Assembly (NCBI RefSeq): GCF_000230675.1
Contig: NZ_AGIK01000001.1
Span: 124,001-188,000 of the forward strand
Source of the DNA: Synechococcus sp. WH 8016
GTDB lineage: Bacteria; Cyanobacteriota; Cyanobacteriia; PCC-6307; Cyanobiaceae
Length of the DNA: 64,000 bases
Reading direction: 5' to 3'
Part shown: one piece after another, positions 1 to 64,000 of the stretch
Layout: every line of letters begins with the position of its first letter
How positions within the stretch are numbered: position 1 is the first letter of the stretch
Position numbers and translations under genes: made by a program
Notes under the pieces: model-generated
What the model was told of the DNA's origin: nothing
Database searches by the model: none
What the model saw: the letters and a program-made list of their open reading frames with translations, nothing else

Positions 1-187
1 ACAAGGGCAGATCCAAGTTGCGGCATGGGCGCCCCGCACTGGCCCCAAGCAGTTGGGGGTCGAGGTAATCGGGTCCCACCTTGAAGGGTTGAATGCTCAA
101 TCCCTTCTGTTGCGCCCAAGCGATCAGGCTGAGGCTGAGCAGGGTTTTGCCGCTGCTGCTAGAGGGAGCAGCGATCACACAGGCCAT
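1..187 (-). CDS. cobB: Cobyrinate a,c-diamide synthase, N-terminal part (cut by window edge)
   Basis: Only the first 62 residues are inside the window; the gene continues beyond base 1. The ATG is at 187. The translation begins MACVIAAPSSSSGKTLLSL, a P-loop-like nucleotide-binding start, and continues with KVGPDYLDP near residue 38, which is typical of CobB/CbiA and related ATP-dependent amidotransferases of cobalamin synthesis. The enzyme amidates the a and c side chains of cobyrinic acid using glutamine and ATP. It lies 16 bases downstream of opcA on the same strand. The family assignment is good; CobQ or another member of the dethiobiotin-synthetase-like superfamily cannot be fully excluded from the N-terminus alone. 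Confidence 0.75.
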   Translation of the reverse strand, partial: MACVIAAPSSSSGKTLLSLSLIAWAQQKGLSIQPFKVGPDYLDPQLLGASAGRPCRNLDLPL

Positions 188-203
188 GCTGCTCAGCTAG
201 GAA

Positions 204-1499
204 TCAACTGAGAAGCTTGGCAGCTAGAGGGGCCGCCGCCGCCAAGAGCGGGTTGGAGGAATCGTGCCCACCCTCAAGCAGTCGAGCCATGTCGGCTTCC
301 ACATGGGTATGAAGCAAGGGCACCACCTCTTCCACGAGTTCCATGCTGGCCATGCCCCCGGCTTCGAGGCGCATGCAACCTCCGGATTCCGCGCAGAGAA
401 TCACACACATCGCCCCACCCTGTTCGGGTTTAGAAATGATCCGCAGCCCCACGATTTGTCCCGGATGAATACTGGGTTGCCCCATGGGTACGGGAGACAC
501 CCGTAGCGGCACTTCGGTTCCATCGGGACGTTGGAACACGGCGCTGATCGTGGAATCGCTGGTTTTGGCCTCATGCCGATGGGTGGTCTTCAGGGTCCAG
601 CCCAGTCGATCGGCGATCCAAGAGGCCAGCAGCAGGCCTTGGACCGGGTGATCTCCCTCAACATCAATGTCGAGTTGCACCACATGGCTGAGGGCATCGC
701 GACGCTGCGGCGGATCGAACACCATCGCCAGGGTTTGATGCCAGCTGCCCAGCCTTAACCAGTTCAGGTCATTGACGGCTTGGCCGCTTGCGAGCCTATT
801 GGCGAGCAGGGTTAGGCAGTAAGAAGGATCACCAAGAGCGGAATCGAGAATCAGCCTGCGAGGCGCGATCGAGAGCTGCTCCAGTAGCTCAGGCGACTCA
901 TCGAGGGGTCCGTTCCACCACACCCAGGAGGGCAGGTCTTCAGGAAGCAGGGGCTGCAAGGTGTTGAGTCCCTCTCGCAGGGCTCCAGTTCCGCCGCGGA
1001 GCACCACCACATCTCCACAAGCAACCGTGCCCCCGCCCTCTTCCGGTAAGGGGCAATAGGCGGCCACCAGGGTTTCTAACGGGCGGCTGGAATCCAGGCT
1101 GGGGGCAAGGGTGATCAAGCGCCGTGGCCTCAGGGCACTCAAGGCCCCGTCCACATGTTGACCACGAAGGTCATCACTGGTTTGGCTGCCATCAATTTTG
1201 GCCAGGCTGTTAGATACCGAGCTTCCCAGCGGCGGGGTGCTGAGGGGCAGATCAAGATCGAGCACCGCTTTCCGTCCAGCCTTTTCCACCTCATCGCGTT
1301 GCACGCCCATGATTGGGCCCCCGAGTCTTCCTGTGCGGACCAGTTGCTGTTCCACCCATGCCGGCTGCCAGATCAACAGGCAGAAGGTGTGAGCCCCAAT
1401 GCTGCTTTCTTGATCGCCGGACCACAGCTGATCGAGGTAATGAGGAACTTCCGAAGGGGGTAGCTCGAGGGGGGTTTGAAGCGTGAGCTGAGGAGACAT
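204..1499 (-). CDS. opcA: Glucose-6-phosphate dehydrogenase assembly protein OpcA
   Basis: This 431-residue protein is recognised as OpcA from its overall sequence and its position directly downstream of zwf on the same strand, the arrangement usual in cyanobacteria. OpcA is needed for assembly and redox-dependent activation of glucose-6-phosphate dehydrogenase, so it tunes the oxidative pentose phosphate pathway in the dark. There is no signal peptide or membrane segment. A central tryptophan-rich stretch (SWVWWNGPLDES, about residue 190) resembles the conserved core of the family. The gap to zwf is 58 bases, so the two are probably cotranscribed. The start is the ATG at 1499. Confidence 0.9.
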   Translation of the reverse strand: MSPQLTLQTPLELPPSEVPHYLDQLWSGDQESSIGAHTFCLLIWQPAWVEQQLVRTGRLGGPIMGVQRDEVEKAGRKAVLDLDLPLSTPPLGSSVSNSLAKIDGSQTSDDLRGQHVDGALSALRPRRLITLAPSLDSSRPLETLVAAYCPLPEEGGGTVACGDVVVLRGGTGALREGLNTLQPLLPEDLPSWVWWNGPLDESPELLEQLSIAPRRLILDSALGDPSYCLTLLANRLASGQAVNDLNWLRLGSWHQTLAMVFDPPQRRDALSHVVQLDIDVEGDHPVQGLLLASWIADRLGWTLKTTHRHEAKTSDSTISAVFQRPDGTEVPLRVSPVPMGQPSIHPGQIVGLRIISKPEQGGAMCVILCAESGGCMRLEAGGMASMELVEEVVPLLHTHVEADMARLLEGGHDSSNPLLAAAAPLAAKLLS

Positions 1500-1557
1500 G
1501 TTGCGGCCTGAGGAAGGGCGGAAACGAGGTGAAATTGGATCTTGTTTTGGGCTTGAT

Positions 1558-3081
<1,524 letters not shown>

Positions 3082-3193
3082 GGCTACAGCACCTCTTAGG
3101 AAGGTTTAACCAGGATTTCTCGATCGGACAGCGCAATTCTTCCTGCAGGCTGGGTTTTGTGGCTGTCTCCTGAAAAACAACAGGATTGGCCAT

Positions 3194-3219
3194 AAAAAAA
3201 GCCCGCCAATGGCGAGCTT
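3194..3219 (-). terminator. Rho-independent terminator of petH
   Basis: On the minus strand an 8-bp stem AGCTCGCC/GGCGGGCT with a 3-base loop ATT (one G-T pair) is followed at once by seven T. It lies about 35 bases after the petH stop codon and before zwf, so it separates the two units. Confidence 0.85.
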
Positions 3220-3254
3220 GATTCACTCAACTTTGAGGCCGAGATCGTTGAGGT

Positions 3255-4430
<1,176 letters not shown>

Positions 4431-4592
4431 CTATAAGCGTCACCACTGACTTGCTACTCAATTTTCGCTGAATTGAAGTTTCTTCCTTAGAGTCAACGAC
4501 GTCAATCTCTCAGGATTAGAAGCGAAAACGGTTTGGCATCTATCAGTGGTCTGACACAACTGAAGCGCGGCGAAACGCCCACTGGAGAGGCG

Positions 4593-5093
4593 ATGTCTTC
4601 GAATCACCAGCCCATTGAACAAACCGTTGAGAGGATGGCTGATGGCGTTCGTCGCCTCGCCGCTCAGCTGTTAACGCCAGTTTCAGCCGATCAGATTTGG
4701 GCTGTTCTGACGGATTACGACCAACTCAGTACTTTCATTCCCAATCTTGCAAGCAGTCGTTTGCTGCTTCGAGAGGGCAACAAAGTGCATTTGCAGCAAG
4801 AGGGGTGTCAGCAATTTCTAGGAATGAAGTTTTCGGCTTCCGTTGAGCTAGAGCTCGAAGAATTTCTTTCTGAAGGGGCGCTGAGATTCAAGATGAAGAA
4901 GGGCGACTTCCGGCGGTTTGAGGGAACCTGGCGGTTGAGAACCATGCCTGACGCCACAGCCCTTTTCTACGAACTCACCGTGCAGGGCTGTTTAGGAATG
5001 CCCATCGGCCTGATCGAACAACGGCTGCGGGACGATCTCACGACCAACCTCAAAGCTGTTGAAGCGGAAGCGCGACGCAGAGCAGCTCACTAA
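4593..5093 (+). CDS. SRPBCC (START/polyketide cyclase-like) family protein
   Basis: The protein has 166 residues from the ATG at 4593, which is preceded by GGAG at a fitting distance; the frame is also open from a TTG at 4533. The fold is suggested by the N-terminal pattern PVSADQIWAVLTDYDQLSTF, typical of SRPBCC proteins that bind a hydrophobic ligand in a deep cavity. Related cyanobacterial and chloroplast proteins carry the same cyclase/dehydrase label, but no ligand or reaction can be read from the sequence. There is no signal peptide. It is divergent from petH. Confidence 0.7.
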   Translation: MSSNHQPIEQTVERMADGVRRLAAQLLTPVSADQIWAVLTDYDQLSTFIPNLASSRLLLREGNKVHLQQEGCQQFLGMKFSASVELELEEFLSEGALRFKMKKGDFRRFEGTWRLRTMPDATALFYELTVQGCLGMPIGLIEQRLRDDLTTNLKAVEAEARRRAAH

Positions 5094-5230
5094 CTCTTTC
5101 CACTGTTCTTTCAGATCAATTTGCTGGGCTGGCAGAGCAGCCAGTTGCTTGGCTTGGACAGAGTGGTTTCAGGGACGTTGATGTTGGCTTCTAGCCATCT
5201 GCAGGCCGTCGCCATGCGCTGGTGCGGCAT

Positions 5231-5257
5231 AAAAAAAACTCCCCCCGAGAGGAGAGT
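5231..5257 (-). terminator. Rho-independent terminator after tRNA-Glu
   Basis: On the minus strand a 7-bp stem ACTCTCC/GGGGAGT with a short loop is followed by eight T. It lies about 40 bases downstream of the tRNA-Glu 3' end, as expected for a separately terminated tRNA transcript. Confidence 0.75.
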
Positions 5258-5293
5258 GTTCATTGGATCCGGATGAAGTCTCATCCAGGTCTT

Positions 5294-5369
<76 letters not shown>

Positions 5370-5415
5370 AAGAACGTGAACGAAAGGTCTTGAGAACTTC
5401 CGGCACCCAGTGAAA

Positions 5416-6567
5416 TTACGGTTCAGCCTGACCCTCCGTCAAGGCAACGTTCTCCTTCTCTTGACCTTGCCCCTGCCAGACGGGCACGTTGAAGGTGAAG
5501 CAGGCTCCTTTGTCTGGTTCCGAGATCACCCAGATCCTGCCGCCATGCACTTCCACAATGCGCCGGCAAACCGAGAGTCCAACCCCAAAACCCGAGGCCC
5601 CAGCTGATGTTTGAGGAAGCCGGACCCGGTCAAGAAAAATGCGCTGCTGCTCTTCTTCCGGAATGCCTGGTCCGCTGTCGCTGATGCTCACCTGCACCCA
5701 CTGACTGGTGCGGTGAAGCATGGTCAAGGAGATCAAGCCTCCGTTGGGTGTGTACTTCAGGGCGTTTTCCAGCAAATTGAGGAGCACCTGGCGCATCCTG
5801 CGTTGATCCGCAAACACCTTGGGCAGATCAGCAGGGATGTCGGTGTGGATGGTCACATCTCTGCCGAGCCAGAGTTTCTCCAGTTCCAGAATCGCTTCAG
5901 CGGCCACACTGGCTAAATCAAGGCGCTGAGGGTTGAACAGGGCTTCCCAGCGTGTGCTTCCCACTTCCAGCAGATCTTTCGACAGCAGGGCGATTTCCTC
6001 GAGGCGTCTTTTGAGGACATCCCTGAAGCGATGGATATCGATCTGGCCTAATTGCTGGCTTTGTACGGCAAGAGTCGCAGCGGTGAGTGGCGTCCGTAGT
6101 TCATGGGCCACCATCCTCAGCAAGCGCTCTTGCGCTTCCAGGCGATCAATCAATGTTTCGTTTTCCTGACGCAGCACCAACAACTGATCTTCGAGTTGGA
6201 GCTCCCGTTGGGTGCGGCTGCCATCCAGTTCTGTGGGTTTAAGACTTAAACCAAGTCCGCTCACCACCTCGTCCTGCTGCCAGCGCGGCAACCAGCCCCG
6301 CAGTTGTTGAAAGATGCTGCTTCCCGCAAACACCTGCTTTGGTTGTGGTTGCAGCTTCACCAGTGATGGTGTCACCACCAGGCGGTGCAGTTCCAGCAAC
6401 TCAGGTTGTTGGGTTGGATCTGAGATTTGAAGACTGACATCGAACCCGCAATCTTCGTTCTGCAGAAATTCCACCAACTCGCGAAGGTCGCGGCTGGACA
6501 AATGGTGGCGACCGGCAACGAGTAACAAACTCAATTGTTGGCGCGGATTGCGATCAATCCCATCCAC
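5416..6567 (-). CDS. sasA: Circadian clock output histidine kinase SasA
   Basis: This 383-residue protein has the SasA architecture: a KaiB-like thioredoxin-fold sensor (about residues 10-95), a linker with predicted coiled coil (about 120-150), a HisKA domain with phospho-acceptor His155 in [10 protein letters not shown], and a HATPase_c domain with NALKYTP, DSGPGIP and GFGVGLSVC motifs. SasA docks on KaiC and passes phosphate to RpaA, giving rhythmic gene expression. There is no transmembrane segment. It sits between tRNA-Glu and a divergent CpcS-like gene; the kai genes are not in this window. The start is the ATG at 6567. Confidence 0.95.
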
Positions 6568-6670
6568 CCAGGGAGCTACGCAATGTTGAGGCTTACCTTA
6601 TGGGTTTTTGCTCTGCCTCGCAGATCCGCTAAGAAGAAGGGGAACACTCTGTTGTTACCTAGGAGACGGC

Positions 6671-7243
6671 ATGCCCCTTCTGCCGCTTGAACAACGAGGC
6701 TCAAACCCTCCCAACGGAGCGCCCCCGCCCTCTGAGCGCGTGCATCTCGATAGCAATCTGAGACGGTGGTTTGCGCGCAACTTGGGTCTTTGGAGATCGA
6801 GGCGTCAATACCTCTTCAACAACGAGGAAGTTTTTTTCCTCGACATGATGATTCGGGTTGAGATCTTTTCGGAATTTCAGTTTGGTGAGCCCCGCTACCG
6901 ATTTAGTTGGTGGCCTGAACGCGACACCGACTTTTTTGATCGCAAACCCCGCTACGAGAAAGCTGGTGTGATGGAAGCCACCTTGATGGGCCATCAGCTG
7001 CAACGGAATCGTGCCTATCTCGAGCCAACGCCTCATCGCACCCGGATTCGACAGGTGGATGAACACGAGATGGTGTTTGAATCCCATTACGGAGATTGGG
7101 ATGTCCAGGAGTACACCCGGTTAATTGATGAGGACCGCTATCGCTCTCGAGCGATTTACAGCTGGCAAAACAACGTGCTCGAGATCGTTGAACATCATCA
7201 CGAAACAAGGATGGAGGATGCTTCAGCTCCGATTCCGCTCTGA
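6671..7243 (+). CDS. CpcS/CpeS-like (lipocalin-fold) protein
   Basis: The start is the ATG at 6671, which has AGGAG five bases upstream; the frame is open further to 6608 but without a ribosome-binding site. The 190-residue product shows the layout of the CpcS/CpeS phycobiliprotein lyase superfamily: an N-terminal helix RRWFARNLGLWRSRR, then alternating strands including RNRAYLEP, DEHEMVFESHYG and DRYRSRAIYSW. Proven members attach bilin chromophores to phycobiliproteins. This copy is distant, rich in Trp and Arg/His, and lies away from any phycobilisome locus, so a lyase role is inferred only from the fold. It is divergent from sasA. Confidence 0.6.
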   Translation: MPLLPLEQRGSNPPNGAPPPSERVHLDSNLRRWFARNLGLWRSRRQYLFNNEEVFFLDMMIRVEIFSEFQFGEPRYRFSWWPERDTDFFDRKPRYEKAGVMEATLMGHQLQRNRAYLEPTPHRTRIRQVDEHEMVFESHYGDWDVQEYTRLIDEDRYRSRAIYSWQNNVLEIVEHHHETRMEDASAPIPL

Positions 7244-7310
7244 AAAAGATCCGATTTGGATCAAATTGAGTCAAATTTAGACATCTCTCCACTAGCCCGA
7301 AGCGGGGAGG

Positions 7311-7772
7311 ATGCGGCACCATGGCGGCGTATTCCGGTTTGATCCTTTGCGTCCCCTTACCCGACTCCGTACTGCTCTGTCGGCACCATTGCTTCTGCTG
7401 CCTCTCTGCTTAGCAGGTCCTGCTGCGATGGCTCAGTCAGCCGGAAAGGCGCCAACGTCGCCTGCAAGCAACGAGGACGTCTTCCTCTATCGCGGTATGG
7501 GCTCCTCCTACGTCTGCAATGCCCGCACAGCAGGGATTGAGTTTCCGAAAGCTGTTGGCATCGCTGCCGCAACCTATGTCCAGCTCCTCAATGGACGCCA
7601 CGGTGGCAAGGTTGCATCGACAGGGAATAAGAAGCTGACCAATGAGCAGCTGTTTGCCGGTGCCGAATTTCAAATCATCACCGGTGCCATGCAGTTCTGC
7701 CCCGACAAGGTGCCTGCCGACGTCAAGACCAAGGTGGAAGACGCGTTGAAGAAACAGAAGGCCGCTCAATAG
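7311..7772 (+). CDS. Small exported protein of unknown function
   Basis: The 153-residue product has a positively charged start, a hydrophobic stretch ALSAPLLLLPLCLAGPAAM (about residues 22-40) and a likely cleavage after MAQS, so it should be exported to the periplasm or thylakoid lumen. The mature part carries two cysteines (in YVCNA and MQFCPD) that could form a disulfide. The ATG at 7311 follows GGGGAGG closely. I do not recognise a domain. Similar proteins occur in marine picocyanobacteria, but no function can be read. The gene precedes pepN by 55 bases on the same strand. Confidence 0.7.
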   Translation: MRHHGGVFRFDPLRPLTRLRTALSAPLLLLPLCLAGPAAMAQSAGKAPTSPASNEDVFLYRGMGSSYVCNARTAGIEFPKAVGIAAATYVQLLNGRHGGKVASTGNKKLTNEQLFAGAEFQIITGAMQFCPDKVPADVKTKVEDALKKQKAAQ

Positions 7773-7827
7773 GCCGCTCAATCATCGGATCAGCCTCCAC
7801 GGGGATGGCGTCTGCACGCCAAGATCG

Positions 7828-10476
7828 ATGCAGACTCTCCTCCCCATGGCTTCCGCCTCCATCACTGCTCCGACGATTCGGCTGAAGGATTACAAGCCCT
7901 TCCCCTGGCGTATTCCATCGATTGCTCTGGATGTGGTGATCGGGTCTGATGCCGTTGAGGTGAGCTGTTGCATGGAGCTCACTCCGCTGTTGGGGGCGGA
8001 GCCACAAGCGCTTGTGCTTCAAGGGGTGGATTTGTTGTTGCAATCGATCGCCATCGATGACAACGCGCTGAAGCCTTCCGACTACAACGTGACCGCCGAG
8101 CGACTGGTGATTCACCAGCCTCCGCAGGTGCCTTTTCAGCTCAAGACGGTCTGCAGGATTGACCCTCAGGCCAATACCTCGCTTGAGGGCCTCTATGCCA
8201 GTGGAGGAATGCTGACCACGCAGTGCGAAGCCGAGGGGTTTAGGCGGATTACCTATCACCCGGATCGCCCCGATGTGCTCAGTCGTTTCACCGTTCGCAT
8301 CGAGGCCGATCGCGAGCGTTATCCGGTGTTGCTCTCCAATGGCAATGCCTTAAGTGCTGGGCCCCTTGCTGGTGATCCCACACGCCATGAGGTGACTTGG
8401 GAGGACCCCTCCCTCAAGCCGTCCTATCTGTTTGCCCTAGTCGCTGGAAATCTCAACGAAGTCTGCGATCGTTTTGTGACCCGCTCGGGACGGAATGTGA
8501 CGCTGAGGCTTCATGTGGAGCCAGGCGATGAGCCCTTTACGGCCCATGCCATGGAGTCGTTGAAGCGATCGATGGCTTGGGATGAACAGGTGTACGGCTT
8601 GGAATACGACCTGGATGAGTTCAATACCGTTGCGGTGCGCCATTTCAACATGGGCGCGATGGAGAACAAGAGCCTCAATATTTTTAACTCGAAATTAGTT
8701 TTGGCCGATGCGGAAACCGCATCCGATGCTGAACTGGAGCGTATTGAAAGTGTTGTTGCCCACGAGTATTTCCACAATTGGTCGGGGAATCGCATCACCT
8801 GTCGTGATTGGTTTCAGCTCTCCTTAAAAGAAGGACTCACCGTCTTTAGGGATCAATGTTTTACCGCTGATCTTCATTCAGAAGCCTTAAAGAGGATTGA
8901 AGATGCAGCGATGCTGCGCAACACGCAGTTTCGGGAAGATGCGGGCCCCACAGCCCATCCGGTAAAGCCAGATGCTTATCAGGCGATCGACAATTTTTAT
9001 ACCACCACGATTTACGAGAAGGGCGCTGAGTTGATTCGCATGCTCAGAACGCTTCTGGGCGAGACACGATTCATGCGTGGCATGGCGCTTTACTTCAAAC
9101 GCCATGACGGTGAAGCGGCCACCACAGACGATTTTGTGTCGGCCATTGTGGAAGGTGCTTGCTCGCAGGGAGAACCTCTTGGGTTTGATTGTGAGCAGTT
9201 CAAACGTTGGTATGACCAAGCGGGCACTCCCACGGTGACCGTGAAGCGTGATTGGGATTCCACGCGCGGAGTGTTGCGACTGAGCTTGCGTCAAAGCACC
9301 CCGCCAACGCCAGGTCAGCCCAAAAAGCTGCCTCTGGTGATTCCCTTGCTCTGGGCTCTGGTCCCAGCCAATGGTGTGCCTGGGGAAGAGCAGCTCCTCG
9401 TGCTGGATCAGGAGGAGCACACGCTGGAACTCAAGGGTTTGCCTTGTTCTGAGCAGCCCCCTGCCCTCTCCCTGTTCAGGCAATTTTCTGCTCCAGTGCA
9501 CTGGGAGGCGAGTCAAGAGTCGGCTGAGCTGTTCACCTTGTTGGCCTGCGACAACGATCCATTTGCCCGTTGGGATGCGGGACAACAACTCTGGCGAAGG
9601 ATTGTGCTGGCTCGGGCCTCTGGAACCCCGAATGCCGATTTGGAAGGCCAGATGTTGGAGGCTTTGTCCGTACTTCTGGCCGCGGCTGGAGAACAGGACC
9701 CAGCGGTGCTGGCCACGTTGATGGCCTTCCCCGGTGGCCCTGAGTTGGAAGCACTCCAGCAGGAGGCTGATCCACCAGCGCTCTACCGAGCGGCTTGCGC
9801 GCTGCGCGAAAAATTTGGTCAGTCTTTGGCCCCCTTGCTGCGCGAGCGGCTGGATCTGGTTGCGCCCGATCTTGCCCTGGCTTGGCCTGAGGGGCAGGGG
9901 CAACGGCAACTCACCGGTTTGATCTGGGCTTGGCTGGCTGCAGCCGGAGATTCAGCGGTGCGTTCCGATGCTCTGGCTGCCGTCAGTGGACCGTCGATGA
10001 CCTTGGCGCGGGCTGCCCTGCGGGCGCTCCAGCCATTGGATTGCCCAGAACGCGAGGACGCCTTGCGGCAATTCCACGATCGTTGGCAAGAGAAGCCAGT
10101 GATCTTTGACAGCTGGTTTGCCTTGGAAGCCTCCACACCCCGAGCGGATGGCTTGCAGCGTGTTTCCTCTCTTTTGCAGCATCCACGCTTTGATCCGATG
10201 GCTCCTAATGCGGTGCGTGCGGTGCTGGGTGGATTCGCTGGGAACCTGTTGGTGTTCCACGCTGAAGATGGCAGCGGCTATCAGTTCATGGCTGAACAAA
10301 TCATTGCCTTGGATCAGCGCAACGCGATTACGGCGTCGCGCCTGGCCAAGGTTTTCAGTCGTTGGGGCACCTACAGCAGCAAGCGTCAAGCGCTTGTGAA
10401 GGCAGCCCTGGATCAACTCTCTGCCGCTCAGCTTTCCTCCAACACGCGCGAAGTTGTGGAGATGATGTTGGGATGA
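7828..10476 (+). CDS. pepN: Aminopeptidase N (M1 family)
   Basis: This 882-residue zinc metallopeptidase removes N-terminal residues from peptides in the cytosol. The substrate-anchoring GAMEN motif is at about residues 276-280 and the zinc site HEYFHNW at about 312, with the third ligand Glu about 20 residues on in LKEGLTVF. The length and the C-terminal helical half agree with the proteobacterial/cyanobacterial PepN subgroup. There is no signal peptide. The start at 7828 is ATG; a second ATG at 7846 is a possible alternative. Confidence 0.95.
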   Translation: MQTLLPMASASITAPTIRLKDYKPFPWRIPSIALDVVIGSDAVEVSCCMELTPLLGAEPQALVLQGVDLLLQSIAIDDNALKPSDYNVTAERLVIHQPPQVPFQLKTVCRIDPQANTSLEGLYASGGMLTTQCEAEGFRRITYHPDRPDVLSRFTVRIEADRERYPVLLSNGNALSAGPLAGDPTRHEVTWEDPSLKPSYLFALVAGNLNEVCDRFVTRSGRNVTLRLHVEPGDEPFTAHAMESLKRSMAWDEQVYGLEYDLDEFNTVAVRHFNMGAMENKSLNIFNSKLVLADAETASDAELERIESVVAHEYFHNWSGNRITCRDWFQLSLKEGLTVFRDQCFTADLHSEALKRIEDAAMLRNTQFREDAGPTAHPVKPDAYQAIDNFYTTTIYEKGAELIRMLRTLLGETRFMRGMALYFKRHDGEAATTDDFVSAIVEGACSQGEPLGFDCEQFKRWYDQAGTPTVTVKRDWDSTRGVLRLSLRQSTPPTPGQPKKLPLVIPLLWALVPANGVPGEEQLLVLDQEEHTLELKGLPCSEQPPALSLFRQFSAPVHWEASQESAELFTLLACDNDPFARWDAGQQLWRRIVLARASGTPNADLEGQMLEALSVLLAAAGEQDPAVLATLMAFPGGPELEALQQEADPPALYRAACALREKFGQSLAPLLRERLDLVAPDLALAWPEGQGQRQLTGLIWAWLAAAGDSAVRSDALAAVSGPSMTLARAALRALQPLDCPEREDALRQFHDRWQEKPVIFDSWFALEASTPRADGLQRVSSLLQHPRFDPMAPNAVRAVLGGFAGNLLVFHAEDGSGYQFMAEQIIALDQRNAITASRLAKVFSRWGTYSSKRQALVKAALDQLSAAQLSSNTREVVEMMLG

Positions 10477-10505
10477 AGCCCGCTAATCAATGAGAGTAAA
10501 AGTCT

Positions 10506-11672
10506 TTACTGTGCTCCCATTTGTTTGAACAATTCCTTGCGGTATTGAGCGCCTTCTGATCCTGAATGTTGGCCCCATAGTCCTTCCCAATAAAAGTAAA
10601 TAACGCCATAGCCGCGATCATTTGCCAGTCGTACCTTTTCCTTCAATACATCCATTGAAGTTGTCCGTTTGCCGAAGCCAGCTAAGACGCCAATTTGGAT
10701 GGGGATGCCCCATTCGCGGGCTTTGCGTAGGGCGGGCTGGTCGAGATCTTTGGCATATCCTCTGAGGGAATAGGCATAGTTTTGAACGACGAGATCATCA
10801 ATCAGCTGGCCCACGGCCCAGAGCTCCCAATCTTGAAGCCAGTTGTTGTAAGCAAACCGAAAGGGACCTGGCGAGAGGCTAATGCGCACCGGCAGCGATT
10901 CTTGTTCCAAGCGGATGCGAAGGTCGCGCAGTAAACCGGTGAGTTGGCGGCGACGCCAGGTCATCCAATAGCGATTGGTGTAATCGCGGGGTGGAGCCAT
11001 GCCGAATTCAGCCTTGTAAAGCGCTGAGGTGTAGGGGTCGTAACCCAATTCCACTGGCCAAGCGAAGTGGTCGTCGAGTTGCAGCCCGTCCATTCGGCAG
11101 CGTTTCATCACCTCCACAACGAGGCCGATGAAGCGCTCGCGCACTTGGGGGTGCGCAGGATTGAGCCACACCATCTCCTTGCCGTGCATCTTCATCACCG
11201 GGTCACCGTTGGCCCGTGACAACACCCACTCCGGATTGGCTTGAACCACCTCTGCCGAGGCGGGCTCCATTAATCCGTATTCAAACCAGGGCACCACTTT
11301 CATCCCGCGCTTGTGCGCTTCCTTGCTCAAGGTGCAAATCGGATCCACCGTCACACCAGCGGTCTTGAGGGCTGGCTCCAGCGGGGCAAACTCACTGGTG
11401 TGAAACGTCGTTCCACGACTCCAAGCATTGGGATAGAGCACGGAGAATCCCGCTTGCTCAAGCTCATCCACGGCTTGTTTGATGGTCCGCTGGTCGTAAT
11501 ACAGCGGGCTTGGACTATTGGTGAGCCAGACCCCCAGCGCCTGTTTTCGTTCCACACTTGGTAGACGGCTTTTGCTCAGCAGGACGTCGGTGCCTTGGCC
11601 AAACGTGGCTGGAGGGGCCATCAGCAGCAGGAATGGAAGGCCGAGCGCCGAAAAAAAGTGTCGCAACACCAC
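10506..11672 (-). CDS. GHL10-type glycoside hydrolase-like protein, exported
   Basis: The 388-residue product starts with a signal peptide (HFFSALGLPFLLLMAPPATFG) and matches the GHL10 (DUF187) family: RKQALGVWLTNSPS at the N-terminal strand, GFSVLYPNAWSRG, MDGLQLDDHF near the middle (paired acidic residues typical of the catalytic region) and GVIYFYWEGLWG at the end. The fold is a TIM barrel and the likely role is cleavage or binding of envelope glycan in the periplasm; the substrate is unknown. The start is the GTG at 11672. It lies 19 bases downstream of prs on the same strand and converges with pepN. Confidence 0.8.
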   Translation of the reverse strand: MVLRHFFSALGLPFLLLMAPPATFGQGTDVLLSKSRLPSVERKQALGVWLTNSPSPLYYDQRTIKQAVDELEQAGFSVLYPNAWSRGTTFHTSEFAPLEPALKTAGVTVDPICTLSKEAHKRGMKVVPWFEYGLMEPASAEVVQANPEWVLSRANGDPVMKMHGKEMVWLNPAHPQVRERFIGLVVEVMKRCRMDGLQLDDHFAWPVELGYDPYTSALYKAEFGMAPPRDYTNRYWMTWRRRQLTGLLRDLRIRLEQESLPVRISLSPGPFRFAYNNWLQDWELWAVGQLIDDLVVQNYAYSLRGYAKDLDQPALRKAREWGIPIQIGVLAGFGKRTTSMDVLKEKVRLANDRGYGVIYFYWEGLWGQHSGSEGAQYRKELFKQMGAQ

Positions 11673-11691
11673 AGATCAAGCTTGGGTTGAG

Positions 11692-12687
11692 TTAGCGGAA
11701 CATCGAGCTGACAGAACTTTCCTCATGGATGCGCCAGATCGCTTCGCCGAGCATGTTGGCAACCGAGAGCACATGGAGTTGGTCAAATGTGCGATCGGGT
11801 TCGATTGGAATGCTGTTGGTGACCACCACCTGCTCGAAAAGCCCCTCTGCCGACAAGCGTTCAATGGCTGGAGGCGAGAACACAGGATGGGTGGCACAGG
11901 CAATCACCCTTTCGGCTCCTTGCTCTCTCAGCAGCCTGGCGCCGGAACAGATTGTGCCGCCGGTATCAATCATGTCGTCGATCAGGATCGCCGTGCGGCC
12001 ACTCACATCTCCAATCACGGTGAGGCTTTCAGCCATGTTGTGACCGGTGCGCCGCTTGTCGATGATGGCCAGAGGTGCGTCGTTCATTTGCTTGGCAAAG
12101 GCTCGGGCCCTGGCCACGCCACCGACGTCAGGCGACACCACCACCACCTCTCCCAGGTTTTGGGCGGAGAGGTAATCCACAAGCACGGGGGAGCCGTAAA
12201 TGTGATCACAGGGGATGTCGAAATACCCCTGGGTCTGGGCTGAGTGCAGATCCATCGCCAGCACGCGATCCACTCCCGATTTGACGAGCAAATTGGCGGT
12301 GAGCTTGGCGGCAATGGATTCCCGACCGGCTGTTTTTCGGTCTGCGCGGGCGTAGCCGTAATAGGGGACCACCGCGGTGATCTGTCGCGCCGATGCCCGC
12401 CTGCAGGCATCCACCATGATCAGCAGCTCCATCAAGTTGTCGTTGACCGGAGCGCAGGTGGGTTGGATCAGGAACACATCGCAACCGCGAATCGATTCCT
12501 GAATTTGCACATACAGCTCACCATCGGCGAAGCGCTTGCACACCTTCGGGCCATCGGGCACACCGAGATAGGCGGCAATTTCTCGCGCTAGTGCGGGATT
12601 TGAGGTGCCGCTAAACAGGCGAAGACGTCTGGTGTCGTGCTGCAATTTCTCTTGCTCGGCTCGGGCAGCGGTGAGGAAACTTGTCAC
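11692..12687 (-). CDS. prs: Ribose-phosphate pyrophosphokinase
   Basis: The 331-residue enzyme makes PRPP from ribose 5-phosphate and ATP for nucleotide, histidine and tryptophan synthesis. Recognised segments are RLFSGTSNPALA, the loop around YYGYARADRK, DLHSAQTQGYF and the PRPP-binding loop ILIDDMIDTGGTI near the C-terminal third. Family length is normal. The start is the GTG at 12687. The zwf-opcA genes nearby act in the pathway that supplies its substrate. Confidence 0.97.
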   Translation of the reverse strand: MTSFLTAARAEQEKLQHDTRRLRLFSGTSNPALAREIAAYLGVPDGPKVCKRFADGELYVQIQESIRGCDVFLIQPTCAPVNDNLMELLIMVDACRRASARQITAVVPYYGYARADRKTAGRESIAAKLTANLLVKSGVDRVLAMDLHSAQTQGYFDIPCDHIYGSPVLVDYLSAQNLGEVVVVSPDVGGVARARAFAKQMNDAPLAIIDKRRTGHNMAESLTVIGDVSGRTAILIDDMIDTGGTICSGARLLREQGAERVIACATHPVFSPPAIERLSAEGLFEQVVVTNSIPIEPDRTFDQLHVLSVANMLGEAIWRIHEESSVSSMFR

Positions 12688-12783
12688 GATGCCCGCGTTT
12701 GAGAACGGCGATGATCCGATCGTAGTGCTGCATCGCCTTCCTATCCATAAACGGTGCGGATCGGATCTCCCTAGGGTCGATCA

Positions 12784-13335
12784 ATGCTCGATTTCACCTT
12801 GGCTCTTGTCGGAGCTGGCCCCCTTCCTGAGCTCTCGATGCGTGAGGGTGCTCTTCAGCTTGCCGATCGCTTTTCGGCTGAGTTGGTGCCGTTGGCCTGT
12901 GGGTCGGAACCCCATAGCGGCTTGCAGGCACTGGCCTCGCGGCAGCGCGATCACAATCGCCCCACACTGCTGCGTTTGAGTGGAGACGCGGCGATGGCTG
13001 AGGGCTCGTCGGGAAGCTGGCTTGATGCGCTGGCCGCCTGGCGATGTCCTGTGCTGCTGTTGGTCCAGCCAAATGCAGCTGGTTTGATCCCTGGCATGGC
13101 ACCGGCCTCCGTCGCCCTGTGTCACTCCCTCAACATTCCATTGGTTGGCTTAGCCCAACTTGGCGGCCGCTGGGATTTAACGGCCCGTCGCAGGGATGGC
13201 TTGCCCTGGTGTGGTCACTTGGATACGACCGATGATGGTGAGGCTGCTTCGGATGCACTGGTTCGTTCCATCCAGCAGCGCTGGAAACGCATGAACCCAG
13301 CCATCAGTTCTGAGCTGGCCAGATTGGCAAGTTGA
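12784..13335 (+). CDS. Conserved-looking protein of unknown function
   Basis: The 183-residue product has an alpha/beta pattern: alternating hydrophobic strands (LDFTLALVG, CPVLLLVQ, IPLVGLAQLGG) and Ala-rich helices, which suggests a Rossmann-like fold, but no nucleotide-binding motif is clear. There is no signal peptide or membrane segment. The start is the ATG at 12784. Its last 32 bases overlap the end of the convergent LCP-like gene. I do not recognise the family. Confidence 0.6.
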   Translation: MLDFTLALVGAGPLPELSMREGALQLADRFSAELVPLACGSEPHSGLQALASRQRDHNRPTLLRLSGDAAMAEGSSGSWLDALAAWRCPVLLLVQPNAAGLIPGMAPASVALCHSLNIPLVGLAQLGGRWDLTARRRDGLPWCGHLDTTDDGEAASDALVRSIQQRWKRMNPAISSELARLAS

Positions 13336-14299
13336 GATCTGGCTTCAATTCGCGCAGCCTCTGTTGTCCGGCCCGTGGTGCCAGCGGCAGCTCCGTAATC
13401 ACCGGTGGTGCTGGCGCATTGATCGCTGCTGCTACCAGGCTCAGCATCTCCGTGGTGCTGATATCTGTCGTGACTTGATTGGAGAACACATTCAGCAGCT
13501 CGGGCACCACGGTGACGACATCGATTTCAGCTAACTGCTGATGCACCCCTTGGAGCAGCAGGCCTTGTCTCACTCTGCGCTGATGGTCGTCATTGGGCTT
13601 GGGCTTATGTCGTACGAGTTGTTCTGCCTGAGCGCCGTTCAATGTTTGGAGTCCGGCCTGCAGGTTCACGCTGTAACCCTGGGATTTGTCCTCGTATTTG
13701 TAGGTTTGGTTCAGGGTGACTTCGATGTCTCCAAGTCCTTCGACGAATCGGCGCAAGCCCTGTCTGGAGAGGACTAAGTAGCGATCTGGCTTGTTCACAG
13801 GCAGATCGATCAGCTCGCCAACGACGTCAGAGGTCAGGGCGATTCCACCGTGTTGCCACGTTTTGGAAAGCGCTTGCATCTCCTCGATCCCTGGCAGTTG
13901 AACGGCCAGTTCTGTCGGCAACTGCAAAATTTGAACGGGTTGCTTGGCGCTGATATTGACCAGCATCAAGCTGTCGGCGTTGGCAGGCCCTTGCGGCGCC
14001 GCTTGATTGGAGACGGCATTGATCGTGTCTGCGTCAAGGCCGACGACCAGCACCATCACGGCTTGTTCCGGAAGCGGAGCGAGGCTTGTTAACCCCTCGG
14101 ACGACGGCACATCGGCGCCGGCAACGTCTGGTTTGGGCCAGATCGTTGCAAGCGCTGTGCCTGCTAAGGCCGTGCCCAACAATGCAGCACCAATGCGCAA
14201 AAGACTGCGCCCGGGGCGGTCGCCCAACCAGCTTTTGCTCGGTTTTTGCTGCGAGTCCCCACTCAACGCCGGCTCCCCCATGCGTGATGTTCTGATCAT
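13304..14299 (-). CDS. LytR-CpsA-Psr (LCP)-like protein lacking the catalytic motif
   Basis: The 331-residue product has a cytoplasmic start, one membrane helix (about residues 33-53) and an extracytoplasmic LCP-type domain recognisable by VMVLVVGLDADT, ADSLMLVNI, a segment DIEVTLNQTYKYEDKSQGYSVNL, LQAGLQTLNGAQAEQLVRHK and RRVRQG. True LCP enzymes attach glycopolymers to peptidoglycan and use an Arg/Asp motif of the type IPRDS. Here that position reads LPTEL (about 127-131), so the key Arg-Asp is absent. It may be inactive or work differently. The ATG at 14299 lies inside a perfect inverted repeat; an ATG at 14281 is an alternative. Confidence 0.75.
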   Translation of the reverse strand: MIRTSRMGEPALSGDSQQKPSKSWLGDRPGRSLLRIGAALLGTALAGTALATIWPKPDVAGADVPSSEGLTSLAPLPEQAVMVLVVGLDADTINAVSNQAAPQGPANADSLMLVNISAKQPVQILQLPTELAVQLPGIEEMQALSKTWQHGGIALTSDVVGELIDLPVNKPDRYLVLSRQGLRRFVEGLGDIEVTLNQTYKYEDKSQGYSVNLQAGLQTLNGAQAEQLVRHKPKPNDDHQRRVRQGLLLQGVHQQLAEIDVVTVVPELLNVFSNQVTTDISTTEMLSLVAAAINAPAPPVITELPLAPRAGQQRLRELKPDLNLPIWPAQN

Positions 14300-14306
14300 T
14301 GATCAG
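14292..14306. repeat. 15-bp perfect inverted repeat over the LCP-like start codon
   Basis: CTGATCA-T-TGATCAG. The central bases contain the ATG start of the minus-strand LCP-like gene. It could be an operator or a small hairpin limiting translation; only the symmetry is seen. Confidence 0.5.
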
Positions 14307-14494
14307 CCAGTCTCGCTCAGCCTCGCTGAATTGGGAATCAAAGCCTTAGCAGCGAACTGCCATTGGACCCAAAGGAAGGATGCATCTCCTGATTGATCTC
14401 ACTTCCAGGAAAAGATTGAAGAGCTGGAATAAGTCTTCTTTGTGTTCTGATTCAGTGGCTGATGGATTTTTTTGGGACAACGTAGGAGGTCTCG

Positions 14495-15535
14495 TTAAAA
14501 CAGAGCAGCATCCCCTAACTCTTGGCCAGCCATTCCTTCTTTGTGGACCCTTGCAAAAAATTGTTCGAGGGTGTCATCGCCAAAGGAAGGGGTTGCATCG
14601 GGGTCATAGCAAGCACGCTTTTCGTCCCATACCAACATCGATTCACTGGCGTAATAGCAACCGATACGGGCGAATTCAGCTGTGTCTTCCACGGCTGGTA
14701 TCAGCTCTGCAACTTTTTCTAATAGGGCCGTTGGGGCATTCATGACTGCCATCGGTAACGAAAGCATTCTCGGGGAGCGGCCTAATGTTTTGAAGAGCAT
14801 TTCCCCTTGCGTCCGAGCGCTCAAGGCCGGGCCGGGTCCCCCGATGGGTAAAACTTGATTCACTTTGTCTGTTTCATGAACGCAATTAGCTAAGAAGCAT
14901 GCAAGATCTTGTTCACTGATTGGCTTGCAACTTGTTAGCTCTCCATTGCCAAACATGACATAAGGAGCTCCTTTTTTGCAGCTCTCAAATTGGCCAGCAA
15001 TGCTTTTAAAAAAGGCTGTTGGACGAACAATGGTATGGGTGATTTCTTTGTCTTCCTGAAGCTGTCTTTCGAAGGCAAGCTTCGCTTTTTGGAATTCTAA
15101 AATTGGCTTTTGTACGCAGATGGCTGAAAGCATCACGAAATGCGCTACCCCAGCCTTACGTCCTTCGCTGTAAGTATTGAGGTTGGCTTGATAATCAATG
15201 GCCCAAGAATCCTTCTTGCCACCTGTTCTCGATGCCAGGCAAGAAATCACCACATCGGTGGGTTCGTTGAAGGCATGTGTTGCCAGGGAAGCTGGATTGG
15301 TGACATCTCCAAATCTCACCTCTGCGCCAGGAAAATCGGCCACCACCTCTGCTTGACCCTGGCGCCCTCCAATGCCACTGGAGTCGCGGGCGAAGGCCAT
15401 CACCTGATACCCACGCTTCACCAGCTCTTTGACGACAAATCGTCCGATGTATCCGGTGGCCCCGAAGACGGCCACTCTCACTTGATCGGGAGAACGTTCG
15501 CGAAAATCATGGCGTGGTAATTGGGGGGAGAGCAC
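14495..15535 (-). CDS. bciA: 3,8-divinyl (proto)chlorophyllide a 8-vinyl reductase, BciA type
   Basis: The 346-residue protein is an atypical short-chain dehydrogenase with the NADPH-binding motif VAVFGATGYIGRFVVKEL near residue 22. It matches the plant/green-sulfur DVR (BciA) family, with VISCLASRTGGKKDSW and HTIVRPTAFFKSIAGQ as recognisable segments. It reduces the C8 vinyl group of divinyl chlorophyllide, giving monovinyl chlorophyll a as in Synechococcus; Prochlorococcus lacks this step and keeps divinyl chlorophylls. This supports a Synechococcus rather than Prochlorococcus source. The start is the GTG at 15535. Confidence 0.88.
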   Translation of the reverse strand: MLSPQLPRHDFRERSPDQVRVAVFGATGYIGRFVVKELVKRGYQVMAFARDSSGIGGRQGQAEVVADFPGAEVRFGDVTNPASLATHAFNEPTDVVISCLASRTGGKKDSWAIDYQANLNTYSEGRKAGVAHFVMLSAICVQKPILEFQKAKLAFERQLQEDKEITHTIVRPTAFFKSIAGQFESCKKGAPYVMFGNGELTSCKPISEQDLACFLANCVHETDKVNQVLPIGGPGPALSARTQGEMLFKTLGRSPRMLSLPMAVMNAPTALLEKVAELIPAVEDTAEFARIGCYYASESMLVWDEKRACYDPDATPSFGDDTLEQFFARVHKEGMAGQELGDAALF

Positions 15536-15729
15536 GTCATCACCAGATCAACCGGAGCCAACGCTAAGGCGCGAATCTTCTGATTACAAACGAAGCCGGC
15601 TAAGAACTTTCAGTCATGGCGATGCGCTAAGCCGCGCGTGTCGATCGTTGTTGAGACGCTCCGTAAGATCAAAAAGGTCGGATCCCTTCATGCCCTTCGA
15701 CCGTCTGACTCCCCGAATGATTGGCTTCG

Positions 15730-17256
15730 ATGGTTAAACACTCCAGAAGCGAAAGGGGGCAGAGGGTTGGTGTTCTCCTGCATCCCACGGCCCTGCCGGA
15801 TTCACCGGTGTGTGGAAGCTTTGGACGGTCAGCCCGCGCCTGGTTGAAGGCTTTGGCGGACCATGGCATCAATGTTTGGCAGATTTTGCCCCTGGCTCCT
15901 CCTGATGGCACAGGGTCGCCTTACAGCTCCCCCTCCAGTTTTGCCCTGAATCCTTGGCTTCTGGATGCCGAAGATTTGGCAGAAGAGAGCTTTTTGGCGT
16001 CCAGTGATCTTGAGCATCTCCCTGGCGCTGAGCCCACGCGGGAAGCCAGCGCTGAGGTGGACTTTCAGTTGGCGGATGCGCGTGCTGCGGCCCTGGCCCA
16101 TGCGCTTGCAGCCCATTGGCCTCAGCAATCCTCTGCGCGCAAACAACAATTTGAGCGCTGGAAAGTCGACCAAACGCATTGGCTGCCGGATCACGTCAAT
16201 TTTGTGGTGCTCCGCGAGCAACACAGCGGTTTGCCCTGGTGGTCTTGGCCCCATCCGCTCGCTGTGCAGCAACCTGCTGCCTTGGCGCAGTGGCGGCTTC
16301 AGCATGGCGAGGCCTTGCTGGAGCAGGAACTTCTCCAATGGCATCTCGATCGTCAGTGGCAACGTCTGCGCGCGCAAGCTCGGGAGTTAAACATCGAGAT
16401 CCTTGGTGATCTGCCCTTTTATGTGGCTCGCGATAGCGCTGATGTTTGGAGCCATCGCTCCCTGTTTTCGATTGCGGCTGATGGACGCATGCGGCTTCAG
16501 AGCGGCGTGCCACCCGATTATTTTTCGGAGACAGGTCAGCTTTGGGGAACACCGGTTTACAGCTGGGCCAGGCACCGGCGGACTGGATTTCGTTGGTGGC
16601 GCAATCGCCTGAAGCGGCAGTGGAGGCTTGCCGACCGCCTGCGCTTGGATCATTTCAGAGCCCTCGCAGGATTTTGGGCGGTTCCCGGCGATGACGACAC
16701 GGCCCAAAATGGGGTGTGGCAGCGCTCACCCGGCCATGAGTTGTTGCGCCTGCTTCGTCGCGATGCCGGAGGGAAGCTTCCTCTCGTTGCCGAAGATCTT
16801 GGCGTGATTACGCCAGATGTGGAACGGCTCCGTGATCGCTTTCGTTTACCAGGGATGAAGGTGTTGCAATTCGCCTTTGATGGCAACCCCAAGAACCCCT
16901 ATTTGCCGTGCAATGTCAAAGGTCGCCGTTGGGTGGTCTACACCGGTACCCATGACAACCCCACAACGATGGGGTGGTGGCAGAGACTGGATGAATCCTC
17001 TAGGCGCCAGCTTGGTGAGCTGCTGGGATGTCATGTGGAGTCACCCGGATGGCAATTGATGGAACTCGGAATGGCAACGTCCGCTGAGCTCGTCGTGTCT
17101 CCTTTGCAGGATTTGCTGCATTTGGATGATCAAGCCCGATTCAATACGCCAGGCACTGTTGGCGGCAATTGGTGCTGGCGGATGAGCGCTTTTGACGAGG
17201 CCTTGCAAGGAGCTCTCAAGGGTTACGGGGAGAGAGCAGCGGTCTGGGGCAGGTGA
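15730..17256 (+). CDS. malQ: 4-alpha-glucanotransferase (amylomaltase)
   Basis: The product has 508 residues from the ATG at 15730 (a TTG at 15721 is also in frame). It is a GH77 disproportionating enzyme of glycogen and malto-oligosaccharide metabolism. Recognised segments are GVLLHPTALP, WQILPLAPPDGTGSPYSS, the GH77 signature around EILGDLPFYVARDSADVW, DRLRLDHFRALAGFW with the catalytic Asp, and PLVAEDLGVITPDV. Family length is normal and there is no signal peptide. Its last 34 bases overlap the end of the convergent RodZ-like gene. Confidence 0.95.
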   Translation: MVKHSRSERGQRVGVLLHPTALPDSPVCGSFGRSARAWLKALADHGINVWQILPLAPPDGTGSPYSSPSSFALNPWLLDAEDLAEESFLASSDLEHLPGAEPTREASAEVDFQLADARAAALAHALAAHWPQQSSARKQQFERWKVDQTHWLPDHVNFVVLREQHSGLPWWSWPHPLAVQQPAALAQWRLQHGEALLEQELLQWHLDRQWQRLRAQARELNIEILGDLPFYVARDSADVWSHRSLFSIAADGRMRLQSGVPPDYFSETGQLWGTPVYSWARHRRTGFRWWRNRLKRQWRLADRLRLDHFRALAGFWAVPGDDDTAQNGVWQRSPGHELLRLLRRDAGGKLPLVAEDLGVITPDVERLRDRFRLPGMKVLQFAFDGNPKNPYLPCNVKGRRWVVYTGTHDNPTTMGWWQRLDESSRRQLGELLGCHVESPGWQLMELGMATSAELVVSPLQDLLHLDDQARFNTPGTVGGNWCWRMSAFDEALQGALKGYGERAAVWGR

Positions 17257-18071
17257 TAGGAACCAGGTTGATTGGCCTTTGGAGCGAGAACTTGTCCGTT
17301 CCAGCTCACGGAGTCGGCCTCGCCTGGTGGTGGATTGATGCTGAGGTCCACTGGGGGTAAAAGCTGCAAGGTCATGGTTCCAGTGGCGCCCTGAAGGTTG
17401 GTTCGATCTCCTCCTTCACTGCGCAGATTGATCTGCCGTGGTTGGTTGAGGTTGATCTCGAGTACGCCGGGTTTTGTGCGTTGATCGAGAGGGAGAGCAG
17501 GCTGTCCAGGACTGGCAGTGATCACCTCCTCCAGCGGGCGCAAACCCTTCAACATCTGATCACTGTCCAGCGGTGTATTAATCGGGATTGGCCTTGGCGA
17601 GAAGGCATTGAGGTTGATCAGATGACGTTGTTGGTGATTCAGAGCCAGAATCGATCCGAGGATCACAGCGCCATAGACCACGCTTCCTTGCCACGTGGTG
17701 AAGATATCGATGCTGCCAAGAGTGAAGCGCGTGCCTCGACCGTTGGTCGCTAAGCGATTCGATCCGGGTTTGTTCGGGAGGGCTGCAAGAAGGCTGTTGT
17801 TTGGAAGGTCGAAATAGGTCTCCAAGCGCTGCAACATCGCCACTAAATAGGCGGGTTCCGGGAGGCGGTCTTGCCAGCCGCGTTCGAGAGCTTCCAGCAC
17901 CGGTGTTGTGATTCTCACCTCTTTGGAGAGGTCTCGCATGCTGAGGCCTTTTCGTTCTCTCTGTTCTCGCAGCAGTTGTCCCGCCTCCTCCAGGGAGTTA
18001 TTGCGACTCTCAAGCGGCGTGGGAGCTTGTTGCTTGTTTTTGAGACGTCGCCAAGGGAGGGAAAACTTCAT
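17223..18071 (-). CDS. RodZ-like protein: HTH domain plus one membrane segment
   Basis: The 282-residue protein has a helix-turn-helix domain (residues about 28-95: LREQRERKGLSMRDLSKEV and ITTPVLEALERG), one hydrophobic segment at about residues 130-145 (GSVVYGAVILGSILAL) and a proline-rich C-terminal part of about 140 residues. This matches the layout of RodZ, which links MreB to cell shape, and of related cyanobacterial HTH-membrane proteins. The C-terminal part is not clearly a DUF4115 domain. The start is the ATG at 18071; the gene lies 16 bases after the pseudouridine synthase on the same strand. Confidence 0.65.
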   Translation of the reverse strand: MKFSLPWRRLKNKQQAPTPLESRNNSLEEAGQLLREQRERKGLSMRDLSKEVRITTPVLEALERGWQDRLPEPAYLVAMLQRLETYFDLPNNSLLAALPNKPGSNRLATNGRGTRFTLGSIDIFTTWQGSVVYGAVILGSILALNHQQRHLINLNAFSPRPIPINTPLDSDQMLKGLRPLEEVITASPGQPALPLDQRTKPGVLEINLNQPRQINLRSEGGDRTNLQGATGTMTLQLLPPVDLSINPPPGEADSVSWNGQVLAPKANQPGSYHLPQTAALSP

Positions 18072-18087
18072 CGCGGCGATGCCGTTA

Positions 18088-18819
18088 TCAGGGGCACTCG
18101 TTCCGTTCCAGACGGATAGAGGTCCATTCTGAACCTGTTAACTCGCGCCATTGGCCCTCTGGCAAAGAACCGAGATCAATGGACGAGATGGCTGTTCGTT
18201 GAAGATCCAGCACCGGGTGGCCAAGGGCGTCGGCCACCCGGCGGATTTGGCGATTCCTTCCCTCCGTGAGGATGACTTGTAAAAGCGATTGGTTGGCTCC
18301 TTGTTTCAGCAGGGAAACCTCGGCCGGTTGTGTGGGTATGCCGTCGAGGCTCACACCGTTGCGCCAGCGCTGCAGCGTTGTGGACATGGGCTTCCCTCTA
18401 ACCAGCACTTTGTAGGTTTTGCGGTGCGCATAGCGGGGGTGCGTGAGCTGCAAGGTGATGGCACCTTGATTGGTTAACAGGAGAGCTCCGCGGCTGTCTC
18501 CATCCAGTCGGCCAATCGGGTGAAGGCCGCGTCGGAGCGACTCGGGTATGAGATCGAGAACCGTCTTGCGCCCTTGGGGATCACTGCAGCTGCTGATGAC
18601 CCCGGGGGGTTTGTTGAGCAGGATCAGTTTTGGGCTCGAGGGCTGAGACAAGGGACAACCATCCACCTCGATGCGGTCGATGCTTGGATCGGCTTGGTCG
18701 CCCAGTCCCGCTGTGACCTGATTCACCTTGACGCGGCCCTCGCGCAGAAGGTCTTCAGCGTGTCGCCGCGAACAGACCCCAGCAGCTGCGATCAGTTTTT
18801 GCAACCGTTGACGGCTCAC
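18088..18819 (-). CDS. RsuA/RluB-family pseudouridine synthase
   Basis: An S4 RNA-binding domain (SRQRLQKLIAAAGVCSRR and on) is followed by a pseudouridine synthase domain with the catalytic signature GRLDGDSRGALLLTNQG. The enzyme converts a uridine in rRNA to pseudouridine; by length and motif it is closest to RluB/RluE/RluF-type proteins. I prefer the GTG at 18819 because AAGGAG lies seven bases upstream; the frame is open to a TTG at 18837. It is divergent from the sigma factor gene. Confidence 0.85.
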   Translation of the reverse strand: MSRQRLQKLIAAAGVCSRRHAEDLLREGRVKVNQVTAGLGDQADPSIDRIEVDGCPLSQPSSPKLILLNKPPGVISSCSDPQGRKTVLDLIPESLRRGLHPIGRLDGDSRGALLLTNQGAITLQLTHPRYAHRKTYKVLVRGKPMSTTLQRWRNGVSLDGIPTQPAEVSLLKQGANQSLLQVILTEGRNRQIRRVADALGHPVLDLQRTAISSIDLGSLPEGQWRELTGSEWTSIRLERNECP

Positions 18820-18866
18820 CGGTTCACTCCTTGGCAATGATCTGACACTGTTTTGATCCAGTGGTG

Positions 18867-18889
18867 ATCAAGAGTGATCATCAAGAGTG
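18867..18889. repeat. Two 10-bp direct repeats between divergent promoters
   Basis: ATCAAGAGTG occurs at 18867-18876 and 18880-18889, a 13-base period, in the gap between the pseudouridine synthase and sigma factor genes. It could be a paired regulator site; only the repeat is seen. Confidence 0.35.
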
Positions 18890-18989
18890 GTAGCGGTCAT
18901 GACGGAAAAGATCTCAGTTTCGTCATTTTGTCAAGTGGATTAAACGGGTGCCAACGTGAAGAAAATCATAAAAAGTGGTAGATTAGGAA

Positions 18990-19004
18990 ACGAAAACGTT
19001 TCGT
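18990..19004. repeat. Inverted repeat at the sigma factor translation start
   Basis: ACGAAA-ACG-TTTCGT, ending a few bases before the TTG (19007) or ATG (19013) start of the sigma factor gene and lying where a ribosome-binding site would be. It could act as an operator or as a translation-limiting hairpin. Confidence 0.45.
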
Positions 19005-19012
19005 AATTGCCG

Positions 19013-19978
19013 ATGGCGCCCTTGGCTCTGCTCCCCGATGCGGACCTCGTGCGTTCGTATTTGCGAGACATCGGCCGAGTGCCGTTGTTGAGTCATCAGC
19101 AGGAGATCACGCTGGGCCGTCAGGTGCAGGAGCTGATGGATCTCGAGGCGTTGGAAGCGGAATTAAAGGACCAGCGTGGCGAAGACCAGGTAGCCCGAGA
19201 AGAAGTGGCCAAAGCGGCTGGTGTGAGTGCAGCGCAACTCAAGCGCAAGCTGCAGGCGGGCCGGCGCGCCAAAGAGCGGATGGTGGCTGCCAATTTGCGC
19301 TTGGTGGTGAGCGTCGCCAAGAAATACACCAAGCGGAACATGGAACTGCTGGATTTAATCCAGGAGGGAACGATTGGTTTGGTGCGTGGTGTGGAGAAAT
19401 TTGATCCCACCCGGGGCTACAAGTTCAGCACCTATGCGTATTGGTGGATCCGTCAGGGCATCACCCGTGCGATTGCGGAGAAGAGCCGAACGATTCGCTT
19501 GCCGATTCACATCACCGAGATGTTGAACAAGCTGAAAAAAGGCCAGAGAGAATTAAGCCAAGAGCTGGGCCGCACCCCCTCGGTGACGGAACTGGCCTCG
19601 TTTGTGGAACTTCCAGAAGAGGAAGTGAAGGATTTGATGTGCCGTGCCCGCCAGCCTGTGAGCTTGGAGATGAAGGTGGGAGATGGCGATGACACCGAAC
19701 TGCTGGAGCTGCTGGCTGGTGATGGTGAGTTGCCATCTGAACAGGTTGAAGGCGAATGCTTGAAGGGAGATCTGCGTGATCTGTTGAGCCAGCTGCCTGA
19801 ATTACAGGGCAAAGTGTTGCGAATGCGCTACGGGATGGACGGGGAAGAGCCGATGAGCCTCACGGGCATTGCCAAATCCATGAAGATGAGTCGAGACCGC
19901 ACGCGCAGGCTCGAACGTGAAGGTCTAGAGATGTTGCGCCGAGGTGATGAACAACTCCAGGCCTATGTGCTTGTTTAA
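19013..19978 (+). CDS. Group 2 RNA polymerase sigma-70 family factor
   Basis: The 321-residue protein has the core of a primary-like sigma factor without the long N-terminal region 1.1. It shows region 1.2 (LVRSYLRDIGRVPLLSHQQEI), region 2 including FSTYAYWWIRQGITRAI, region 3 (RLPIHITEMLNKL) and region 4 (LRMRYGMDG and a helix-turn-helix ending RDRTRRLEREGLEML). Such group 2 sigma factors direct responses to light, stress and nutrient change in cyanobacteria. The start is uncertain between TTG 19007 and ATG 19013; an inverted repeat sits just upstream. Confidence 0.92.
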   Translation: MAPLALLPDADLVRSYLRDIGRVPLLSHQQEITLGRQVQELMDLEALEAELKDQRGEDQVAREEVAKAAGVSAAQLKRKLQAGRRAKERMVAANLRLVVSVAKKYTKRNMELLDLIQEGTIGLVRGVEKFDPTRGYKFSTYAYWWIRQGITRAIAEKSRTIRLPIHITEMLNKLKKGQRELSQELGRTPSVTELASFVELPEEEVKDLMCRARQPVSLEMKVGDGDDTELLELLAGDGELPSEQVEGECLKGDLRDLLSQLPELQGKVLRMRYGMDGEEPMSLTGIAKSMKMSRDRTRRLEREGLEMLRRGDEQLQAYVLV

Positions 19979-19986
19979 GCCTGAAT

Positions 19987-20466
19987 TCAGAAGAATTCGT
20001 CGAAGTTGTCGAAATCAACGGCTTTGAAATTGCCAGACTCTACTTGAGTCATTAATCGCTCCAATTGCACCCATAACGCTCCACCCGTGAGAAGGGAAAG
20101 CAGCATGGCAACCAGGTATCCAGCCCCAGACGCGAAGCCAAACACTTGAAGTGACCCTCCGATGAAAAGAGTGATGCCGAGCAGGGTTCCGGCATAACTC
20201 ATCGTGACTTCTGCCGTCCCAAGGGGCAAAAGGGCGAGCCGATCTTGCTTCCATCCGTCTAAGCGAATCTGGATCAGACGCGCAAAGGTGAGCCCGCACA
20301 ACACGCCAATGGCTAGCCCCAGCCCCGCCACGAGATAGGGCGGCTGGCTCATCGGAGCGTATTCCAGCAATATTTCACTGGGATCGAGATCACCAAAGAA
20401 ATCACTGAGTGCATCGAGGTCGGCTTGGTCTAACTCGATGGGCATGAGGTCAGGGGCTAATCCCAT
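19987..20466 (-). CDS. Small membrane protein of unknown function
   Basis: The 159-residue product has an acidic start, three or four hydrophobic segments (about residues 44-62, 88-107, 112-132) and an acidic, Phe-rich tail (FDNFDEFF). It is likely an inner or thylakoid membrane protein. I do not recognise the family. The start is the ATG at 20466. It follows the UbiB-type kinase gene on the same strand, 43 bases downstream, and converges with the sigma factor gene. Confidence 0.65.
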   Translation of the reverse strand: MGLAPDLMPIELDQADLDALSDFFGDLDPSEILLEYAPMSQPPYLVAGLGLAIGVLCGLTFARLIQIRLDGWKQDRLALLPLGTAEVTMSYAGTLLGITLFIGGSLQVFGFASGAGYLVAMLLSLLTGGALWVQLERLMTQVESGNFKAVDFDNFDEFF

Positions 20467-20509
20467 AACAGTGAGGTTGAGAGTGTGAGGTGAAAGCGTT
20501 GGGGGGACC

Positions 20510-22228
20510 CTAAGCGGCAGCTAGTGGATTCAGTTGTTGGAGCATGCGCCCTGCAATGCGACGCGGGCTGAAGGTGCGTCCAAGCAGGGAGGTCAGGGAT
20601 CTGATGTCTGCTGTGCTGAGGCGATCGTCACGCACGAGGGTGAGCAGCAGCCGTCTGCGCAGGTCGGCGCCATCCTTGCTCAGCAGTAAGCGCAAACCGG
20701 CTCCCGCAACTGGGATGAGCTCAGCACCCGGTGTGGGTGCATCGCTTCCCACAACGTCGAGGAGGCTTTCCAGTCGTTCGAGGCGTAGGTGGCCCTCGGA
20801 ATCAAACAAGACCTCCAAAAGCTTTTCGCGCATTTCTTTGGTGTCTCCCGCCAAGAGTCGCTTCGCCACGTAGGGATAGGCCACGGCAATGATTTTGAAA
20901 TCTGGGTCTAGGCGCAGGGCAAGACCCTCCTGACTCACAACGGCGCGGATGATCAGAGCAAAGCGAGCTGGCACGCGGAATGGATAGTCGTACATCAATT
21001 CCGAAAAGCGATCGGTAATCGCCTTGAAATTGAAGGTGCCAACGGAGTCGCCCAGGCTTCCCCCCAACACTTCTCTCAGCGGAGGAATGATCGACTCCAG
21101 GTCGGCATTGGGTGCCAAGAATCCCAGCTGTTGGAAATCCTTCGCGAGCGCTGAAAAGTCCTTATTGATCAGGTGAACCACGGCACCAGTGAGTGTTAAG
21201 CGGTCGGCATCACTGATGGAATCCATCATTCCGAAATCAACGTAGGCCACATGGCCGAGATCCCCCGTTTGTCCACTCAGGGCAAACAGATTTCCCGGAT
21301 GAGGATCGGCGTGGAAGTATCCATATTCGAGCAGTTGCTGGAGGCCGCTAATCACCCCCGTGCGAATCAGGGCTGGGGGGTTGAGACGTTGAGATTTCAA
21401 CTCCTGGCGATCTCTCATTTTTGTGCCATGAATCCAGGAGGTTGTAAGCACACGCCTAGCGGATAACAGGCGCTCAACTTTTGGAATCGTGACGGCTGGA
21501 TTATCAGCAAACAGCGCAGAAAATCGTTCGGCATTGTCGGCTTCGCAGTAGTAATCGATTTCTTCAAACAAGCTGCGACCAAATTCATCGATGATCTCTC
21601 CCAATCCGAAGCCCAAGTTGAGAGGCAGGAAAGGTGCTCCGATCACGCCCAAGGTGCGAATCAGCACCATGTCGCGACGCAAAATAAACGCAAGATTGGG
21701 CCGTTGCACCTTCACGGCAACCCAGTGCTGACCATGCAAACGCGCCTTGTAGACCTGTCCTAGACTGGCGGCGGCAACAGGGACGCCTGGAAAGTCTTCG
21801 AAGAGTTGCTCCACCGGAGCGCCTAGCTCCTCTTCAATGGTTTGCAGGGCGATCGCATGGTTGAAAGGGGGGAGATCGTCCTGAAGCTTGGTGAGTTCAT
21901 CGAGCCAATCGCGTCGGATTAGATCAGGCCGTGTGGACAGGGCTTGCCCCACTTTGATGAAACAAGGCCCCAGATTGGTGAGGGTGCGAAGCAGGGTTCT
22001 GGCCAGTTTTCGCTGCACCTCGGCGTCCTTGCTTCTGCCGCGAAGCAGCAAGCTGACGACCAACCCCGTGAGTGCCCAGATGATTTGGAGCACCCGCGGC
22101 AAATAGATCCAGGGTCGGAGTAGGAGCCAGCGCGCATCCTTGCCAGGGGCGTAACGCATGCGTTGTTCAGAAGCGTCTTTAGGCGGGGTGTTGTTGGCCA
22201 GACTGATTCGCTCTGCCATATCCAACAC
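20510..22228 (-). CDS. ABC1/UbiB-type atypical kinase
   Basis: The 572-residue protein matches the ABC1/ADCK/UbiB family: LGPCFIKVGQALSTRPDL (family KxGQ motif), VAAASLGQVYKARL (Ala-rich loop in place of a P-loop), VAVKVQRP (Lys), HADPHPGNL (catalytic loop) and VDFGMMD. Family members support prenylquinone (plastoquinone, tocopherol) metabolism and sit at membranes; the C-terminal part here has no strong transmembrane helix. The start is the GTG at 22228, with an ATG at 22219 as alternative. Confidence 0.9.
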   Translation of the reverse strand: MLDMAERISLANNTPPKDASEQRMRYAPGKDARWLLLRPWIYLPRVLQIIWALTGLVVSLLLRGRSKDAEVQRKLARTLLRTLTNLGPCFIKVGQALSTRPDLIRRDWLDELTKLQDDLPPFNHAIALQTIEEELGAPVEQLFEDFPGVPVAAASLGQVYKARLHGQHWVAVKVQRPNLAFILRRDMVLIRTLGVIGAPFLPLNLGFGLGEIIDEFGRSLFEEIDYYCEADNAERFSALFADNPAVTIPKVERLLSARRVLTTSWIHGTKMRDRQELKSQRLNPPALIRTGVISGLQQLLEYGYFHADPHPGNLFALSGQTGDLGHVAYVDFGMMDSISDADRLTLTGAVVHLINKDFSALAKDFQQLGFLAPNADLESIIPPLREVLGGSLGDSVGTFNFKAITDRFSELMYDYPFRVPARFALIIRAVVSQEGLALRLDPDFKIIAVAYPYVAKRLLAGDTKEMREKLLEVLFDSEGHLRLERLESLLDVVGSDAPTPGAELIPVAGAGLRLLLSKDGADLRRRLLLTLVRDDRLSTADIRSLTSLLGRTFSPRRIAGRMLQQLNPLAAA

Positions 22229-22386
22229 ACTTCAGATCTTTAGAGCGTGAATCTTAGGCAGATCGTTCCATCAACTCGTTTCATGGGCGATTGAATGGCC
22301 ATCGTTGTCGTGTTGTTGTCTTTTCGTTCCATCGCTTTCTGGGCGACCCTGCCCCTTGTGGCTGGACTGAAGAAACGCAGGCCCTT

Positions 22387-23811
22387 ATGCACTCCTTAAT
22401 TCCGTTATTGCGGCCTGATCGTCGGCAGCCTCTGCACTTGCCAGTGCATGGTCGGGGCAGAGCTTTGCCGCCCGCTTTGAAGCGTTTGCTGCGGCAGGCA
22501 CCCGGTAGTTGGGACCTCCCAGAACTTCCAGAGATTGGTGGCCCCCTTGAGAGCGAAGGGGCTGTGGCTGAATCGCAAACACAACTGGCTTCCGTCTTGG
22601 GTGTTGCCGGTTGTTGGTTTGGTGTGAACGGAGCCACCGGTTTGCTTCAAGCAGCGCTTTCGGCCTTAGCAGGACCTGGGCAGGCGGTGTTGTTGCCGCG
22701 CAATGCGCATCGCAGCTTGATTGCTGCCTGTGTGATGGGAGGGATCCGGCCTGTGTTTTTACCCGTTCCTTTCCTGTCTGATCGTGGACATCCCGGTGCG
22801 ATGTCTGAGCCATGCCTGGAGCAAGCGCTCATGGCTTTGCCTTCCATCCCCGAGGCGATCGTGGCTGCCGTGTTGGTGCATCCCACGTATCACGGGTATG
22901 CGTCCGATCCCACGCCGTTGATCGCAGCCCTGCATCGGTGCGGCTTGCCCGTGCTGGTGGATGAGGCGCATGGCACCCACTTCGCTTTCTCTGGCGGGGA
23001 GGACCTCCCGCGCTCCTCCCTGCATGCGGGCGCTGACCTCGTCGTGCATTCCCTGCATAAATCAGCGCCTGGTCTCGGGCAGACAGCCGTGCTTTGGCTG
23101 CAAGGGATGCGAGTCAGCTCTGAAGCGGTGCAAGCGTCGTTGCTCAGGTTTCAGACCAGCAGCCCCAGTGCCTTGTTGTTGGCTTCCTGTGAGGCAACGT
23201 TGCATTGGATGCTGACCTCATCATGGGAGCGTTTGCTGCAGCGAAGGTTGCAGGAAGCGCATCAAATCGCCGCTCGCCTTCGTGCTGCAGGACTGCCCTT
23301 GGGCAGCAGTGATGACCCCTTGCGTTTGATTTTGGTGACGGCAGAGCAGGGAATGAGCGGTTTGGATGCCGATGCCTGGTTCATGCAGCGGGGATTGATC
23401 GCCGAGCTCCCAGAACCTTTGTGTTTGACCTTTTGCCTTGGCTTGGCGTCTCAGCGTGGGTTGGCTCAACGCATGCAACAGCTTTGGCGGAAGCTCCAGC
23501 TGTCCCAACCCTGTTCTGGGCGCTTGGAGCCGTTGCTTGTGCCGCCTCTGGAGACCAGTTCAACACCTGAACTGCTTCCAGCGCTTGCCGTTCGGGCCCA
23601 AGCCTGTGAGCTGTCTCTTCAGGACAGTGGTGGGCGCATTGCCGCCGAGATGATTTGTCCCTATCCGCCAGGGATTCCATTGCTGATCCCTGGAGAAAGA
23701 ATTGAATCGGATCGGTTGGAGTGGTTATTGAGTCAGCACCGGAGATGGCCGGCACTGGTGCCCGGTAAGGTGAAAGTTCTGGCTGAAGAGCCGCAGGTGC
23801 AACTGGGGTGA
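22387..23811 (+). CDS. PLP-dependent Orn/Lys/Arg decarboxylase family protein
   Basis: The protein has 474 residues from the ATG at 22387, where the family N-terminus begins (MHSLIPLL, then PLHLPVHGRG); an open frame extends back to a TTG at 22291. Motifs are FGVNGATGLLQAAL, VDEAHGTHF (PLP pyridine-binding Asp) and HSLHKSAPGLGQTA with the Schiff-base lysine. The length matches the short Bacillus SpeA-like class rather than the 700-residue enterobacterial enzymes. The likely product is agmatine or cadaverine for polyamine synthesis; substrate is not decided by the sequence. It overlaps cdsA by four bases. Confidence 0.85.
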   Translation: MHSLIPLLRPDRRQPLHLPVHGRGRALPPALKRLLRQAPGSWDLPELPEIGGPLESEGAVAESQTQLASVLGVAGCWFGVNGATGLLQAALSALAGPGQAVLLPRNAHRSLIAACVMGGIRPVFLPVPFLSDRGHPGAMSEPCLEQALMALPSIPEAIVAAVLVHPTYHGYASDPTPLIAALHRCGLPVLVDEAHGTHFAFSGGEDLPRSSLHAGADLVVHSLHKSAPGLGQTAVLWLQGMRVSSEAVQASLLRFQTSSPSALLLASCEATLHWMLTSSWERLLQRRLQEAHQIAARLRAAGLPLGSSDDPLRLILVTAEQGMSGLDADAWFMQRGLIAELPEPLCLTFCLGLASQRGLAQRMQQLWRKLQLSQPCSGRLEPLLVPPLETSSTPELLPALAVRAQACELSLQDSGGRIAAEMICPYPPGIPLLIPGERIESDRLEWLLSQHRRWPALVPGKVKVLAEEPQVQLG

Positions 23812-24728
23812 TTTCAGAAGGAGCAAGCAGCAGCAAAGGCAAAACCAAGACGGGTTTTGATCGCAAGCGCTTGCTCAGTGGACTGCTGGCTGGCGCTTTT
23901 GGGTTGCTGGTGGTGGGACTTGGCGGCTGGTGGTTCACGCTCGCGTTGGGGGTGATCGTGCATCTGGGCTTGTTGGAATTTTTCCGAATGGCCCAGTTCA
24001 AAGGCATGAGGCCTGCCACGAAAACCACGCTGGTGGCGTGTCAGCTCTTGCTTCTGAGCACGCAGTGGGCCAATTCAGGAGGCCTTCCGGCTCTTTTGCC
24101 TGATGCCGTGCTGCCCTTATCGGGTGCAGCCATTTGTGGTTGGTTGCTCTTGCAGCCGGTTACAGGATCGATTGCGGACATCGCCGCTTCCATTTTTGGT
24201 TTGTTTTATCTCGGCTTTCTTCCAAGCCATTGGTTGAGACTTCGCAACTTGACTGATTTTGAAGTTGCCCCCATTTTGCAACGGTTAAGCATTGATAATT
24301 CCTGGCTTTCATCGGGCTTATTAATCACTCTGGCTGCCTGTTTGATGGTGGTTGCGAGTGATATTGGCTCCTACATGATTGGTCGTCGATTCGGACGCCA
24401 TCCCCTGTCTCCAATCTCTCCGTCAAAGACGATTGAGGGGGCGATCGGAGGAGCCTTGTGCTCTGTTGTGGTGGGGGCTTTGATGGCAAGCCTGATGGGC
24501 TGGAGCCTGGGGTGGCTAAGTGGTGGTTTGCTTGGAGCGCTGGTGGCGTTATTTGCTCTTGTCGGTGATCTGACCGAGTCGATGATGAAACGCGATGCAG
24601 GAGTGAAAGACTCGGGAGATGCTCTTCCAGGTCATGGGGGGATTCTGGATCGGATTGATAGTTATTTGTTCACCCCAGCGGTGGTGTATTACGCCTTGAT
24701 TTTGATCATGCCTTTGCTCGGCAACTAG
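23808..24728 (+). CDS. cdsA: Phosphatidate cytidylyltransferase
   Basis: The 306-residue multi-spanning membrane enzyme makes CDP-diacylglycerol from phosphatidate and CTP, the branch point to phosphatidylglycerol needed by photosystems. The signature SPSKTIEGAIGG followed by GDLTESMMKRDAGVKDSG and GHGGILDRIDS is complete. About seven hydrophobic segments are visible. The GTG at 23808 shares GTGA with the stop of the decarboxylase, so translation is probably coupled. Confidence 0.95.
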   Translation: MISEGASSSKGKTKTGFDRKRLLSGLLAGAFGLLVVGLGGWWFTLALGVIVHLGLLEFFRMAQFKGMRPATKTTLVACQLLLLSTQWANSGGLPALLPDAVLPLSGAAICGWLLLQPVTGSIADIAASIFGLFYLGFLPSHWLRLRNLTDFEVAPILQRLSIDNSWLSSGLLITLAACLMVVASDIGSYMIGRRFGRHPLSPISPSKTIEGAIGGALCSVVVGALMASLMGWSLGWLSGGLLGALVALFALVGDLTESMMKRDAGVKDSGDALPGHGGILDRIDSYLFTPAVVYYALILIMPLLGN

Positions 24729-24767
24729 CGCTTCAAAATTGCAGGTCACGGAATGATCAAGGACTGA

Positions 24768-25406
24768 TCAGGGACTGACAGTGGCCTTCCCTTGAAGGAT
24801 TAATTGACCTGCTTTGAGGTTGGCCTTATCAATGTGAATGCCGGGATCCATGGGCAATAAAAACGATTTTCCTGTCTCGAGCTGGGTGATTTGAATGGTG
24901 CCCTCCGCGGCCTGAAGACCAAACCGAGCGCGAACAGGATCTTGGGTTGCAATTACGGCTGCCTGCAATTCCAGCAAGTCGTCGTCAATGCTCAAGGTTT
25001 GCAGAGGTGTGAGCCCCATCAATTGCTCACTGATGAGATCTCCTAACCACCTCCAACGATCACTGGCGAGGGCACGGTTGAGATCGGCTCCGCTGAGGAC
25101 CACCTCTCCATCAATGGTGAAGGGGTGGGAAAGCTGAATCGGTTGGCCAGGATTGGAGGGATTGATGTGGGCTTGAAGGGCACCGGATTTGAGCTCAGCC
25201 CGCAGAAGGGGGAGTTTCTGAAAACTCACTTTGCGGGCGGTTAAGGACACACCTTCCAGCTTGCCGCGCAGAAGTTGCAACGCTGATCCTTGGAGATTCA
25301 GCTTCAACTCACCGACGTCATCGCATTGACCTCGGATCCAAATTTGCAGACCATTGGACAGCAGCTGTAGCAGCGGGCCAGAGCTATTTGCGTTCATGGC
25401 AATCAT
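24768..25406 (-). CDS. DUF2993 family protein
   Basis: The 212-residue product carries a DUF2993 (LmeA-like) domain, a lipid-binding-type fold, recognised by the pattern GLQIWIRGQCDDVGELKLNL, GALQAHINP and FTIDGEVVLSGADLNRAL. No signal peptide is seen. The ATG at 25406 overlaps the stop of the preceding hydrolase gene as ATGA, which I take as the start; an open frame goes back to 25469. The function of cyanobacterial members is unknown. It is the last gene of the clpC run. Confidence 0.72.
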   Translation of the reverse strand: MIAMNANSSGPLLQLLSNGLQIWIRGQCDDVGELKLNLQGSALQLLRGKLEGVSLTARKVSFQKLPLLRAELKSGALQAHINPSNPGQPIQLSHPFTIDGEVVLSGADLNRALASDRWRWLGDLISEQLMGLTPLQTLSIDDDLLELQAAVIATQDPVRARFGLQAAEGTIQITQLETGKSFLLPMDPGIHIDKANLKAGQLILQGKATVSP

Positions 25407-26269
25407 TCTGATGCTTGCCAGCGTTTCGCCACCAACTCCGGTTGATCGAGATGGGGAAGATGCCCGCAATTGGCAACCGATTCAAGCTTGTCTCCCAATA
25501 ATTCCTGAGCGGAACGTTTTTGAGGAGCGCGCAGGATTCGATCCTGTTCACCCCAGAGCACATGCAGGGGCTGAGGGGGAAGGGGGTCACCACACCCGGC
25601 AAACCCTCCGCTGCGGGCGAAGGCCGCTAAGGAACGGGCCCACCCAGGCACCTTGAGATGCAGGGATGCAATCTCAATTTCTGGCTCTCCAACGTTGCTG
25701 TCGGGATCGGCGAAGGCTTGTCTGCATAAACCGCGTCTCACGCCAGGTCTGCCTAGAAACCAAACCCCTAGTTGGTCCAGCACCGGTGGCAGGGGCATCG
25801 GTTTGCCGTCGAGTCCTGCTGGAGCAAGAAGCAGCAAGCGATCGATGCGTTCGGGGTGGCGCCGCGCCAGTTCCATCGCGACAGATCCACCCATCGATGC
25901 TCCGATCACACCGATGGTTTCGTCTGTTGGCAGGGTGTCGAGCAGGGCATCGAGATGGTTGAGCACCAGCTCAGGTCCGTAACTGATTTGTTCTGGCCTT
26001 GGACAGAACCCGAAACCGAACAGATCGGGAATGATCAGCGTGTTGGTGGTTTTAAGCAGGGGCACCAGACGTCGGAATTCCAGATTGGAACTATCAAATC
26101 CGTGCAGTAACAACACCGGTGGCCCACTGCCCACAGTCACCACTGGGTAGTGGTCTGCCTCCCCATCGGTGCAGGCAAGTTTCAACCACTCCAAGCCCTG
26201 GAGCTGTTCACGGGCCAGAGGATCGAGAAGGGTGGATGCAGCGTTCTCGAGAATGCGCCTGTTGGTCAA
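25403..26269 (-). CDS. Alpha/beta hydrolase
   Basis: The 288-residue protein has the alpha/beta hydrolase fold: oxyanion HGFDSSN, nucleophile elbow GVIGASMGGSVAME with Ser, a lid region, LHVLWGEQDRIL with the Asp, and GHLPHLDQPE with the His of the triad. The substrate is not evident. The start is a TTG at 26269 overlapping the stop of the upstream dehydrogenase gene (TTGA), and the end overlaps the DUF2993 gene, so three genes are chained. Confidence 0.82.
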   Translation of the reverse strand: MTNRRILENAASTLLDPLAREQLQGLEWLKLACTDGEADHYPVVTVGSGPPVLLLHGFDSSNLEFRRLVPLLKTTNTLIIPDLFGFGFCPRPEQISYGPELVLNHLDALLDTLPTDETIGVIGASMGGSVAMELARRHPERIDRLLLLAPAGLDGKPMPLPPVLDQLGVWFLGRPGVRRGLCRQAFADPDSNVGEPEIEIASLHLKVPGWARSLAAFARSGGFAGCGDPLPPQPLHVLWGEQDRILRAPQKRSAQELLGDKLESVANCGHLPHLDQPELVAKRWQASE

Positions 26270-27399
26270 GCTTCGGTCTCCAGCGAGGTGCTGAAGGAGC
26301 GACTGTCTGCGTCGGTGCTCACGAGAGCTTCCAGCAGATCCGTCTCAGTGACGTCGAAGGGGAGATGGTGAAGGTCGGAGCCTGGCCGGCAGGCGAAGCT
26401 GCAAATAGCGCGCAATTCATGCAACCCAGCTTCTCCAAGTCCAAGATCTTGGAGCGTGACCGGGACACCCAGCTCTTGAAGCAGAGGCAAAAGTTGACGA
26501 CGGGATTGGGCGGCTAATTGATTGCCGCCAAGGCGCTCTTCTAGCCGGAGCTGCACAAGAATGCCGAAGCCCACTTTTTCTCCGTGCAACTTGCTGTGAC
26601 AGGCATGCAATTGCGTTAAGCCGTTATGGACCGCATGGGCCGCAACCGTTCTGCATTGCGCACCTCCAAGGCCACCAATCACCCCGGCGGTGAGACCACA
26701 GGCTTCAGCCACCCGAACCCAGGCTTCACTCTCCGGTTGAGCCATCGCCTCGCGGGCATCAATCAAAAGTTGATCGCGAAGCACCCGGGCCATCTGTACG
26801 GCCTGTTGGATGATTCCGTCCGTGCTGGATCCGCTTCCTACAGAGGCCTCGTACCACTTGGCTAGGGCGTCGGCGATGCCACTGGCCAAGGTTTGATTCG
26901 GGGCTTGGCGAACCAGGTCGTGATCAAAAATCAAAAGATCTGGGCAAGCGGCGAGTGCCTCGTCGGCAATAAAGGCTCCATCGGGGGAATAGATGTTGGC
27001 AAGCGCTGTCCACCCGGCGCAGGTCGCGGCACTGAGCGGCACCGTGATGCATGGAAGTTTGAGTCGATGGGCCAGGAGTTTTCCTGCGTCTAAAACCTTT
27101 CCTCCACCGGCTGCAATCACGGCGTCACAGGCTGTTGCCTGAAGTTGGGCCTGCAGGCGTGTGAGGTCGTCTTCGCAGCAGTCGAACTGGAGTTCGCTCT
27201 CCACAACGGCCAAATCACAGCCGATGAGATCGGCCTTTAAACGAGCACGAATGCCTTGGGTTGCGGGGCTGCGTCCCAGTAGGGCAGGTCGCTGACAGAG
27301 ATCAGCAATAGCGGGGAGACCTTGTTGCCAGGCTTGCTCTCCCCGGATCACCCGGGAAGGAGCAATGGCATGGGTATGGCAAACCAACGACGTGGTCAT
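26266..27399 (-). CDS. Iron-containing alcohol dehydrogenase family protein (GldA-like)
   Basis: The 377-residue protein matches the glycerol dehydrogenase/sn-glycerol-1-phosphate dehydrogenase type: NAD-binding AAGGGKVLDAGKLLAH, ITVPLSAATCAGWTALANIY, metal-ligand Asp in LASGIADALAKWYE, and two metal-ligand histidines in AAHAVHNGL and LHGEKVGFG. The physiological substrate is not clear; the name glycerol dehydrogenase is inferred from similarity only. The ATG at 27399 lies eight bases after the clpC stop. Confidence 0.82.
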   Translation of the reverse strand: MTTSLVCHTHAIAPSRVIRGEQAWQQGLPAIADLCQRPALLGRSPATQGIRARLKADLIGCDLAVVESELQFDCCEDDLTRLQAQLQATACDAVIAAGGGKVLDAGKLLAHRLKLPCITVPLSAATCAGWTALANIYSPDGAFIADEALAACPDLLIFDHDLVRQAPNQTLASGIADALAKWYEASVGSGSSTDGIIQQAVQMARVLRDQLLIDAREAMAQPESEAWVRVAEACGLTAGVIGGLGGAQCRTVAAHAVHNGLTQLHACHSKLHGEKVGFGILVQLRLEERLGGNQLAAQSRRQLLPLLQELGVPVTLQDLGLGEAGLHELRAICSFACRPGSDLHHLPFDVTETDLLEALVSTDADSRSFSTSLETEA

Positions 27400-27406
27400 G
27401 CTTGCC

Positions 27407-29989
27407 TCAAACCCCAGCGTTGGCCAGTTGAGGTGTCACTGGGGTGGTGGTGTTGAGGTGTCGAACAACCACTTTTTTGTCGTGGTCGATGTCCACTTCA
27501 GCGGAATCCCCTTCCTTGATGCGCCCGGTGAGGACTTCCTCTGCCAGGCTGTCTTCGAGAAGACGCATCACGGCACGACGCAAAGGTCTTGCGCCGTAAG
27601 CAGGGTTGTAACCCTCCTCCACAAGCCGCTCTTTGAAAGCATTGGACACCGTCAAGGTGATTCCCTTGTCGCCAATACGAGCGAAGACCTCTTTCAGCAT
27701 GATTTCAGCAATGTCTTTCACCTCCTCACGGTTGAGTTGACGGAAGACAATAATTTCATCAAGACGGTTAAGGAATTCAGGGCGGAAATACTGCTTCAGT
27801 TCCTCATTTACAAGAGATTTGATTCTGTTGTATTGATTCTCTTCGGCATTTTCACCAGAGAATTCGAAACCTAAACCACCACCACCTTTTTCAATCACTT
27901 TCGAACCGATGTTCGAAGTCATGATGATCAAGGTGTTTTTGAAATCAACGGTCCTTCCTTTGGAATCGGTTAGACGACCATCTTCGAGAAGTTGCAGAAG
28001 CAAGTTGAAGACATCGGGATGGGCCTTCTCAATCTCGTCAAAGAGAACAACGGTGTAGGGACGACGGCGAACCGCTTCTGTGAGCTGTCCTCCTTCGTTA
28101 AATCCCACATATCCAGGAGGTGAACCGATCAATTTGCTGACCGTGTGCCTCTCCATGAATTCCGACATGTCGAGACGGATCATCGCTTCTTCGCTACCGA
28201 AGAAATAGGCGGCGAGAGCCTTGGTGAGCTCGGTTTTACCAACGCCGGTGGGGCCAGAGAAAATGAAGCTGGCAATCGGACGATTGGGGTTTTTCAGGCC
28301 AACGCGTGCCCGCCGAATCGCCTTGGAAACCGCTTTCACCGCCTCATCTTGTCCAATCAAACGCTTATGGAGCGTTTCCTCCATGTTCAACAATTTGACG
28401 GACTCGCTCTCGGTGAGCTTCTGAACGGGGACTCCAGTCCAGGAGGCCACGATGTGAGCGATATCTTCCTCGTCCACAATCGGAGTGGTGAGGAGTTGAG
28501 GTTGGGCTGTTGATCCTTCCGCTGAATCGGAGGACAGAGCCTCTCCCACCGCACCTTCGCTGGTTTGGCCGGTATCCCCGCTGTTAACAGGGGACTCTTC
28601 TCGGCTGCTTTGCAGCAGCGTGCGGATCTTTTCACGCAACTCAACTTCTTTGTCGCGGAGTTCTCCTGCGCGACCGAAGTCTTGATCGCGAACAGCATCC
28701 TCTTTTTCCTTCTGGACAGCGCGGAGCTCTTTGTCCACTTCCTTGGCGGCAGGGGGAAGCTTGGAATTCAGCAAACGAACTCTGCTTCCAGCTTCATCAA
28801 TGAGATCGATGGCCTTATCTGGGAGGAAACGATCGGAGATATAACGATCCCCCAAGGTTGCTGCTGCATCGAGGGCCGCGTCGGTGATTTTGAGGCGATG
28901 GTGCTGCTCGTAGCGCTCGCGCAGTCCCCTCAGAATTTCAATGGTGTCTGGGATGGAAGGTTCGCCCACGGTGACGGGCTGGAAGCGACGCTCCAGGGCC
29001 GCATCGCGCTCAATGTGTTTGCGGTATTCATCAAGGGTGGTGGCTCCGATGCATTGGAGTTCGCCACGAGCCAGTGCTGGCTTGAGGATGTTGGCGGCAT
29101 CTATGGCACCTTCAGCCGCTCCAGCACCGATCAAGGTGTGAACCTCGTCGATCACCAAGATCACATTGCCGGCTGATTTGATCTCTTCCATGATCTTCTT
29201 GAGCCGCTCCTCAAATTCCCCTCGATATTTCGTGCCTGCAACGAGCAAGCCGATATCGAGTGTGAGAACGCGCTTCTCTTCAAGAATGTCTGGGATATCC
29301 CCCTGCTGAATTCTCTGAGCAAGGCCCTCAGCAATAGCCGTCTTGCCAACTCCTGGTTCCCCGATAAGAACAGGGTTGTTTTTTGTGCGTCGGCCGAGGA
29401 TCTGGATCACCCGATCGATTTCTTTGTGACGTCCAACGACCGGATCCAGTTTGGATTCAGTTGCCAGTTGGGTGAGGTTGGTGCCGAATTCATCCAACGT
29501 TGGAGTTTTGGTGGACCCTTTGGCTCCGCCACCACCTCCAGCTCCCACTTCAGCTGTTTCACCAAGCATGCGAATCACCTGAGTGCGCACCTTCGCCAGG
29601 TCGACTCCGAGGTTTTCGAGCACGCGTGCCGCAACCCCTTCGCCTTCGCGGATCAGGCCTAAGAGCAGGTGCTCGGTGCCGATGTAGTTGTGACCCAACT
29701 GCCTCGCCTCTTCCAAGGAGAGTTCAAGGACGCGCTTGGCACGGGGAGTGAAAGGAATCTCAACGGCAACAAAGCCTGATCCCCTTCCAATGATTTTTTC
29801 AACTTCAACCCGAGCGTCCTTGAGGTTGACGCCCATCGACTTGAGCACTTTGGCGGCGACGCCAGTGCCCTCACCGATCAAACCCAACAAAATCTGCTCT
29901 GTTCCAACAAAGTTGTGGCCGAGGCGACGGGCCTCTTCCTGGGCCAGCATGATCACCTTGATGGCCTTCTCGGTAAACCGCTCGAACAT
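27407..29989 (-). CDS. clpC: ATP-dependent Clp protease ATP-binding subunit ClpC
   Basis: The Hsp100 unfoldase has 860 residues from the ATG at 29989, where the family start [19 protein letters not shown] begins; the frame is open to a TTG at 30016. It has two Clp N repeats (residues 1-145), AAA1 with Walker A GEPGVGKT, a UVR-bearing middle region ([21 protein letters not shown]), and AAA2 with GPTGVGKT. ClpC feeds unfolded proteins to ClpP in the cytosol and in cyanobacteria is essential. The C-terminus ends in a short tail past the HR1-type region. It heads a minus-strand run of four genes. Confidence 0.97.
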
Positions 29990-30179
29990 CTTGAGGGCCG
30001 TTAATGGTGAAACCAAGCTATCAGGGATGAAGAGTTGTTGTGATCACTCTCGATACCAACTCAGATCCCAGTAGTGATTTGGGGTGAGCATCCCAAAAAG
30101 TGTTAATCAATGCAGAAATGTAGTGCGGGTTTCTGTTTGATCAGTGCGGTTATCCCTACCGATTGCGTGCTGAATTGAT

Positions 30180-30602
30180 TCAATTCAGTTTGATGTCTGT
30201 TTGCAGCTCAAGGGACTGAATCAAGGCGTCCTTGCCGTTGCGGTAATAACCAGACCTGCGACCAATGGTGTGGAAGCCCAAAGCCCCGTAAAGAGCGAGG
30301 GCTCCATGGTTGTCTTCGGCCACATCAAGAAAGGCCTGCCTTGCCCCGGCGCTGCTGGCGTCCAGGAGCAGCTGTTTCAAAACAGTTCGGCCCAGTCCCT
30401 GGCGCCGATGCTCAGGATCAACGGCAACCACGGTGATTTGGAGCTCATCGAGGACAATCCAGCCGCAGGCCACTGCAGACAAGTTGTCTGAGCCCTCGGC
30501 AATTCCGACACAAATGCGCCTGGGATCAGAGAGTTCACGCTCCCAATGGTCGGCATTCCAAAGGCCATTGAGCGCTCGGGCATCGAGTTTCAGGCAGGCC
30601 AA
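30180..30602 (-). CDS. rimI: Ribosomal protein N-terminal acetyltransferase RimI-like (GNAT)
   Basis: The 140-residue protein is a single GNAT domain with acetyl-CoA-binding VDPEHRRQGLGRTVL and a typical end FLDVAEDNHGALALYGALGFHTIGRRSGYY, the pattern of RimI. It would acetylate protein N-termini such as ribosomal S18. The start is a TTG at 30602; no in-frame ATG exists upstream before the promoter of lysA. It is divergent from lysA. Confidence 0.85.
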   Translation of the reverse strand: MACLKLDARALNGLWNADHWERELSDPRRICVGIAEGSDNLSAVACGWIVLDELQITVVAVDPEHRRQGLGRTVLKQLLLDASSAGARQAFLDVAEDNHGALALYGALGFHTIGRRSGYYRNGKDALIQSLELQTDIKLN

Positions 30603-30695
30603 AGCATGCGTTGGATTGAGCCTGAGTGTTTTTGGAGTCAGGGTTGAGAAGCGTCGCTTCTTACATTGCCCTGATTGCCTGCCCCTGACGAAGCC

Positions 30696-32057
30696 ATGGC
30701 CACCCCTTATGAATCCGGCTGTGATCCCGTCAGCCCCAATCGAAATCTCGCTCCCGTCTCGGCTGAGCTTGATGATCAGGGCCGTCTGATGGTGGGGGGC
30801 TGCCGTCTGAGCGAACTCGCAGAGCGATACGGAACCCCGCTTTACGTCCTTGATGAGCAGAGCATTCGCGCTTCGGCTCAGGAATACCGCGAAGCCCTAA
30901 AGCGTCATTACCCCGGCGATTCCCTTGCCGTGTATGCATCAAAAGCCCATAGCTCCTTGGCCTTAACAGGACTCGTGGCCTCAGAAGGGCTGGGTCTTGA
31001 TGCCGTTTCAGCTGGAGAGTTGCTCACAGCATTCGATGGAGGGATGCCGCCAGAACGCATGGTGCTGCATGGCAATAACAAGTCGGTGGAGGAGCTCGCC
31101 CTTGCCTACAGCCATGGCGTGATGGTGGTGGCTGATAACCAGCACGATCTGGATTGCCTCGCTGAGCTCGTTCCCAAGGGTGGAGCACCGGTTCGCTTGA
31201 TGTTGCGTTTCACGCCGGGCATCGAGTGCCACACCCATGAGTACATCCGTACGGGGCATTTGGACAGCAAATTTGGGTTTGATCCCGATCAATTGCAGCC
31301 CGTGCTGACAGCGTTGGCCGGGTGTGCTTGGGCCCGTGTGGAAGGCCTACACGCGCACATTGGCTCGCAGATTTTTGAACTGGATCCGCATCGGGATTTG
31401 GCGGCTGTGATGGCAGATGCCCTCAAGTTGGCCCGTGAGCTCGGACATCCAGTGCGTGATCTCAATGTCGGCGGGGGGCTGGGAATTCGCTACGTCGAAT
31501 CCGACGATCCACCGTCGATTGATGCCTGGGTCAAGGTGGTGGCTGAAGCCGTGACCTTGGCCTGCAGGGAGCGTGGTCTTGAGCTGCCGCGCTTGATGTG
31601 CGAGCCGGGTCGGTCTCTGGTGGCATCCAGTGGGGTGACGGTGTACACCGTGGGCGCACGCAAGGTGGTTCCTGGCATTCGCACCTATGTCTCCGTAGAC
31701 GGTGGGATGAGCGACAACCCGCGTCCGATCACCTACCAGTCGCTCTATACGGCCTGTCTTGCTGATCGTCCCCTGGCAACGGCAGACGAAACGATCACCT
31801 TGGCCGGAAAGCACTGTGAATCCGGTGACGTGTTGCTCAAGGATCTGCCGTTTCCGACTTGCCGCAGTGGGGAGGTGCTCGTGGTTCTGGCGACGGGTGC
31901 CTACAACCTCTCGATGAGCTCGAACTACAACCGGATTCCAAGACCCGCGGCCGTGCTGGTGCATCAAGGCGAGGCGGAGCTGATTCAGCGGCGAGAACAG
32001 CCAGAGGATCTGCTTCGTTATGACCTGATGCCAGATCGCCTGCGCTCGTTAAAGTGA
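30696..32057 (+). CDS. lysA: Diaminopimelate decarboxylase
   Basis: The protein has 453 residues from the ATG at 30696 (a TTG at 30675 is also in frame). It is a PLP enzyme that makes lysine from meso-diaminopimelate. Motifs are YASKAHSSLAL with the PLP lysine, GLHAHIGSQI, NVGGGLGIRY for phosphate binding, EPGRSLVASSGV and a late CESGDVL with the active-site Cys. It starts a compact plus-strand run lysA, cdaA, uppS, bioB, trhO. Confidence 0.96.
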   Translation: MATPYESGCDPVSPNRNLAPVSAELDDQGRLMVGGCRLSELAERYGTPLYVLDEQSIRASAQEYREALKRHYPGDSLAVYASKAHSSLALTGLVASEGLGLDAVSAGELLTAFDGGMPPERMVLHGNNKSVEELALAYSHGVMVVADNQHDLDCLAELVPKGGAPVRLMLRFTPGIECHTHEYIRTGHLDSKFGFDPDQLQPVLTALAGCAWARVEGLHAHIGSQIFELDPHRDLAAVMADALKLARELGHPVRDLNVGGGLGIRYVESDDPPSIDAWVKVVAEAVTLACRERGLELPRLMCEPGRSLVASSGVTVYTVGARKVVPGIRTYVSVDGGMSDNPRPITYQSLYTACLADRPLATADETITLAGKHCESGDVLLKDLPFPTCRSGEVLVVLATGAYNLSMSSNYNRIPRPAAVLVHQGEAELIQRREQPEDLLRYDLMPDRLRSLK

Positions 32058-32086
32058 GCTGAACGTATGAGGGGTGCATAAACGGA

Positions 32087-32920
32087 ATGGCGGTGTTGCA
32101 ACTTCGCCTGCTGATCGACGTTTTCTGCGCCTCTGCTCTTGGTTTTCTTCTCTTTACGAGAGTCAACGAGCAGCGAACCCTTTGGCTGTTAAGGGGGTAC
32201 CTGTTTCTTGTTGCTCTCGCTTGGTTCGTTAAACGGTTTTTCAATCTTCCGCTCACATCGACGTTGGTCGATGCCTTGGTTCTTGCCTGCTCGCTTTCTT
32301 TAGCCATCCTTTGGCAAGGGGAATTGCGCCGGCTGATGGAGCTTCTCGGCACCGGAAGGCTTGCCGTTTTGTTGGGGAATCCGCAAAGCAAGCTCAGAGC
32401 GACCGCCAGCACCGTTGCCCAACTCACGGATGCGGCAGGCCGGCTGTCCAAATCGCGCCGTGGTGCCTTGATCGTGGTGGATTTGGGTAGTGATTTGCGC
32501 CCCGAGGATTTCCTGAATCCAGGGGTGACCGTCGATGCTCAATTGAGCAGTGAACTCCTTCTCAACCTGTTTGCTTCTGACACCCCTCTTCATGACGGTG
32601 CTGTGGTGCTGAAGGGAAATCGCATTATTTCCGCTGGCGTGATCTTGCCGCTGTCGCGGCAAGGGATTAGCCGCTACGGCACCCGACACCTCGCGGCCTT
32701 AGGCATCACGGAACGCTTTGACCGCTGCATCTGCGTTGTGGTTTCGGAAGAAACAGGCACGCTGTCGCTCGCGAATCAGGGCAAGCTCGAACGTCCGATC
32801 ACGAGTTCGCGTCTTCAGGATCTCTTGACCGAATTGATGGCGGCTCCCGTGACTTCAACGCCAGCGAAAACCGGGTCTTCACGTAGCGTGAAAAGTGCTT
32901 CCCAGGACTCATCGCCTTGA
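32087..32920 (+). CDS. cdaA: Diadenylate cyclase (CdaA-type)
   Basis: The 277-residue protein has three hydrophobic helices in the first 80 residues and a DAC domain (about 100-245), the CdaA layout. It makes the second messenger c-di-AMP, which controls osmotic and potassium balance and night survival in cyanobacteria. The catalytic DGA is at 170-172. The second motif, GTRHR in well-studied enzymes, reads GTRHL at 198-202. [12 protein letters not shown] follows as expected. The end overlaps the next gene by four bases (TTGA), so it is coupled to uppS. Confidence 0.9.
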
Positions 32921-33690
32921 GTCAACGCTTGGCCACTAGTTCAGATGACGCTCGGATTGAGGTTTGTCCTGCCGAGATCAATCCTCAGCGTTTGCCGGCC
33001 CATGTAGCAGTGATCATGGATGGCAATGGACGCTGGGCCCAATCAAGGGGTTTGCCGCGGGTGATGGGGCATCGGGCAGGTGTTGAGGCTCTGAAAGCCA
33101 CCTTGCGTCGCTGTAGCGATTGGGGTGTGAAGGCTCTCACCGCCTACGCCTTCTCCACGGAGAACTGGTCTCGCCCTGGCGACGAGGTGAATTTTTTAAT
33201 GACGCTGTTTGAGCGGGTGCTCGAACGGGAGCTTCAGGCCTTAGAGGCGGAGAGGGTGCGGATCCGTTTTCTTGGTGATCTTGAGCCCCTGCCTTCCCGT
33301 CTTCAGTCCTTGATTGAGGAGGCGACAAAGCGCACGGCGTCCAACGATGGAATTCATTTCAACGTTTGCACCAATTACGGCGGACGGCATGAGCTGGTGA
33401 TTGCTGCCAGACGGCTGGCTCAACGGGCAGCAAGTGGGGAGCTTGACCCTGCTGAGATCGACGAGCAGACCCTCGCAGGCGAATTGTTCACCGCCGGTGA
33501 AATCGATCCCGATCTCTTGATTCGCACCAGTGGGGAACATCGAATCAGCAATTTTTTGTTGTGGCAGCTTGCCTATGCCGAAATCCACGTCACCGATGTC
33601 CTCTGGCCCGATTTCGATCGTGATGCCTTAGTGGGTGCGTTTGTGGATTACCAAAGCCGAACCCGTCGCTTTGGGGGGTTAGTGGTCTAA
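32917..33690 (+). CDS. uppS: Isoprenyl transferase (undecaprenyl diphosphate synthase)
   Basis: The 257-residue cis-prenyltransferase makes the C55 carrier for peptidoglycan and other wall glycans. [17 protein letters not shown] with the catalytic Asp, [20 protein letters not shown] and the late [19 protein letters not shown] are all present. The start is a TTG at 32917 overlapping the cdaA stop. Confidence 0.95.
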
Positions 33691-33738
33691 TCGCCGATGC
33701 TCTGGGATCCTGAGGGTTCGAGGTTTTCTCTCAGGGTG

Positions 33739-34716
33739 ATGACGGAAGCGGTTGAAGTGCGCCACGACTGGACGCGAAGCGAGATCGAAGCGCTTCTGGA
33801 TCTTCCACTGATGGATTTGCTTTGGCGTGCGCAGGGGGTGCATCGTGCGTCCAACCCTGGCTATCACGTTCAGTTGGCCTCGCTTTTGAGCGTCAAAACC
33901 GGAGGCTGTGAAGAAGACTGCGCCTACTGCCCTCAATCGATGCATCACAGCAGTGATGTCACGGGGCAGCCCGAATTGCAGGTTGCTTCTGTTTTAGAGC
34001 GTGCCAAAGCAGCCAAGCAGGCAGGTGCGGATCGATTTTGCATGGGCTGGGCTTGGCGTGAAATCCGCGAGGGTGCCCCCTTCGATGCCATGTTGAAGAT
34101 GGTGAGTGGCGTGCGTGCCCTGGGGATGGAAGCCTGCGTGACCGCCGGAATGCTCACCGATGACCAGGCCCAACGCCTCGCTGAAGCGGGTTTAACGGCG
34201 TACAACCACAACCTCGATACCAGTCCTGAGCACTACGACAAAATCATCACCACCCGCACCTTTCAAGAACGTCTGGAGACGCTTGAGCGGGTGCGTCAAG
34301 CGGGTGTGACCCTTTGCTGCGGCGGCATTATTGGCATGGGGGAAACCGTGAAGGATCGAGCCTCCATGCTGGAGGTGCTGGCGTCGATCAACCCCCATCC
34401 AGAAAGCGTTCCGATCAACGCCTTGGTGGCAGTGGAGGGCACTCCGCTCGAAGAACTCCCTCCCATCGATCCGATCGAGCTCGTGCGCATGATTGCTGTC
34501 ACGAGGATCCTGATGCCAAGCAGTCGGGTTCGTCTGAGCGCGGGTCGGGAACAGCTCAGCCAGGAGGCTCAGATTTTGTGTTTGCAGGCTGGTGCAGATT
34601 CGATTTTTTATGGTGAAACGCTGCTCACGACGGGAAACCCTGCTGTGGAGGCTGACCGTGCCCTGCTTCGTACGGCCGGAGTGCAGGCCAACTGGCACTC
34701 CCCTGCGGCTGCCTGA
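33739..34716 (+). CDS. bioB: Biotin synthase
   Basis: This is a radical SAM enzyme that inserts sulfur into dethiobiotin. The cluster motif CEEDCAYC lies in [18 protein letters not shown]. Other conserved stretches are [30 protein letters not shown] and [11 protein letters not shown] prefer the ATG at 33739 (325 residues, AGGG just upstream), which fits the usual N-terminus; an ATG at 33697 would add 14 residues. It sits between uppS and trhO. Confidence 0.95.
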
Positions 34717-35663
34717 TGGAACCGGCAATGGGAGCTGATGGAGTCCAGAGCGATCTGTTGGTGGCGGCGTTTTATGCCTTTACCCCGTTGGCTGAGGCGG
34801 ATCAACAGGAGCTGCTCAGCGCCCTTCCCCCCCTGGCTCAGGCCGAAGCCGTTCTCGGGTCAGTGCTGATTGCTGCTGAAGGCGTGAACGGCACGGTGTG
34901 CGGTCCTTCGCTGGGAGTGGAGCGATTGCTCGCTCTTCTACGCAGCGAACTTCGGCTGGGTGATGCCCATTACGAGTGTTTGGAGGTGAAGCGCAGCTGG
35001 AATCCGGATCAAGTGTTTCGACGCTTTAAGGCCAGGAGCAAGCGCGAAATCGTCACCCTTGGCCAGCCTCAAGTGGACCCTCGCGACAGTGTGGGCACGT
35101 ACGTGGACCCTCAAGACTGGAATGCCTTGATCGATGATCCCAACACGTTGGTGATCGATGCGCGCAACACCTACGAGGTGGCGATCGGTAGTTTTGCCGG
35201 GGCCCTGAATCCGCAAACGGAGAGTTTCAGAGACTTCCCCCACTGGGTGGATCAAGAGCTTCGTCCCCGTGTGGAGCGAGAGGGACCTCAGCGGATTGCG
35301 ATGTTTTGCACGGGAGGAATCCGATGTGAAAAGGCCAGCAGTTTTCTGCAGCAGCAGGGATTCGGCGAAGTCCATCATTTGCGCGGAGGCATTCTTCGCT
35401 ACCTCGAAGAGGTTCCTGAGCAGAACAGCCGTTGGCAAGGGGAGTGTTTCGTGTTTGACCAACGCGTTGCGCTCAACCACCAGTTGGAACGGGGCGACTA
35501 CTGCCTTTGCCATGCTTGCGGCCTGCCGGTTTCCTCTGAGCAGCAGACTCTGCCGAGTTACATCAAGGGCGTGCAGTGTTTGCATTGCATCGATCAATTC
35601 ACAGAGGCCGATCGCCGCAGATTTGCGATGCGCCAACAACAGATCGACCAGCTTCAGGCCTAG
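34716..35663 (+). CDS. trhO: tRNA uridine(34) hydroxylase / rhodanese family protein (TrhO)
   Basis: The 315-residue protein matches the UPF0176/TrhO family: an N-terminal acylphosphatase-like domain, a rhodanese domain with DARNTYEVAIGSF and the loop CTGGIRCEKAS, and a C-terminal cysteine-rich part (CLCHACGLP and CLHC) likely binding zinc. Family members hydroxylate U34 of tRNA using prephenate-linked or oxygen-dependent chemistry. Its ATG shares one base with the bioB stop. Confidence 0.88.
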   Translation: MEPAMGADGVQSDLLVAAFYAFTPLAEADQQELLSALPPLAQAEAVLGSVLIAAEGVNGTVCGPSLGVERLLALLRSELRLGDAHYECLEVKRSWNPDQVFRRFKARSKREIVTLGQPQVDPRDSVGTYVDPQDWNALIDDPNTLVIDARNTYEVAIGSFAGALNPQTESFRDFPHWVDQELRPRVEREGPQRIAMFCTGGIRCEKASSFLQQQGFGEVHHLRGGILRYLEEVPEQNSRWQGECFVFDQRVALNHQLERGDYCLCHACGLPVSSEQQTLPSYIKGVQCLHCIDQFTEADRRRFAMRQQQIDQLQA

Positions 35664-35698
35664 TGCTTCAGTAGCCCTGACTTGCTTTCAGGCTTCAC

Positions 35699-36676
35699 TT
35701 GCTGCCCATCCTTTACAGCTTTCGCCGTTGTCCCTACGCGATGCGTGCTCGCTGGGCCCTGCTCCAGGCAGGGCTCTTGGTGCAGTGGCGTGAGATTGAG
35801 CTCAAAGCCAAGCCTGCAGCGATGCTGGAGGTCTCGGCGAAGGGCACGGTTCCTGTGCTGGTCCTCCCGGATGGCAGCGTGATCGATGAGAGCTTGGCGA
35901 TCATGCGCTGGGCTTTGCAGCAGGCCGATCCCCGAGGCGTGTTGGAGGGAGAGGGCTCGGACTTTTTGATCGAAGAAAATGATGGGCCGTTCAAGCATCA
36001 TCTCGACCGTTTCAAATACACCGATCGCTATCCAGGAGCCTTAAAGGAGAACCATCGCCAGGCTGGTCTTGAGATCCTGCGCCGTTGGAGCGAACGCATC
36101 CGTCGGAACGGCTGGTTGCTGGAGGATCGGCTGGCTTTGGCGGATGCGGCCCTCTGGCCGTTTGTACGGCAATGGCGTCTGGCGGATGAAGCTGGATTTG
36201 ATGCCGATCATCACTTGGCGCCATTGCGGGAGTGGCTCATGCGCTTTCTCGATGACCCGATGATGGAGCGGTTGATGCAACGGGCAGATCCTTGGTTGCC
36301 AGGCGCCATGCAACCGATTTTCCCGGCGGATGCCATTGCGATTCCCATCGATCAGCCGTTGTTTCATCTCGCCTTGGAAGCCGATTGGAAGGCTGCGCTG
36401 CAGCACGGCGACTATCGCGTTTCAACCCGCGGACTTTCTCTTGAGCAGGTGGGATTCATTCATTTGTCTTGGCAAGAGCAGGTGCAAGCCACGTTTGATC
36501 GGTTTTATGCCGACGCTGGTGCCGTCCTATCGCTCAGAATCGATCCAAAGCTGGTGTCGGCCCCCCTGCGAGCAGATGCCATTCACACAGGCGTGCTTTT
36601 CCCGCATCTGTATGGCCCGCTTCCCATTGCCTCGGTGGTCGAGGTGAGTCCCTTCTCTTCCCTGCCCACGTGCTGA
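35699..36676 (+). CDS. Fusion: glutathione S-transferase-like domain + DUF952
   Basis: The 325-residue product joins two modules. Residues 1-205 are GST-like: thioredoxin-fold LYSFRRCPYAMRARWAL (with a CPYA site), KGTVPVLVLPDGSVIDES (cis-Pro) and a helical C-terminal half ending in RRNGWLLEDRLALADAAL. Residues about 215-318 match DUF952: LFHLALEADWKAALQHGDY, GFIHLSWQEQV and FPHLYGPLP. GSTs handle electrophiles or peroxides; the DUF952 fold resembles ADP-ribosyl-type enzymes but its activity is unknown. The start is a TTG at 35699. It overlaps the next gene by one base. Confidence 0.8.
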   Translation: MLPILYSFRRCPYAMRARWALLQAGLLVQWREIELKAKPAAMLEVSAKGTVPVLVLPDGSVIDESLAIMRWALQQADPRGVLEGEGSDFLIEENDGPFKHHLDRFKYTDRYPGALKENHRQAGLEILRRWSERIRRNGWLLEDRLALADAALWPFVRQWRLADEAGFDADHHLAPLREWLMRFLDDPMMERLMQRADPWLPGAMQPIFPADAIAIPIDQPLFHLALEADWKAALQHGDYRVSTRGLSLEQVGFIHLSWQEQVQATFDRFYADAGAVLSLRIDPKLVSAPLRADAIHTGVLFPHLYGPLPIASVVEVSPFSSLPTC

Positions 36677-37179
36677 TGCTCAATGACTTAGAAGCTCAGG
36701 CGCGCGAGCGCGGCTTGCTGTTGCGCCTCAAGGTGGGACGCCCCTTAGGGCTGTGGAGTTTGCGTCTGGTGGTGGCTGAACAGTTGGCTGGTGATCGCTT
36801 GCAACTTCAGGGCGAGATGAAAGCCTGGGCCTATGGGGCCAGCGCTGGATTGCAGCTCGATACGATGCGCGTTCGTCCCCAAGCTCCGGCCGGAACAGGC
36901 GATTTGATTTGGGCCGCCACCATGGCTTGGGCGTTGGAGTCCACCCCTTGCCGGAGGGCCAGGCTGTTGGCGATTCGCGATGCAGAGGGCCAACATCGGC
37001 GTTTGGTGCGCTATTTCCAACAGCGGGGCTTCCACACGGTGCGCGAGGTGGAAGCAGCTGTTTGGGATTTGCCTCTGCGCATGGTTTGGGGTGGTGCTGG
37101 TGCGCTGATGACGGCTGATTGTGCCCAGGTGCAGCAGCGAGCTGAGCAGCGCTGGACGGCTCAGTCGCCCGCCGCGTGA
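36676..37179 (+). CDS. GNAT-like acetyltransferase family protein
   Basis: The 167-residue product has a pattern compatible with a GNAT fold: [11 protein letters not shown] and [27 protein letters not shown] in the acetyl-CoA region, and [22 protein letters not shown] at the end. The acyl-CoA loop is not canonical, so the call is tentative. The ATG at 36676 overlaps the stop of the GST-DUF952 gene (TGATG); an in-frame GTG lies at 36670. The last 19 bases overlap lipA, which is convergent. Confidence 0.55.
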
Positions 37180-38075
37180 TAGCTGCTGCGGACCAAAGGT
37201 CCACTGCGCACTTGAGAAAAACCAAGGTCGCTGGCGATGGCACCAAGCTCTGCAAATTCCGTGGGGTGCCAGTAACGCTCTACGGGGATATGGGCCAAGG
37301 AGGGCCGGAGGTACTGGCCGAGTGTGATGCGCTGACAATCCACACGGCGTAGATCTTTCAAGGTGTCGACGACTTCATCTTTGCTTTCACCCAAACCAAG
37401 CATCAGGCCACTTTTGGTGGGAATCGATGGGGCAAGCTCTCTGGCCGCGGCGAGTAGTCCAAGCGAGCGGATGTAGGTCGCCCCACGGCGCACCTCGCCT
37501 TGGAGTCGTTTCACCGTCTCGAGATTGTGGTTGAAGCAAACGGGCTGTGCCTTCAGAACGCTGGCTAGCCGTTGCCGTTGAGCTTGGAGGGCTTTGGTTT
37601 GATCGGCCACACCGCCCCAGAAGTCTGGGGTGAGCACTTCGATGGCGATCAAGGGGTTGCGGGCACGGATCGCCGCCATCGCGTTGGTGAACAAGCTGGC
37701 CCCATGGTCTGCAAGGTCATCGCGGGCTACGGCCGTGAGGACCACATAGCGCAGTCCCATGCGCAGCACGGCTTCCGCCACCCGTTCCCCTTCCTCAGGG
37801 TTCAGGGCTTCTGGTGATCGGCCTTTGTCGACTTGGCAGAACGCACAACTACGGGTGCAGATGGAGCCACCGAGCAAGAAGGTGGCGGTACCGGCTGCGT
37901 AGCACTCCCCCCGGTTGGGGCAGCGGCCCTCCTCGCAGATCGTGTTCAGCCCGTTTTGTTTGACCAGGTTTTGCACCTCTTCAATCGCCGAGGCATTGCC
38001 GATCGGCCGTCTCAACCACTCGGGTAGGCGCTCACTGGGGCGGATTGCGCTGTAACGGCTCATGCTCGTTTTCAT
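37161..38075 (-). CDS. lipA: Lipoyl synthase
   Basis: This is a radical SAM enzyme that adds two sulfurs to octanoyl-protein. Both clusters are visible: the auxiliary [12 protein letters not shown] and the radical [38 protein letters not shown] and [10 protein letters not shown] are family stretches. I prefer the ATG at 38075 (304 residues), 20 bases past the recR stop; the frame is open to 38120 and another ATG is at 38063. Confidence 0.95.
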
Positions 38076-38094
38076 GACCGCATTTCTGGGGGGT

Positions 38095-38664
38095 TCATTC
38101 AACTGCTCGACGGCCTTCAAGCGCCCGACTCAAGGTGACGTCGTCGGCATATTCGAGTTCGCTTCCGACCGGAAGGCCGTAGGCGATTCGGCTGACGTCC
38201 GTAAATGGTTTGAGCAGGCGAGCCAGGTAAAGGCTGGTGGTGTCCCCTTCCACGCTTGGTGTGAGCGCCAGGATCACTTCTTTGATGTCGTCTGCTGCGA
38301 CCCTGTTCACGAGGCTGCTGATTTGCAGCATTTCTGGACCAATGCCGTCCATCGGAGAGATCAGGCCGCCCAAAACGTGATAGTTGCCCGCATATTCTCT
38401 GGTGCGTTCCAGGGCAAGCAGATCCCTTGAATCGGCCACCACGCAAAGCAAGCCGATCGAGCGCTCTGGATTCCTGCAGATCTCACAGGTGGGTTCCGCA
38501 CTGAGATGGAAACAGGTTTGGCATTGCCCCACCTGACTCCTTGCTGCCAATAGAGCATCAGCAAAACTATGGATCTGCTCTTCCGGTTGGCGAAGCAGAT
38601 GGAGAGCCAGCCGTTGTGCGGTCCGTGGACCAATGCCAGGGAGACGTTCGAACTGGTCGATCAA
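38095..38664 (-). CDS. recR: Recombination protein RecR
   Basis: The protein has 189 residues from a TTG at 38664. Present are the helix-hairpin-helix segment [18 protein letters not shown], a zinc finger with [16 protein letters not shown], and a Toprim domain ([15 protein letters not shown] and on). RecR works with RecF/RecO in gap repair. The family residues preceding this TTG ([10 protein letters not shown]) continue in frame up to a CTG at 38694, with no ATG, GTG or TTG before a stop, so the true start is probably a non-standard codon upstream. Confidence 0.93.
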
Positions 38665-38756
38665 CCGGGCTAGCGGTCGGGTGAAGCCGCTCAGAACTCT
38701 TCTGCAAGTCTCTGAAATCTAGGCAGGGAGATCTCCGGGCAGAATGGGATGGATTC

Positions 38757-39323
38757 ATGAACGATTCGATGCGCTTTCCTTCGCAAGTTCCGCTCCGATC
38801 GCTCCTCAGCGTCGTCTGTGTTTTATTGCTCACCGCCTGCAGTGGCGCTGGAGCTGGTCTTAATTCGTTCCAGAGCCCTGACGGCAGGTACGCCTTCCTC
38901 TATCCCACGGGTTGGACCCGTGTGGCGGTGACGGGAGGTCCCACCGTTGTCTTTCACGATTTGATCAACAGTGATGAGACGGTGAGCCTGGTGGTCTCGG
39001 ATGTGGATGCTGATAACGATCTACAAACCCTTGGCAGTGCTGTTGCCGTTGGGGAACGCTTGCGCCGTGATGTGATCGCCCCAGATGGGAGTGGACGCAA
39101 TGCCGAATTGATCGAAGCGCGAGAACGGGAGTCCTCAGGTCATACGTTCTATGACCTCGAGTACGCCGTGCATCTTCAGGATCGTGACCGCCATGAGCTG
39201 GCCACCGTCGTTGTTGATCGGGGCCGTTTGTATACGCTTGCCACAAGCACGAATGAAAGCCGCTGGCCTCGCGTTAAAGACTTATTTGAGTCTGTGATTA
39301 CATCGTTTACGTTGTTGATCTGA
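38757..39323 (+). CDS. PsbP-like lipoprotein
   Basis: The 188-residue product has a signal peptide with lipobox LLTAC (Cys near residue 28), so it should be a lipid-anchored lumenal or periplasmic protein. The mature part matches PsbP/CyanoP: SFQSPDGRYAFLYPTGW, VVFHDLINSDETVSLVVSDV, FYDLEYAVHLQDRDRHELATVV and RLYTLATSTNESRW. CyanoP associates with early photosystem II assembly. The start is the ATG at 38757; it is divergent from recR. Confidence 0.88.
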   Translation: MNDSMRFPSQVPLRSLLSVVCVLLLTACSGAGAGLNSFQSPDGRYAFLYPTGWTRVAVTGGPTVVFHDLINSDETVSLVVSDVDADNDLQTLGSAVAVGERLRRDVIAPDGSGRNAELIEARERESSGHTFYDLEYAVHLQDRDRHELATVVVDRGRLYTLATSTNESRWPRVKDLFESVITSFTLLI

Positions 39324-39335
39324 TAGATGTCCTAG

Positions 39336-39408
39336 CCATGGAGGAGGGGCTGATCCTTGAACATTGTTGACACAAGATTAATGTTCTTAGACTTGCCCTC
39401 ATCCATGG
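39336..39408. repeat. Long-spaced inverted repeat upstream of the HlyD-type gene
   Basis: CCATGGAGGAGGG (39336-39348) and CCCTCATCCATGG (39396-39408) are complementary at 12 of 13 positions with 47 bases between. They flank a candidate promoter. They may form a stem in RNA or a paired regulator site. Confidence 0.45.
39367..39393 (+). promoter_or_regulatory. Candidate promoter for the HlyD-type gene
   Basis: A consensus -35 TTGACA at 39367 is followed by TAGACT at 39388, a 15-base spacing that is short of ideal. It is the only good match in the gap and lies between the arms of the inverted repeat, about 50 bases before the GTG start. Confidence 0.35.
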
Positions 39409-39442
39409 TTTTCAGGATGGACCTGCAGAATAGATATTCCTT

Positions 39443-40750
39443 GTGGCTTTAATATCCCTCAGCAAGTTGAAAACGCGTTGGAATGGTCTTGATGACCATC
39501 GGCAGGTTGGGGTCTGTTTGGCAGGGATGGGGGGATTGTTCACGGCTTGGCTTTTGTTTTGGCCAGTCCCTACTCAAGTTGAAGGGAAAGGCGTTCTGAT
39601 CTATCCAGATAATGCTGGCGTTTTGAATGCCAGGTCTGCTGGTCAAGTGCTTGATGTGGATGTGCGTGTCGGTGATCGCGTTGAGAAACAGCAGGTCCTC
39701 ATGACGCTGTATTTGCCTGAGCTTGAACGGGAACTGGAGCAAGAAAAAGGGAATTTAAATCAGCTTCAAAAACAAAATATCGAGTTAAACCAGCGCGATG
39801 CATTGAGGATTGAGACTGCACGACAGGCTCTCGATACCACGCTCGCCAAACTCAAAGATGACGAGCGACGGCTGGGTGACCTCCAGAGCACGTTTGCGGG
39901 AAAGCTTCGCAACCTTGAATGGTTATCGCGTCGCGCGGTGGTCGCTCCCCTGTCCAATGAAGTGGTGTCAGCAGAGCAAGGACTGACCAGCACCAGTGTT
40001 GCTTTGGATGACCTCAAGATTCAAAGCAAACAGGCGCTGACGATGTTTCAGCAAATCAAACTAGATCTTGAGTCTGAGCAGCTCGATCGGACCTTTGTTA
40101 TTGATGATCTGAAGCGCAAGATTCGCGTCAGTGAGGCGAAATTAGCCTTTGATGGCACGATTACAGCCCAGCGCGATGGCCGTGTGCTGGATCTGCAGGT
40201 GATTCCCGGTCAGACCATCAAAATGGGGGATCGTCTTGGCACGATTGGACGGGGTGATGAGGCCCGAGGTAACGGCCGCGATCTGATCGCTGTCGCCTAC
40301 TTCCCCCCTGCTGATGCGCGTCGCTTACCCCTAGGGCTCCCCGTTGAAGTGGTCCCGCGCTGGAACCAAAGGGGGCGTTTTGGCGGCATTGAAGGGAAGG
40401 TAACGAGTGTGCTCACCTTGCCTGCAACCCAAGAAGATATCGCCACAACAACCGGTAATGCACAGCTGGCGAAAGACTTGGCCGGGGATGGCCCAGTGAT
40501 GCGAGCTGAGATCAGTCTGCAGCGTCAATCCAACTCTGATGATGGATTCCTTTGGACGCTTTCTGATGGAAGTGGCGTCTTCCCGATTCGCGATGGTTTG
40601 ACTGTGGACACCTTTGCTTATGTCGAATGGCGTTCACCGGTCACCTATGTCTTGCCGGGGCTTCGTTCGCTCACAGGCGGTTATCGCTCCTTGAGGATTG
40701 ACCGCTTCTTTGACTTACCTTTTCTGCGCCAACCAGACACTCTTCCTTGA
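39443..40750 (+). CDS. HlyD-family periplasmic adaptor (membrane fusion) protein
   Basis: The 435-residue product has a short cytoplasmic start, one membrane helix (about residues 24-42), a split biotinyl-lipoyl-like domain (NARSAGQVLDVDVRVGDRVEK and ITAQRDGRVLDLQVIPGQ), a long coiled coil between them (about 95-230) and a beta-barrel end. It would link an inner-membrane exporter to a TolC channel. The N-terminal style (PTQVEGKGVLIYPDNAG) is closest to adaptors of NHLM-type peptide export systems, but no precursor peptide or peptidase-ABC gene is nearby. The start is a GTG at 39443. It is followed by a 56-residue membrane peptide and converges with a TolC-type gene. Confidence 0.82.
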   Translation: MALISLSKLKTRWNGLDDHRQVGVCLAGMGGLFTAWLLFWPVPTQVEGKGVLIYPDNAGVLNARSAGQVLDVDVRVGDRVEKQQVLMTLYLPELERELEQEKGNLNQLQKQNIELNQRDALRIETARQALDTTLAKLKDDERRLGDLQSTFAGKLRNLEWLSRRAVVAPLSNEVVSAEQGLTSTSVALDDLKIQSKQALTMFQQIKLDLESEQLDRTFVIDDLKRKIRVSEAKLAFDGTITAQRDGRVLDLQVIPGQTIKMGDRLGTIGRGDEARGNGRDLIAVAYFPPADARRLPLGLPVEVVPRWNQRGRFGGIEGKVTSVLTLPATQEDIATTTGNAQLAKDLAGDGPVMRAEISLQRQSNSDDGFLWTLSDGSGVFPIRDGLTVDTFAYVEWRSPVTYVLPGLRSLTGGYRSLRIDRFFDLPFLRQPDTLP

Positions 40751-40763
40751 TTCTGTTTCCACG

Positions 40764-40934
40764 ATGTCATTGCGTCCACTCCTCAAACAAGAGATTCCTT
40801 GGTTAATCTCTGAATTGGTTTTATTGATCGTGCTTTTGAATGCTAATCCACCAGAATTATGGTTTTGGTTTGTCGTTTTTTTGGTGATTTTTGGATATCG
40901 AATTGAGCGCTGGTGGTCTTCAAAGTCTCAATAG
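40764..40934 (+). CDS. 56-residue membrane peptide after the HlyD-type gene
   Basis: The ATG at 40764 lies 13 bases after the HlyD-type stop. The peptide has an amphipathic start (MSLRPLLKQEIPWLISEL) and one or two hydrophobic helices (ELVLLIVLLNANPPELWFWF, then VVFLVIFGYRI), ending with RWWSSKSQ. It is rich in Trp/Phe/Leu. It is not the AaeX/DUF1656 peptide as far as I can see. It could be an accessory of the adaptor; function unknown. Confidence 0.55.
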   Translation: MSLRPLLKQEIPWLISELVLLIVLLNANPPELWFWFVVFLVIFGYRIERWWSSKSQ

Positions 40935-40946
40935 CTAGGGCTGCTT

Positions 40947-42803
40947 TCAAGGAAAACGAAGCGTTAATTGGGTTAATACGGGGTCGTTAGGATTCTTAGG
41001 CATGGGTAAGAGTTCACGCAGCATGCGTGCATAGGTGACATTCACATCCACAGTGGCAAATAATCGTCTCACCAAGGCATTCACGAGTTGTTCTTGGGTC
41101 ATGGACAGGTCCACTTCATCGCTCAGTCCGGTCTGGTAGCGCAGTTGTGTGTCGCGGAAGGCCTCTTTGCTGGCACCAACCGCTCGTCTGGCTGACACTA
41201 ATTTCGCCAAACTTGCTTCATGGTTTAAAAACGCTCGCTCGAGTCGTAAGCGAATCGCGTTTCGGGTCTTCGCATATTGCTCGGCGGCTGCTTGCTCTTG
41301 AAGTTGCAGTGCTTTCACTCTGTTTGAGGTTCCACCGGCATCAAAGATCATCCAATGGAAGGCCAGCCCCACCGACCATTCGTAACCGCTGACTTGCTCG
41401 AGTGGAAGAAACGTGCCGGCGCAGCATCCACCTCCGATTGGCGAAATATTGAAGGTGCGTTCTACGGCGCCCAGGCCACCGGCTGCTGCAAAGAGGCTGA
41501 GGCGCGGGAGTAGCTGGGCAGCCGCCTCATCTTGACGACGCATCAGTGCCTGTTGTGTGGCGAGAATCGCTGTGAGCTCTGGATTGTCGTCATAAGCCGC
41601 CAACACCGTTTTTTCTAGGTTTAAGGGCCATCGTGGTTGGAGCGTGATCGGGTCGCTGGCACTGGGGGTGATCTCACTCGACAGGTTGAGAACGGTCCAA
41701 AGGTCACGGCGGGCGACCGCACGATCAGCCATCGCTTGGATCAAGCTTTCTTCGTCCAAAGCGAGAAGGCTGCTCCGTCTGAGCAGATCCACTCTTGGAA
41801 CAAGACCAGCTTGTTTGAGATTAAGAGTGTCTTCTAAAACGACAAGATCGGTGCGAACGATCGCATCGCGAATGCGCACAAGTTGCTCAGCACGTTGAAG
41901 GTTGTAATAGGCCTCACTCACTTCAAGCTGAATCGCTCTTAATTGGTTGGCATAGAGATTTTCTTGTTGCCTAAGACGGGCTTGTGCGGCTTGAACTCTG
42001 GGAGTTCGCGCAAAATTAATGATGTCGTAATCGACTTGAAGCCCCGCATCGGCGGAGACCCCATTGGATACCACCCCGATGCCCCCCCCGGGTGGCTGGT
42101 AAAAGGGTCCAGCACTCACTCCACTGATGTCTTTCCCATTCTTGGTCAGCGCAAAATTGGGAGTCTGATCTTTTTGATTAAAGAGCGATCCCAGTCCGTA
42201 GGTGTTGTTGCCGTAGGGGGTGTAGGTGGTTGTTCCGCTTTGAAATCCATCCAGATTGGCGAACACACTGATCGTTGGCCAATAGCGACTTGATTCGGAT
42301 GCAATGGTGGCGGCCTGCGCCTCGATTAAATCTCGCTGAGCGCCTAGGGAAGGGTTGTTGCGGAAGGCCGTCGTGACAGCATTCTCAAGAGTGAGAGAAA
42401 GGACGCGTGTTTGGCGGTCAGTGGATGAAGGAAGGCGAAGAAGTGGATCAGGCTGCGCGTCTTGTTCTGTCAGCACACCGGAGGGGGGAGCATTGACATC
42501 GATCAGCCGTTGGGGGATTTCCAGGGTTCGGAGATCGTCACTGCTCTCGATCGCTGGTGCTGGACCGGTCAACGTGTCAGTAGCGTTGACCTGGGTATTC
42601 AGTCGTTCCCAGTTTTTCTCAAGTTGTTCTGTTGTGTCGTCTCGATCAAGAGGAGCCGCAATGGTCTGAGCGGCGACGGGCGCGAAGGTGCTGCAAATCA
42701 ATCCGAGCGCGGATAGGTAACGGCTGAGGACCAGATCACATCGGGAGGAATTCAACACGTGCTTCGGATGACGGCTCCTAAAGCCACTTTTGGGTATGTT
42801 CAC
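40947..42803 (-). CDS. TolC-family outer membrane channel protein
   Basis: The 618-residue product has a signal peptide (ALGLICSTFAPVAAQ, around residues 32-46), an N-terminal spacer rich in Asp/Thr, and two OEP repeats: the first around SLTLENAVTTAFRNNPSLGAQRD and the second around KTVLAAYDDNPELTAILA. Long coiled-coil helices (LRQQENLYANQLRAIQLEVSEAYYNLQRAEQLV) are visible. TolC proteins form the outer membrane exit of type I secretion and efflux systems. It converges with the adaptor gene. The start is the ATG at 42803. Confidence 0.88.
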   Translation of the reverse strand: MNIPKSGFRSRHPKHVLNSSRCDLVLSRYLSALGLICSTFAPVAAQTIAAPLDRDDTTEQLEKNWERLNTQVNATDTLTGPAPAIESSDDLRTLEIPQRLIDVNAPPSGVLTEQDAQPDPLLRLPSSTDRQTRVLSLTLENAVTTAFRNNPSLGAQRDLIEAQAATIASESSRYWPTISVFANLDGFQSGTTTYTPYGNNTYGLGSLFNQKDQTPNFALTKNGKDISGVSAGPFYQPPGGGIGVVSNGVSADAGLQVDYDIINFARTPRVQAAQARLRQQENLYANQLRAIQLEVSEAYYNLQRAEQLVRIRDAIVRTDLVVLEDTLNLKQAGLVPRVDLLRRSSLLALDEESLIQAMADRAVARRDLWTVLNLSSEITPSASDPITLQPRWPLNLEKTVLAAYDDNPELTAILATQQALMRRQDEAAAQLLPRLSLFAAAGGLGAVERTFNISPIGGGCCAGTFLPLEQVSGYEWSVGLAFHWMIFDAGGTSNRVKALQLQEQAAAEQYAKTRNAIRLRLERAFLNHEASLAKLVSARRAVGASKEAFRDTQLRYQTGLSDEVDLSMTQEQLVNALVRRLFATVDVNVTYARMLRELLPMPKNPNDPVLTQLTLRFP

Positions 42804-43074
42804 GCACTTTGGTCAGCAGTGACAGGTGTGCATGGCACAAGTTGGTTGAGTTTGACCGTTCGCGATCCATCGCCATCATGACCATGAGACTGTTTGCAAG
42901 CTGAACGAGGCTGCAGCAATGCATCGCCAATTCCTTCCATAGACTTTTTCCCTTGAGGGATTAATGCATGGGAGGAAGCTTCGCCTTTTTGGATCAACTT
43001 TTTGGGTGAGACTCTCGGTCAGTTTGGATGGATCTTTGGGATGCTTATTAATTGGGATTGATTGAATCTTCTAC

Positions 43075-44220
43075 CTATGACTTGTTTGAGATGGCTGTCA
43101 TGGATGGAATCGATACTGCTTCGATGATGGCCGATCGAATGTAGTCAATCAAGGTAACTCTTAGGATGATTTGTCTGAATCGTTGCTTGCTGATCTGGCT
43201 GTGTTCAGTGGCTAGGTGGTCGTGGGTGGTTTGTTCGAGCCATTGGCCATAATCACAAGAAAGATTCTTGATCTTAAGCATCGCCTGAGGATTTAATTTT
43301 TGATAGCTAATTGTTTTTGGGCTTCTGAGCTCGCTGCTGATCGATAGGATCTGCTTGCAGAGTATGTCTAATAATTCCGCTTCCTTTTGGTGAAGTTGCT
43401 TAATTTTTTCAGGCTTCTGAATGGGCGCACTCAGGCTTCTTATCGCCCATAGGGAGGTGAGTAGTTGTGAAGCTAGAAGGTCGATGCTGCTCCATAGTTC
43501 ATGCAACGGATGCTGTTCAGGATTCACTCCTAGCTCCATTTGTGCCATGGCCTGCTGCTGTCTCGCTGCATTGAGTTGTGTTTGGAGGGAGATGCGATTC
43601 GCCTGTTGTTGTTTTGGTGATCTGGCGCTTATGGAATCATCCTTCAGCCGACGACTCTCCGTTGATAATTCTTGTTCGATAGCTGCGAGTAGTGATGCAA
43701 ATTGTTGATGGAGTGTGGGAATGCTTCGACTGGGCCATATCGATTGTGATGCCCACAGTGATATAACAATCCCAAGTCCAGTCCAGAAGAGGCGAATCGG
43801 GCCCCAGACGGTTTCCACCTGTTCATGGACAAGCCATCCCATCACAATGATATTCCCAGCCACTTTGTAGCCCACTTGTAAACCTAAAATCCCTCCAAAA
43901 AGCCGCGTTGTGGCTAGAGCCAGTCCGAGCCCTAAAGGAAGAGGCAGCTCCAGTCCTCGGGTGAAAATGATCAGAATAATGACACCCATGAGGGAGCCCA
44001 GCAGTCTCTGAATGCCAAGCCTCATTGAATTTCCGTAGGTGCTTGCTAAGACAGCTGTTGTTGTGAGTGGTAAGTAGTAGCCATAGGGAATAGGGCTTAG
44101 GAGACCAAGTCCGGCACTGAGTCCGGTGACGACGGCGAGGCGTAGATCTTGTCGAGTCAACCAGGGATGCTGAGCGTGATGACGTTTGCTCTGTTGAGGG
44201 TGATGGTTATGATCCATCAT
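43075..44220 (-). CDS. FUSC-type membrane protein, second half-size copy
   Basis: The 381-residue product has a His/Gln-rich start, about six hydrophobic segments in residues 28-170 (for example GLSAGLGLLSPIPYGYYLPL and LLGSLMGVIILIIFT) and a long helical cytoplasmic part to the end. This is the FUSC/ArAE layout of aromatic-acid and other organic anion exporters, but only one membrane module is present, where AaeB-type proteins carry two. It starts directly at the stop of the first FUSC gene. The region is AT-rich compared with neighbours. Confidence 0.72.
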   Translation of the reverse strand: MMDHNHHPQQSKRHHAQHPWLTRQDLRLAVVTGLSAGLGLLSPIPYGYYLPLTTTAVLASTYGNSMRLGIQRLLGSLMGVIILIIFTRGLELPLPLGLGLALATTRLFGGILGLQVGYKVAGNIIVMGWLVHEQVETVWGPIRLFWTGLGIVISLWASQSIWPSRSIPTLHQQFASLLAAIEQELSTESRRLKDDSISARSPKQQQANRISLQTQLNAARQQQAMAQMELGVNPEQHPLHELWSSIDLLASQLLTSLWAIRSLSAPIQKPEKIKQLHQKEAELLDILCKQILSISSELRSPKTISYQKLNPQAMLKIKNLSCDYGQWLEQTTHDHLATEHSQISKQRFRQIILRVTLIDYIRSAIIEAVSIPSMTAISNKS

Positions 44221-45180
44221 TTATTTGCTTTGTTGAATCAAAATTTGATTCAGGCGTCTTTGACTGCTGACCAGTCGCAGAAAGCATGTGAACTCTTCCT
44301 CCAAGAGGATCCGTTGGGCGAGGCCAAGTGGATGATCTTGCTCGTGGAGTTGTAATGGCTTCCAGCCAATCACATAGTTTGGATCTAACTGTTCAGCCAA
44401 TTCAGGTAATCGTAGAGACTGGTTCCTGTGCGCTAGATCATCAAGAAGCCTCTCGCTTAAAATCCAGTGCGATTGAAGGCTGCGCCAAAGGCTGATGCGT
44501 TGTTTCCAGCGCAGCCGAATGAGCTGGTGGCGATGCCGTGGACCGAGTTGTTGTTCGATATTAATCAGACGCTGAATTTCTAAAATATCTCGCGTGATTG
44601 AGCCAGGATTTAATGGAGGTGGTGGAGTCGTGATCCCCTGCAGTGCTTGCATGTGATGCTGCATCCGCCGATTCAGTGCGGTCATCAGTTTTTGATGAAT
44701 CTCTTCCATGCGCTTCAAGCGATCTTTCGGCCAAAGCAAATGGCCCATCACTAAGGCGACGCAGATTCCCACGAGGGTGTCGATGCTCCTATTGAGGACA
44801 TAACTCCAATTTAAGAGTGCATAATCATGGATCCCCAGAAACATCACAGTAATCACAACAGCTGTCGACAAACCACTGGTCCAGCCCAGGCGTCGAAGCA
44901 GGGGGACGGTGATCAGAAGACTGACCAATATCCCGATCCAGCCTGATAAAAGTGTATGGACTAGAAAGACAACCAAGCCCCCACTAATCGTGCCAAGAAT
45001 TCTGCCTCGAGCTGCTCGTAGAGTATTTTCATCTTGATCATCAACCACAAAAATTACGGCTAAGACCGGATACCAAACGAAGTCGATTCGATCAAAGTGC
45101 TGAGCGATTGCGCAGGTAATTAAGACACTAATCCCGAGTCGCAGGCTTTGTTTGACAATGTTGTCGTTCATGCCAGACAT
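44221..45180 (-). CDS. FUSC-type membrane protein, first half-size copy
   Basis: The 319-residue product has about six hydrophobic segments in residues 10-150 (FVWYPVLAVIFVV, GRILGTISGGLVVFLVHTLL, STAVVITVMFLGI, LVGICVALVMGHLLW) followed by a helical cytoplasmic domain. The RAARGRILGT segment after the first membrane pair is typical of FUSC proteins. With its neighbour it adds up to about 700 residues, the size of one full two-module exporter. The ATG is at 45180, 18 bases after the LCP gene. Confidence 0.75.
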   Translation of the reverse strand: MSGMNDNIVKQSLRLGISVLITCAIAQHFDRIDFVWYPVLAVIFVVDDQDENTLRAARGRILGTISGGLVVFLVHTLLSGWIGILVSLLITVPLLRRLGWTSGLSTAVVITVMFLGIHDYALLNWSYVLNRSIDTLVGICVALVMGHLLWPKDRLKRMEEIHQKLMTALNRRMQHHMQALQGITTPPPPLNPGSITRDILEIQRLINIEQQLGPRHRHQLIRLRWKQRISLWRSLQSHWILSERLLDDLAHRNQSLRLPELAEQLDPNYVIGWKPLQLHEQDHPLGLAQRILLEEEFTCFLRLVSSQRRLNQILIQQSK

Positions 45181-45198
45181 GCTTGCTTGCAGACGTCC

Positions 45199-46107
45199 TC
45201 AGAACAGCAACTGGAAGCGTCTGCTGCTGGATTCACTCGAATCGATGCCTCGTTCTGGAACGTTTGCAGGCCATTGTGTGTCGAGATAACTCACTCCATT
45301 TTGATAAAAAGGACGGGCTTTGAGCCGACTGGTTTGGAGTTCTGTTGTTCCCATTGTGGTGATCAGTTTGCCTAACTCCATAGGGCCAAGATCTGTTTCA
45401 AGATTGCGTCCAGCTGCCGTGATGAGGGCTGGCAAACGGATGAGATGTTGTGGTTGGATGAGTTTATTGAAGAGGCTTTTCAAGACGAGTTGTTGTCGGT
45501 CAAGTCGGCCAAAGTCACCCTGTCCATCGTGGCGCCAGCGTAGAAAACCTTCAAGCTCACGGCCTTTGAGCACCTGAGGGCCTGGCTGAAGATCAATCAG
45601 TAATCCTTGGCTTTTATCTTGGTAGTAGAGGCGTTTAGGTACATCAACTTCTAGGCCTCCAAGTAAATCACTAATGGTGCGAATTCCTTCGAGATTGACT
45701 AAAATATGATGATTGATTGGTCGGCCCATTAAGCGAGTTAATTCTGTCTTAACGGCATCTGGTCCTCCTCTCGCATGAAGTGCGTTGGCCTTCATGGGAC
45801 CAAAGCTGCGAGAATCAATGTAGCTATCTCTTGGGATTTGAATGATCGAGGTTTCACCATTTTCAATTCCAAGGATGAAAATGGTGTCTGTATTGCCGCC
45901 TCCAGCATCCATCCCAAGAACAACGATATTCTCATTGTCAAAGCTGGACCAGCCTTCAAATGGGTTGCTGACGGAGACCAGATTGGGAAGTTCTGTTGAT
46001 GGAATCAGGGATCGACTGAGAGGGATCGATAGCAACAAGCCGCCAAAGAGTCCAAGCGCTGCTGCTGTGAACAGGGTTTTTTTATTCGGACTTCTTTGGC
46101 CGTTCAT
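45199..46107 (-). CDS. LytR-CpsA-Psr (LCP) family protein
   Basis: The protein has 302 residues from the ATG at 46107 (a TTG at 46113 is in frame). One membrane anchor (about residues 11-30) precedes a full LCP domain: VVLGMDAGGGNTDTIFIL, IPRDSYI (catalytic Arg-Asp, about 91-97), NALHARGGPDAV, and RWRHDGQGDFGRLDRQQ. LCP enzymes attach phosphorylated glycopolymers to peptidoglycan. Unlike the LCP-like protein at 13.3 kb, all key residues are here. It leads the two FUSC genes on the same strand with an 18-base gap, so they likely form one unit. Confidence 0.88.
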   Translation of the reverse strand: MNGQRSPNKKTLFTAAALGLFGGLLLSIPLSRSLIPSTELPNLVSVSNPFEGWSSFDNENIVVLGMDAGGGNTDTIFILGIENGETSIIQIPRDSYIDSRSFGPMKANALHARGGPDAVKTELTRLMGRPINHHILVNLEGIRTISDLLGGLEVDVPKRLYYQDKSQGLLIDLQPGPQVLKGRELEGFLRWRHDGQGDFGRLDRQQLVLKSLFNKLIQPQHLIRLPALITAAGRNLETDLGPMELGKLITTMGTTELQTSRLKARPFYQNGVSYLDTQWPANVPERGIDSSESSSRRFQLLF

Positions 46108-46174
46108 CTGCAAATTCTAGGTCTGTTCCTCCAACCGATGAATTGTGTTGAAGTTTGTGTCGTGACAACCATGA

Positions 46175-48265
46175 TTAGTGGAGTGGATCGCTAATCATTA
46201 GGGCCGGACAGCCCAACTGATGCACCAAGTTGCTCGTGCGATCACTGGCCGGAATGGGGAGGCCAGCAACGCGACGTCGTTGTGAACGCAGAATCACGAG
46301 ATCTTGGTTTTGGCTGAACCAGTGGATTTTTGAATCGATGCCAGGTCCTTGCAGCAGTTTGATTTGAATCTGTTGGCTGGAGATGTTACGCGGACACCAG
46401 CTCAGTAGTTGCTCTTCCATCCAGGATCGTTCGTGGCGATTGAAGCGCGGATCATGGATGTGAAGAAGGCTGATGGTGGTGGATGTTGGGTCAGGCGCGG
46501 TGGATAGGAGCCGCAGGGCGAGCTCAAATTGTTCGCGCGCACTGGCCGATAGATCTTTGATTGGAACCAAAATTTGGTTGAGTTCCTTGAGGTCTCGCCG
46601 CCCCAGATTGGCTACCACCACTGGACAATGAGCCGTTCGGCAGACCCCATCGACCAGATCGCCCAGGAGCCATTTGCGTAGTGGGTCAGGGCGTCCTGCT
46701 CCGATTAAAAGCAGATCGGCTCCCTCCTCTAAAGCGCTTCTGCTCATGCCCGCAGCGATGTCGTCATCCACGCGTAGGAGGCAACGCGTGGTTGCCTTAA
46801 GGCCCTCTCCGTTGCTGGCTGCCTGACTGAGCCTGCTCCTTGCGGCGGACAGGGCCCGATTTAAGCCACCGCGAGCTTCCTCAAGGCTTGGGCTCACCAG
46901 TGCGAGCGGAAGAAGCTGCCCATTGTGATCACCCTCTCCCTGGGAGAGTCGAGCCGCCAACTTCAGCAGACTCAACTCTGTCTCTGGGTTGGCCACTGGC
47001 ACCAATACTTTCAGCGGGCGGCGCACCACCTCTCCAGGTACGTCCTGATCTGGATTGAGTCCTGGTGTTCCAAAGCCGGAGTGTTCATTCGGTTCCATCA
47101 GGGCCACGACGGATCGAGTGGTGAGGGTTGGACCGAGCGTCGCCGTAACCACCATGACGGCCAGAACGCTGTTGAGAACTGTGTTGTCGAGCAAGCCGGC
47201 TTGATAACCAATGAATGCCGTTGCAAGCGTGGCGGCCACCTTCGGCATGGCGAGCGACCACATCAGCAGCATTTGATTGCGGCTGTAGCGGAACCAGCGC
47301 CCGGCAATCACGGACGCCAGGGCTTTGCATCCCAAAGCGCCAGTGAGCATGAGGGCTGTGAATTCAATGTTGCTGATGCTGTCGGCGAGGCTGCCGAGAT
47401 CGAGCAGCAGTCCTAAATGAATGAAGAAGATGGGGATGAATAAGGCTCCCCCTACAAAGATCACCTGCTCTTTGACCTTGCCTTCTGGAAGGACGGAATT
47501 CACGGCGAGCCCAGCCAGAAAGGCGCCCACAATTTTTTCAACCCCTGCGAGTTCAGCGCCAAGGGAAGCCACAAACAAGGTGAGTAACACCGCCAGAAAC
47601 ACCCGGTTTTCATCGATGACGCTGCGCATCCATAGATGGCGCCCAAGCATGCGAATGCCCCAGACGACGACGAAAGCAAACACACCGATGCTGATCAGCA
47701 GCGCCGTAAAGCTGCTCGGTGTGAGGTTTCCCTTGCCCAGCCCTAGGGCTACAGCGAGCAGTAATAGCGCTGCAATGTCGGTGAAGATCGTGCTTCCAAC
47801 GCTCACAATCACGGATTCGTCACGCTGGGCTCCGTAACTCCTCACGATTGGATATCCCAGCGGAGTGTGTGTGGCCATCAGGGCCCCCAAGAGCAGGCTG
47901 GGCACTAAGGGGAAGCCAAAGATCTGGCCGATGCCGAACCCCGTTCCAACCCCCAGAACAAAAATCAGGGCTCCGAAGGTCACGGAGCGACTTTTCACCC
48001 TGTTGAACTCTTCCAGGTCGATTTCCAGTCCAACCGTGAACAGCAAATAGATCGCTCCGATATCAGAAAGAAGCGTGATCGTTTCGCTTTTGGCATCGAT
48101 CCAATGCAAGACGTGGGGACCAACCAGGACGCCAGCGGCTAACAGTCCGACCAGATCGGGAAGCCTTAGCCGTCTGGTTAAGGGCGGAATCAAGACGCTG
48201 ATCCCAACAAGCTGAGCAAAAATGCCCAGTGGGTGATGCATCAGGTGGGACAGCGAAGCAGCCAT
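46175..48265 (-). CDS. Kef-type cation:proton antiporter with C-terminal UspA-like domains
   Basis: The 696-residue product has a CPA2 antiporter part of about 12 membrane helices (residues 10-385; for example VGLLAAGVLVGPHVLHWI and GAIYLLFTVGLEIDLEEF) and a cytoplasmic C-terminal part with two universal-stress-protein-like domains (LKVLVPVANPETELSLLKLAARL and NQILVPIKDLSASAREQFELALRLL). It exchanges Na+ or K+ for protons, and the UspA-like part may sense nucleotides. The start is the ATG at 48265. Confidence 0.9.
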   Translation of the reverse strand: MAASLSHLMHHPLGIFAQLVGISVLIPPLTRRLRLPDLVGLLAAGVLVGPHVLHWIDAKSETITLLSDIGAIYLLFTVGLEIDLEEFNRVKSRSVTFGALIFVLGVGTGFGIGQIFGFPLVPSLLLGALMATHTPLGYPIVRSYGAQRDESVIVSVGSTIFTDIAALLLLAVALGLGKGNLTPSSFTALLISIGVFAFVVVWGIRMLGRHLWMRSVIDENRVFLAVLLTLFVASLGAELAGVEKIVGAFLAGLAVNSVLPEGKVKEQVIFVGGALFIPIFFIHLGLLLDLGSLADSISNIEFTALMLTGALGCKALASVIAGRWFRYSRNQMLLMWSLAMPKVAATLATAFIGYQAGLLDNTVLNSVLAVMVVTATLGPTLTTRSVVALMEPNEHSGFGTPGLNPDQDVPGEVVRRPLKVLVPVANPETELSLLKLAARLSQGEGDHNGQLLPLALVSPSLEEARGGLNRALSAARSRLSQAASNGEGLKATTRCLLRVDDDIAAGMSRSALEEGADLLLIGAGRPDPLRKWLLGDLVDGVCRTAHCPVVVANLGRRDLKELNQILVPIKDLSASAREQFELALRLLSTAPDPTSTTISLLHIHDPRFNRHERSWMEEQLLSWCPRNISSQQIQIKLLQGPGIDSKIHWFSQNQDLVILRSQRRRVAGLPIPASDRTSNLVHQLGCPALMISDPLH

Positions 48266-48295
48266 CGGCGAAGTCTTGGATGAAAAGTTTTGGCG

Positions 48296-50116
48296 TTAAA
48301 GCGTCAGCGCTTCGTCACTGCGTAAGCCAGCTTGAACCCGCCAGAGGTCGGCGTAAGCGCCTGGTTTGTGCAGAAGTTGATCATGGGTGCCCTGTTCAAC
48401 AATGCGACCAGCGTCCATCACAATGATCTGATCGGCATGTCGCACGGTGCTAAGTCGATGCGCAATCACCAGTGTGGTCCGATTCGCCGTAATGCGCATG
48501 AGCGAACGCTGAATTGCCGCCTCTGTTTCATTGTCAACAGCGGCTGTTGCTTCATCAAGGATCAACACGGGTACATTTTTTAAGATGGCTCTAGCTAGGG
48601 CGATTCTCTGGCGCTGACCACCGGACAAACGCTGACCTCGTTCGCCTACAAGCGTGTCAAATCCTTGCGGGAGGCTTTCGATAAAAGCTAGGGCTTCGGC
48701 TTGTTCTGCTGCCCAAACGATGGACGACCTAGACGCTTCAGGAGTTCCGTAGGCAATATTTTCTGCGACGCTTCCGTGAAACAAATAAACATCTTGACTC
48801 ACGAGTGCAATGCAGCGGCGAAGATCTTGCAGATGCAGCGATGCAATCGGATGGTTGTCAAGAACAATCCTGCCGCTCGTGAGCGGATAAAGCCTCAGGA
48901 GTAATTTAACCAGTGAACTTTTCCCTGAACCTGTGGCACCCACAATGCCAATGGTTTCTCCTGCACGAATCTCTAGGTTGAAGTTGTTGAGTAGTGGTTC
49001 GCGATCTCTATAGGAGAAGCAAACATGTTCATAGCGTATGTCTCCTTTGATAGTCCGTGGGTTGAGATGAGTGCTTCCACTGGCGATTTGAATCGGAGTG
49101 TCAATGAGATCGAGTACTCGCTGTGTGGAGGCCATTGAACGTTGATAATCGTCCAAGGTTCGTCCCAATGTGGTGAGGGGCCAGAGCAGTCGCTGGGTAA
49201 TAAAGACCAAGAAGCTGTAGGTCCCCACAGCGATAAGTCCTTGCCAAGCTTGGATGCCGCCGATCAGAAGGATTGCTAAAAAGGCAAATAAGATTGCAAA
49301 GCGAATCAGGGGGATAAAGGCAGCAGAGATTCGAATCGCCTGACGATTGCACTGTCGGTAGGAATCACTGGCTGAACGTAGTTGTTCGAGTTCCCATGCT
49401 TCAGTTGCAAAGCTTTTGATCGTGAGCATCCCGCCAAGATTGTTAGAAAGTCGAGAGGCGAGATCTCCAGCTCGTTGGCGTACTTCGCGATATCGCGGCG
49501 CGAGGCGACGTTGAAAATTGAGTGATCCCAGAAGGATGATTGGGATTGGTAGAAAGGCGAAAAGTGCTACTCCCGGTGCCATGAGTGTCATGGCGCCACC
49601 GACCAGCAGAACGGTGGTGACTAATTGAAGGATTTCGTTTGCGCCCCGTTCAAGAAAGCGTTCCAGCTGATGGATATCATCACCAAGAACGGTGAGAAGG
49701 CGCCCAGTGCTATCTCTTTCAAAGAAATCCATCTCAAGTTTTTGGAGATGGTCGTAGGCCTCTAACCTCAAACTGTGTTGGGTGGTTTGTGCAAGATTGC
49801 GCCACAAAACACCGTAGAGATATTCAAAGAGTGACTCTGCGGTCCAGACCAGGAAGGAGAGCAGCGCCAGCACAATCAGTTGGCTCGGCACTGTTGTGGC
49901 ACCCAAGGCTGCCAGCCATGAAGAATCTTGCTGAACAACAACATCAACGGCGAGGCCAATGAGGACTGGAGGCAGCAGATCGAAGACTTTGTTGATGATG
50001 GAGCAGCTCACTGCCATCCAGACCCGTCTTCTGTAGGGCTGGAGATGGCTTAAAAGCCTTGGCAGGGCAGGCTGAGTGCGACCAGGCAGAATTTGATCGG
50101 CCATCACCAATGGCAA
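48296..50116 (-). CDS. ABC exporter, fused membrane and ATPase domains (MsbA-like)
   Basis: The 606-residue half-transporter has six membrane helices (residues about 30-320) and a C-terminal ATPase with Walker A GATGSGKSS, signature LSGGQRQR, Walker B LILDEATAAVD and the H-loop IAHRLSTV. There is no N-terminal peptidase domain. It works as a homodimer exporting a lipid, peptide or drug; the substrate cannot be read. It lies 30 bases upstream of the antiporter gene on the same strand. A different start inside (ATG at about 50104) is possible. Confidence 0.9.
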   Translation of the reverse strand: MPLVMADQILPGRTQPALPRLLSHLQPYRRRVWMAVSCSIINKVFDLLPPVLIGLAVDVVVQQDSSWLAALGATTVPSQLIVLALLSFLVWTAESLFEYLYGVLWRNLAQTTQHSLRLEAYDHLQKLEMDFFERDSTGRLLTVLGDDIHQLERFLERGANEILQLVTTVLLVGGAMTLMAPGVALFAFLPIPIILLGSLNFQRRLAPRYREVRQRAGDLASRLSNNLGGMLTIKSFATEAWELEQLRSASDSYRQCNRQAIRISAAFIPLIRFAILFAFLAILLIGGIQAWQGLIAVGTYSFLVFITQRLLWPLTTLGRTLDDYQRSMASTQRVLDLIDTPIQIASGSTHLNPRTIKGDIRYEHVCFSYRDREPLLNNFNLEIRAGETIGIVGATGSGKSSLVKLLLRLYPLTSGRIVLDNHPIASLHLQDLRRCIALVSQDVYLFHGSVAENIAYGTPEASRSSIVWAAEQAEALAFIESLPQGFDTLVGERGQRLSGGQRQRIALARAILKNVPVLILDEATAAVDNETEAAIQRSLMRITANRTTLVIAHRLSTVRHADQIIVMDAGRIVEQGTHDQLLHKPGAYADLWRVQAGLRSDEALTL

Positions 50117-50201
50117 GACGTTCTATTCAAGCGTTGTGTTGCCCAACAGCGTCAAACCTCCTGAAACGGTGTAGACCGGAATCAGAGATCGAGGAGACTG
50201 G

Positions 50202-50387
50202 ATGACTCGTACAAGAGCTTTCAATCGTTTTCATCGCTTCTTAGCGCGGAAGCATCGTGATGAAGTACGCAATGCAGCACCCGTTCTGCCTGTTGAAGAG
50301 ACAAGGCCTGGGGATCGCATTCAAAAGTTGATCGATCGTCGTTTGGAGCTGGATTGCAAGCTTGAAATGGAGGAGACGGCTCGATGA
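50202..50387 (+). CDS. Small basic protein of unknown function
   Basis: The 61-residue product is highly charged (Arg/Lys/Glu), with FNRFHRFLARKHRDEVRNAA at the start and a helical end LIDRRLELDCKLEMEE. The ATG at 50202 has GAGGAG at a fitting distance, which supports a real gene. No membrane segment is seen. Its stop codon lies in the loop of a hairpin. It converges with the RRM protein gene. Confidence 0.6.
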   Translation: MTRTRAFNRFHRFLARKHRDEVRNAAPVLPVEETRPGDRIQKLIDRRLELDCKLEMEETAR

Positions 50388-50396
50388 GCTGTCTCC
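50372..50396. repeat. Hairpin over the stop codon between convergent genes
   Basis: GGAGACGGCTC-GAT-GAGCTGTCTCC: 11 paired positions (one G-U in the plus-strand RNA) with a 3-base loop that contains part of the TGA of the 61-residue gene. There is no T-run on either side, so it may protect 3' ends rather than terminate. Confidence 0.5.
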
Positions 50397-50406
50397 CCCC
50401 GATGGA

Positions 50407-50763
50407 TCACCAGCGGTTGCCGCCGCCGTAGCCGCCGCCACCGCCGCCATTGCCACCACCGTTGCCGCCGCCGCCGCCGTAACCGCCGCGGCCGCCGCCA
50501 CCACCGCCGCCGCCAGTGCGCTCACGTGGGGTTGCTTTGTTAACGCGGATCATGCGACCCATCCACTCCACGTTCTGGAGGTCGTCGATGGCTTTTTGCT
50601 CATCTTCGTCTGTGGCCATTTCAACGAAGCCAAATCCGCGCTTGCGGCCTGTTTCGCGATCGAGAGGAAGACTTGCGCTCTTAACCTCTCCGTATTGACC
50701 GAATAGATCGAGAAGATCTTCTTGTTCTGCCTGGAAAGACAGATTGCCGATGTAGATGGTCAT
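50407..50763 (-). CDS. Glycine-rich RRM RNA-binding protein
   Basis: The 118-residue protein has one RRM (residues 1-80) with RNP2 IYIGNL and RNP1 KRGFGFVEM, followed by a Gly-rich tail (about 85-116) with Tyr/Asn/Arg interruptions. Cyanobacterial Rbp proteins of this class bind RNA, are often cold-induced, and help place mRNAs near thylakoids. CAGGA just upstream of the ATG at 50763 serves as ribosome-binding site. A 13-base element occurs twice in its leader. Confidence 0.92.
   Translation of the reverse strand: MTIYIGNLSFQAEQEDLLDLFGQYGEVKSASLPLDRETGRKRGFGFVEMATDEDEQKAIDDLQNVEWMGRMIRVNKATPRERTGGGGGGGGRGGYGGGGGNGGGNGGGGGGYGGGNRW
50408..50520. repeat. GCC/CCG triplet-rich repeat coding the glycine tail
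   Basis: On the plus strand a run of near-tandem GCC and CCA triplets codes, on the minus strand, for the Gly-rich tail of the RRM protein. Such runs change length easily between strains. Confidence 0.75.
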
Positions 50764-50782
50764 TTCCTGAGGGGACCGTTGG

Positions 50783-50941
50783 ACATTTGATCAGAGAAGT
50801 TTTGGTCCGAAAAGGAAAGTCCTTGATGCTGAAGCTGGAGAGCTGAAGCCTGGGGGAGCGAGCCGATCAGAGCCGAACATGAAGCTGATGCCTCACCACG
50901 CTACAGGTTTGCATGGAGCGACATCACAACATTTGATCAGA
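50783..50941. repeat. 13-bp element repeated twice in the rbp leader
   Basis: ACATTTGATCAGA is found at 50783-50795 and again at 50929-50941, 146 bases apart, both upstream of the RRM gene. The first copy is about 20 bases from the start codon. It is a candidate binding site for a regulator, or for the protein itself on its own RNA. Confidence 0.5.
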
Positions 50942-51035
50942 AAATCGAAAAGTTTCATTTTTTTCGATGTTCTGTCGCATGGTGAGGAGATCCTGACCAT
51001 GCGTTAGTGATGCACCAGGGATGCGTCAGGGGATA

Positions 51036-51329
51036 TCACTGAGTTTTCATGAGGGGGCCGTACTTCTCGGCGGCCAATTCTTTGCAGATTGTTTGGGCTT
51101 GCATGATAAAAGCAAGGCCCTTCATTTCTCTTGCAAAGCATGAACAGGTGAAATCACCCATGCCTTCTGGTGGCGTTTGTCCAGCTTGAGACATGGCGGC
51201 ATTAAAACCAGCCATGCAAAGCTTCTTGATTTCTTCCGAATCATCGGCGGCCTGCGCGATTGATCCGGTGGTTGTGATCAGCATGGGCGATAGGCAGAGG
51301 CTGATCACAAGGCGGAGAAGATGATTCAA
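51036..51329 (-). CDS. Small exported cysteine-containing protein
   Basis: The 97-residue product starts with a signal peptide (LLRLVISLCLSPMLITTTGSIAQA) and should be exported. The mature part carries four cysteines (KLCMAG, TCSC, TICKEL) that could make disulfides or hold a cofactor. The start is a TTG at 51329, three bases after the DEAD-box helicase stop, so the two genes may share a transcript. I do not recognise the family. Confidence 0.6.
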   Translation of the reverse strand: MNHLLRLVISLCLSPMLITTTGSIAQAADDSEEIKKLCMAGFNAAMSQAGQTPPEGMGDFTCSCFAREMKGLAFIMQAQTICKELAAEKYGPLMKTQ

Positions 51330-51332
51330 GAG

Positions 51333-53141
51333 TTAGGAATCCTGGCGGATTTGAAGCTCTCGGTTCATCACTTTCAGTCGGCGTAGTGAATTGAAAACGT
51401 TCTCAGGCATCCCTTTGGGAAGGTCCACCAGGCTGTGCGTCTCAAAGATTTGAATTCGCCCAATCATCCGTCCTTCGAGTCCTGACTCATTGGCGATGGC
51501 TCCAACAAGGTTGCCGGGTTTGACGCGATCGCGATGGCCGACTTCAACCCTGAACCGCTCCATATCGTCTTCGGGTGGGCGTGATGCCCGCTCGGGTCGC
51601 CTGCCGCGCTCGTGACCACCGCGATCTCCGCGTCGGTCATCTCTCCTGTCGTTGCGCATTGGAGCTTTCAACCAGCTTTCATCGCCCTGCACCAACAGAG
51701 GTCCTTCGCCAACGGCCAACCTCATGGCGGCCAGGGTGAGTTGACCGGGTTCCACCTCGAGCTCTTGGGCCACGCGTTGGATGAGTTCTTGAAGCAGAGC
51801 GGTTTCTTCCTCTGGTTTGTCTTCGCTGGTGGCTTCAGCGCTCAAGCGGGTGCGAAGACGGTCGAGTCGACTCTGGTTGATTTCGGCATTGCTAGGGATG
51901 TCCATCGGTTCGATGGCCTGTCCCACGGCGCGTTCGAGATTGCCAACGAATCTCCGCTCCCTGGGCGTGATGAACAGGATGGCTTCCCCACTGCGGCCCG
52001 CTCGGCCTGTGCGACCGATGCGGTGCACGTAAGCCTCACTATCAAAAGGCATGTCGTAGTTGATCACGAGACCGATGCGATCAACGTCGAGTCCGCGCGC
52101 TGCCACATCGGTGGCAACCAGGATGTTGACGGTTCCTTTGCGCAGGCGTTCCACGGTGCGCTCCCGTTGGTTTTGGGGCACATCTCCGTTGAGCACAGCC
52201 ACGTCGTGACCAGCGGCTTCTAGGGATTCCGCAACGGTGAGGGTGATGGCTTTGGTGCGCGCAAAAATAATCACTCCTTCACCCGTCACCGCCTCGAGCA
52301 CACGGTTGAGTGCTTCGAGCTTGTGAGAGTTCTGCATCGTGATGCAGCGATGACGGATTCGGCGTGCCTCCTTCTCCTTCGTTTTGATCGTGATTTCTGC
52401 CGGTTCACGCAAATAGCGCTTGGAGAGCCTGCGAATTTCGTTCGGCATCGTCGCTGAAAACAGCACGACCTGACGCTCTTCAGGCAATTGTTCAAGGATC
52501 CATTCGACGTCGTCGATGAAACCCATCCGCAGCATTTCATCGGCCTCATCGAGGACGAGGCTGCGCAATCCGCTGGTATTCAGCGTTCCTTGGCGCATGT
52601 GATCCATGACCCGTCCTGGGGTGCCCACCACGACGTCAACACCACGCCTTAACGCGTTGATTTGGGAGCGGAAATCGGATCCCCCGTAGATCGCCAGCAC
52701 GTTGAGGTGAGGGTGCCCAGCGGAATAGGCCTTAAACGCTTCTGCCACCTGCATCGCGAGCTCACGGGTCGGTGCCAGCACAAGCACGCTCGGGAGTGGG
52801 CTGTCGCCTTGCAATCGCTCCAGCAAAGGCAGAGCGAAGGCGGCTGTTTTCCCTGTGCCGGTTTGCGCTTGGCCCACGAGATCGCGTCCGAGCATGAGCT
52901 CAGGGATAGCCTCCTTTTGAATCGGCGAGGGCTCTTTATATCCCTTATCAGCAAGTGTTTTGAGCAGGGCTTCGCTGAAGCCGAATTCTGAGAATCCAGA
53001 CGGTGCCTCTGGCTCTTCGACTTTTTCAATCACCGTTGTAAACACGTCATCGTTGGGTTCGGATGGCGTGGTCTCGGAAATCTCAGACATGCTGAGATCC
53101 ACTGAACAGGACCCTTCGCCCTGAGCTGGTGTATTGGTCAT
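51333..53141 (-). CDS. DEAD-box ATP-dependent RNA helicase (DeaD/CsdA-like)
   Basis: The 602-residue protein has an acidic N-terminal stretch, a Q motif (GYKEPSPIQKEAIP), motif I AQTGTGKT, DEAD motif LDEADEM, SAT, and motif VI HRIGRTGRAGR, then an Arg-rich segment (RNDRRDDRRGDRGGHERGRR) and a DbpA-type RNA-binding domain at the end. CsdA-type helicases act in ribosome assembly and RNA decay, often at low temperature, which fits an RRM protein gene nearby. The start is the ATG at 53141. Confidence 0.95.
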   Translation of the reverse strand: MTNTPAQGEGSCSVDLSMSEISETTPSEPNDDVFTTVIEKVEEPEAPSGFSEFGFSEALLKTLADKGYKEPSPIQKEAIPELMLGRDLVGQAQTGTGKTAAFALPLLERLQGDSPLPSVLVLAPTRELAMQVAEAFKAYSAGHPHLNVLAIYGGSDFRSQINALRRGVDVVVGTPGRVMDHMRQGTLNTSGLRSLVLDEADEMLRMGFIDDVEWILEQLPEERQVVLFSATMPNEIRRLSKRYLREPAEITIKTKEKEARRIRHRCITMQNSHKLEALNRVLEAVTGEGVIIFARTKAITLTVAESLEAAGHDVAVLNGDVPQNQRERTVERLRKGTVNILVATDVAARGLDVDRIGLVINYDMPFDSEAYVHRIGRTGRAGRSGEAILFITPRERRFVGNLERAVGQAIEPMDIPSNAEINQSRLDRLRTRLSAEATSEDKPEEETALLQELIQRVAQELEVEPGQLTLAAMRLAVGEGPLLVQGDESWLKAPMRNDRRDDRRGDRGGHERGRRPERASRPPEDDMERFRVEVGHRDRVKPGNLVGAIANESGLEGRMIGRIQIFETHSLVDLPKGMPENVFNSLRRLKVMNRELQIRQDS

Positions 53142-53244
53142 TCTTGAAAGGCAATTGCCTGATTAATCCTTTAAATCAGGCTTGCAACGTCCAATCGGCG
53201 TGAGCCGCGCTGTATTGCTTGCCTTTCGATCAAAGGTTGAGAAT

Positions 53245-53634
53245 TTATGTTAACACTCTGCCGAAATCGTCCTCTAGGCGTTCGATATCGCTTTCTTCGA
53301 GGATCGAGCCATGCTGGACCTCAATGATCAGCAGGTCGCCATCGCCGCCCAGCGCTCGGTGGATGGCTCCTTTGGGAATATGCAGGGTGTCTCCTGCTGA
53401 GACATTCGACCATTGCCCCTGGCAAAACAGCTCGCCGCTTCCTTGCGCCACTGTCCAGTTCTCGCTGCGATGCTGATGGCGTTGCAGGCTCAAGCGTTGC
53501 CCGTTCTTTATCAGCAAACGCTTCAGCTTGTAGCCCGGGCCACTGCCGAGATCTTCGTACCAGCCCCAAGGGCGGATCACTCTCTCGATTCCGCTTTCGA
53601 TTCCGCTTTCGATCCCGCTCACGATCCCGCTCAT
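53245..53634 (-). CDS. Cupin, mannose-6-phosphate isomerase type II-like
   Basis: The 129-residue product is a single cupin domain as in the C-terminal part of ManC/GMP-PMI enzymes: RPWGWYEDLGSG, KRLLIKNGQRLSLQRHQHRSENWTV with metal-binding His, and GDTLHIPKGAIHRALG. It may isomerise mannose or fructose phosphates, or bind a related sugar. The first 17 residues are four SGI(V/E) repeats encoded by 12-bp units. The ATG follows the recD stop codon directly. Confidence 0.8.
   Translation of the reverse strand: MSGIVSGIESGIESGIERVIRPWGWYEDLGSGPGYKLKRLLIKNGQRLSLQRHQHRSENWTVAQGSGELFCQGQWSNVSAGDTLHIPKGAIHRALGGDGDLLIIEVQHGSILEESDIERLEDDFGRVLT
53584..53631 (-). repeat. Four 12-bp tandem repeats at the start of the cupin gene
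   Basis: Units AGCGGGATCGTG, AGCGGGATCGAA, AGCGGAATCGAA and AGCGGAATCGAG lie directly after the ATG and add SGIV/SGIE repeats to the protein. Copy number can change without breaking the frame. Confidence 0.75.
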
Positions 53635-55314
53635 CTACGCATCCCCGATCTTGCTTTGATCTTCAGGATGCCGAGATCCTGCTGAGCGGCCTAGGGCCAA
53701 TGCTGTTGGATCTGCAAATAAAAGCAGTTGCTGTTTGGCGCGGGTGATGGCTGTGTAAAGCAGCGAACTGCTTTGGCGATCGTCGAGTGCAGGCCAGAGC
53801 AGCAGCACCTTGTCCATTTCGCAGCCCTGAGCTTTGTGGATGGTGAGTGCCAGGGCCGGTTCTAGGTGTCGAAGACGGGCTGGATGCAACAGCGCATGCC
53901 GGCTCTCGCCCGAGGGGTCGCTGCTGAGAAACAGAGCCCGTTGATGCGTCCCCTCTCCGATCATCACCCCGAGATCTCCATTGGCGAGGCCCAGTTCTGG
54001 CTGATTTTCGCTGCACAGCACTGGCAAGCCCGACGGCCAGCGCTGAGGTTCAGAGCTAGCAATCATCCGTTGATGGACGGCCTCCACACCCCATGGCCCG
54101 CGACGTCGCGGGCAGAGCACCATGAGGGTGTCAAGGATGCCGAGAAGGTCTTGCGCATGTTGTTGATGGGGTTGCCCATCAGCGTCGAGCTCTAAAGCTC
54201 TTGCTCTTGCCTGGAGATGGTCAAGATGCCGCGTGAGTACGGCATGCACAGCCTCGGGGATCTGCTTTGTTTTGGGCTGAAACAGGCTGATGTTGGAGGT
54301 TTTCGGCAACGTGCTCAGTTGCGACCAGAACGGGTTCAAGCCTTGGTCACGGAGCAACGCACTCATCTGCGCGAGGGCACCTCGGTTGCGGTACACCTTC
54401 GTGAGGGTGATCGCCCCCTCCTTAAATCGCTCGTTTTGATCAGGGGCCTGAAGATGCTGCCAGACCGCTCCAGCACCAATTGGTGGCAACTGAGCGCTGT
54501 CTCCCACCAAGACCAGTTGGCAATGGCTTGGCAGTGCACTCAACAGGGCACGGCCTAGCTCCAAGTCCACCATCGACATTTCGTCGACGATGAGCAGGTC
54601 CAAATGCAGGGGGTTGCGTCGGTGACGGCCAAAGCCTCCCGGACGGGCCTCTAGCAGGCGATGAAGAGTGGTGCAGGGCAAGGACGCGGTGGTTGGGTGG
54701 CTGCGAATGGCGTCCTGGAGGCGGCGTGCGGCCTTGCCTGTGGGAGCGGCAAGGCGGGCCCGAAGATTTGGTTGATTCTCAAAGGCGCGGAGCAGCATGT
54801 GCAACACCGTGCTGGTTTTACCGGTTCCGGGACCTCCGCTGAGCAAAACCACGCCGTAGCGATCGATGGCATGAATCGCCGATCGCTGTTCGGGACTGAG
54901 ATCGGAGGTCTTCGATCGCTGGCTGGTACGGCTGCCGTGGGGTGTGGCATGGCTTGGGGTCTGGAGGTAGCGGCGTTGAAGTTCGCGTTCGAGCTCTTGC
55001 ATGGCTCCATGCCAGCGACGCCAGGAGAGGGTGTTGTGGTGCAAGACCAAGATGGATTGGTCACCGTCCAGCCATCCACTCGCCAGCAAGGCTTCCCGGT
55101 GAACCTTGGGCCAGCCATCACTCTCGATCCCCTCTGGAACCTCGGATCCATCGTGGAGTGCAAGGGAAATGTCCCCTCGGCCAAGCGCAAGGGTGAGGGC
55201 ACGCAAGAGCTCCACAAGTGGTTCACTGCTTTGCTCCGGCGGCAAGCGCCGTTGAAGCGTGGCGAGCAATCCGCGGTGAAGGGAAAGGAGAGCCTCCGAC
55301 GCTGCAGATTTCAT
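53635..55314 (-). CDS. recD: Exodeoxyribonuclease V subunit alpha (RecD)
   Basis: The 559-residue helicase of RecBCD carries Walker A GGPGTGKTST (about residue 160), VDEMSMVDLELG (Walker B region) and the late motif ALTIHKAQGCEMDKVLL. RecD is the fast 5'-3' motor. Its ATG overlaps the recB stop (ATGA) and its stop abuts the cupin start. It is shorter than the E. coli subunit, mainly at the N-terminus. Confidence 0.93.
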   Translation of the reverse strand: MKSAASEALLSLHRGLLATLQRRLPPEQSSEPLVELLRALTLALGRGDISLALHDGSEVPEGIESDGWPKVHREALLASGWLDGDQSILVLHHNTLSWRRWHGAMQELERELQRRYLQTPSHATPHGSRTSQRSKTSDLSPEQRSAIHAIDRYGVVLLSGGPGTGKTSTVLHMLLRAFENQPNLRARLAAPTGKAARRLQDAIRSHPTTASLPCTTLHRLLEARPGGFGRHRRNPLHLDLLIVDEMSMVDLELGRALLSALPSHCQLVLVGDSAQLPPIGAGAVWQHLQAPDQNERFKEGAITLTKVYRNRGALAQMSALLRDQGLNPFWSQLSTLPKTSNISLFQPKTKQIPEAVHAVLTRHLDHLQARARALELDADGQPHQQHAQDLLGILDTLMVLCPRRRGPWGVEAVHQRMIASSEPQRWPSGLPVLCSENQPELGLANGDLGVMIGEGTHQRALFLSSDPSGESRHALLHPARLRHLEPALALTIHKAQGCEMDKVLLLWPALDDRQSSSLLYTAITRAKQQLLLFADPTALALGRSAGSRHPEDQSKIGDA

Positions 55315-58300
55315 GACGACAGCCCCTCAAGCCACTGGTCCAGCCGGTGAATTCGCGTTAAGGGGGCGGGCTCGATCACGAGCCCTGAGCCCCCTTTCGG
55401 GCTGATGCCTCTGAGGAAGACATAGGCGTAGCCGCCGAGGTGGCGTTCGGGGTCGTAGCCATCGAGCCTCCAGCGCAGGTAGCGATCCAGGGCCAACAGG
55501 TAGAGATGGGCCTGGAGCGGGTAGTGATGGGTGAGCATCTGCTCCTCCATTGCGGCTTGGCTGTAATGCCGGGGTCCGCAGGCGATGCCACGGCCAGCCT
55601 CGTCCCGTTCTCCAATCCAATTGCTTTTCCAATCCGCGACCCACCATCGGGCTGTGGCTGGATCATCCCCATCGGTGAACACCAGATCGATCGATCCCGT
55701 GAGAAACCCCCGACTGCGAATGTCCAACGACCGCAGGCTTTGCGCGTAGTGAGCACCAAAACGATGGTCGCTGTCTGCCTCGAACGCATGGGCTAAGCCT
55801 GCAGAGCGCACGGGATCGCCTTGCTGGGCAACAGGTAGATCAAAGCTGAGCTCATGAAGACGTCTACCCGCACCCAAATCGGACAGCTTTAAGTGTTTGA
55901 GGGGGCCTCCTAGGGGTGCCGTCAGCACGTTGTTGAGCGCTGAGATCACAGCATCGCTGTGCTCGTGGTCGATTCCCGCTCGGCCAAGCTCCTCAGCTAC
56001 CACCAGCTGATTGGGCGCTTGGTCTGCAGGACCTTGAAAGTTCACCTGTTCAAGAATTCTGTGCAGACAATCTCCCGCTCCTGGGCCTTTGGGAAAGGCG
56101 GCAAGCGGGCCATTTAGATCGGCTGAATCGTCCGGGTTGATGGGGGCTTCGCTGTCGGCTACAGCATCGATGTCACGGCCCTCTTCGAGCGTGCGTGGAT
56201 CCGCAGGAGCTGGGGCGTGACGGTTGTTTTGAGAGGAGATCCAGGCGGAATAGCTGCTCCGACCCCAGCTGCGGTCGAGGCTGCGTTGAGGAACCTCCGA
56301 TAACTGCAAGGTCTCAAGCCTCGGAGTTGGACGCCAGAACGGCTGGGTTGTGTGCTCGAACGGTGAATGGCGACTCATGCCTGGTGCGTCGCCTAAGGAG
56401 AGCTCCTTCATCCAGCTGGCCAGAGGGTTGGCCTCCTGTCCAGCAGCGACGCACCAAAACACCACGAGATGGCGCTCCGCCCGCGTGAGTGCCACGTAGG
56501 CCAGCCGCTCTGCTTCGGCAGCACTGTCGTATTGATCACGTTCGGCGGCTTTGTGTCCCCGGTCCCAATGGGGGTTGAGCGCCACCTGCCAAGTGCCTTT
56601 TGGATCGTTGGCTGGGTTTCGCCAAAGGGGGCCTTTGCTCTCCGCTGGTGCTTGCCATAAATAGGGGCAGATCACCACGGGGTACTGCAGGCCTTTGCTT
56701 CGGTGCACGGTGACGACGGCTACCGCGCTTTCTGCCAAGTCGCTGTGGGGCTGTCTGATGTCGGGGGTGGGTTCGATCGGTTGTAAGCGTTGTCGCCTCA
56801 GCCAATCTGCGGCGCTGCCCAGGTCGAGACCCTGTCGATGCATGGCGTCTTGCACCAGTCGGGCACATTGCTGAATGTCGCCTAACAAGCGCCCGCGGCT
56901 GGAGAGATCAGCGAGCATTCGCCCCTCGAGGAGTTGGGACAGGCAACCGAGCAACCCGAGGTATGGGAGGTTGTCTTGCAGGTTGCGAAGTTGCCCTGCC
57001 AGTCGGTCGAGATCACCGTTGCTCTCCGCGTTCTGCAACTGACGGCTTGTCCATTGCATCAAGGCAGAACAGGCGAGTCGCCGCAAGCGTCCGCCATCGG
57101 CGGGCGTGGCGAGGGCATCGAGGAGATGTTGCAGCTCTGTGGCACCGGTGGTGCTGAGGACATCTCCAGGACTGACCAGGCGGCTGGGAAGTCCTCTTAG
57201 GGCGAGCTGTTCTCGCACCGCCTCGGCCTGGCGATGACGGCTCACAAGAACGCAAAGATCCGATGGGGTGAGAGAGGGATCGCTGTCCAGCAGGTGGAGG
57301 GCTTGGCCTGCGACCAAGGGCGGAATGGTCGATTCGAGGGATGTGCGGGAGGGGAGGTCGTCAGGGTTATCTGCTGGAAGCTCGATCAGTTGGAGAGGCT
57401 GCTCGCCGTCCTGGAGGTCTAAGGGAAGGGCACTGGCGCAGGGGGTGACGGGCGGCACCTCGAGGTCCGACAAGATGAGGCCTGGAGCCATCCACTGGTT
57501 CATCGCCTCCATTAGGGAAGGCGTTGTACGCCGGTTGTCGAGCAGGTTGTCGATTCGATCGGCGCTTTGTCGGGCTTGTTTGTAGGTGTTGAGATCTCCT
57601 CCTCGAAAGCGGTAGATCGCTTGCTTGGGATCGCCCACTATCAGCAAGAGATGGTCTGGCGTTGCAAAGCAGGCCTGGAGCAGGCGCCACTGCAGAGGAT
57701 CCGTGTCTTGAAATTCGTCGATTAGAGCAACGCGGTAGCGCTGCTGAATCGGGGCTAGCCAGCGTTGTGGTTCCGCGTCTGATGGTTTGGGATCAAGGGC
57801 GTCGAGCAAGCCAGAAAAGCTGATCACGCCCTGTTGAGCGCGGCGGCTAGCCAGGGTGTGGAGTCCGTGGTTGAGCGCATGGCGCCAGACCTGCTCAGCT
57901 GGGCCATCCCATAGCGCCGCAATGGCTTGTTGCAGGGTTGGTTGTGGAAGGTTGGGATTGATTTCGCTGCAGCGGCGGGCTGTTTTGCTGAAACAACCCG
58001 GATGGAAGTAGTCAGCGAGCAGATGCTGTTGTCGCACGGTGCCGTAACTAATGCGTAACGATTGCGTGTTGTTTTCCTGGTTGATCCAAGCGTCGATTGC
58101 GCTGGCGCGATCTTTTTTCGGTTTCGGTGCGTAGGGCTTGGTGTCGGTTTGGCCTTGGCTTCGCCAATCCGTGGCGCAGTCGCGAAAGGCTGTTTCTAAG
58201 GCGTGTCCGCTGGTTTCCCACTGCGCTTCAAATTCAGTCCAGCTGGATCGGAGCCAGTGGTCAAAGCACTCGATCAGCGGACGCGGTTGCTCGTGGGCCC

Positions 58301-58964
58301 CTTCCGTGTTGGCGATCCGAACAGCGCAATCGCTATCCAAACGACGGAGGGCTTGGCTCAGTTGATCGGCTGAGAGGCCGGCGTGCAGGAGCCCGGAAAC
58401 GTCGTCAGCTGGCAGGGCTAGCACCTGCTGTTCCCAGTAGTCGTAAGCCACCTCTTGGCAGAGATGGTGGCTGTCATCGTCAAGGCACACCTCCATCGCT
58501 GTGCCGTTCTGGAGAGCTTGCCGGCGAAGGCTGCGCCGGCAGAAGCCATGGATGGTCGTGATATCGGCTCGCTCCAGTCCTTCCAGCGCTTCCAGCAGCT
58601 GGCTGGCAATGGTGCGCCGGCTGTGGGGATCTTGCCCATGGATGGACAGCCACTCCTCCAACACGGCATCTCTGGGTGGTGAGTTGGGTGGGGAGCCGGA
58701 TTTGGAGTCGGAGTCCTGCGCTTGGGGTTGGAGCAGGGCTTGTAGGGCGTCGTTCAGACGCCGGCCAATGCGATCCCGTAATTCGGCAGCAGCGGCTTCT
58801 GTGAAGGTGACCACCAAAAGCTCTTTGAGGTTGAGCTTCCGTTCAGTCACCAGCCGCAAGACCAGGTGGGCTAATGCAAAGGTTTTGCCCGTGCCAGCAC
58901 TGGCTTCTATGAGACGCACTCCGGCATCGAGGGGGTACTGATTGGGTTCAAAACGGCTCCTCAT
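55311..58964 (-). CDS. recB: Exodeoxyribonuclease V subunit beta (RecB)
   Basis: The 1217-residue subunit has UvrD-type helicase motifs (EASAGTGKTFAL near residue 20, VALIDEFQDTDPLQW, IVGDPKQAIYRFRG, VVTVHRSKGLQYPVV) and a C-terminal nuclease domain with GSIDLVF and the VADWKSN catalytic motif. RecB is the 3'-5' motor and the nuclease of the complex that processes double-strand ends. Its ATG overlaps the recC stop. Confidence 0.95.
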   Translation of the reverse strand: MRSRFEPNQYPLDAGVRLIEASAGTGKTFALAHLVLRLVTERKLNLKELLVVTFTEAAAAELRDRIGRRLNDALQALLQPQAQDSDSKSGSPPNSPPRDAVLEEWLSIHGQDPHSRRTIASQLLEALEGLERADITTIHGFCRRSLRRQALQNGTAMEVCLDDDSHHLCQEVAYDYWEQQVLALPADDVSGLLHAGLSADQLSQALRRLDSDCAVRIANTEGAHEQPRPLIECFDHWLRSSWTEFEAQWETSGHALETAFRDCATDWRSQGQTDTKPYAPKPKKDRASAIDAWINQENNTQSLRISYGTVRQQHLLADYFHPGCFSKTARRCSEINPNLPQPTLQQAIAALWDGPAEQVWRHALNHGLHTLASRRAQQGVISFSGLLDALDPKPSDAEPQRWLAPIQQRYRVALIDEFQDTDPLQWRLLQACFATPDHLLLIVGDPKQAIYRFRGGDLNTYKQARQSADRIDNLLDNRRTTPSLMEAMNQWMAPGLILSDLEVPPVTPCASALPLDLQDGEQPLQLIELPADNPDDLPSRTSLESTIPPLVAGQALHLLDSDPSLTPSDLCVLVSRHRQAEAVREQLALRGLPSRLVSPGDVLSTTGATELQHLLDALATPADGGRLRRLACSALMQWTSRQLQNAESNGDLDRLAGQLRNLQDNLPYLGLLGCLSQLLEGRMLADLSSRGRLLGDIQQCARLVQDAMHRQGLDLGSAADWLRRQRLQPIEPTPDIRQPHSDLAESAVAVVTVHRSKGLQYPVVICPYLWQAPAESKGPLWRNPANDPKGTWQVALNPHWDRGHKAAERDQYDSAAEAERLAYVALTRAERHLVVFWCVAAGQEANPLASWMKELSLGDAPGMSRHSPFEHTTQPFWRPTPRLETLQLSEVPQRSLDRSWGRSSYSAWISSQNNRHAPAPADPRTLEEGRDIDAVADSEAPINPDDSADLNGPLAAFPKGPGAGDCLHRILEQVNFQGPADQAPNQLVVAEELGRAGIDHEHSDAVISALNNVLTAPLGGPLKHLKLSDLGAGRRLHELSFDLPVAQQGDPVRSAGLAHAFEADSDHRFGAHYAQSLRSLDIRSRGFLTGSIDLVFTDGDDPATARWWVADWKSNWIGERDEAGRGIACGPRHYSQAAMEEQMLTHHYPLQAHLYLLALDRYLRWRLDGYDPERHLGGYAYVFLRGISPKGGSGLVIEPAPLTRIHRLDQWLEGLSS

Positions 58965-61900
58965 GGCCGCTGCGCCTCCAGCATCGGTGCATACAACGCT
59001 TGAAAGGCCTCTTCAAAGCCGGCTTCGCTTAAAAAATTGTCAGCATCGAAGTGGTCGCCAAAACAAAGCTGCATCTCTGGACGCTCTCGCTCTCCCATAC
59101 CTGCAAATCCCCCATCCCAGCGGCTTTCAAACGCTCGGTTTGCTTTTTCAAGACCTTTGTTCAACGTGAGGGCTCTGGCCAACCCACTGGCCGGTGGGAC
59201 CGGCCAGCACGTTTCAGCTCCTGCATGTGCCAAGGCCTTTAGAGACAAGAGAAGCTCCTGAGCTCGCTCTCGATCCAGAGGTTGCCAGTGAAGCGCGATT
59301 TGAAATTGATCGGCTTTGGCGCTGCTGTCACAACGACAGATCACAGCCGTTGGGGTGGATCCTCCCGCCGCTTGCTGGATGAGGTGTGTGAACCAGCCGC
59401 CCAAGGCCGTGCGTGATTGGAGCCGTCCGGCGCTGACCCAAACCGTGGTTGATCCAGCTCTGAGCACGGTGCGTGACTCGCTCTCTGCGCGGATCGATTC
59501 ACACTGCAAAGGCCCAAGGTGCAACAGGGTTTGTTGCAGGTTTTGCCAGCGCTGTTCGAGGCGATTTGCAGCCAGTAGGCCTGCTGCGCCAGGTGGAAGC
59601 GTCCCTTGGCCGCGAAGTTGCTTCGCCCATTCCCCTGGAAGCGCGTGCTCCCACTTCAAGCTCGAATCGGTAGCCAGCCAATCGATCTGATCGAGGAATG
59701 ACTGGTTCAGAAGAGATTGACGCTGCCGCTCCTCGAGTTCGAGCGCTGAGAGATCCTCTACGGGGGTGGACCACTCCCGTGTTTCCAATCCTCGCGCTTT
59801 GAGCCAATAGCGCTGGGGAGCCTCTAGCCAACGGCTGACGGCATCCGTATCCAAACCATCAGCGTCGCCCACTGGAGTCCAGTGCAGGGGATGGGCTAAG
59901 CCCAAGGAGTTCTTGCTCACGCCCATGGGATCGCGGCGATCCAGATTGAGCCTGGCGTCGAGGTGGTGACGATCAGAACTGAAGGCTGAGCCGGAGCGAT
60001 TGGCAAGAAAATTTCGAGGATCCAAGGGGTTGGCTGGCTGCTCCAACACCACGCGCTCAAACTGTTCGGGGGTGAGTTGGTCCTTCAGCAAGGTGAGCCA
60101 TTGTTGGACCGGTGGTGCTGGGGGAAGCGCTTCGCCCTTGCGTTCATCGCGTGCATTCCAGCTGATGAGGAGATGTTGTCGCGCGGACATCAAGGCTTCC
60201 AGCAGGACGTAGCGGTCCTGATCTGTGCTCGATGGATCGCCGAGTCGGCGCTGCTGTTCCAAGAGGTGAAAGCCGGCGCGTTCCTGTTGACGTGGAAAGT
60301 CTTGTGAATCCAGCCCCATCAGCACGATCAGCCGATGGGGAATCGCCCGCATGGGCTCTAGGGCGCTGATCGTTAGGGCACCACTGCGGTGGCCAAAACG
60401 ACCGCTATCGGCGGAGAGGGCTTCATCAAGAATGGAGACCACGACGGAGAGGTCAAGGTCAAGAGTGCACTCAGATGCCTGTTGCTGCATCGTGTCGAGT
60501 GCTTGGACGATCGCTTGTTGCTCCCAGGCCCAGTCCCCTCCATCGCCATAAAGATGCTGGAGAAGCTGATTCAACTGGGAGGTCCAAGCGCTGGGGGGAT
60601 GGGGTTGACGTAGACGCGTGATCCATTGCGCTAGTCCATCTAGAAGCGGCCACCATTGTTCGAGTTGCTGAATGGTGAGCCCCCCCTGGTAAGGAGCACA
60701 GCCTCCAGGAGCAAGACCTGGTTCGGCAGGCAGCACCAGGCCAAGCAGCCAGCGATCTAGACACCAACGGAGGCTATGGGTGTCATCGCCACCCCGCTCT
60801 ACGCCATTCACCCCCCAACGGAAGCCGGTCTGTTGGAGGCACTGGGTGATGCGCACGGCATCCGTGGCCGTGATGCCTTGGAGGACTTGCAGGGCGGGGT
60901 TGGCGAGAAGAGCCTCAAGCCCGGAGGCTGTTAAGCGCTCACTTGCCAGCCTTAACAGGGCCATAAATCCTTGGCTCAGGCCTGGAGTGGATTGTTGGCT
61001 GCGATCGGTGAGTCTCCAGGGAATGCTCACTCCCGTGGCGTCTTGATCACCGAAGACGGAGGTGAGGAGCGGGGCATAGCGCTCCACATCTGGAGTCATC
61101 ACCAAGACATCTCGCGGCTCCAGGCTTGGATCAGAGGCCAGCCATTGCAGGATCTGATCGCGGACCAGTTGCACTTCTCTCCATGGTCCTGCGCAGGCCA
61201 AAAAGCGCAACGAGCGGTCTTGATCAGCAGGCGTGAGGGGTGGTGCGCTTCCATCCACCAGCTGTTGTTGCACTTGCTCCAGGAGCGTGGCTGGCCGACC
61301 TTCGGATGCAGCGATCTGAATCGGCGCGGCGAAGAGGTCTCCCTGATCCCATTGGCCGAGAAAGCAATCACCGTTGCCTTCTAACAGCAACTGAAACTCA
61401 GCTCCCATGCGTCCCAAGATCGCCTCCAGACGGGGCGATTCCAAAAGCCAGGGCCCATCGGGTGGGGTGTTCCATGCTTGTCCGAGCGTTTGTCTCCTCT
61501 GTTCGGAGCGTTGCCATAGCTCTGGACAGGGTGTGAGCAGGTAAAGCTCGATCGCCATCAGGCCCGATAAGCCCTGCAGGAGCTCCACCTGCACCGGGGC
61601 GAGATTGCTGATGCCAAACAGACGCAATCGAGGCGGAAGGGCTGCTGCTGGAACATCACCTGCCCGCAAACGTTCCACGGCCTTTTGCACTTGGAGACCA
61701 AAGGGATCACAGGGGAGGCTTGCGGCCAGGGCCCGAACGAGTTGTGGTTGCCAGCGCAAATGAGCCGGTAGGTCAGCGTCTCCGTGGCCCTCAATCCATT
61801 GGCTCAGTTCCTGCGGTCGGTAGAGGGCGTAGTCATCCACCGCATCGGCGAGGCAGCGGGCAAGCTGCCAATGATCACGATTGAGCCGTCCAGCGGCGCT

Positions 61901-62257
61901 TGCGTGTTGCTCCCACCAGAGTTTCAGGCTTTCAGCAGTGGGGTGGTCGAGAAGATCGGGGAGCACTTTTAAAACCGACCAAACCAGTCGTTCTGCCCGC
62001 CAAGGATCTTCGCTGCTTGGATCGAGATCCAAGATGCAGCGCACCAGCTGACGTAAGCGCGATCCAGGAAAGGGAAAACGCACCAGAGCACTGATGCCAT
62101 TGGCTTTGGCAAGCTGCTCGCCGAGCCATCGGCTTGTGGGCCAGGTGTTGACGACAATCTCCAGCTCTTCAAACGGACCTGGGGGGTCAAGCGTCAGCGT
62201 TTGAGCCAGAAGCGTTGCAAGAAACTCTGTGCGATTGCTGCGGTAAACCGTTAGCAA
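58961..62257 (-). CDS. recC: Exodeoxyribonuclease V subunit gamma (RecC)
   Basis: The 1098-residue subunit has the RecC-type start VYRSNRTEFLATLLAQ, NTWPTSRWLGEQLAKANGI and DVLVMTPDVERYAPLLTSVFGD, the helicase-like part without a working Walker A, and the conserved MGLDSQDFPRQ. RecC splits the strands and scans for Chi in the complex. The start is a TTG at 62257; it overlaps the end of the phosphoesterase gene by seven bases. Confidence 0.93.
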   Translation of the reverse strand: MLTVYRSNRTEFLATLLAQTLTLDPPGPFEELEIVVNTWPTSRWLGEQLAKANGISALVRFPFPGSRLRQLVRCILDLDPSSEDPWRAERLVWSVLKVLPDLLDHPTAESLKLWWEQHASAAGRLNRDHWQLARCLADAVDDYALYRPQELSQWIEGHGDADLPAHLRWQPQLVRALAASLPCDPFGLQVQKAVERLRAGDVPAAALPPRLRLFGISNLAPVQVELLQGLSGLMAIELYLLTPCPELWQRSEQRRQTLGQAWNTPPDGPWLLESPRLEAILGRMGAEFQLLLEGNGDCFLGQWDQGDLFAAPIQIAASEGRPATLLEQVQQQLVDGSAPPLTPADQDRSLRFLACAGPWREVQLVRDQILQWLASDPSLEPRDVLVMTPDVERYAPLLTSVFGDQDATGVSIPWRLTDRSQQSTPGLSQGFMALLRLASERLTASGLEALLANPALQVLQGITATDAVRITQCLQQTGFRWGVNGVERGGDDTHSLRWCLDRWLLGLVLPAEPGLAPGGCAPYQGGLTIQQLEQWWPLLDGLAQWITRLRQPHPPSAWTSQLNQLLQHLYGDGGDWAWEQQAIVQALDTMQQQASECTLDLDLSVVVSILDEALSADSGRFGHRSGALTISALEPMRAIPHRLIVLMGLDSQDFPRQQERAGFHLLEQQRRLGDPSSTDQDRYVLLEALMSARQHLLISWNARDERKGEALPPAPPVQQWLTLLKDQLTPEQFERVVLEQPANPLDPRNFLANRSGSAFSSDRHHLDARLNLDRRDPMGVSKNSLGLAHPLHWTPVGDADGLDTDAVSRWLEAPQRYWLKARGLETREWSTPVEDLSALELEERQRQSLLNQSFLDQIDWLATDSSLKWEHALPGEWAKQLRGQGTLPPGAAGLLAANRLEQRWQNLQQTLLHLGPLQCESIRAESESRTVLRAGSTTVWVSAGRLQSRTALGGWFTHLIQQAAGGSTPTAVICRCDSSAKADQFQIALHWQPLDRERAQELLLSLKALAHAGAETCWPVPPASGLARALTLNKGLEKANRAFESRWDGGFAGMGERERPEMQLCFGDHFDADNFLSEAGFEEAFQALYAPMLEAQRP

Positions 62258-62859
62258 GGCTCTACCTGGACCGATGGGGCCGTCCGGTTGCGTGGAGCAG
62301 CCGTATCCACCTGTACTCCCTCTACCTGCACAACGGCCTCTGTTTCTGGGCAGTAAGCCGAGAGTTTTCCTCCATACACCGCACCCGTGTCAATCATCAC
62401 GATCTGACCATGTCGTTCCACATCCGTTCGAGGGGTATGACCAATCACGACCAGTCCACGGCTGCCGTCGTAATGCTCCCAGAAGGTCTCACGGATGGTC
62501 AGGTTGGGAGAACCATTGGCGTCGAACCCTGCGTGGGTTGCCAGCCATCCGTCTCCCTGAAAAACATCGGGGAGCTGATCCAGCCGCTTAAGCCATGGGT
62601 TGGGGCTGGTCAGGGACGCTTCGCTGACGCTCTGTAGGAGCGCCTGCTCATGATTTCCGCGCAGCCAGGTCGCCCGTCCAGCCGTGACTAAAGACCAAAC
62701 CAAGTGCATCGTGGAGGAGGTATCGGGCCCACGGTTGATCACATCTCCGCAAAACACGACGTGGTCATTCTTTGGTAGAGCGCTGAGTAGACGCTGCAGC
62801 GGTTGATAGCAGCCATGCACGTCTCCGATCACCCAGTGGTTGCACGGGAGTGATGACAT
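62251..62859 (-). CDS. PPP-family metallophosphoesterase
   Basis: The 202-residue protein has the signature motifs of PPP phosphatases and related hydrolases: GDVHGC, GDVINRGPDT, RGNHE, LATHAGF and GHTPRTDVERHG, then MIDTGAVYGGKLSA. It could be a PrpA-type protein phosphatase or an ApaH-like diadenosine tetraphosphatase; the motif set does not settle it. It begins the run that continues with recCBD. The start is the ATG at 62859. Confidence 0.82.
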   Translation of the reverse strand: MSSLPCNHWVIGDVHGCYQPLQRLLSALPKNDHVVFCGDVINRGPDTSSTMHLVWSLVTAGRATWLRGNHEQALLQSVSEASLTSPNPWLKRLDQLPDVFQGDGWLATHAGFDANGSPNLTIRETFWEHYDGSRGLVVIGHTPRTDVERHGQIVMIDTGAVYGGKLSAYCPETEAVVQVEGVQVDTAAPRNRTAPSVQVEPC

Positions 62860-62912
62860 GCCAAACAGGCCATAGCGTCATCACATTAATTCCCTTTACT
62901 GGTACGAATGCG

Positions 62913-63200
62913 ATGCGTGGAAATGCTTACCCTGATGGCCGTTGTGAACACGCTGTGGACCCACGATCATTGCCAGTGGCTCGTCGCGTGAGCTTGCTCG
63001 TGAACGCTCTCGACGGTGCACAACGCACCAATGAGGCTCTCGCTGCTTGTACCAATGGCGAAGAGATGCTCGACGTGCTCCTGGACGCGTCGATGAAATT
63101 AAGGCTTGGTCTCACGCGAGAGCAGCTTCGCAATACACCGCCGATTCGAGATTGGGTTTGGTGGAAAAACAAAAATGCTCTTGTCACGATTGGAGACTAA
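62913..63200 (+). CDS. Small protein of unknown function
   Basis: The 95-residue product from the ATG at 62913 has a helical middle (ARRVSLLVNALDGAQRTNEAL and EEMLDVLLDASMKLRLGL) and a Trp-rich end (RDWVWWKNKNALVTIGD). The pattern looks like small conserved picocyanobacterial proteins, but I do not recognise a family. No signal peptide. The frame is open to 62850, which would overlap the phosphoesterase start. It is divergent from that gene. Confidence 0.6.
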   Translation: MRGNAYPDGRCEHAVDPRSLPVARRVSLLVNALDGAQRTNEALAACTNGEEMLDVLLDASMKLRLGLTREQLRNTPPIRDWVWWKNKNALVTIGD

Positions 63201-63772
63201 ATTCTCGCTTTTTTGCGAATCAGGTTGTCTCTATTTAGTCAGGCTGTTTGACTCGTAATTTTCAATTGATTTAAGGTAGTGCTTGCTGTAGATTTTGTGC
63301 TCTTGATAGTGATTCAGGAAGCAAGATCTATTCTCTATTTAGGCGAGTATTCGGCATCAATACTTCATCTAACAATAGGGGTGCTAAGTGGCAAGGGGCT
63401 TTTGGCGATTCCTGTTACTGCTCTAGGCATAAATTAAGGGAGAATGTAAATTATTTCGATGTCATGGTACCTCAGTAATTTTCGGACTCATTAAGGCAAT
63501 GGTCAAGACTGTTTAACGTTTTTAATTCTCAACTGGCTGAATAACGATTTCCCCATTGTCTAGCCTGGTTCTTCAACCATCTTCTCAATAAAGTGATTTA
63601 AATAGAACTTGGCGTGGTTCAACTTTCTGGACGGATTGTGAGCCTTGGTGGCCTCTTCGATAGCCCCATCTGAAATCTCCTCTCTGATCTCAGCGTTTGC
63701 AAGCCACTGTCTCAGCTATGGCCTGCAGCGTGAACATGGAATAAGCCAAACTAGTTTCTCTGTCTCTATCTC
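63201..63772. other. AT-rich region without an intact gene
   Basis: About 570 bases with little coding potential. Counted lines have about 35-38% G+C, well below the rest of the window. Just after 63200 lies ATTCTCGC-TTTTTT-GCGAAT, a weak hairpin whose T-run is in the loop, so not a normal terminator. The part 63560-63715 (minus) keeps a coding-like remnant, listed separately. I see nothing else supportable. Confidence 0.6.
63560..63715 (-). pseudogene. Possible remnant of a small gene
   Basis: On the minus strand 51 codons before a TAG read as a protein-like, charged helical sequence (QWLANAEIREEISDGAIEE, then NHAKFYLNHFIEKMVEEPG). A TAG stands just before the frame and no ATG, GTG or TTG opens it. 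A separate frame starts with an ATG at about 63737 and runs into a stop after about 15 codons across the same spot, as expected if one base was lost. It could be a frameshifted gene or chance. Confidence 0.35.
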
Positions 63773-63973
63773 CTAGATCACAAGGTCCGCTTCTGAGGCT
63801 GCTTTAACCACTTCAAGGTCGATAAACGACGTAGGCTTCAAATGGTCGATGAAGTGAATGCGTGCAGCATCCGACTTAATCCATTGGTTGAGCTGTTCCT
63901 TGCTTTGAAGCTCGGGGACGTTTAGATTTACCGAAATAGTGGCCAGTAGAGTGATCTTTTGTGAGTATTCCAT
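63773..63973 (-). CDS. Small protein of unknown function
   Basis: The 66-residue product (MEYSQKITLLATISVNLN and on, ending VKAASEADLVI) is charged and shows strand-helix alternation. The ATG is at 63973 in an AT-rich region. No family is recognised, and no membrane segment is seen. The composition suggests a recently acquired or fast-changing locus. Confidence 0.45.
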   Translation of the reverse strand: MEYSQKITLLATISVNLNVPELQSKEQLNQWIKSDAARIHFIDHLKPTSFIDLEVVKAASEADLVI

Positions 63974-64000
63974 TGTTTAAAACTTAATAGACACTAAAGG

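Follow-up and report, generated by a model that had tools for sequence, protein, structure and literature searches.

We analysed a stretch of 64,000 nucleotides of Synechococcus sp. WH 8016 DNA, called here the window, in which two adjacent genes encode half-size FUSC proteins, F1 and F2, that together with an HlyD-type adaptor and a TolC-type channel probably make up a tripartite pump with a heterodimeric exporter; we put the probability of this reading at about 0.77. On this reading, F1 and F2 each supply one half of a single FUSC-type inner-membrane exporter; they are synthesised separately and most likely join as a heterodimer. The complete pump, most likely assembled from this pair, the HlyD adaptor and the TolC channel, would carry a small organic anion or a toxic metabolite from the cytoplasm to the outside. 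AaeB and MdtO are FUSC proteins, and the cassette is best read as a pump of the AaeB/MdtO type whose inner-membrane part is asymmetric and encoded by two genes. Its basis is the observed gene order, the family membership of the products, their co-occurrence, the absence of all four genes from one relative and their decay in another, together with single-chain FUSC relatives found beside the same HlyD type. The physical pairing of F1 with F2, the assembly of the pump, the direction of export and the energy source we infer; the substrate class is suggested by analogy with AaeAB, MdtNOP and ALMT. The picocyanobacteria to which this strain belongs rank as major primary producers, and the compounds that they export influence how they interact with other microbes.

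The ORF calls of the window placed LCP, F1, F2 and TolC in this order on the minus strand, as the first-pass annotation had claimed, with spacings of 18 bases between LCP and F1, zero between the TAA of F1 and the ATG of F2 (which share a reading frame here) and 271 bases between F2 and TolC (Table 1). The HlyD gene, left out by that annotation, is on the opposite strand and thus outside the F1-F2-TolC transcript. LCP and F1 may lie on one transcript in this strain, from which a shared function need not follow. A scan for promoters and terminators gave counts not above those of shuffled sequences (3 vs 6.0 and 11 vs 10.0), and an Rfam search of positions 38000-51500 returned no family at gathering score.

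Table 1 Genes of the putative pump and their neighbours in the window
Feature	Position	Strand	Length	Remark
HlyD-type periplasmic adaptor	39443..40750	+	435 aa	convergent with TolC
TolC-type outer-membrane factor	40947..42803	-	618 aa	co-occurs with F1/F2
F2, half-size FUSC subunit	43075..44220	-	381 aa	
F1, half-size FUSC subunit	44221..45180	-	319 aa	
LCP-family glycopolymer transferase	46113/46107-45199	-	302-304 codons	intact; judged not a member of the exporter
MsbA-like ABC gene	48296-50116			upstream of LCP-F1-F2

Profile searches assigned the products to their families. F1 matched Pfam ArAE_1 (3e-10) and FUSC_2 (4e-9), both over the cut-off, and F2 matched FUSC_2 (1.5e-8), also over the cut-off; the MdtO model gave F1 12.2 bits against a cut-off of 821, and the ALMT family was absent from the Pfam matches up to an E-value of 0.1. 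TolC matched Pfam OEP (6e-49). The LCP protein matched LytR_cpsA_psr (8e-32, 110.9 bits vs a cut-off of 24.6), was also over the cut-off of TIGR00350, and its profile matched the solved MsrR and TagU.

F2 came directly after F1 in 60 of the 67 named loci; a contig end followed in five and F2 was missing in two, so the F1-F2 order is not due to chance. The two reading frames overlapped in all 48 named loci (of the 67) with both starts resolved, by a script that favoured starts near the F1/F2 overlap. A single gene split by a stop codon in this genome alone was considered and rejected, since in the relatives, too, the two proteins come from separate genes, which overlap in different reading frames. 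In a tree of 55 rows, F1 proteins fell on one side of a branch (95/95) and F2 proteins likewise (85/81), while F1b adjoined F1 (97/93) and F2b adjoined F2 (95/98); support was modest for the F2 branch and for the split of a third, very divergent pair. This grouping of F1 with F1b and of F2 with F2b suggests that the pairing is ancient and that, on the simplest account, both genes were duplicated together. Where a genome carries another pair after TolC, both putative heterodimers may use a single TolC and a single HlyD.

The predicted structure of each half is similar to that of a plant ALMT anion-channel subunit. The model of F1 alone (pLDDT 85.8), in which a helical domain of cytosolic type comes after the membrane helices, had AtALMT1 as its best match (Z 16.0 over 314 residues, rmsd 5.3), and the F2 half of a joined F1-F2 model also matched AtALMT1 (Z 15.6 over 335 residues, rmsd 7.7). 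The joined model was built from unpaired alignment rows, and so the arrangement of its halves is no evidence of a dimer. Foldseek with F1 alone found nothing at E<=0.001, the best match being again ALMT (E 0.023); profile searches against solved structures gave zero matches for F1 and, for F2, four weak ones to unrelated helical proteins (best E 0.28). Each predicted half shares the fold of AtALMT1, ALMT9 and ALMT12, a membrane bundle plus a helical domain, but with 8-15% identity in the alignments and, here, as two different bacterial subunits.

ALMT proteins are homodimers, and lone half-size FUSC genes occur in other cyanobacteria (for example at loci L203, L245, L246 and L249), as would be expected if F1 and F2 were independent ALMT-like homodimeric channels with no obligate pairing. 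We consider this unlikely given the near-constant tandem, the fit of the tree to duplication as a pair and a difference between F1 and F2 at one conserved site: F2 keeps the usual GTYG..QR-type site, whereas F1 has there an acidic cluster (D47/D48/D50) conserved among F1 proteins. The heterodimer had already been proposed in the first-pass annotation, and it gains from the tandem, the pairwise duplication, the two-module layout and the ALMT-like halves, all of which point to it indirectly. The same site difference suggests that substrate gating and coupling could be divided between the two genes; that F1:F2 is an obligate asymmetric FUSC heterodimer, and as such a distinct tripartite-pump architecture, is a tentative proposal to which we give somewhat less than even odds. 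The FUSC superfamily comprises poorly understood transporters, and a naturally split member allows the two modules to be tested separately, which one-chain proteins do not.

Among 201 genomes of the family, F1 was present in 64, F2 in 63, TolC in 64 and HlyD in 66; F1 was accompanied by F2 in 62, by TolC in 62 and by HlyD in 61 (Jaccard index with F1 of 0.94 for TolC and 0.88 for HlyD). HlyD occurred without F1 in five genomes and F1 without HlyD in three. TolC was downstream on the same strand in 47 of the 56 named loci able to show it, and this linkage together with the co-occurrence bears out its earlier designation as a partner; HlyD was convergent downstream in 46 of 54. In G034, of the same genus, homology to the window breaks off with the final base of psbP (39323) and restarts at 45159, so that HlyD, TolC, F2 and all but the first bases of F1 are absent and LCP is present. 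In G075, also of the same genus, F1, F2, TolC and HlyD each carry stops and/or frameshifts; none of the seven other genes checked (LCP, CPA2, MsbA, PsbP and three more) does. The unit is therefore most likely, as judged from these comparisons, F1-F2-TolC plus the convergent HlyD, and a conserved four-gene cassette that is largely present or absent as a block offers a defined genetic target for finding the exported compound.

Some loci depart from this layout. In strains UW105 and UW140 (L141 and L142; genomes G169 and G156) TolC is off the locus, with the best TolC match about 30 kb away in each; at L156, L160, L161, L163 and L174 F1-F2 stand without TolC, HlyD or LCP nearby, and at L180, L181, L080, L087, L092 and L103 they adjoin an mnmA-type gene. 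The pair may thus be able to function by itself too, or with partners encoded far away. The first-pass annotation had held that the gene order would be chance if confined to this genome or if the FUSC proteins had unrelated partners elsewhere; the order recurs in many genomes, among them that of Synechococcus WH7803 (L138), but F1-F2 are also found beside the mnmA-type gene or with none of the partners.

HlyD and TolC might instead serve an ABC transporter, either MsbA-like or a bacteriocin exporter, with F1-F2 as mere neighbours. An MsbA-like ABC gene is indeed present in the window, and HlyD exceeds the cut-off of TIGR03794, the NHLP bacteriocin adaptor model (193.2 vs 156.2 bits). We nevertheless regard this as quite unlikely: MsbA is kept in genomes without HlyD and TolC (L214-L218), HlyD and TolC track F1/F2 across genomes, and the same HlyD type adjoins full-length FUSC genes at L204 and L242-L244. 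An ABC pair resembling NHLM, encoded elsewhere in the genome, comes with in-line TolC and HlyD genes of its own, and a search of genome G000 for NHLP leader peptides gave zero matches at E<=1. The best score with the NHLM ABC2 model was 547.6 bits (cut-off 709.4).

LCP, by contrast with the exporter genes, is probably a gene of the neighbouring backbone. The first-pass annotation had counted it as a member of the unit, in which case the FUSC heterodimer would export or flip a compound for attachment to peptidoglycan by LCP. Consistent with this, LCP points the same way as F1, at a distance of some 12-54 bases (taking the likeliest starts), in 7 of the 9 same-genus cassette genomes read, one of which has a broken cassette; LCP is directly upstream in 13 of the 67 named loci, and every F1-bearing genome among the 201 has an LCP-family match at E<=1e-60. 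Yet LCP co-occurrence follows its own pattern (Jaccard 0.50-0.58), with F1 missing from 47 of 111 LCP genomes and LCP missing, at orthologue level (E<=1e-115), from 10 of 64 F1 genomes. LCP is intact where the exporter genes are absent (G034) or broken (G075). An antisense mgtC-family gene separates it from F1 in 32 of the 67 named loci (at L158 LCP is 8 kb off) and in the same-genus G181 and G193, and in 10 of the 67 it was absent from the readable upstream sequence of 5 kb or more. We therefore did not retain LCP in the unit and hold a joint function to be very unlikely. Compared with the LCP transferases TagU, MsrR and Cps2A, the RTD motif of MsrR is NTD in this protein.

As to known systems, PMC8277102 names AaeAB and MdtNOP of E. 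coli and Bucl8-fusCDE of Burkholderia as efflux systems, filing the first two under MFS and marking the outer channel of AaeAB with a question mark. The likeness to these systems is a FUSC-superfamily inner-membrane protein with an adaptor and an outer channel; here FUSC is split in two genes and HlyD is convergent. The earlier statement that no described system has this gene set thus holds for LCP with FUSC, for which none was found among the open-licence papers listed, but not for the FUSC-HlyD-TolC layout, which is known (PMC8277102). Among the matches listed, an open-licence literature search found neither a split FUSC pair nor an LCP-FUSC unit in cyanobacteria. AaeB and MdtO combine two modules in a single polypeptide of about 650 residues, as opposed to the two genes of the window and its relatives, and unlike in AaeXAB, no AaeX-type DUF1656 protein exceeded the cut-off in genome G000 (best 13.4 bits vs 26.5). 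Among NCBIfam models, F1 and F2 scored best with YccS/YhfK (TIGR01666/01667), both aligning to the C-terminal profile module, at 21-42 bits against cut-offs near 470 for models of about 700 positions.

Full-length FUSC genes lie beside HlyD in four distant cyanobacterial loci, with TolC at L204 and with zero TolC profile matches in the 14.5 kb read at L242-L244. They share the HlyD type and the superfamily with the cassette, but their FUSC is one chain of 718-778 residues; in the L204 protein, F1 and F2 each match the N-terminal half best.

A run of four genes on one strand of the WH 8016 sequence had been described in the first-pass annotation, namely a glycopolymer-transferase-family gene (LCP), two half-size FUSC genes (F1 and F2) and a TolC gene, and its coordinates and gaps of 18 (LCP/F1), 0 (F1/F2) and 271 bases (F2/TolC) were reproduced. 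The TAA of F1 is followed directly by the ATG of F2, with the frame unchanged. Upstream of LCP are genes for an MsbA-like ABC protein and for a CPA2 antiporter that carries a Usp region; on the downstream side, psbP lies beyond the HlyD-type gene. The same annotation had taken LCP and the FUSC pair as one unit beside TolC. Co-occurrence, locus order and two same-genus genomes (G034 and G075) upheld the link of F1–F2 with TolC, removed LCP and added HlyD; the unit is most likely F1–F2–TolC–HlyD, a putative split-FUSC tripartite exporter.

Features of the window, with their positions and the evidence for their names
Feature	Position	Strand	Remarks
Second LCP-family gene of the genome	13304–14299	minus	Pfam 1.5e-19
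HlyD-type adaptor	39443–40750	plus, convergent	TIGR03794 cut-off exceeded
TolC	42803–40947	minus	Pfam, NCBIfam
F2, FUSC half	44220–43075	minus	381 codons; Pfam, NCBIfam
F1, FUSC half	45180–44221	minus	319 codons; Pfam, NCBIfam
LCP	46113/46107–45199	minus	Pfam, NCBIfam support family name
CPA2-type cation/proton antiporter, C-terminal Usp region	46175–48265	minus	between MsbA and LCP
RecBCD-like set	53635–62257	minus	adjacent matches to UvrD/AAA helicase, UvrD helicase, exonuclease V gamma subunit

With near-orthologue cut-offs of about 1e-40 (F1), about 1e-35 (F2), 1e-80 (TolC), 1e-60 (HlyD) and 1e-60 (LCP), the genes were held by 64, 63, 64, 66 and 111 of the 201 family genomes, respectively. 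F1 was present jointly with F2 in 62 genomes, with TolC in 62 and with HlyD in 61 (Jaccard 0.95, 0.94 and 0.88), as raw counts that ignore relatedness and in which some misses come from fragmented genomes; the TolC counted in G156 and G169 is about 30 kb from F1. LCP (E≤1e-60) was found in all 64 F1 genomes and in 47 genomes without F1 (Jaccard 0.58), and at E≤1e-115 in 54 of the 64 and 43 others (Jaccard 0.50). Matches at E≤0.001 occurred in 76 (F1) and 77 (F2) of the 201 genomes; across the wider phylum the F1 profile reached E≤1e-15 in 21 of 386 genomes, 19 of them within the family.

The order F1–F2–TolC–HlyD is real and conserved. A scan of named genomes gave the 67 loci on which the locus counts are based; these relatives include Synechococcus, Cyanobium and Vulcanococcus, which points to Cyanobiaceae as the family. 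F2 lies directly 3' of F1 in 60, a contig end intervenes in 5 and F2 is missing in 2 (L177, L201). On the strand of F1 and F2, TolC comes further downstream in 47 loci and is absent from 9 with enough sequence, and a convergent HlyD follows in 46 and is absent from 8, the remainder being cut off. In all 48 of the 67 loci for which both starts could be resolved, the F1 and F2 genes share 4–22 bases, a result that is supportive only since the choice of starts favoured overlap. In 18 loci a further pair, F1b–F2b, comes next; many genera have a gene for a membrane protein or for an OprB-type porin between F2 and TolC. The conserved membrane protein (~290 residues, e.g., L086:10682-11566; OprB-type porin in other genera) had no Pfam match at E≤0.001. 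In another type of F1-F2 locus (L080, L087, L092, L103) the gene immediately before the pair encodes the three tRNA_Me_trans domains of mnmA.

LCP is immediately 5' of F1 in 13 of the 67 loci (L202 represented by the first F1 bases only). In 32 an MgtC-family gene (Pfam PF02308, checked on one member) lies antisense between them (LCP is 8 kb off in L158), 3 have a gap of 551–1176 bases, 10 showed no LCP within the at least 5 kb readable upstream, and 9 are cut off upstream of F1. Nine sampled members of the genus have the cassette of four genes (broken in G075) and G034 is without it. By the likeliest starts LCP and F1 are ~12–54 bases apart in seven of the nine; in G181 and G193 they are separated by ~490 bases with the MgtC-family gene antisense inside, so LCP and F1 need not form one transcript even within the genus. 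With 18 bases between them, LCP and F1 may be transcribed together in WH 8016, and co-regulation is possible. That LCP and the FUSC pair act as one functional unit is very improbable, slightly more so because the antisense gene also occurs between LCP and F1 within the genus; LCP is most likely a neighbour of the exporter genes. Its protein matches the solved MsrR and TagU by profile, with NTD in place of the MsrR RTD. According to PMC2632651, LCP members were present in most of the cyanobacterial genomes known at that time, and Prochlorococcus marinus had them in only 2 of 12 genomes. The CPA2–Usp gene occupies the site between MsbA and LCP in the window genus and in G054 and G061, and is absent there in most other genera examined.

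G034 has the order MsbA–CPA2–LCP and then directly psbP. Its homology to the window ends at 39323 (psbP end) and restarts at 45159 (just inside F1), with ~75 unmatched bases between; a short stretch past LCP resembles the start of F1, which hints that the cassette was lost and that the site was not empty from the start, though it is too short for certainty. In G075, stops and/or frameshifts were found in F1, F2, TolC and HlyD and in none of seven other genes checked. Sequencing error is an unlikely cause, as errors would hardly hit just these four, and the cassette appears to be decaying as a set, its loss ongoing, while LCP is not. Sixteen LCP loci were chosen from genomes without an F1 orthologue and 12.8–19 kb of each was read: none of the four genes was found at 14, and the other two (L220, L227) represent the case of a divergent FUSC pair. 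TolC and HlyD accompany such a pair (~30% identity) at the equivalent position in G048 and G108.

In a FUSC tree of 55 rows, one branch (95/95) set the 17 F1 apart and another (85/81) did so for the 17 F2, with F1b beside F1 (97/93) and F2b beside F2 (95/98). The same-genus genome G193 carries three FUSC pairs (L205, L206); the third (L206), very divergent, splits likewise into F1-like and F2-like halves, with weak support on the F1 side (83/60). On the simplest account, the two distinct halves would predate the duplication of the pair as a pair. Compared as profiles, F1 and F2 matched with a probability of 97.5, the 174 aligned columns showing 20% identity. The site of a TYGNS-type motif reads GTYG in most F2, NYGN in F2b and THGS in a single half-size protein (L245). 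Its equivalent in F1 is an acidic cluster, D47, D48 and D50 (INDND or VNEND in F1b); all three are invariant in alignment A1, and in alignment A7 D50 is invariant and D47/D48 are at least 90% conserved. This difference suggests that function may be divided between the halves.

The predicted model of F1 alone (22 rows) had pLDDT 85.8 and pTM 0.74. All ten chains above Z 8 were ALMT, the next unrelated one having Z 7.3; the best was AtALMT1 (Z 16.0, 314 residues, rmsd 5.3), and Foldseek also ranked ALMT first, with E only 0.023. A joined F1–F2 chain (23 unpaired rows; pLDDT 80.2, pTM 0.77) gave ALMT as top Foldseek matches (best E 4.6e-4). Its F2 half matched AtALMT1 with Z 15.6 (335 residues, rmsd 7.7), and the C-terminal part of F2 matched PhoU-like bundles (Z 17.8, 202 residues, rmsd 3.2). 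ALMT proteins act as dimers, so an F1:F2 dimer would be the natural reading, not a result. Most likely, the substrate would be a toxic metabolite or a small organic anion, which F1:F2 would take from the cytoplasm; HlyD would act as the bridge, and TolC would pass the substrate outside.

One table of a review (PMC8277102) gives pHBA as the substrate of AaeAB and its outer channel as unknown, with MdtNOP listed beside it. No DUF1656 partner above cut-off was found in the WH 8016 genome (2.69 Mb). The pHBA of that table is presumably p-hydroxybenzoate. A role of HlyD and TolC in bacteriocin export is unlikely: in the WH 8016 genome, searched with the ABC2 model, the NHLM-like ABC pair is lined up with TolC and HlyD genes of its own, and an NHLP leader was not found in that genome at E≤1. 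In the same genome, L261 (G000:C2:24000-40000) holds a separate series of genes that overlap one another, TolC-HlyD-ABC-ABC, a type I secretion-like unit.

Outside the family, genes for TolC, HlyD (205 bits with TIGR03794) and a FUSC protein of 718 residues adjoin in G260 (L204). Of 145 genomes, 33 had a FUSC_2 match, and 15 regions from 13 of these were fetched. At L242, L243 and L244 a TIGR03794-type HlyD precedes a FUSC protein of 745–778 residues, with no TolC profile match found within the 14.5 kb read. These are the 3 of the 15 regions with the HlyD–FUSC arrangement; the other 12 had long or half-size FUSC without it, among them L246, with a weak HlyD match ~2.6 kb from the FUSC gene.
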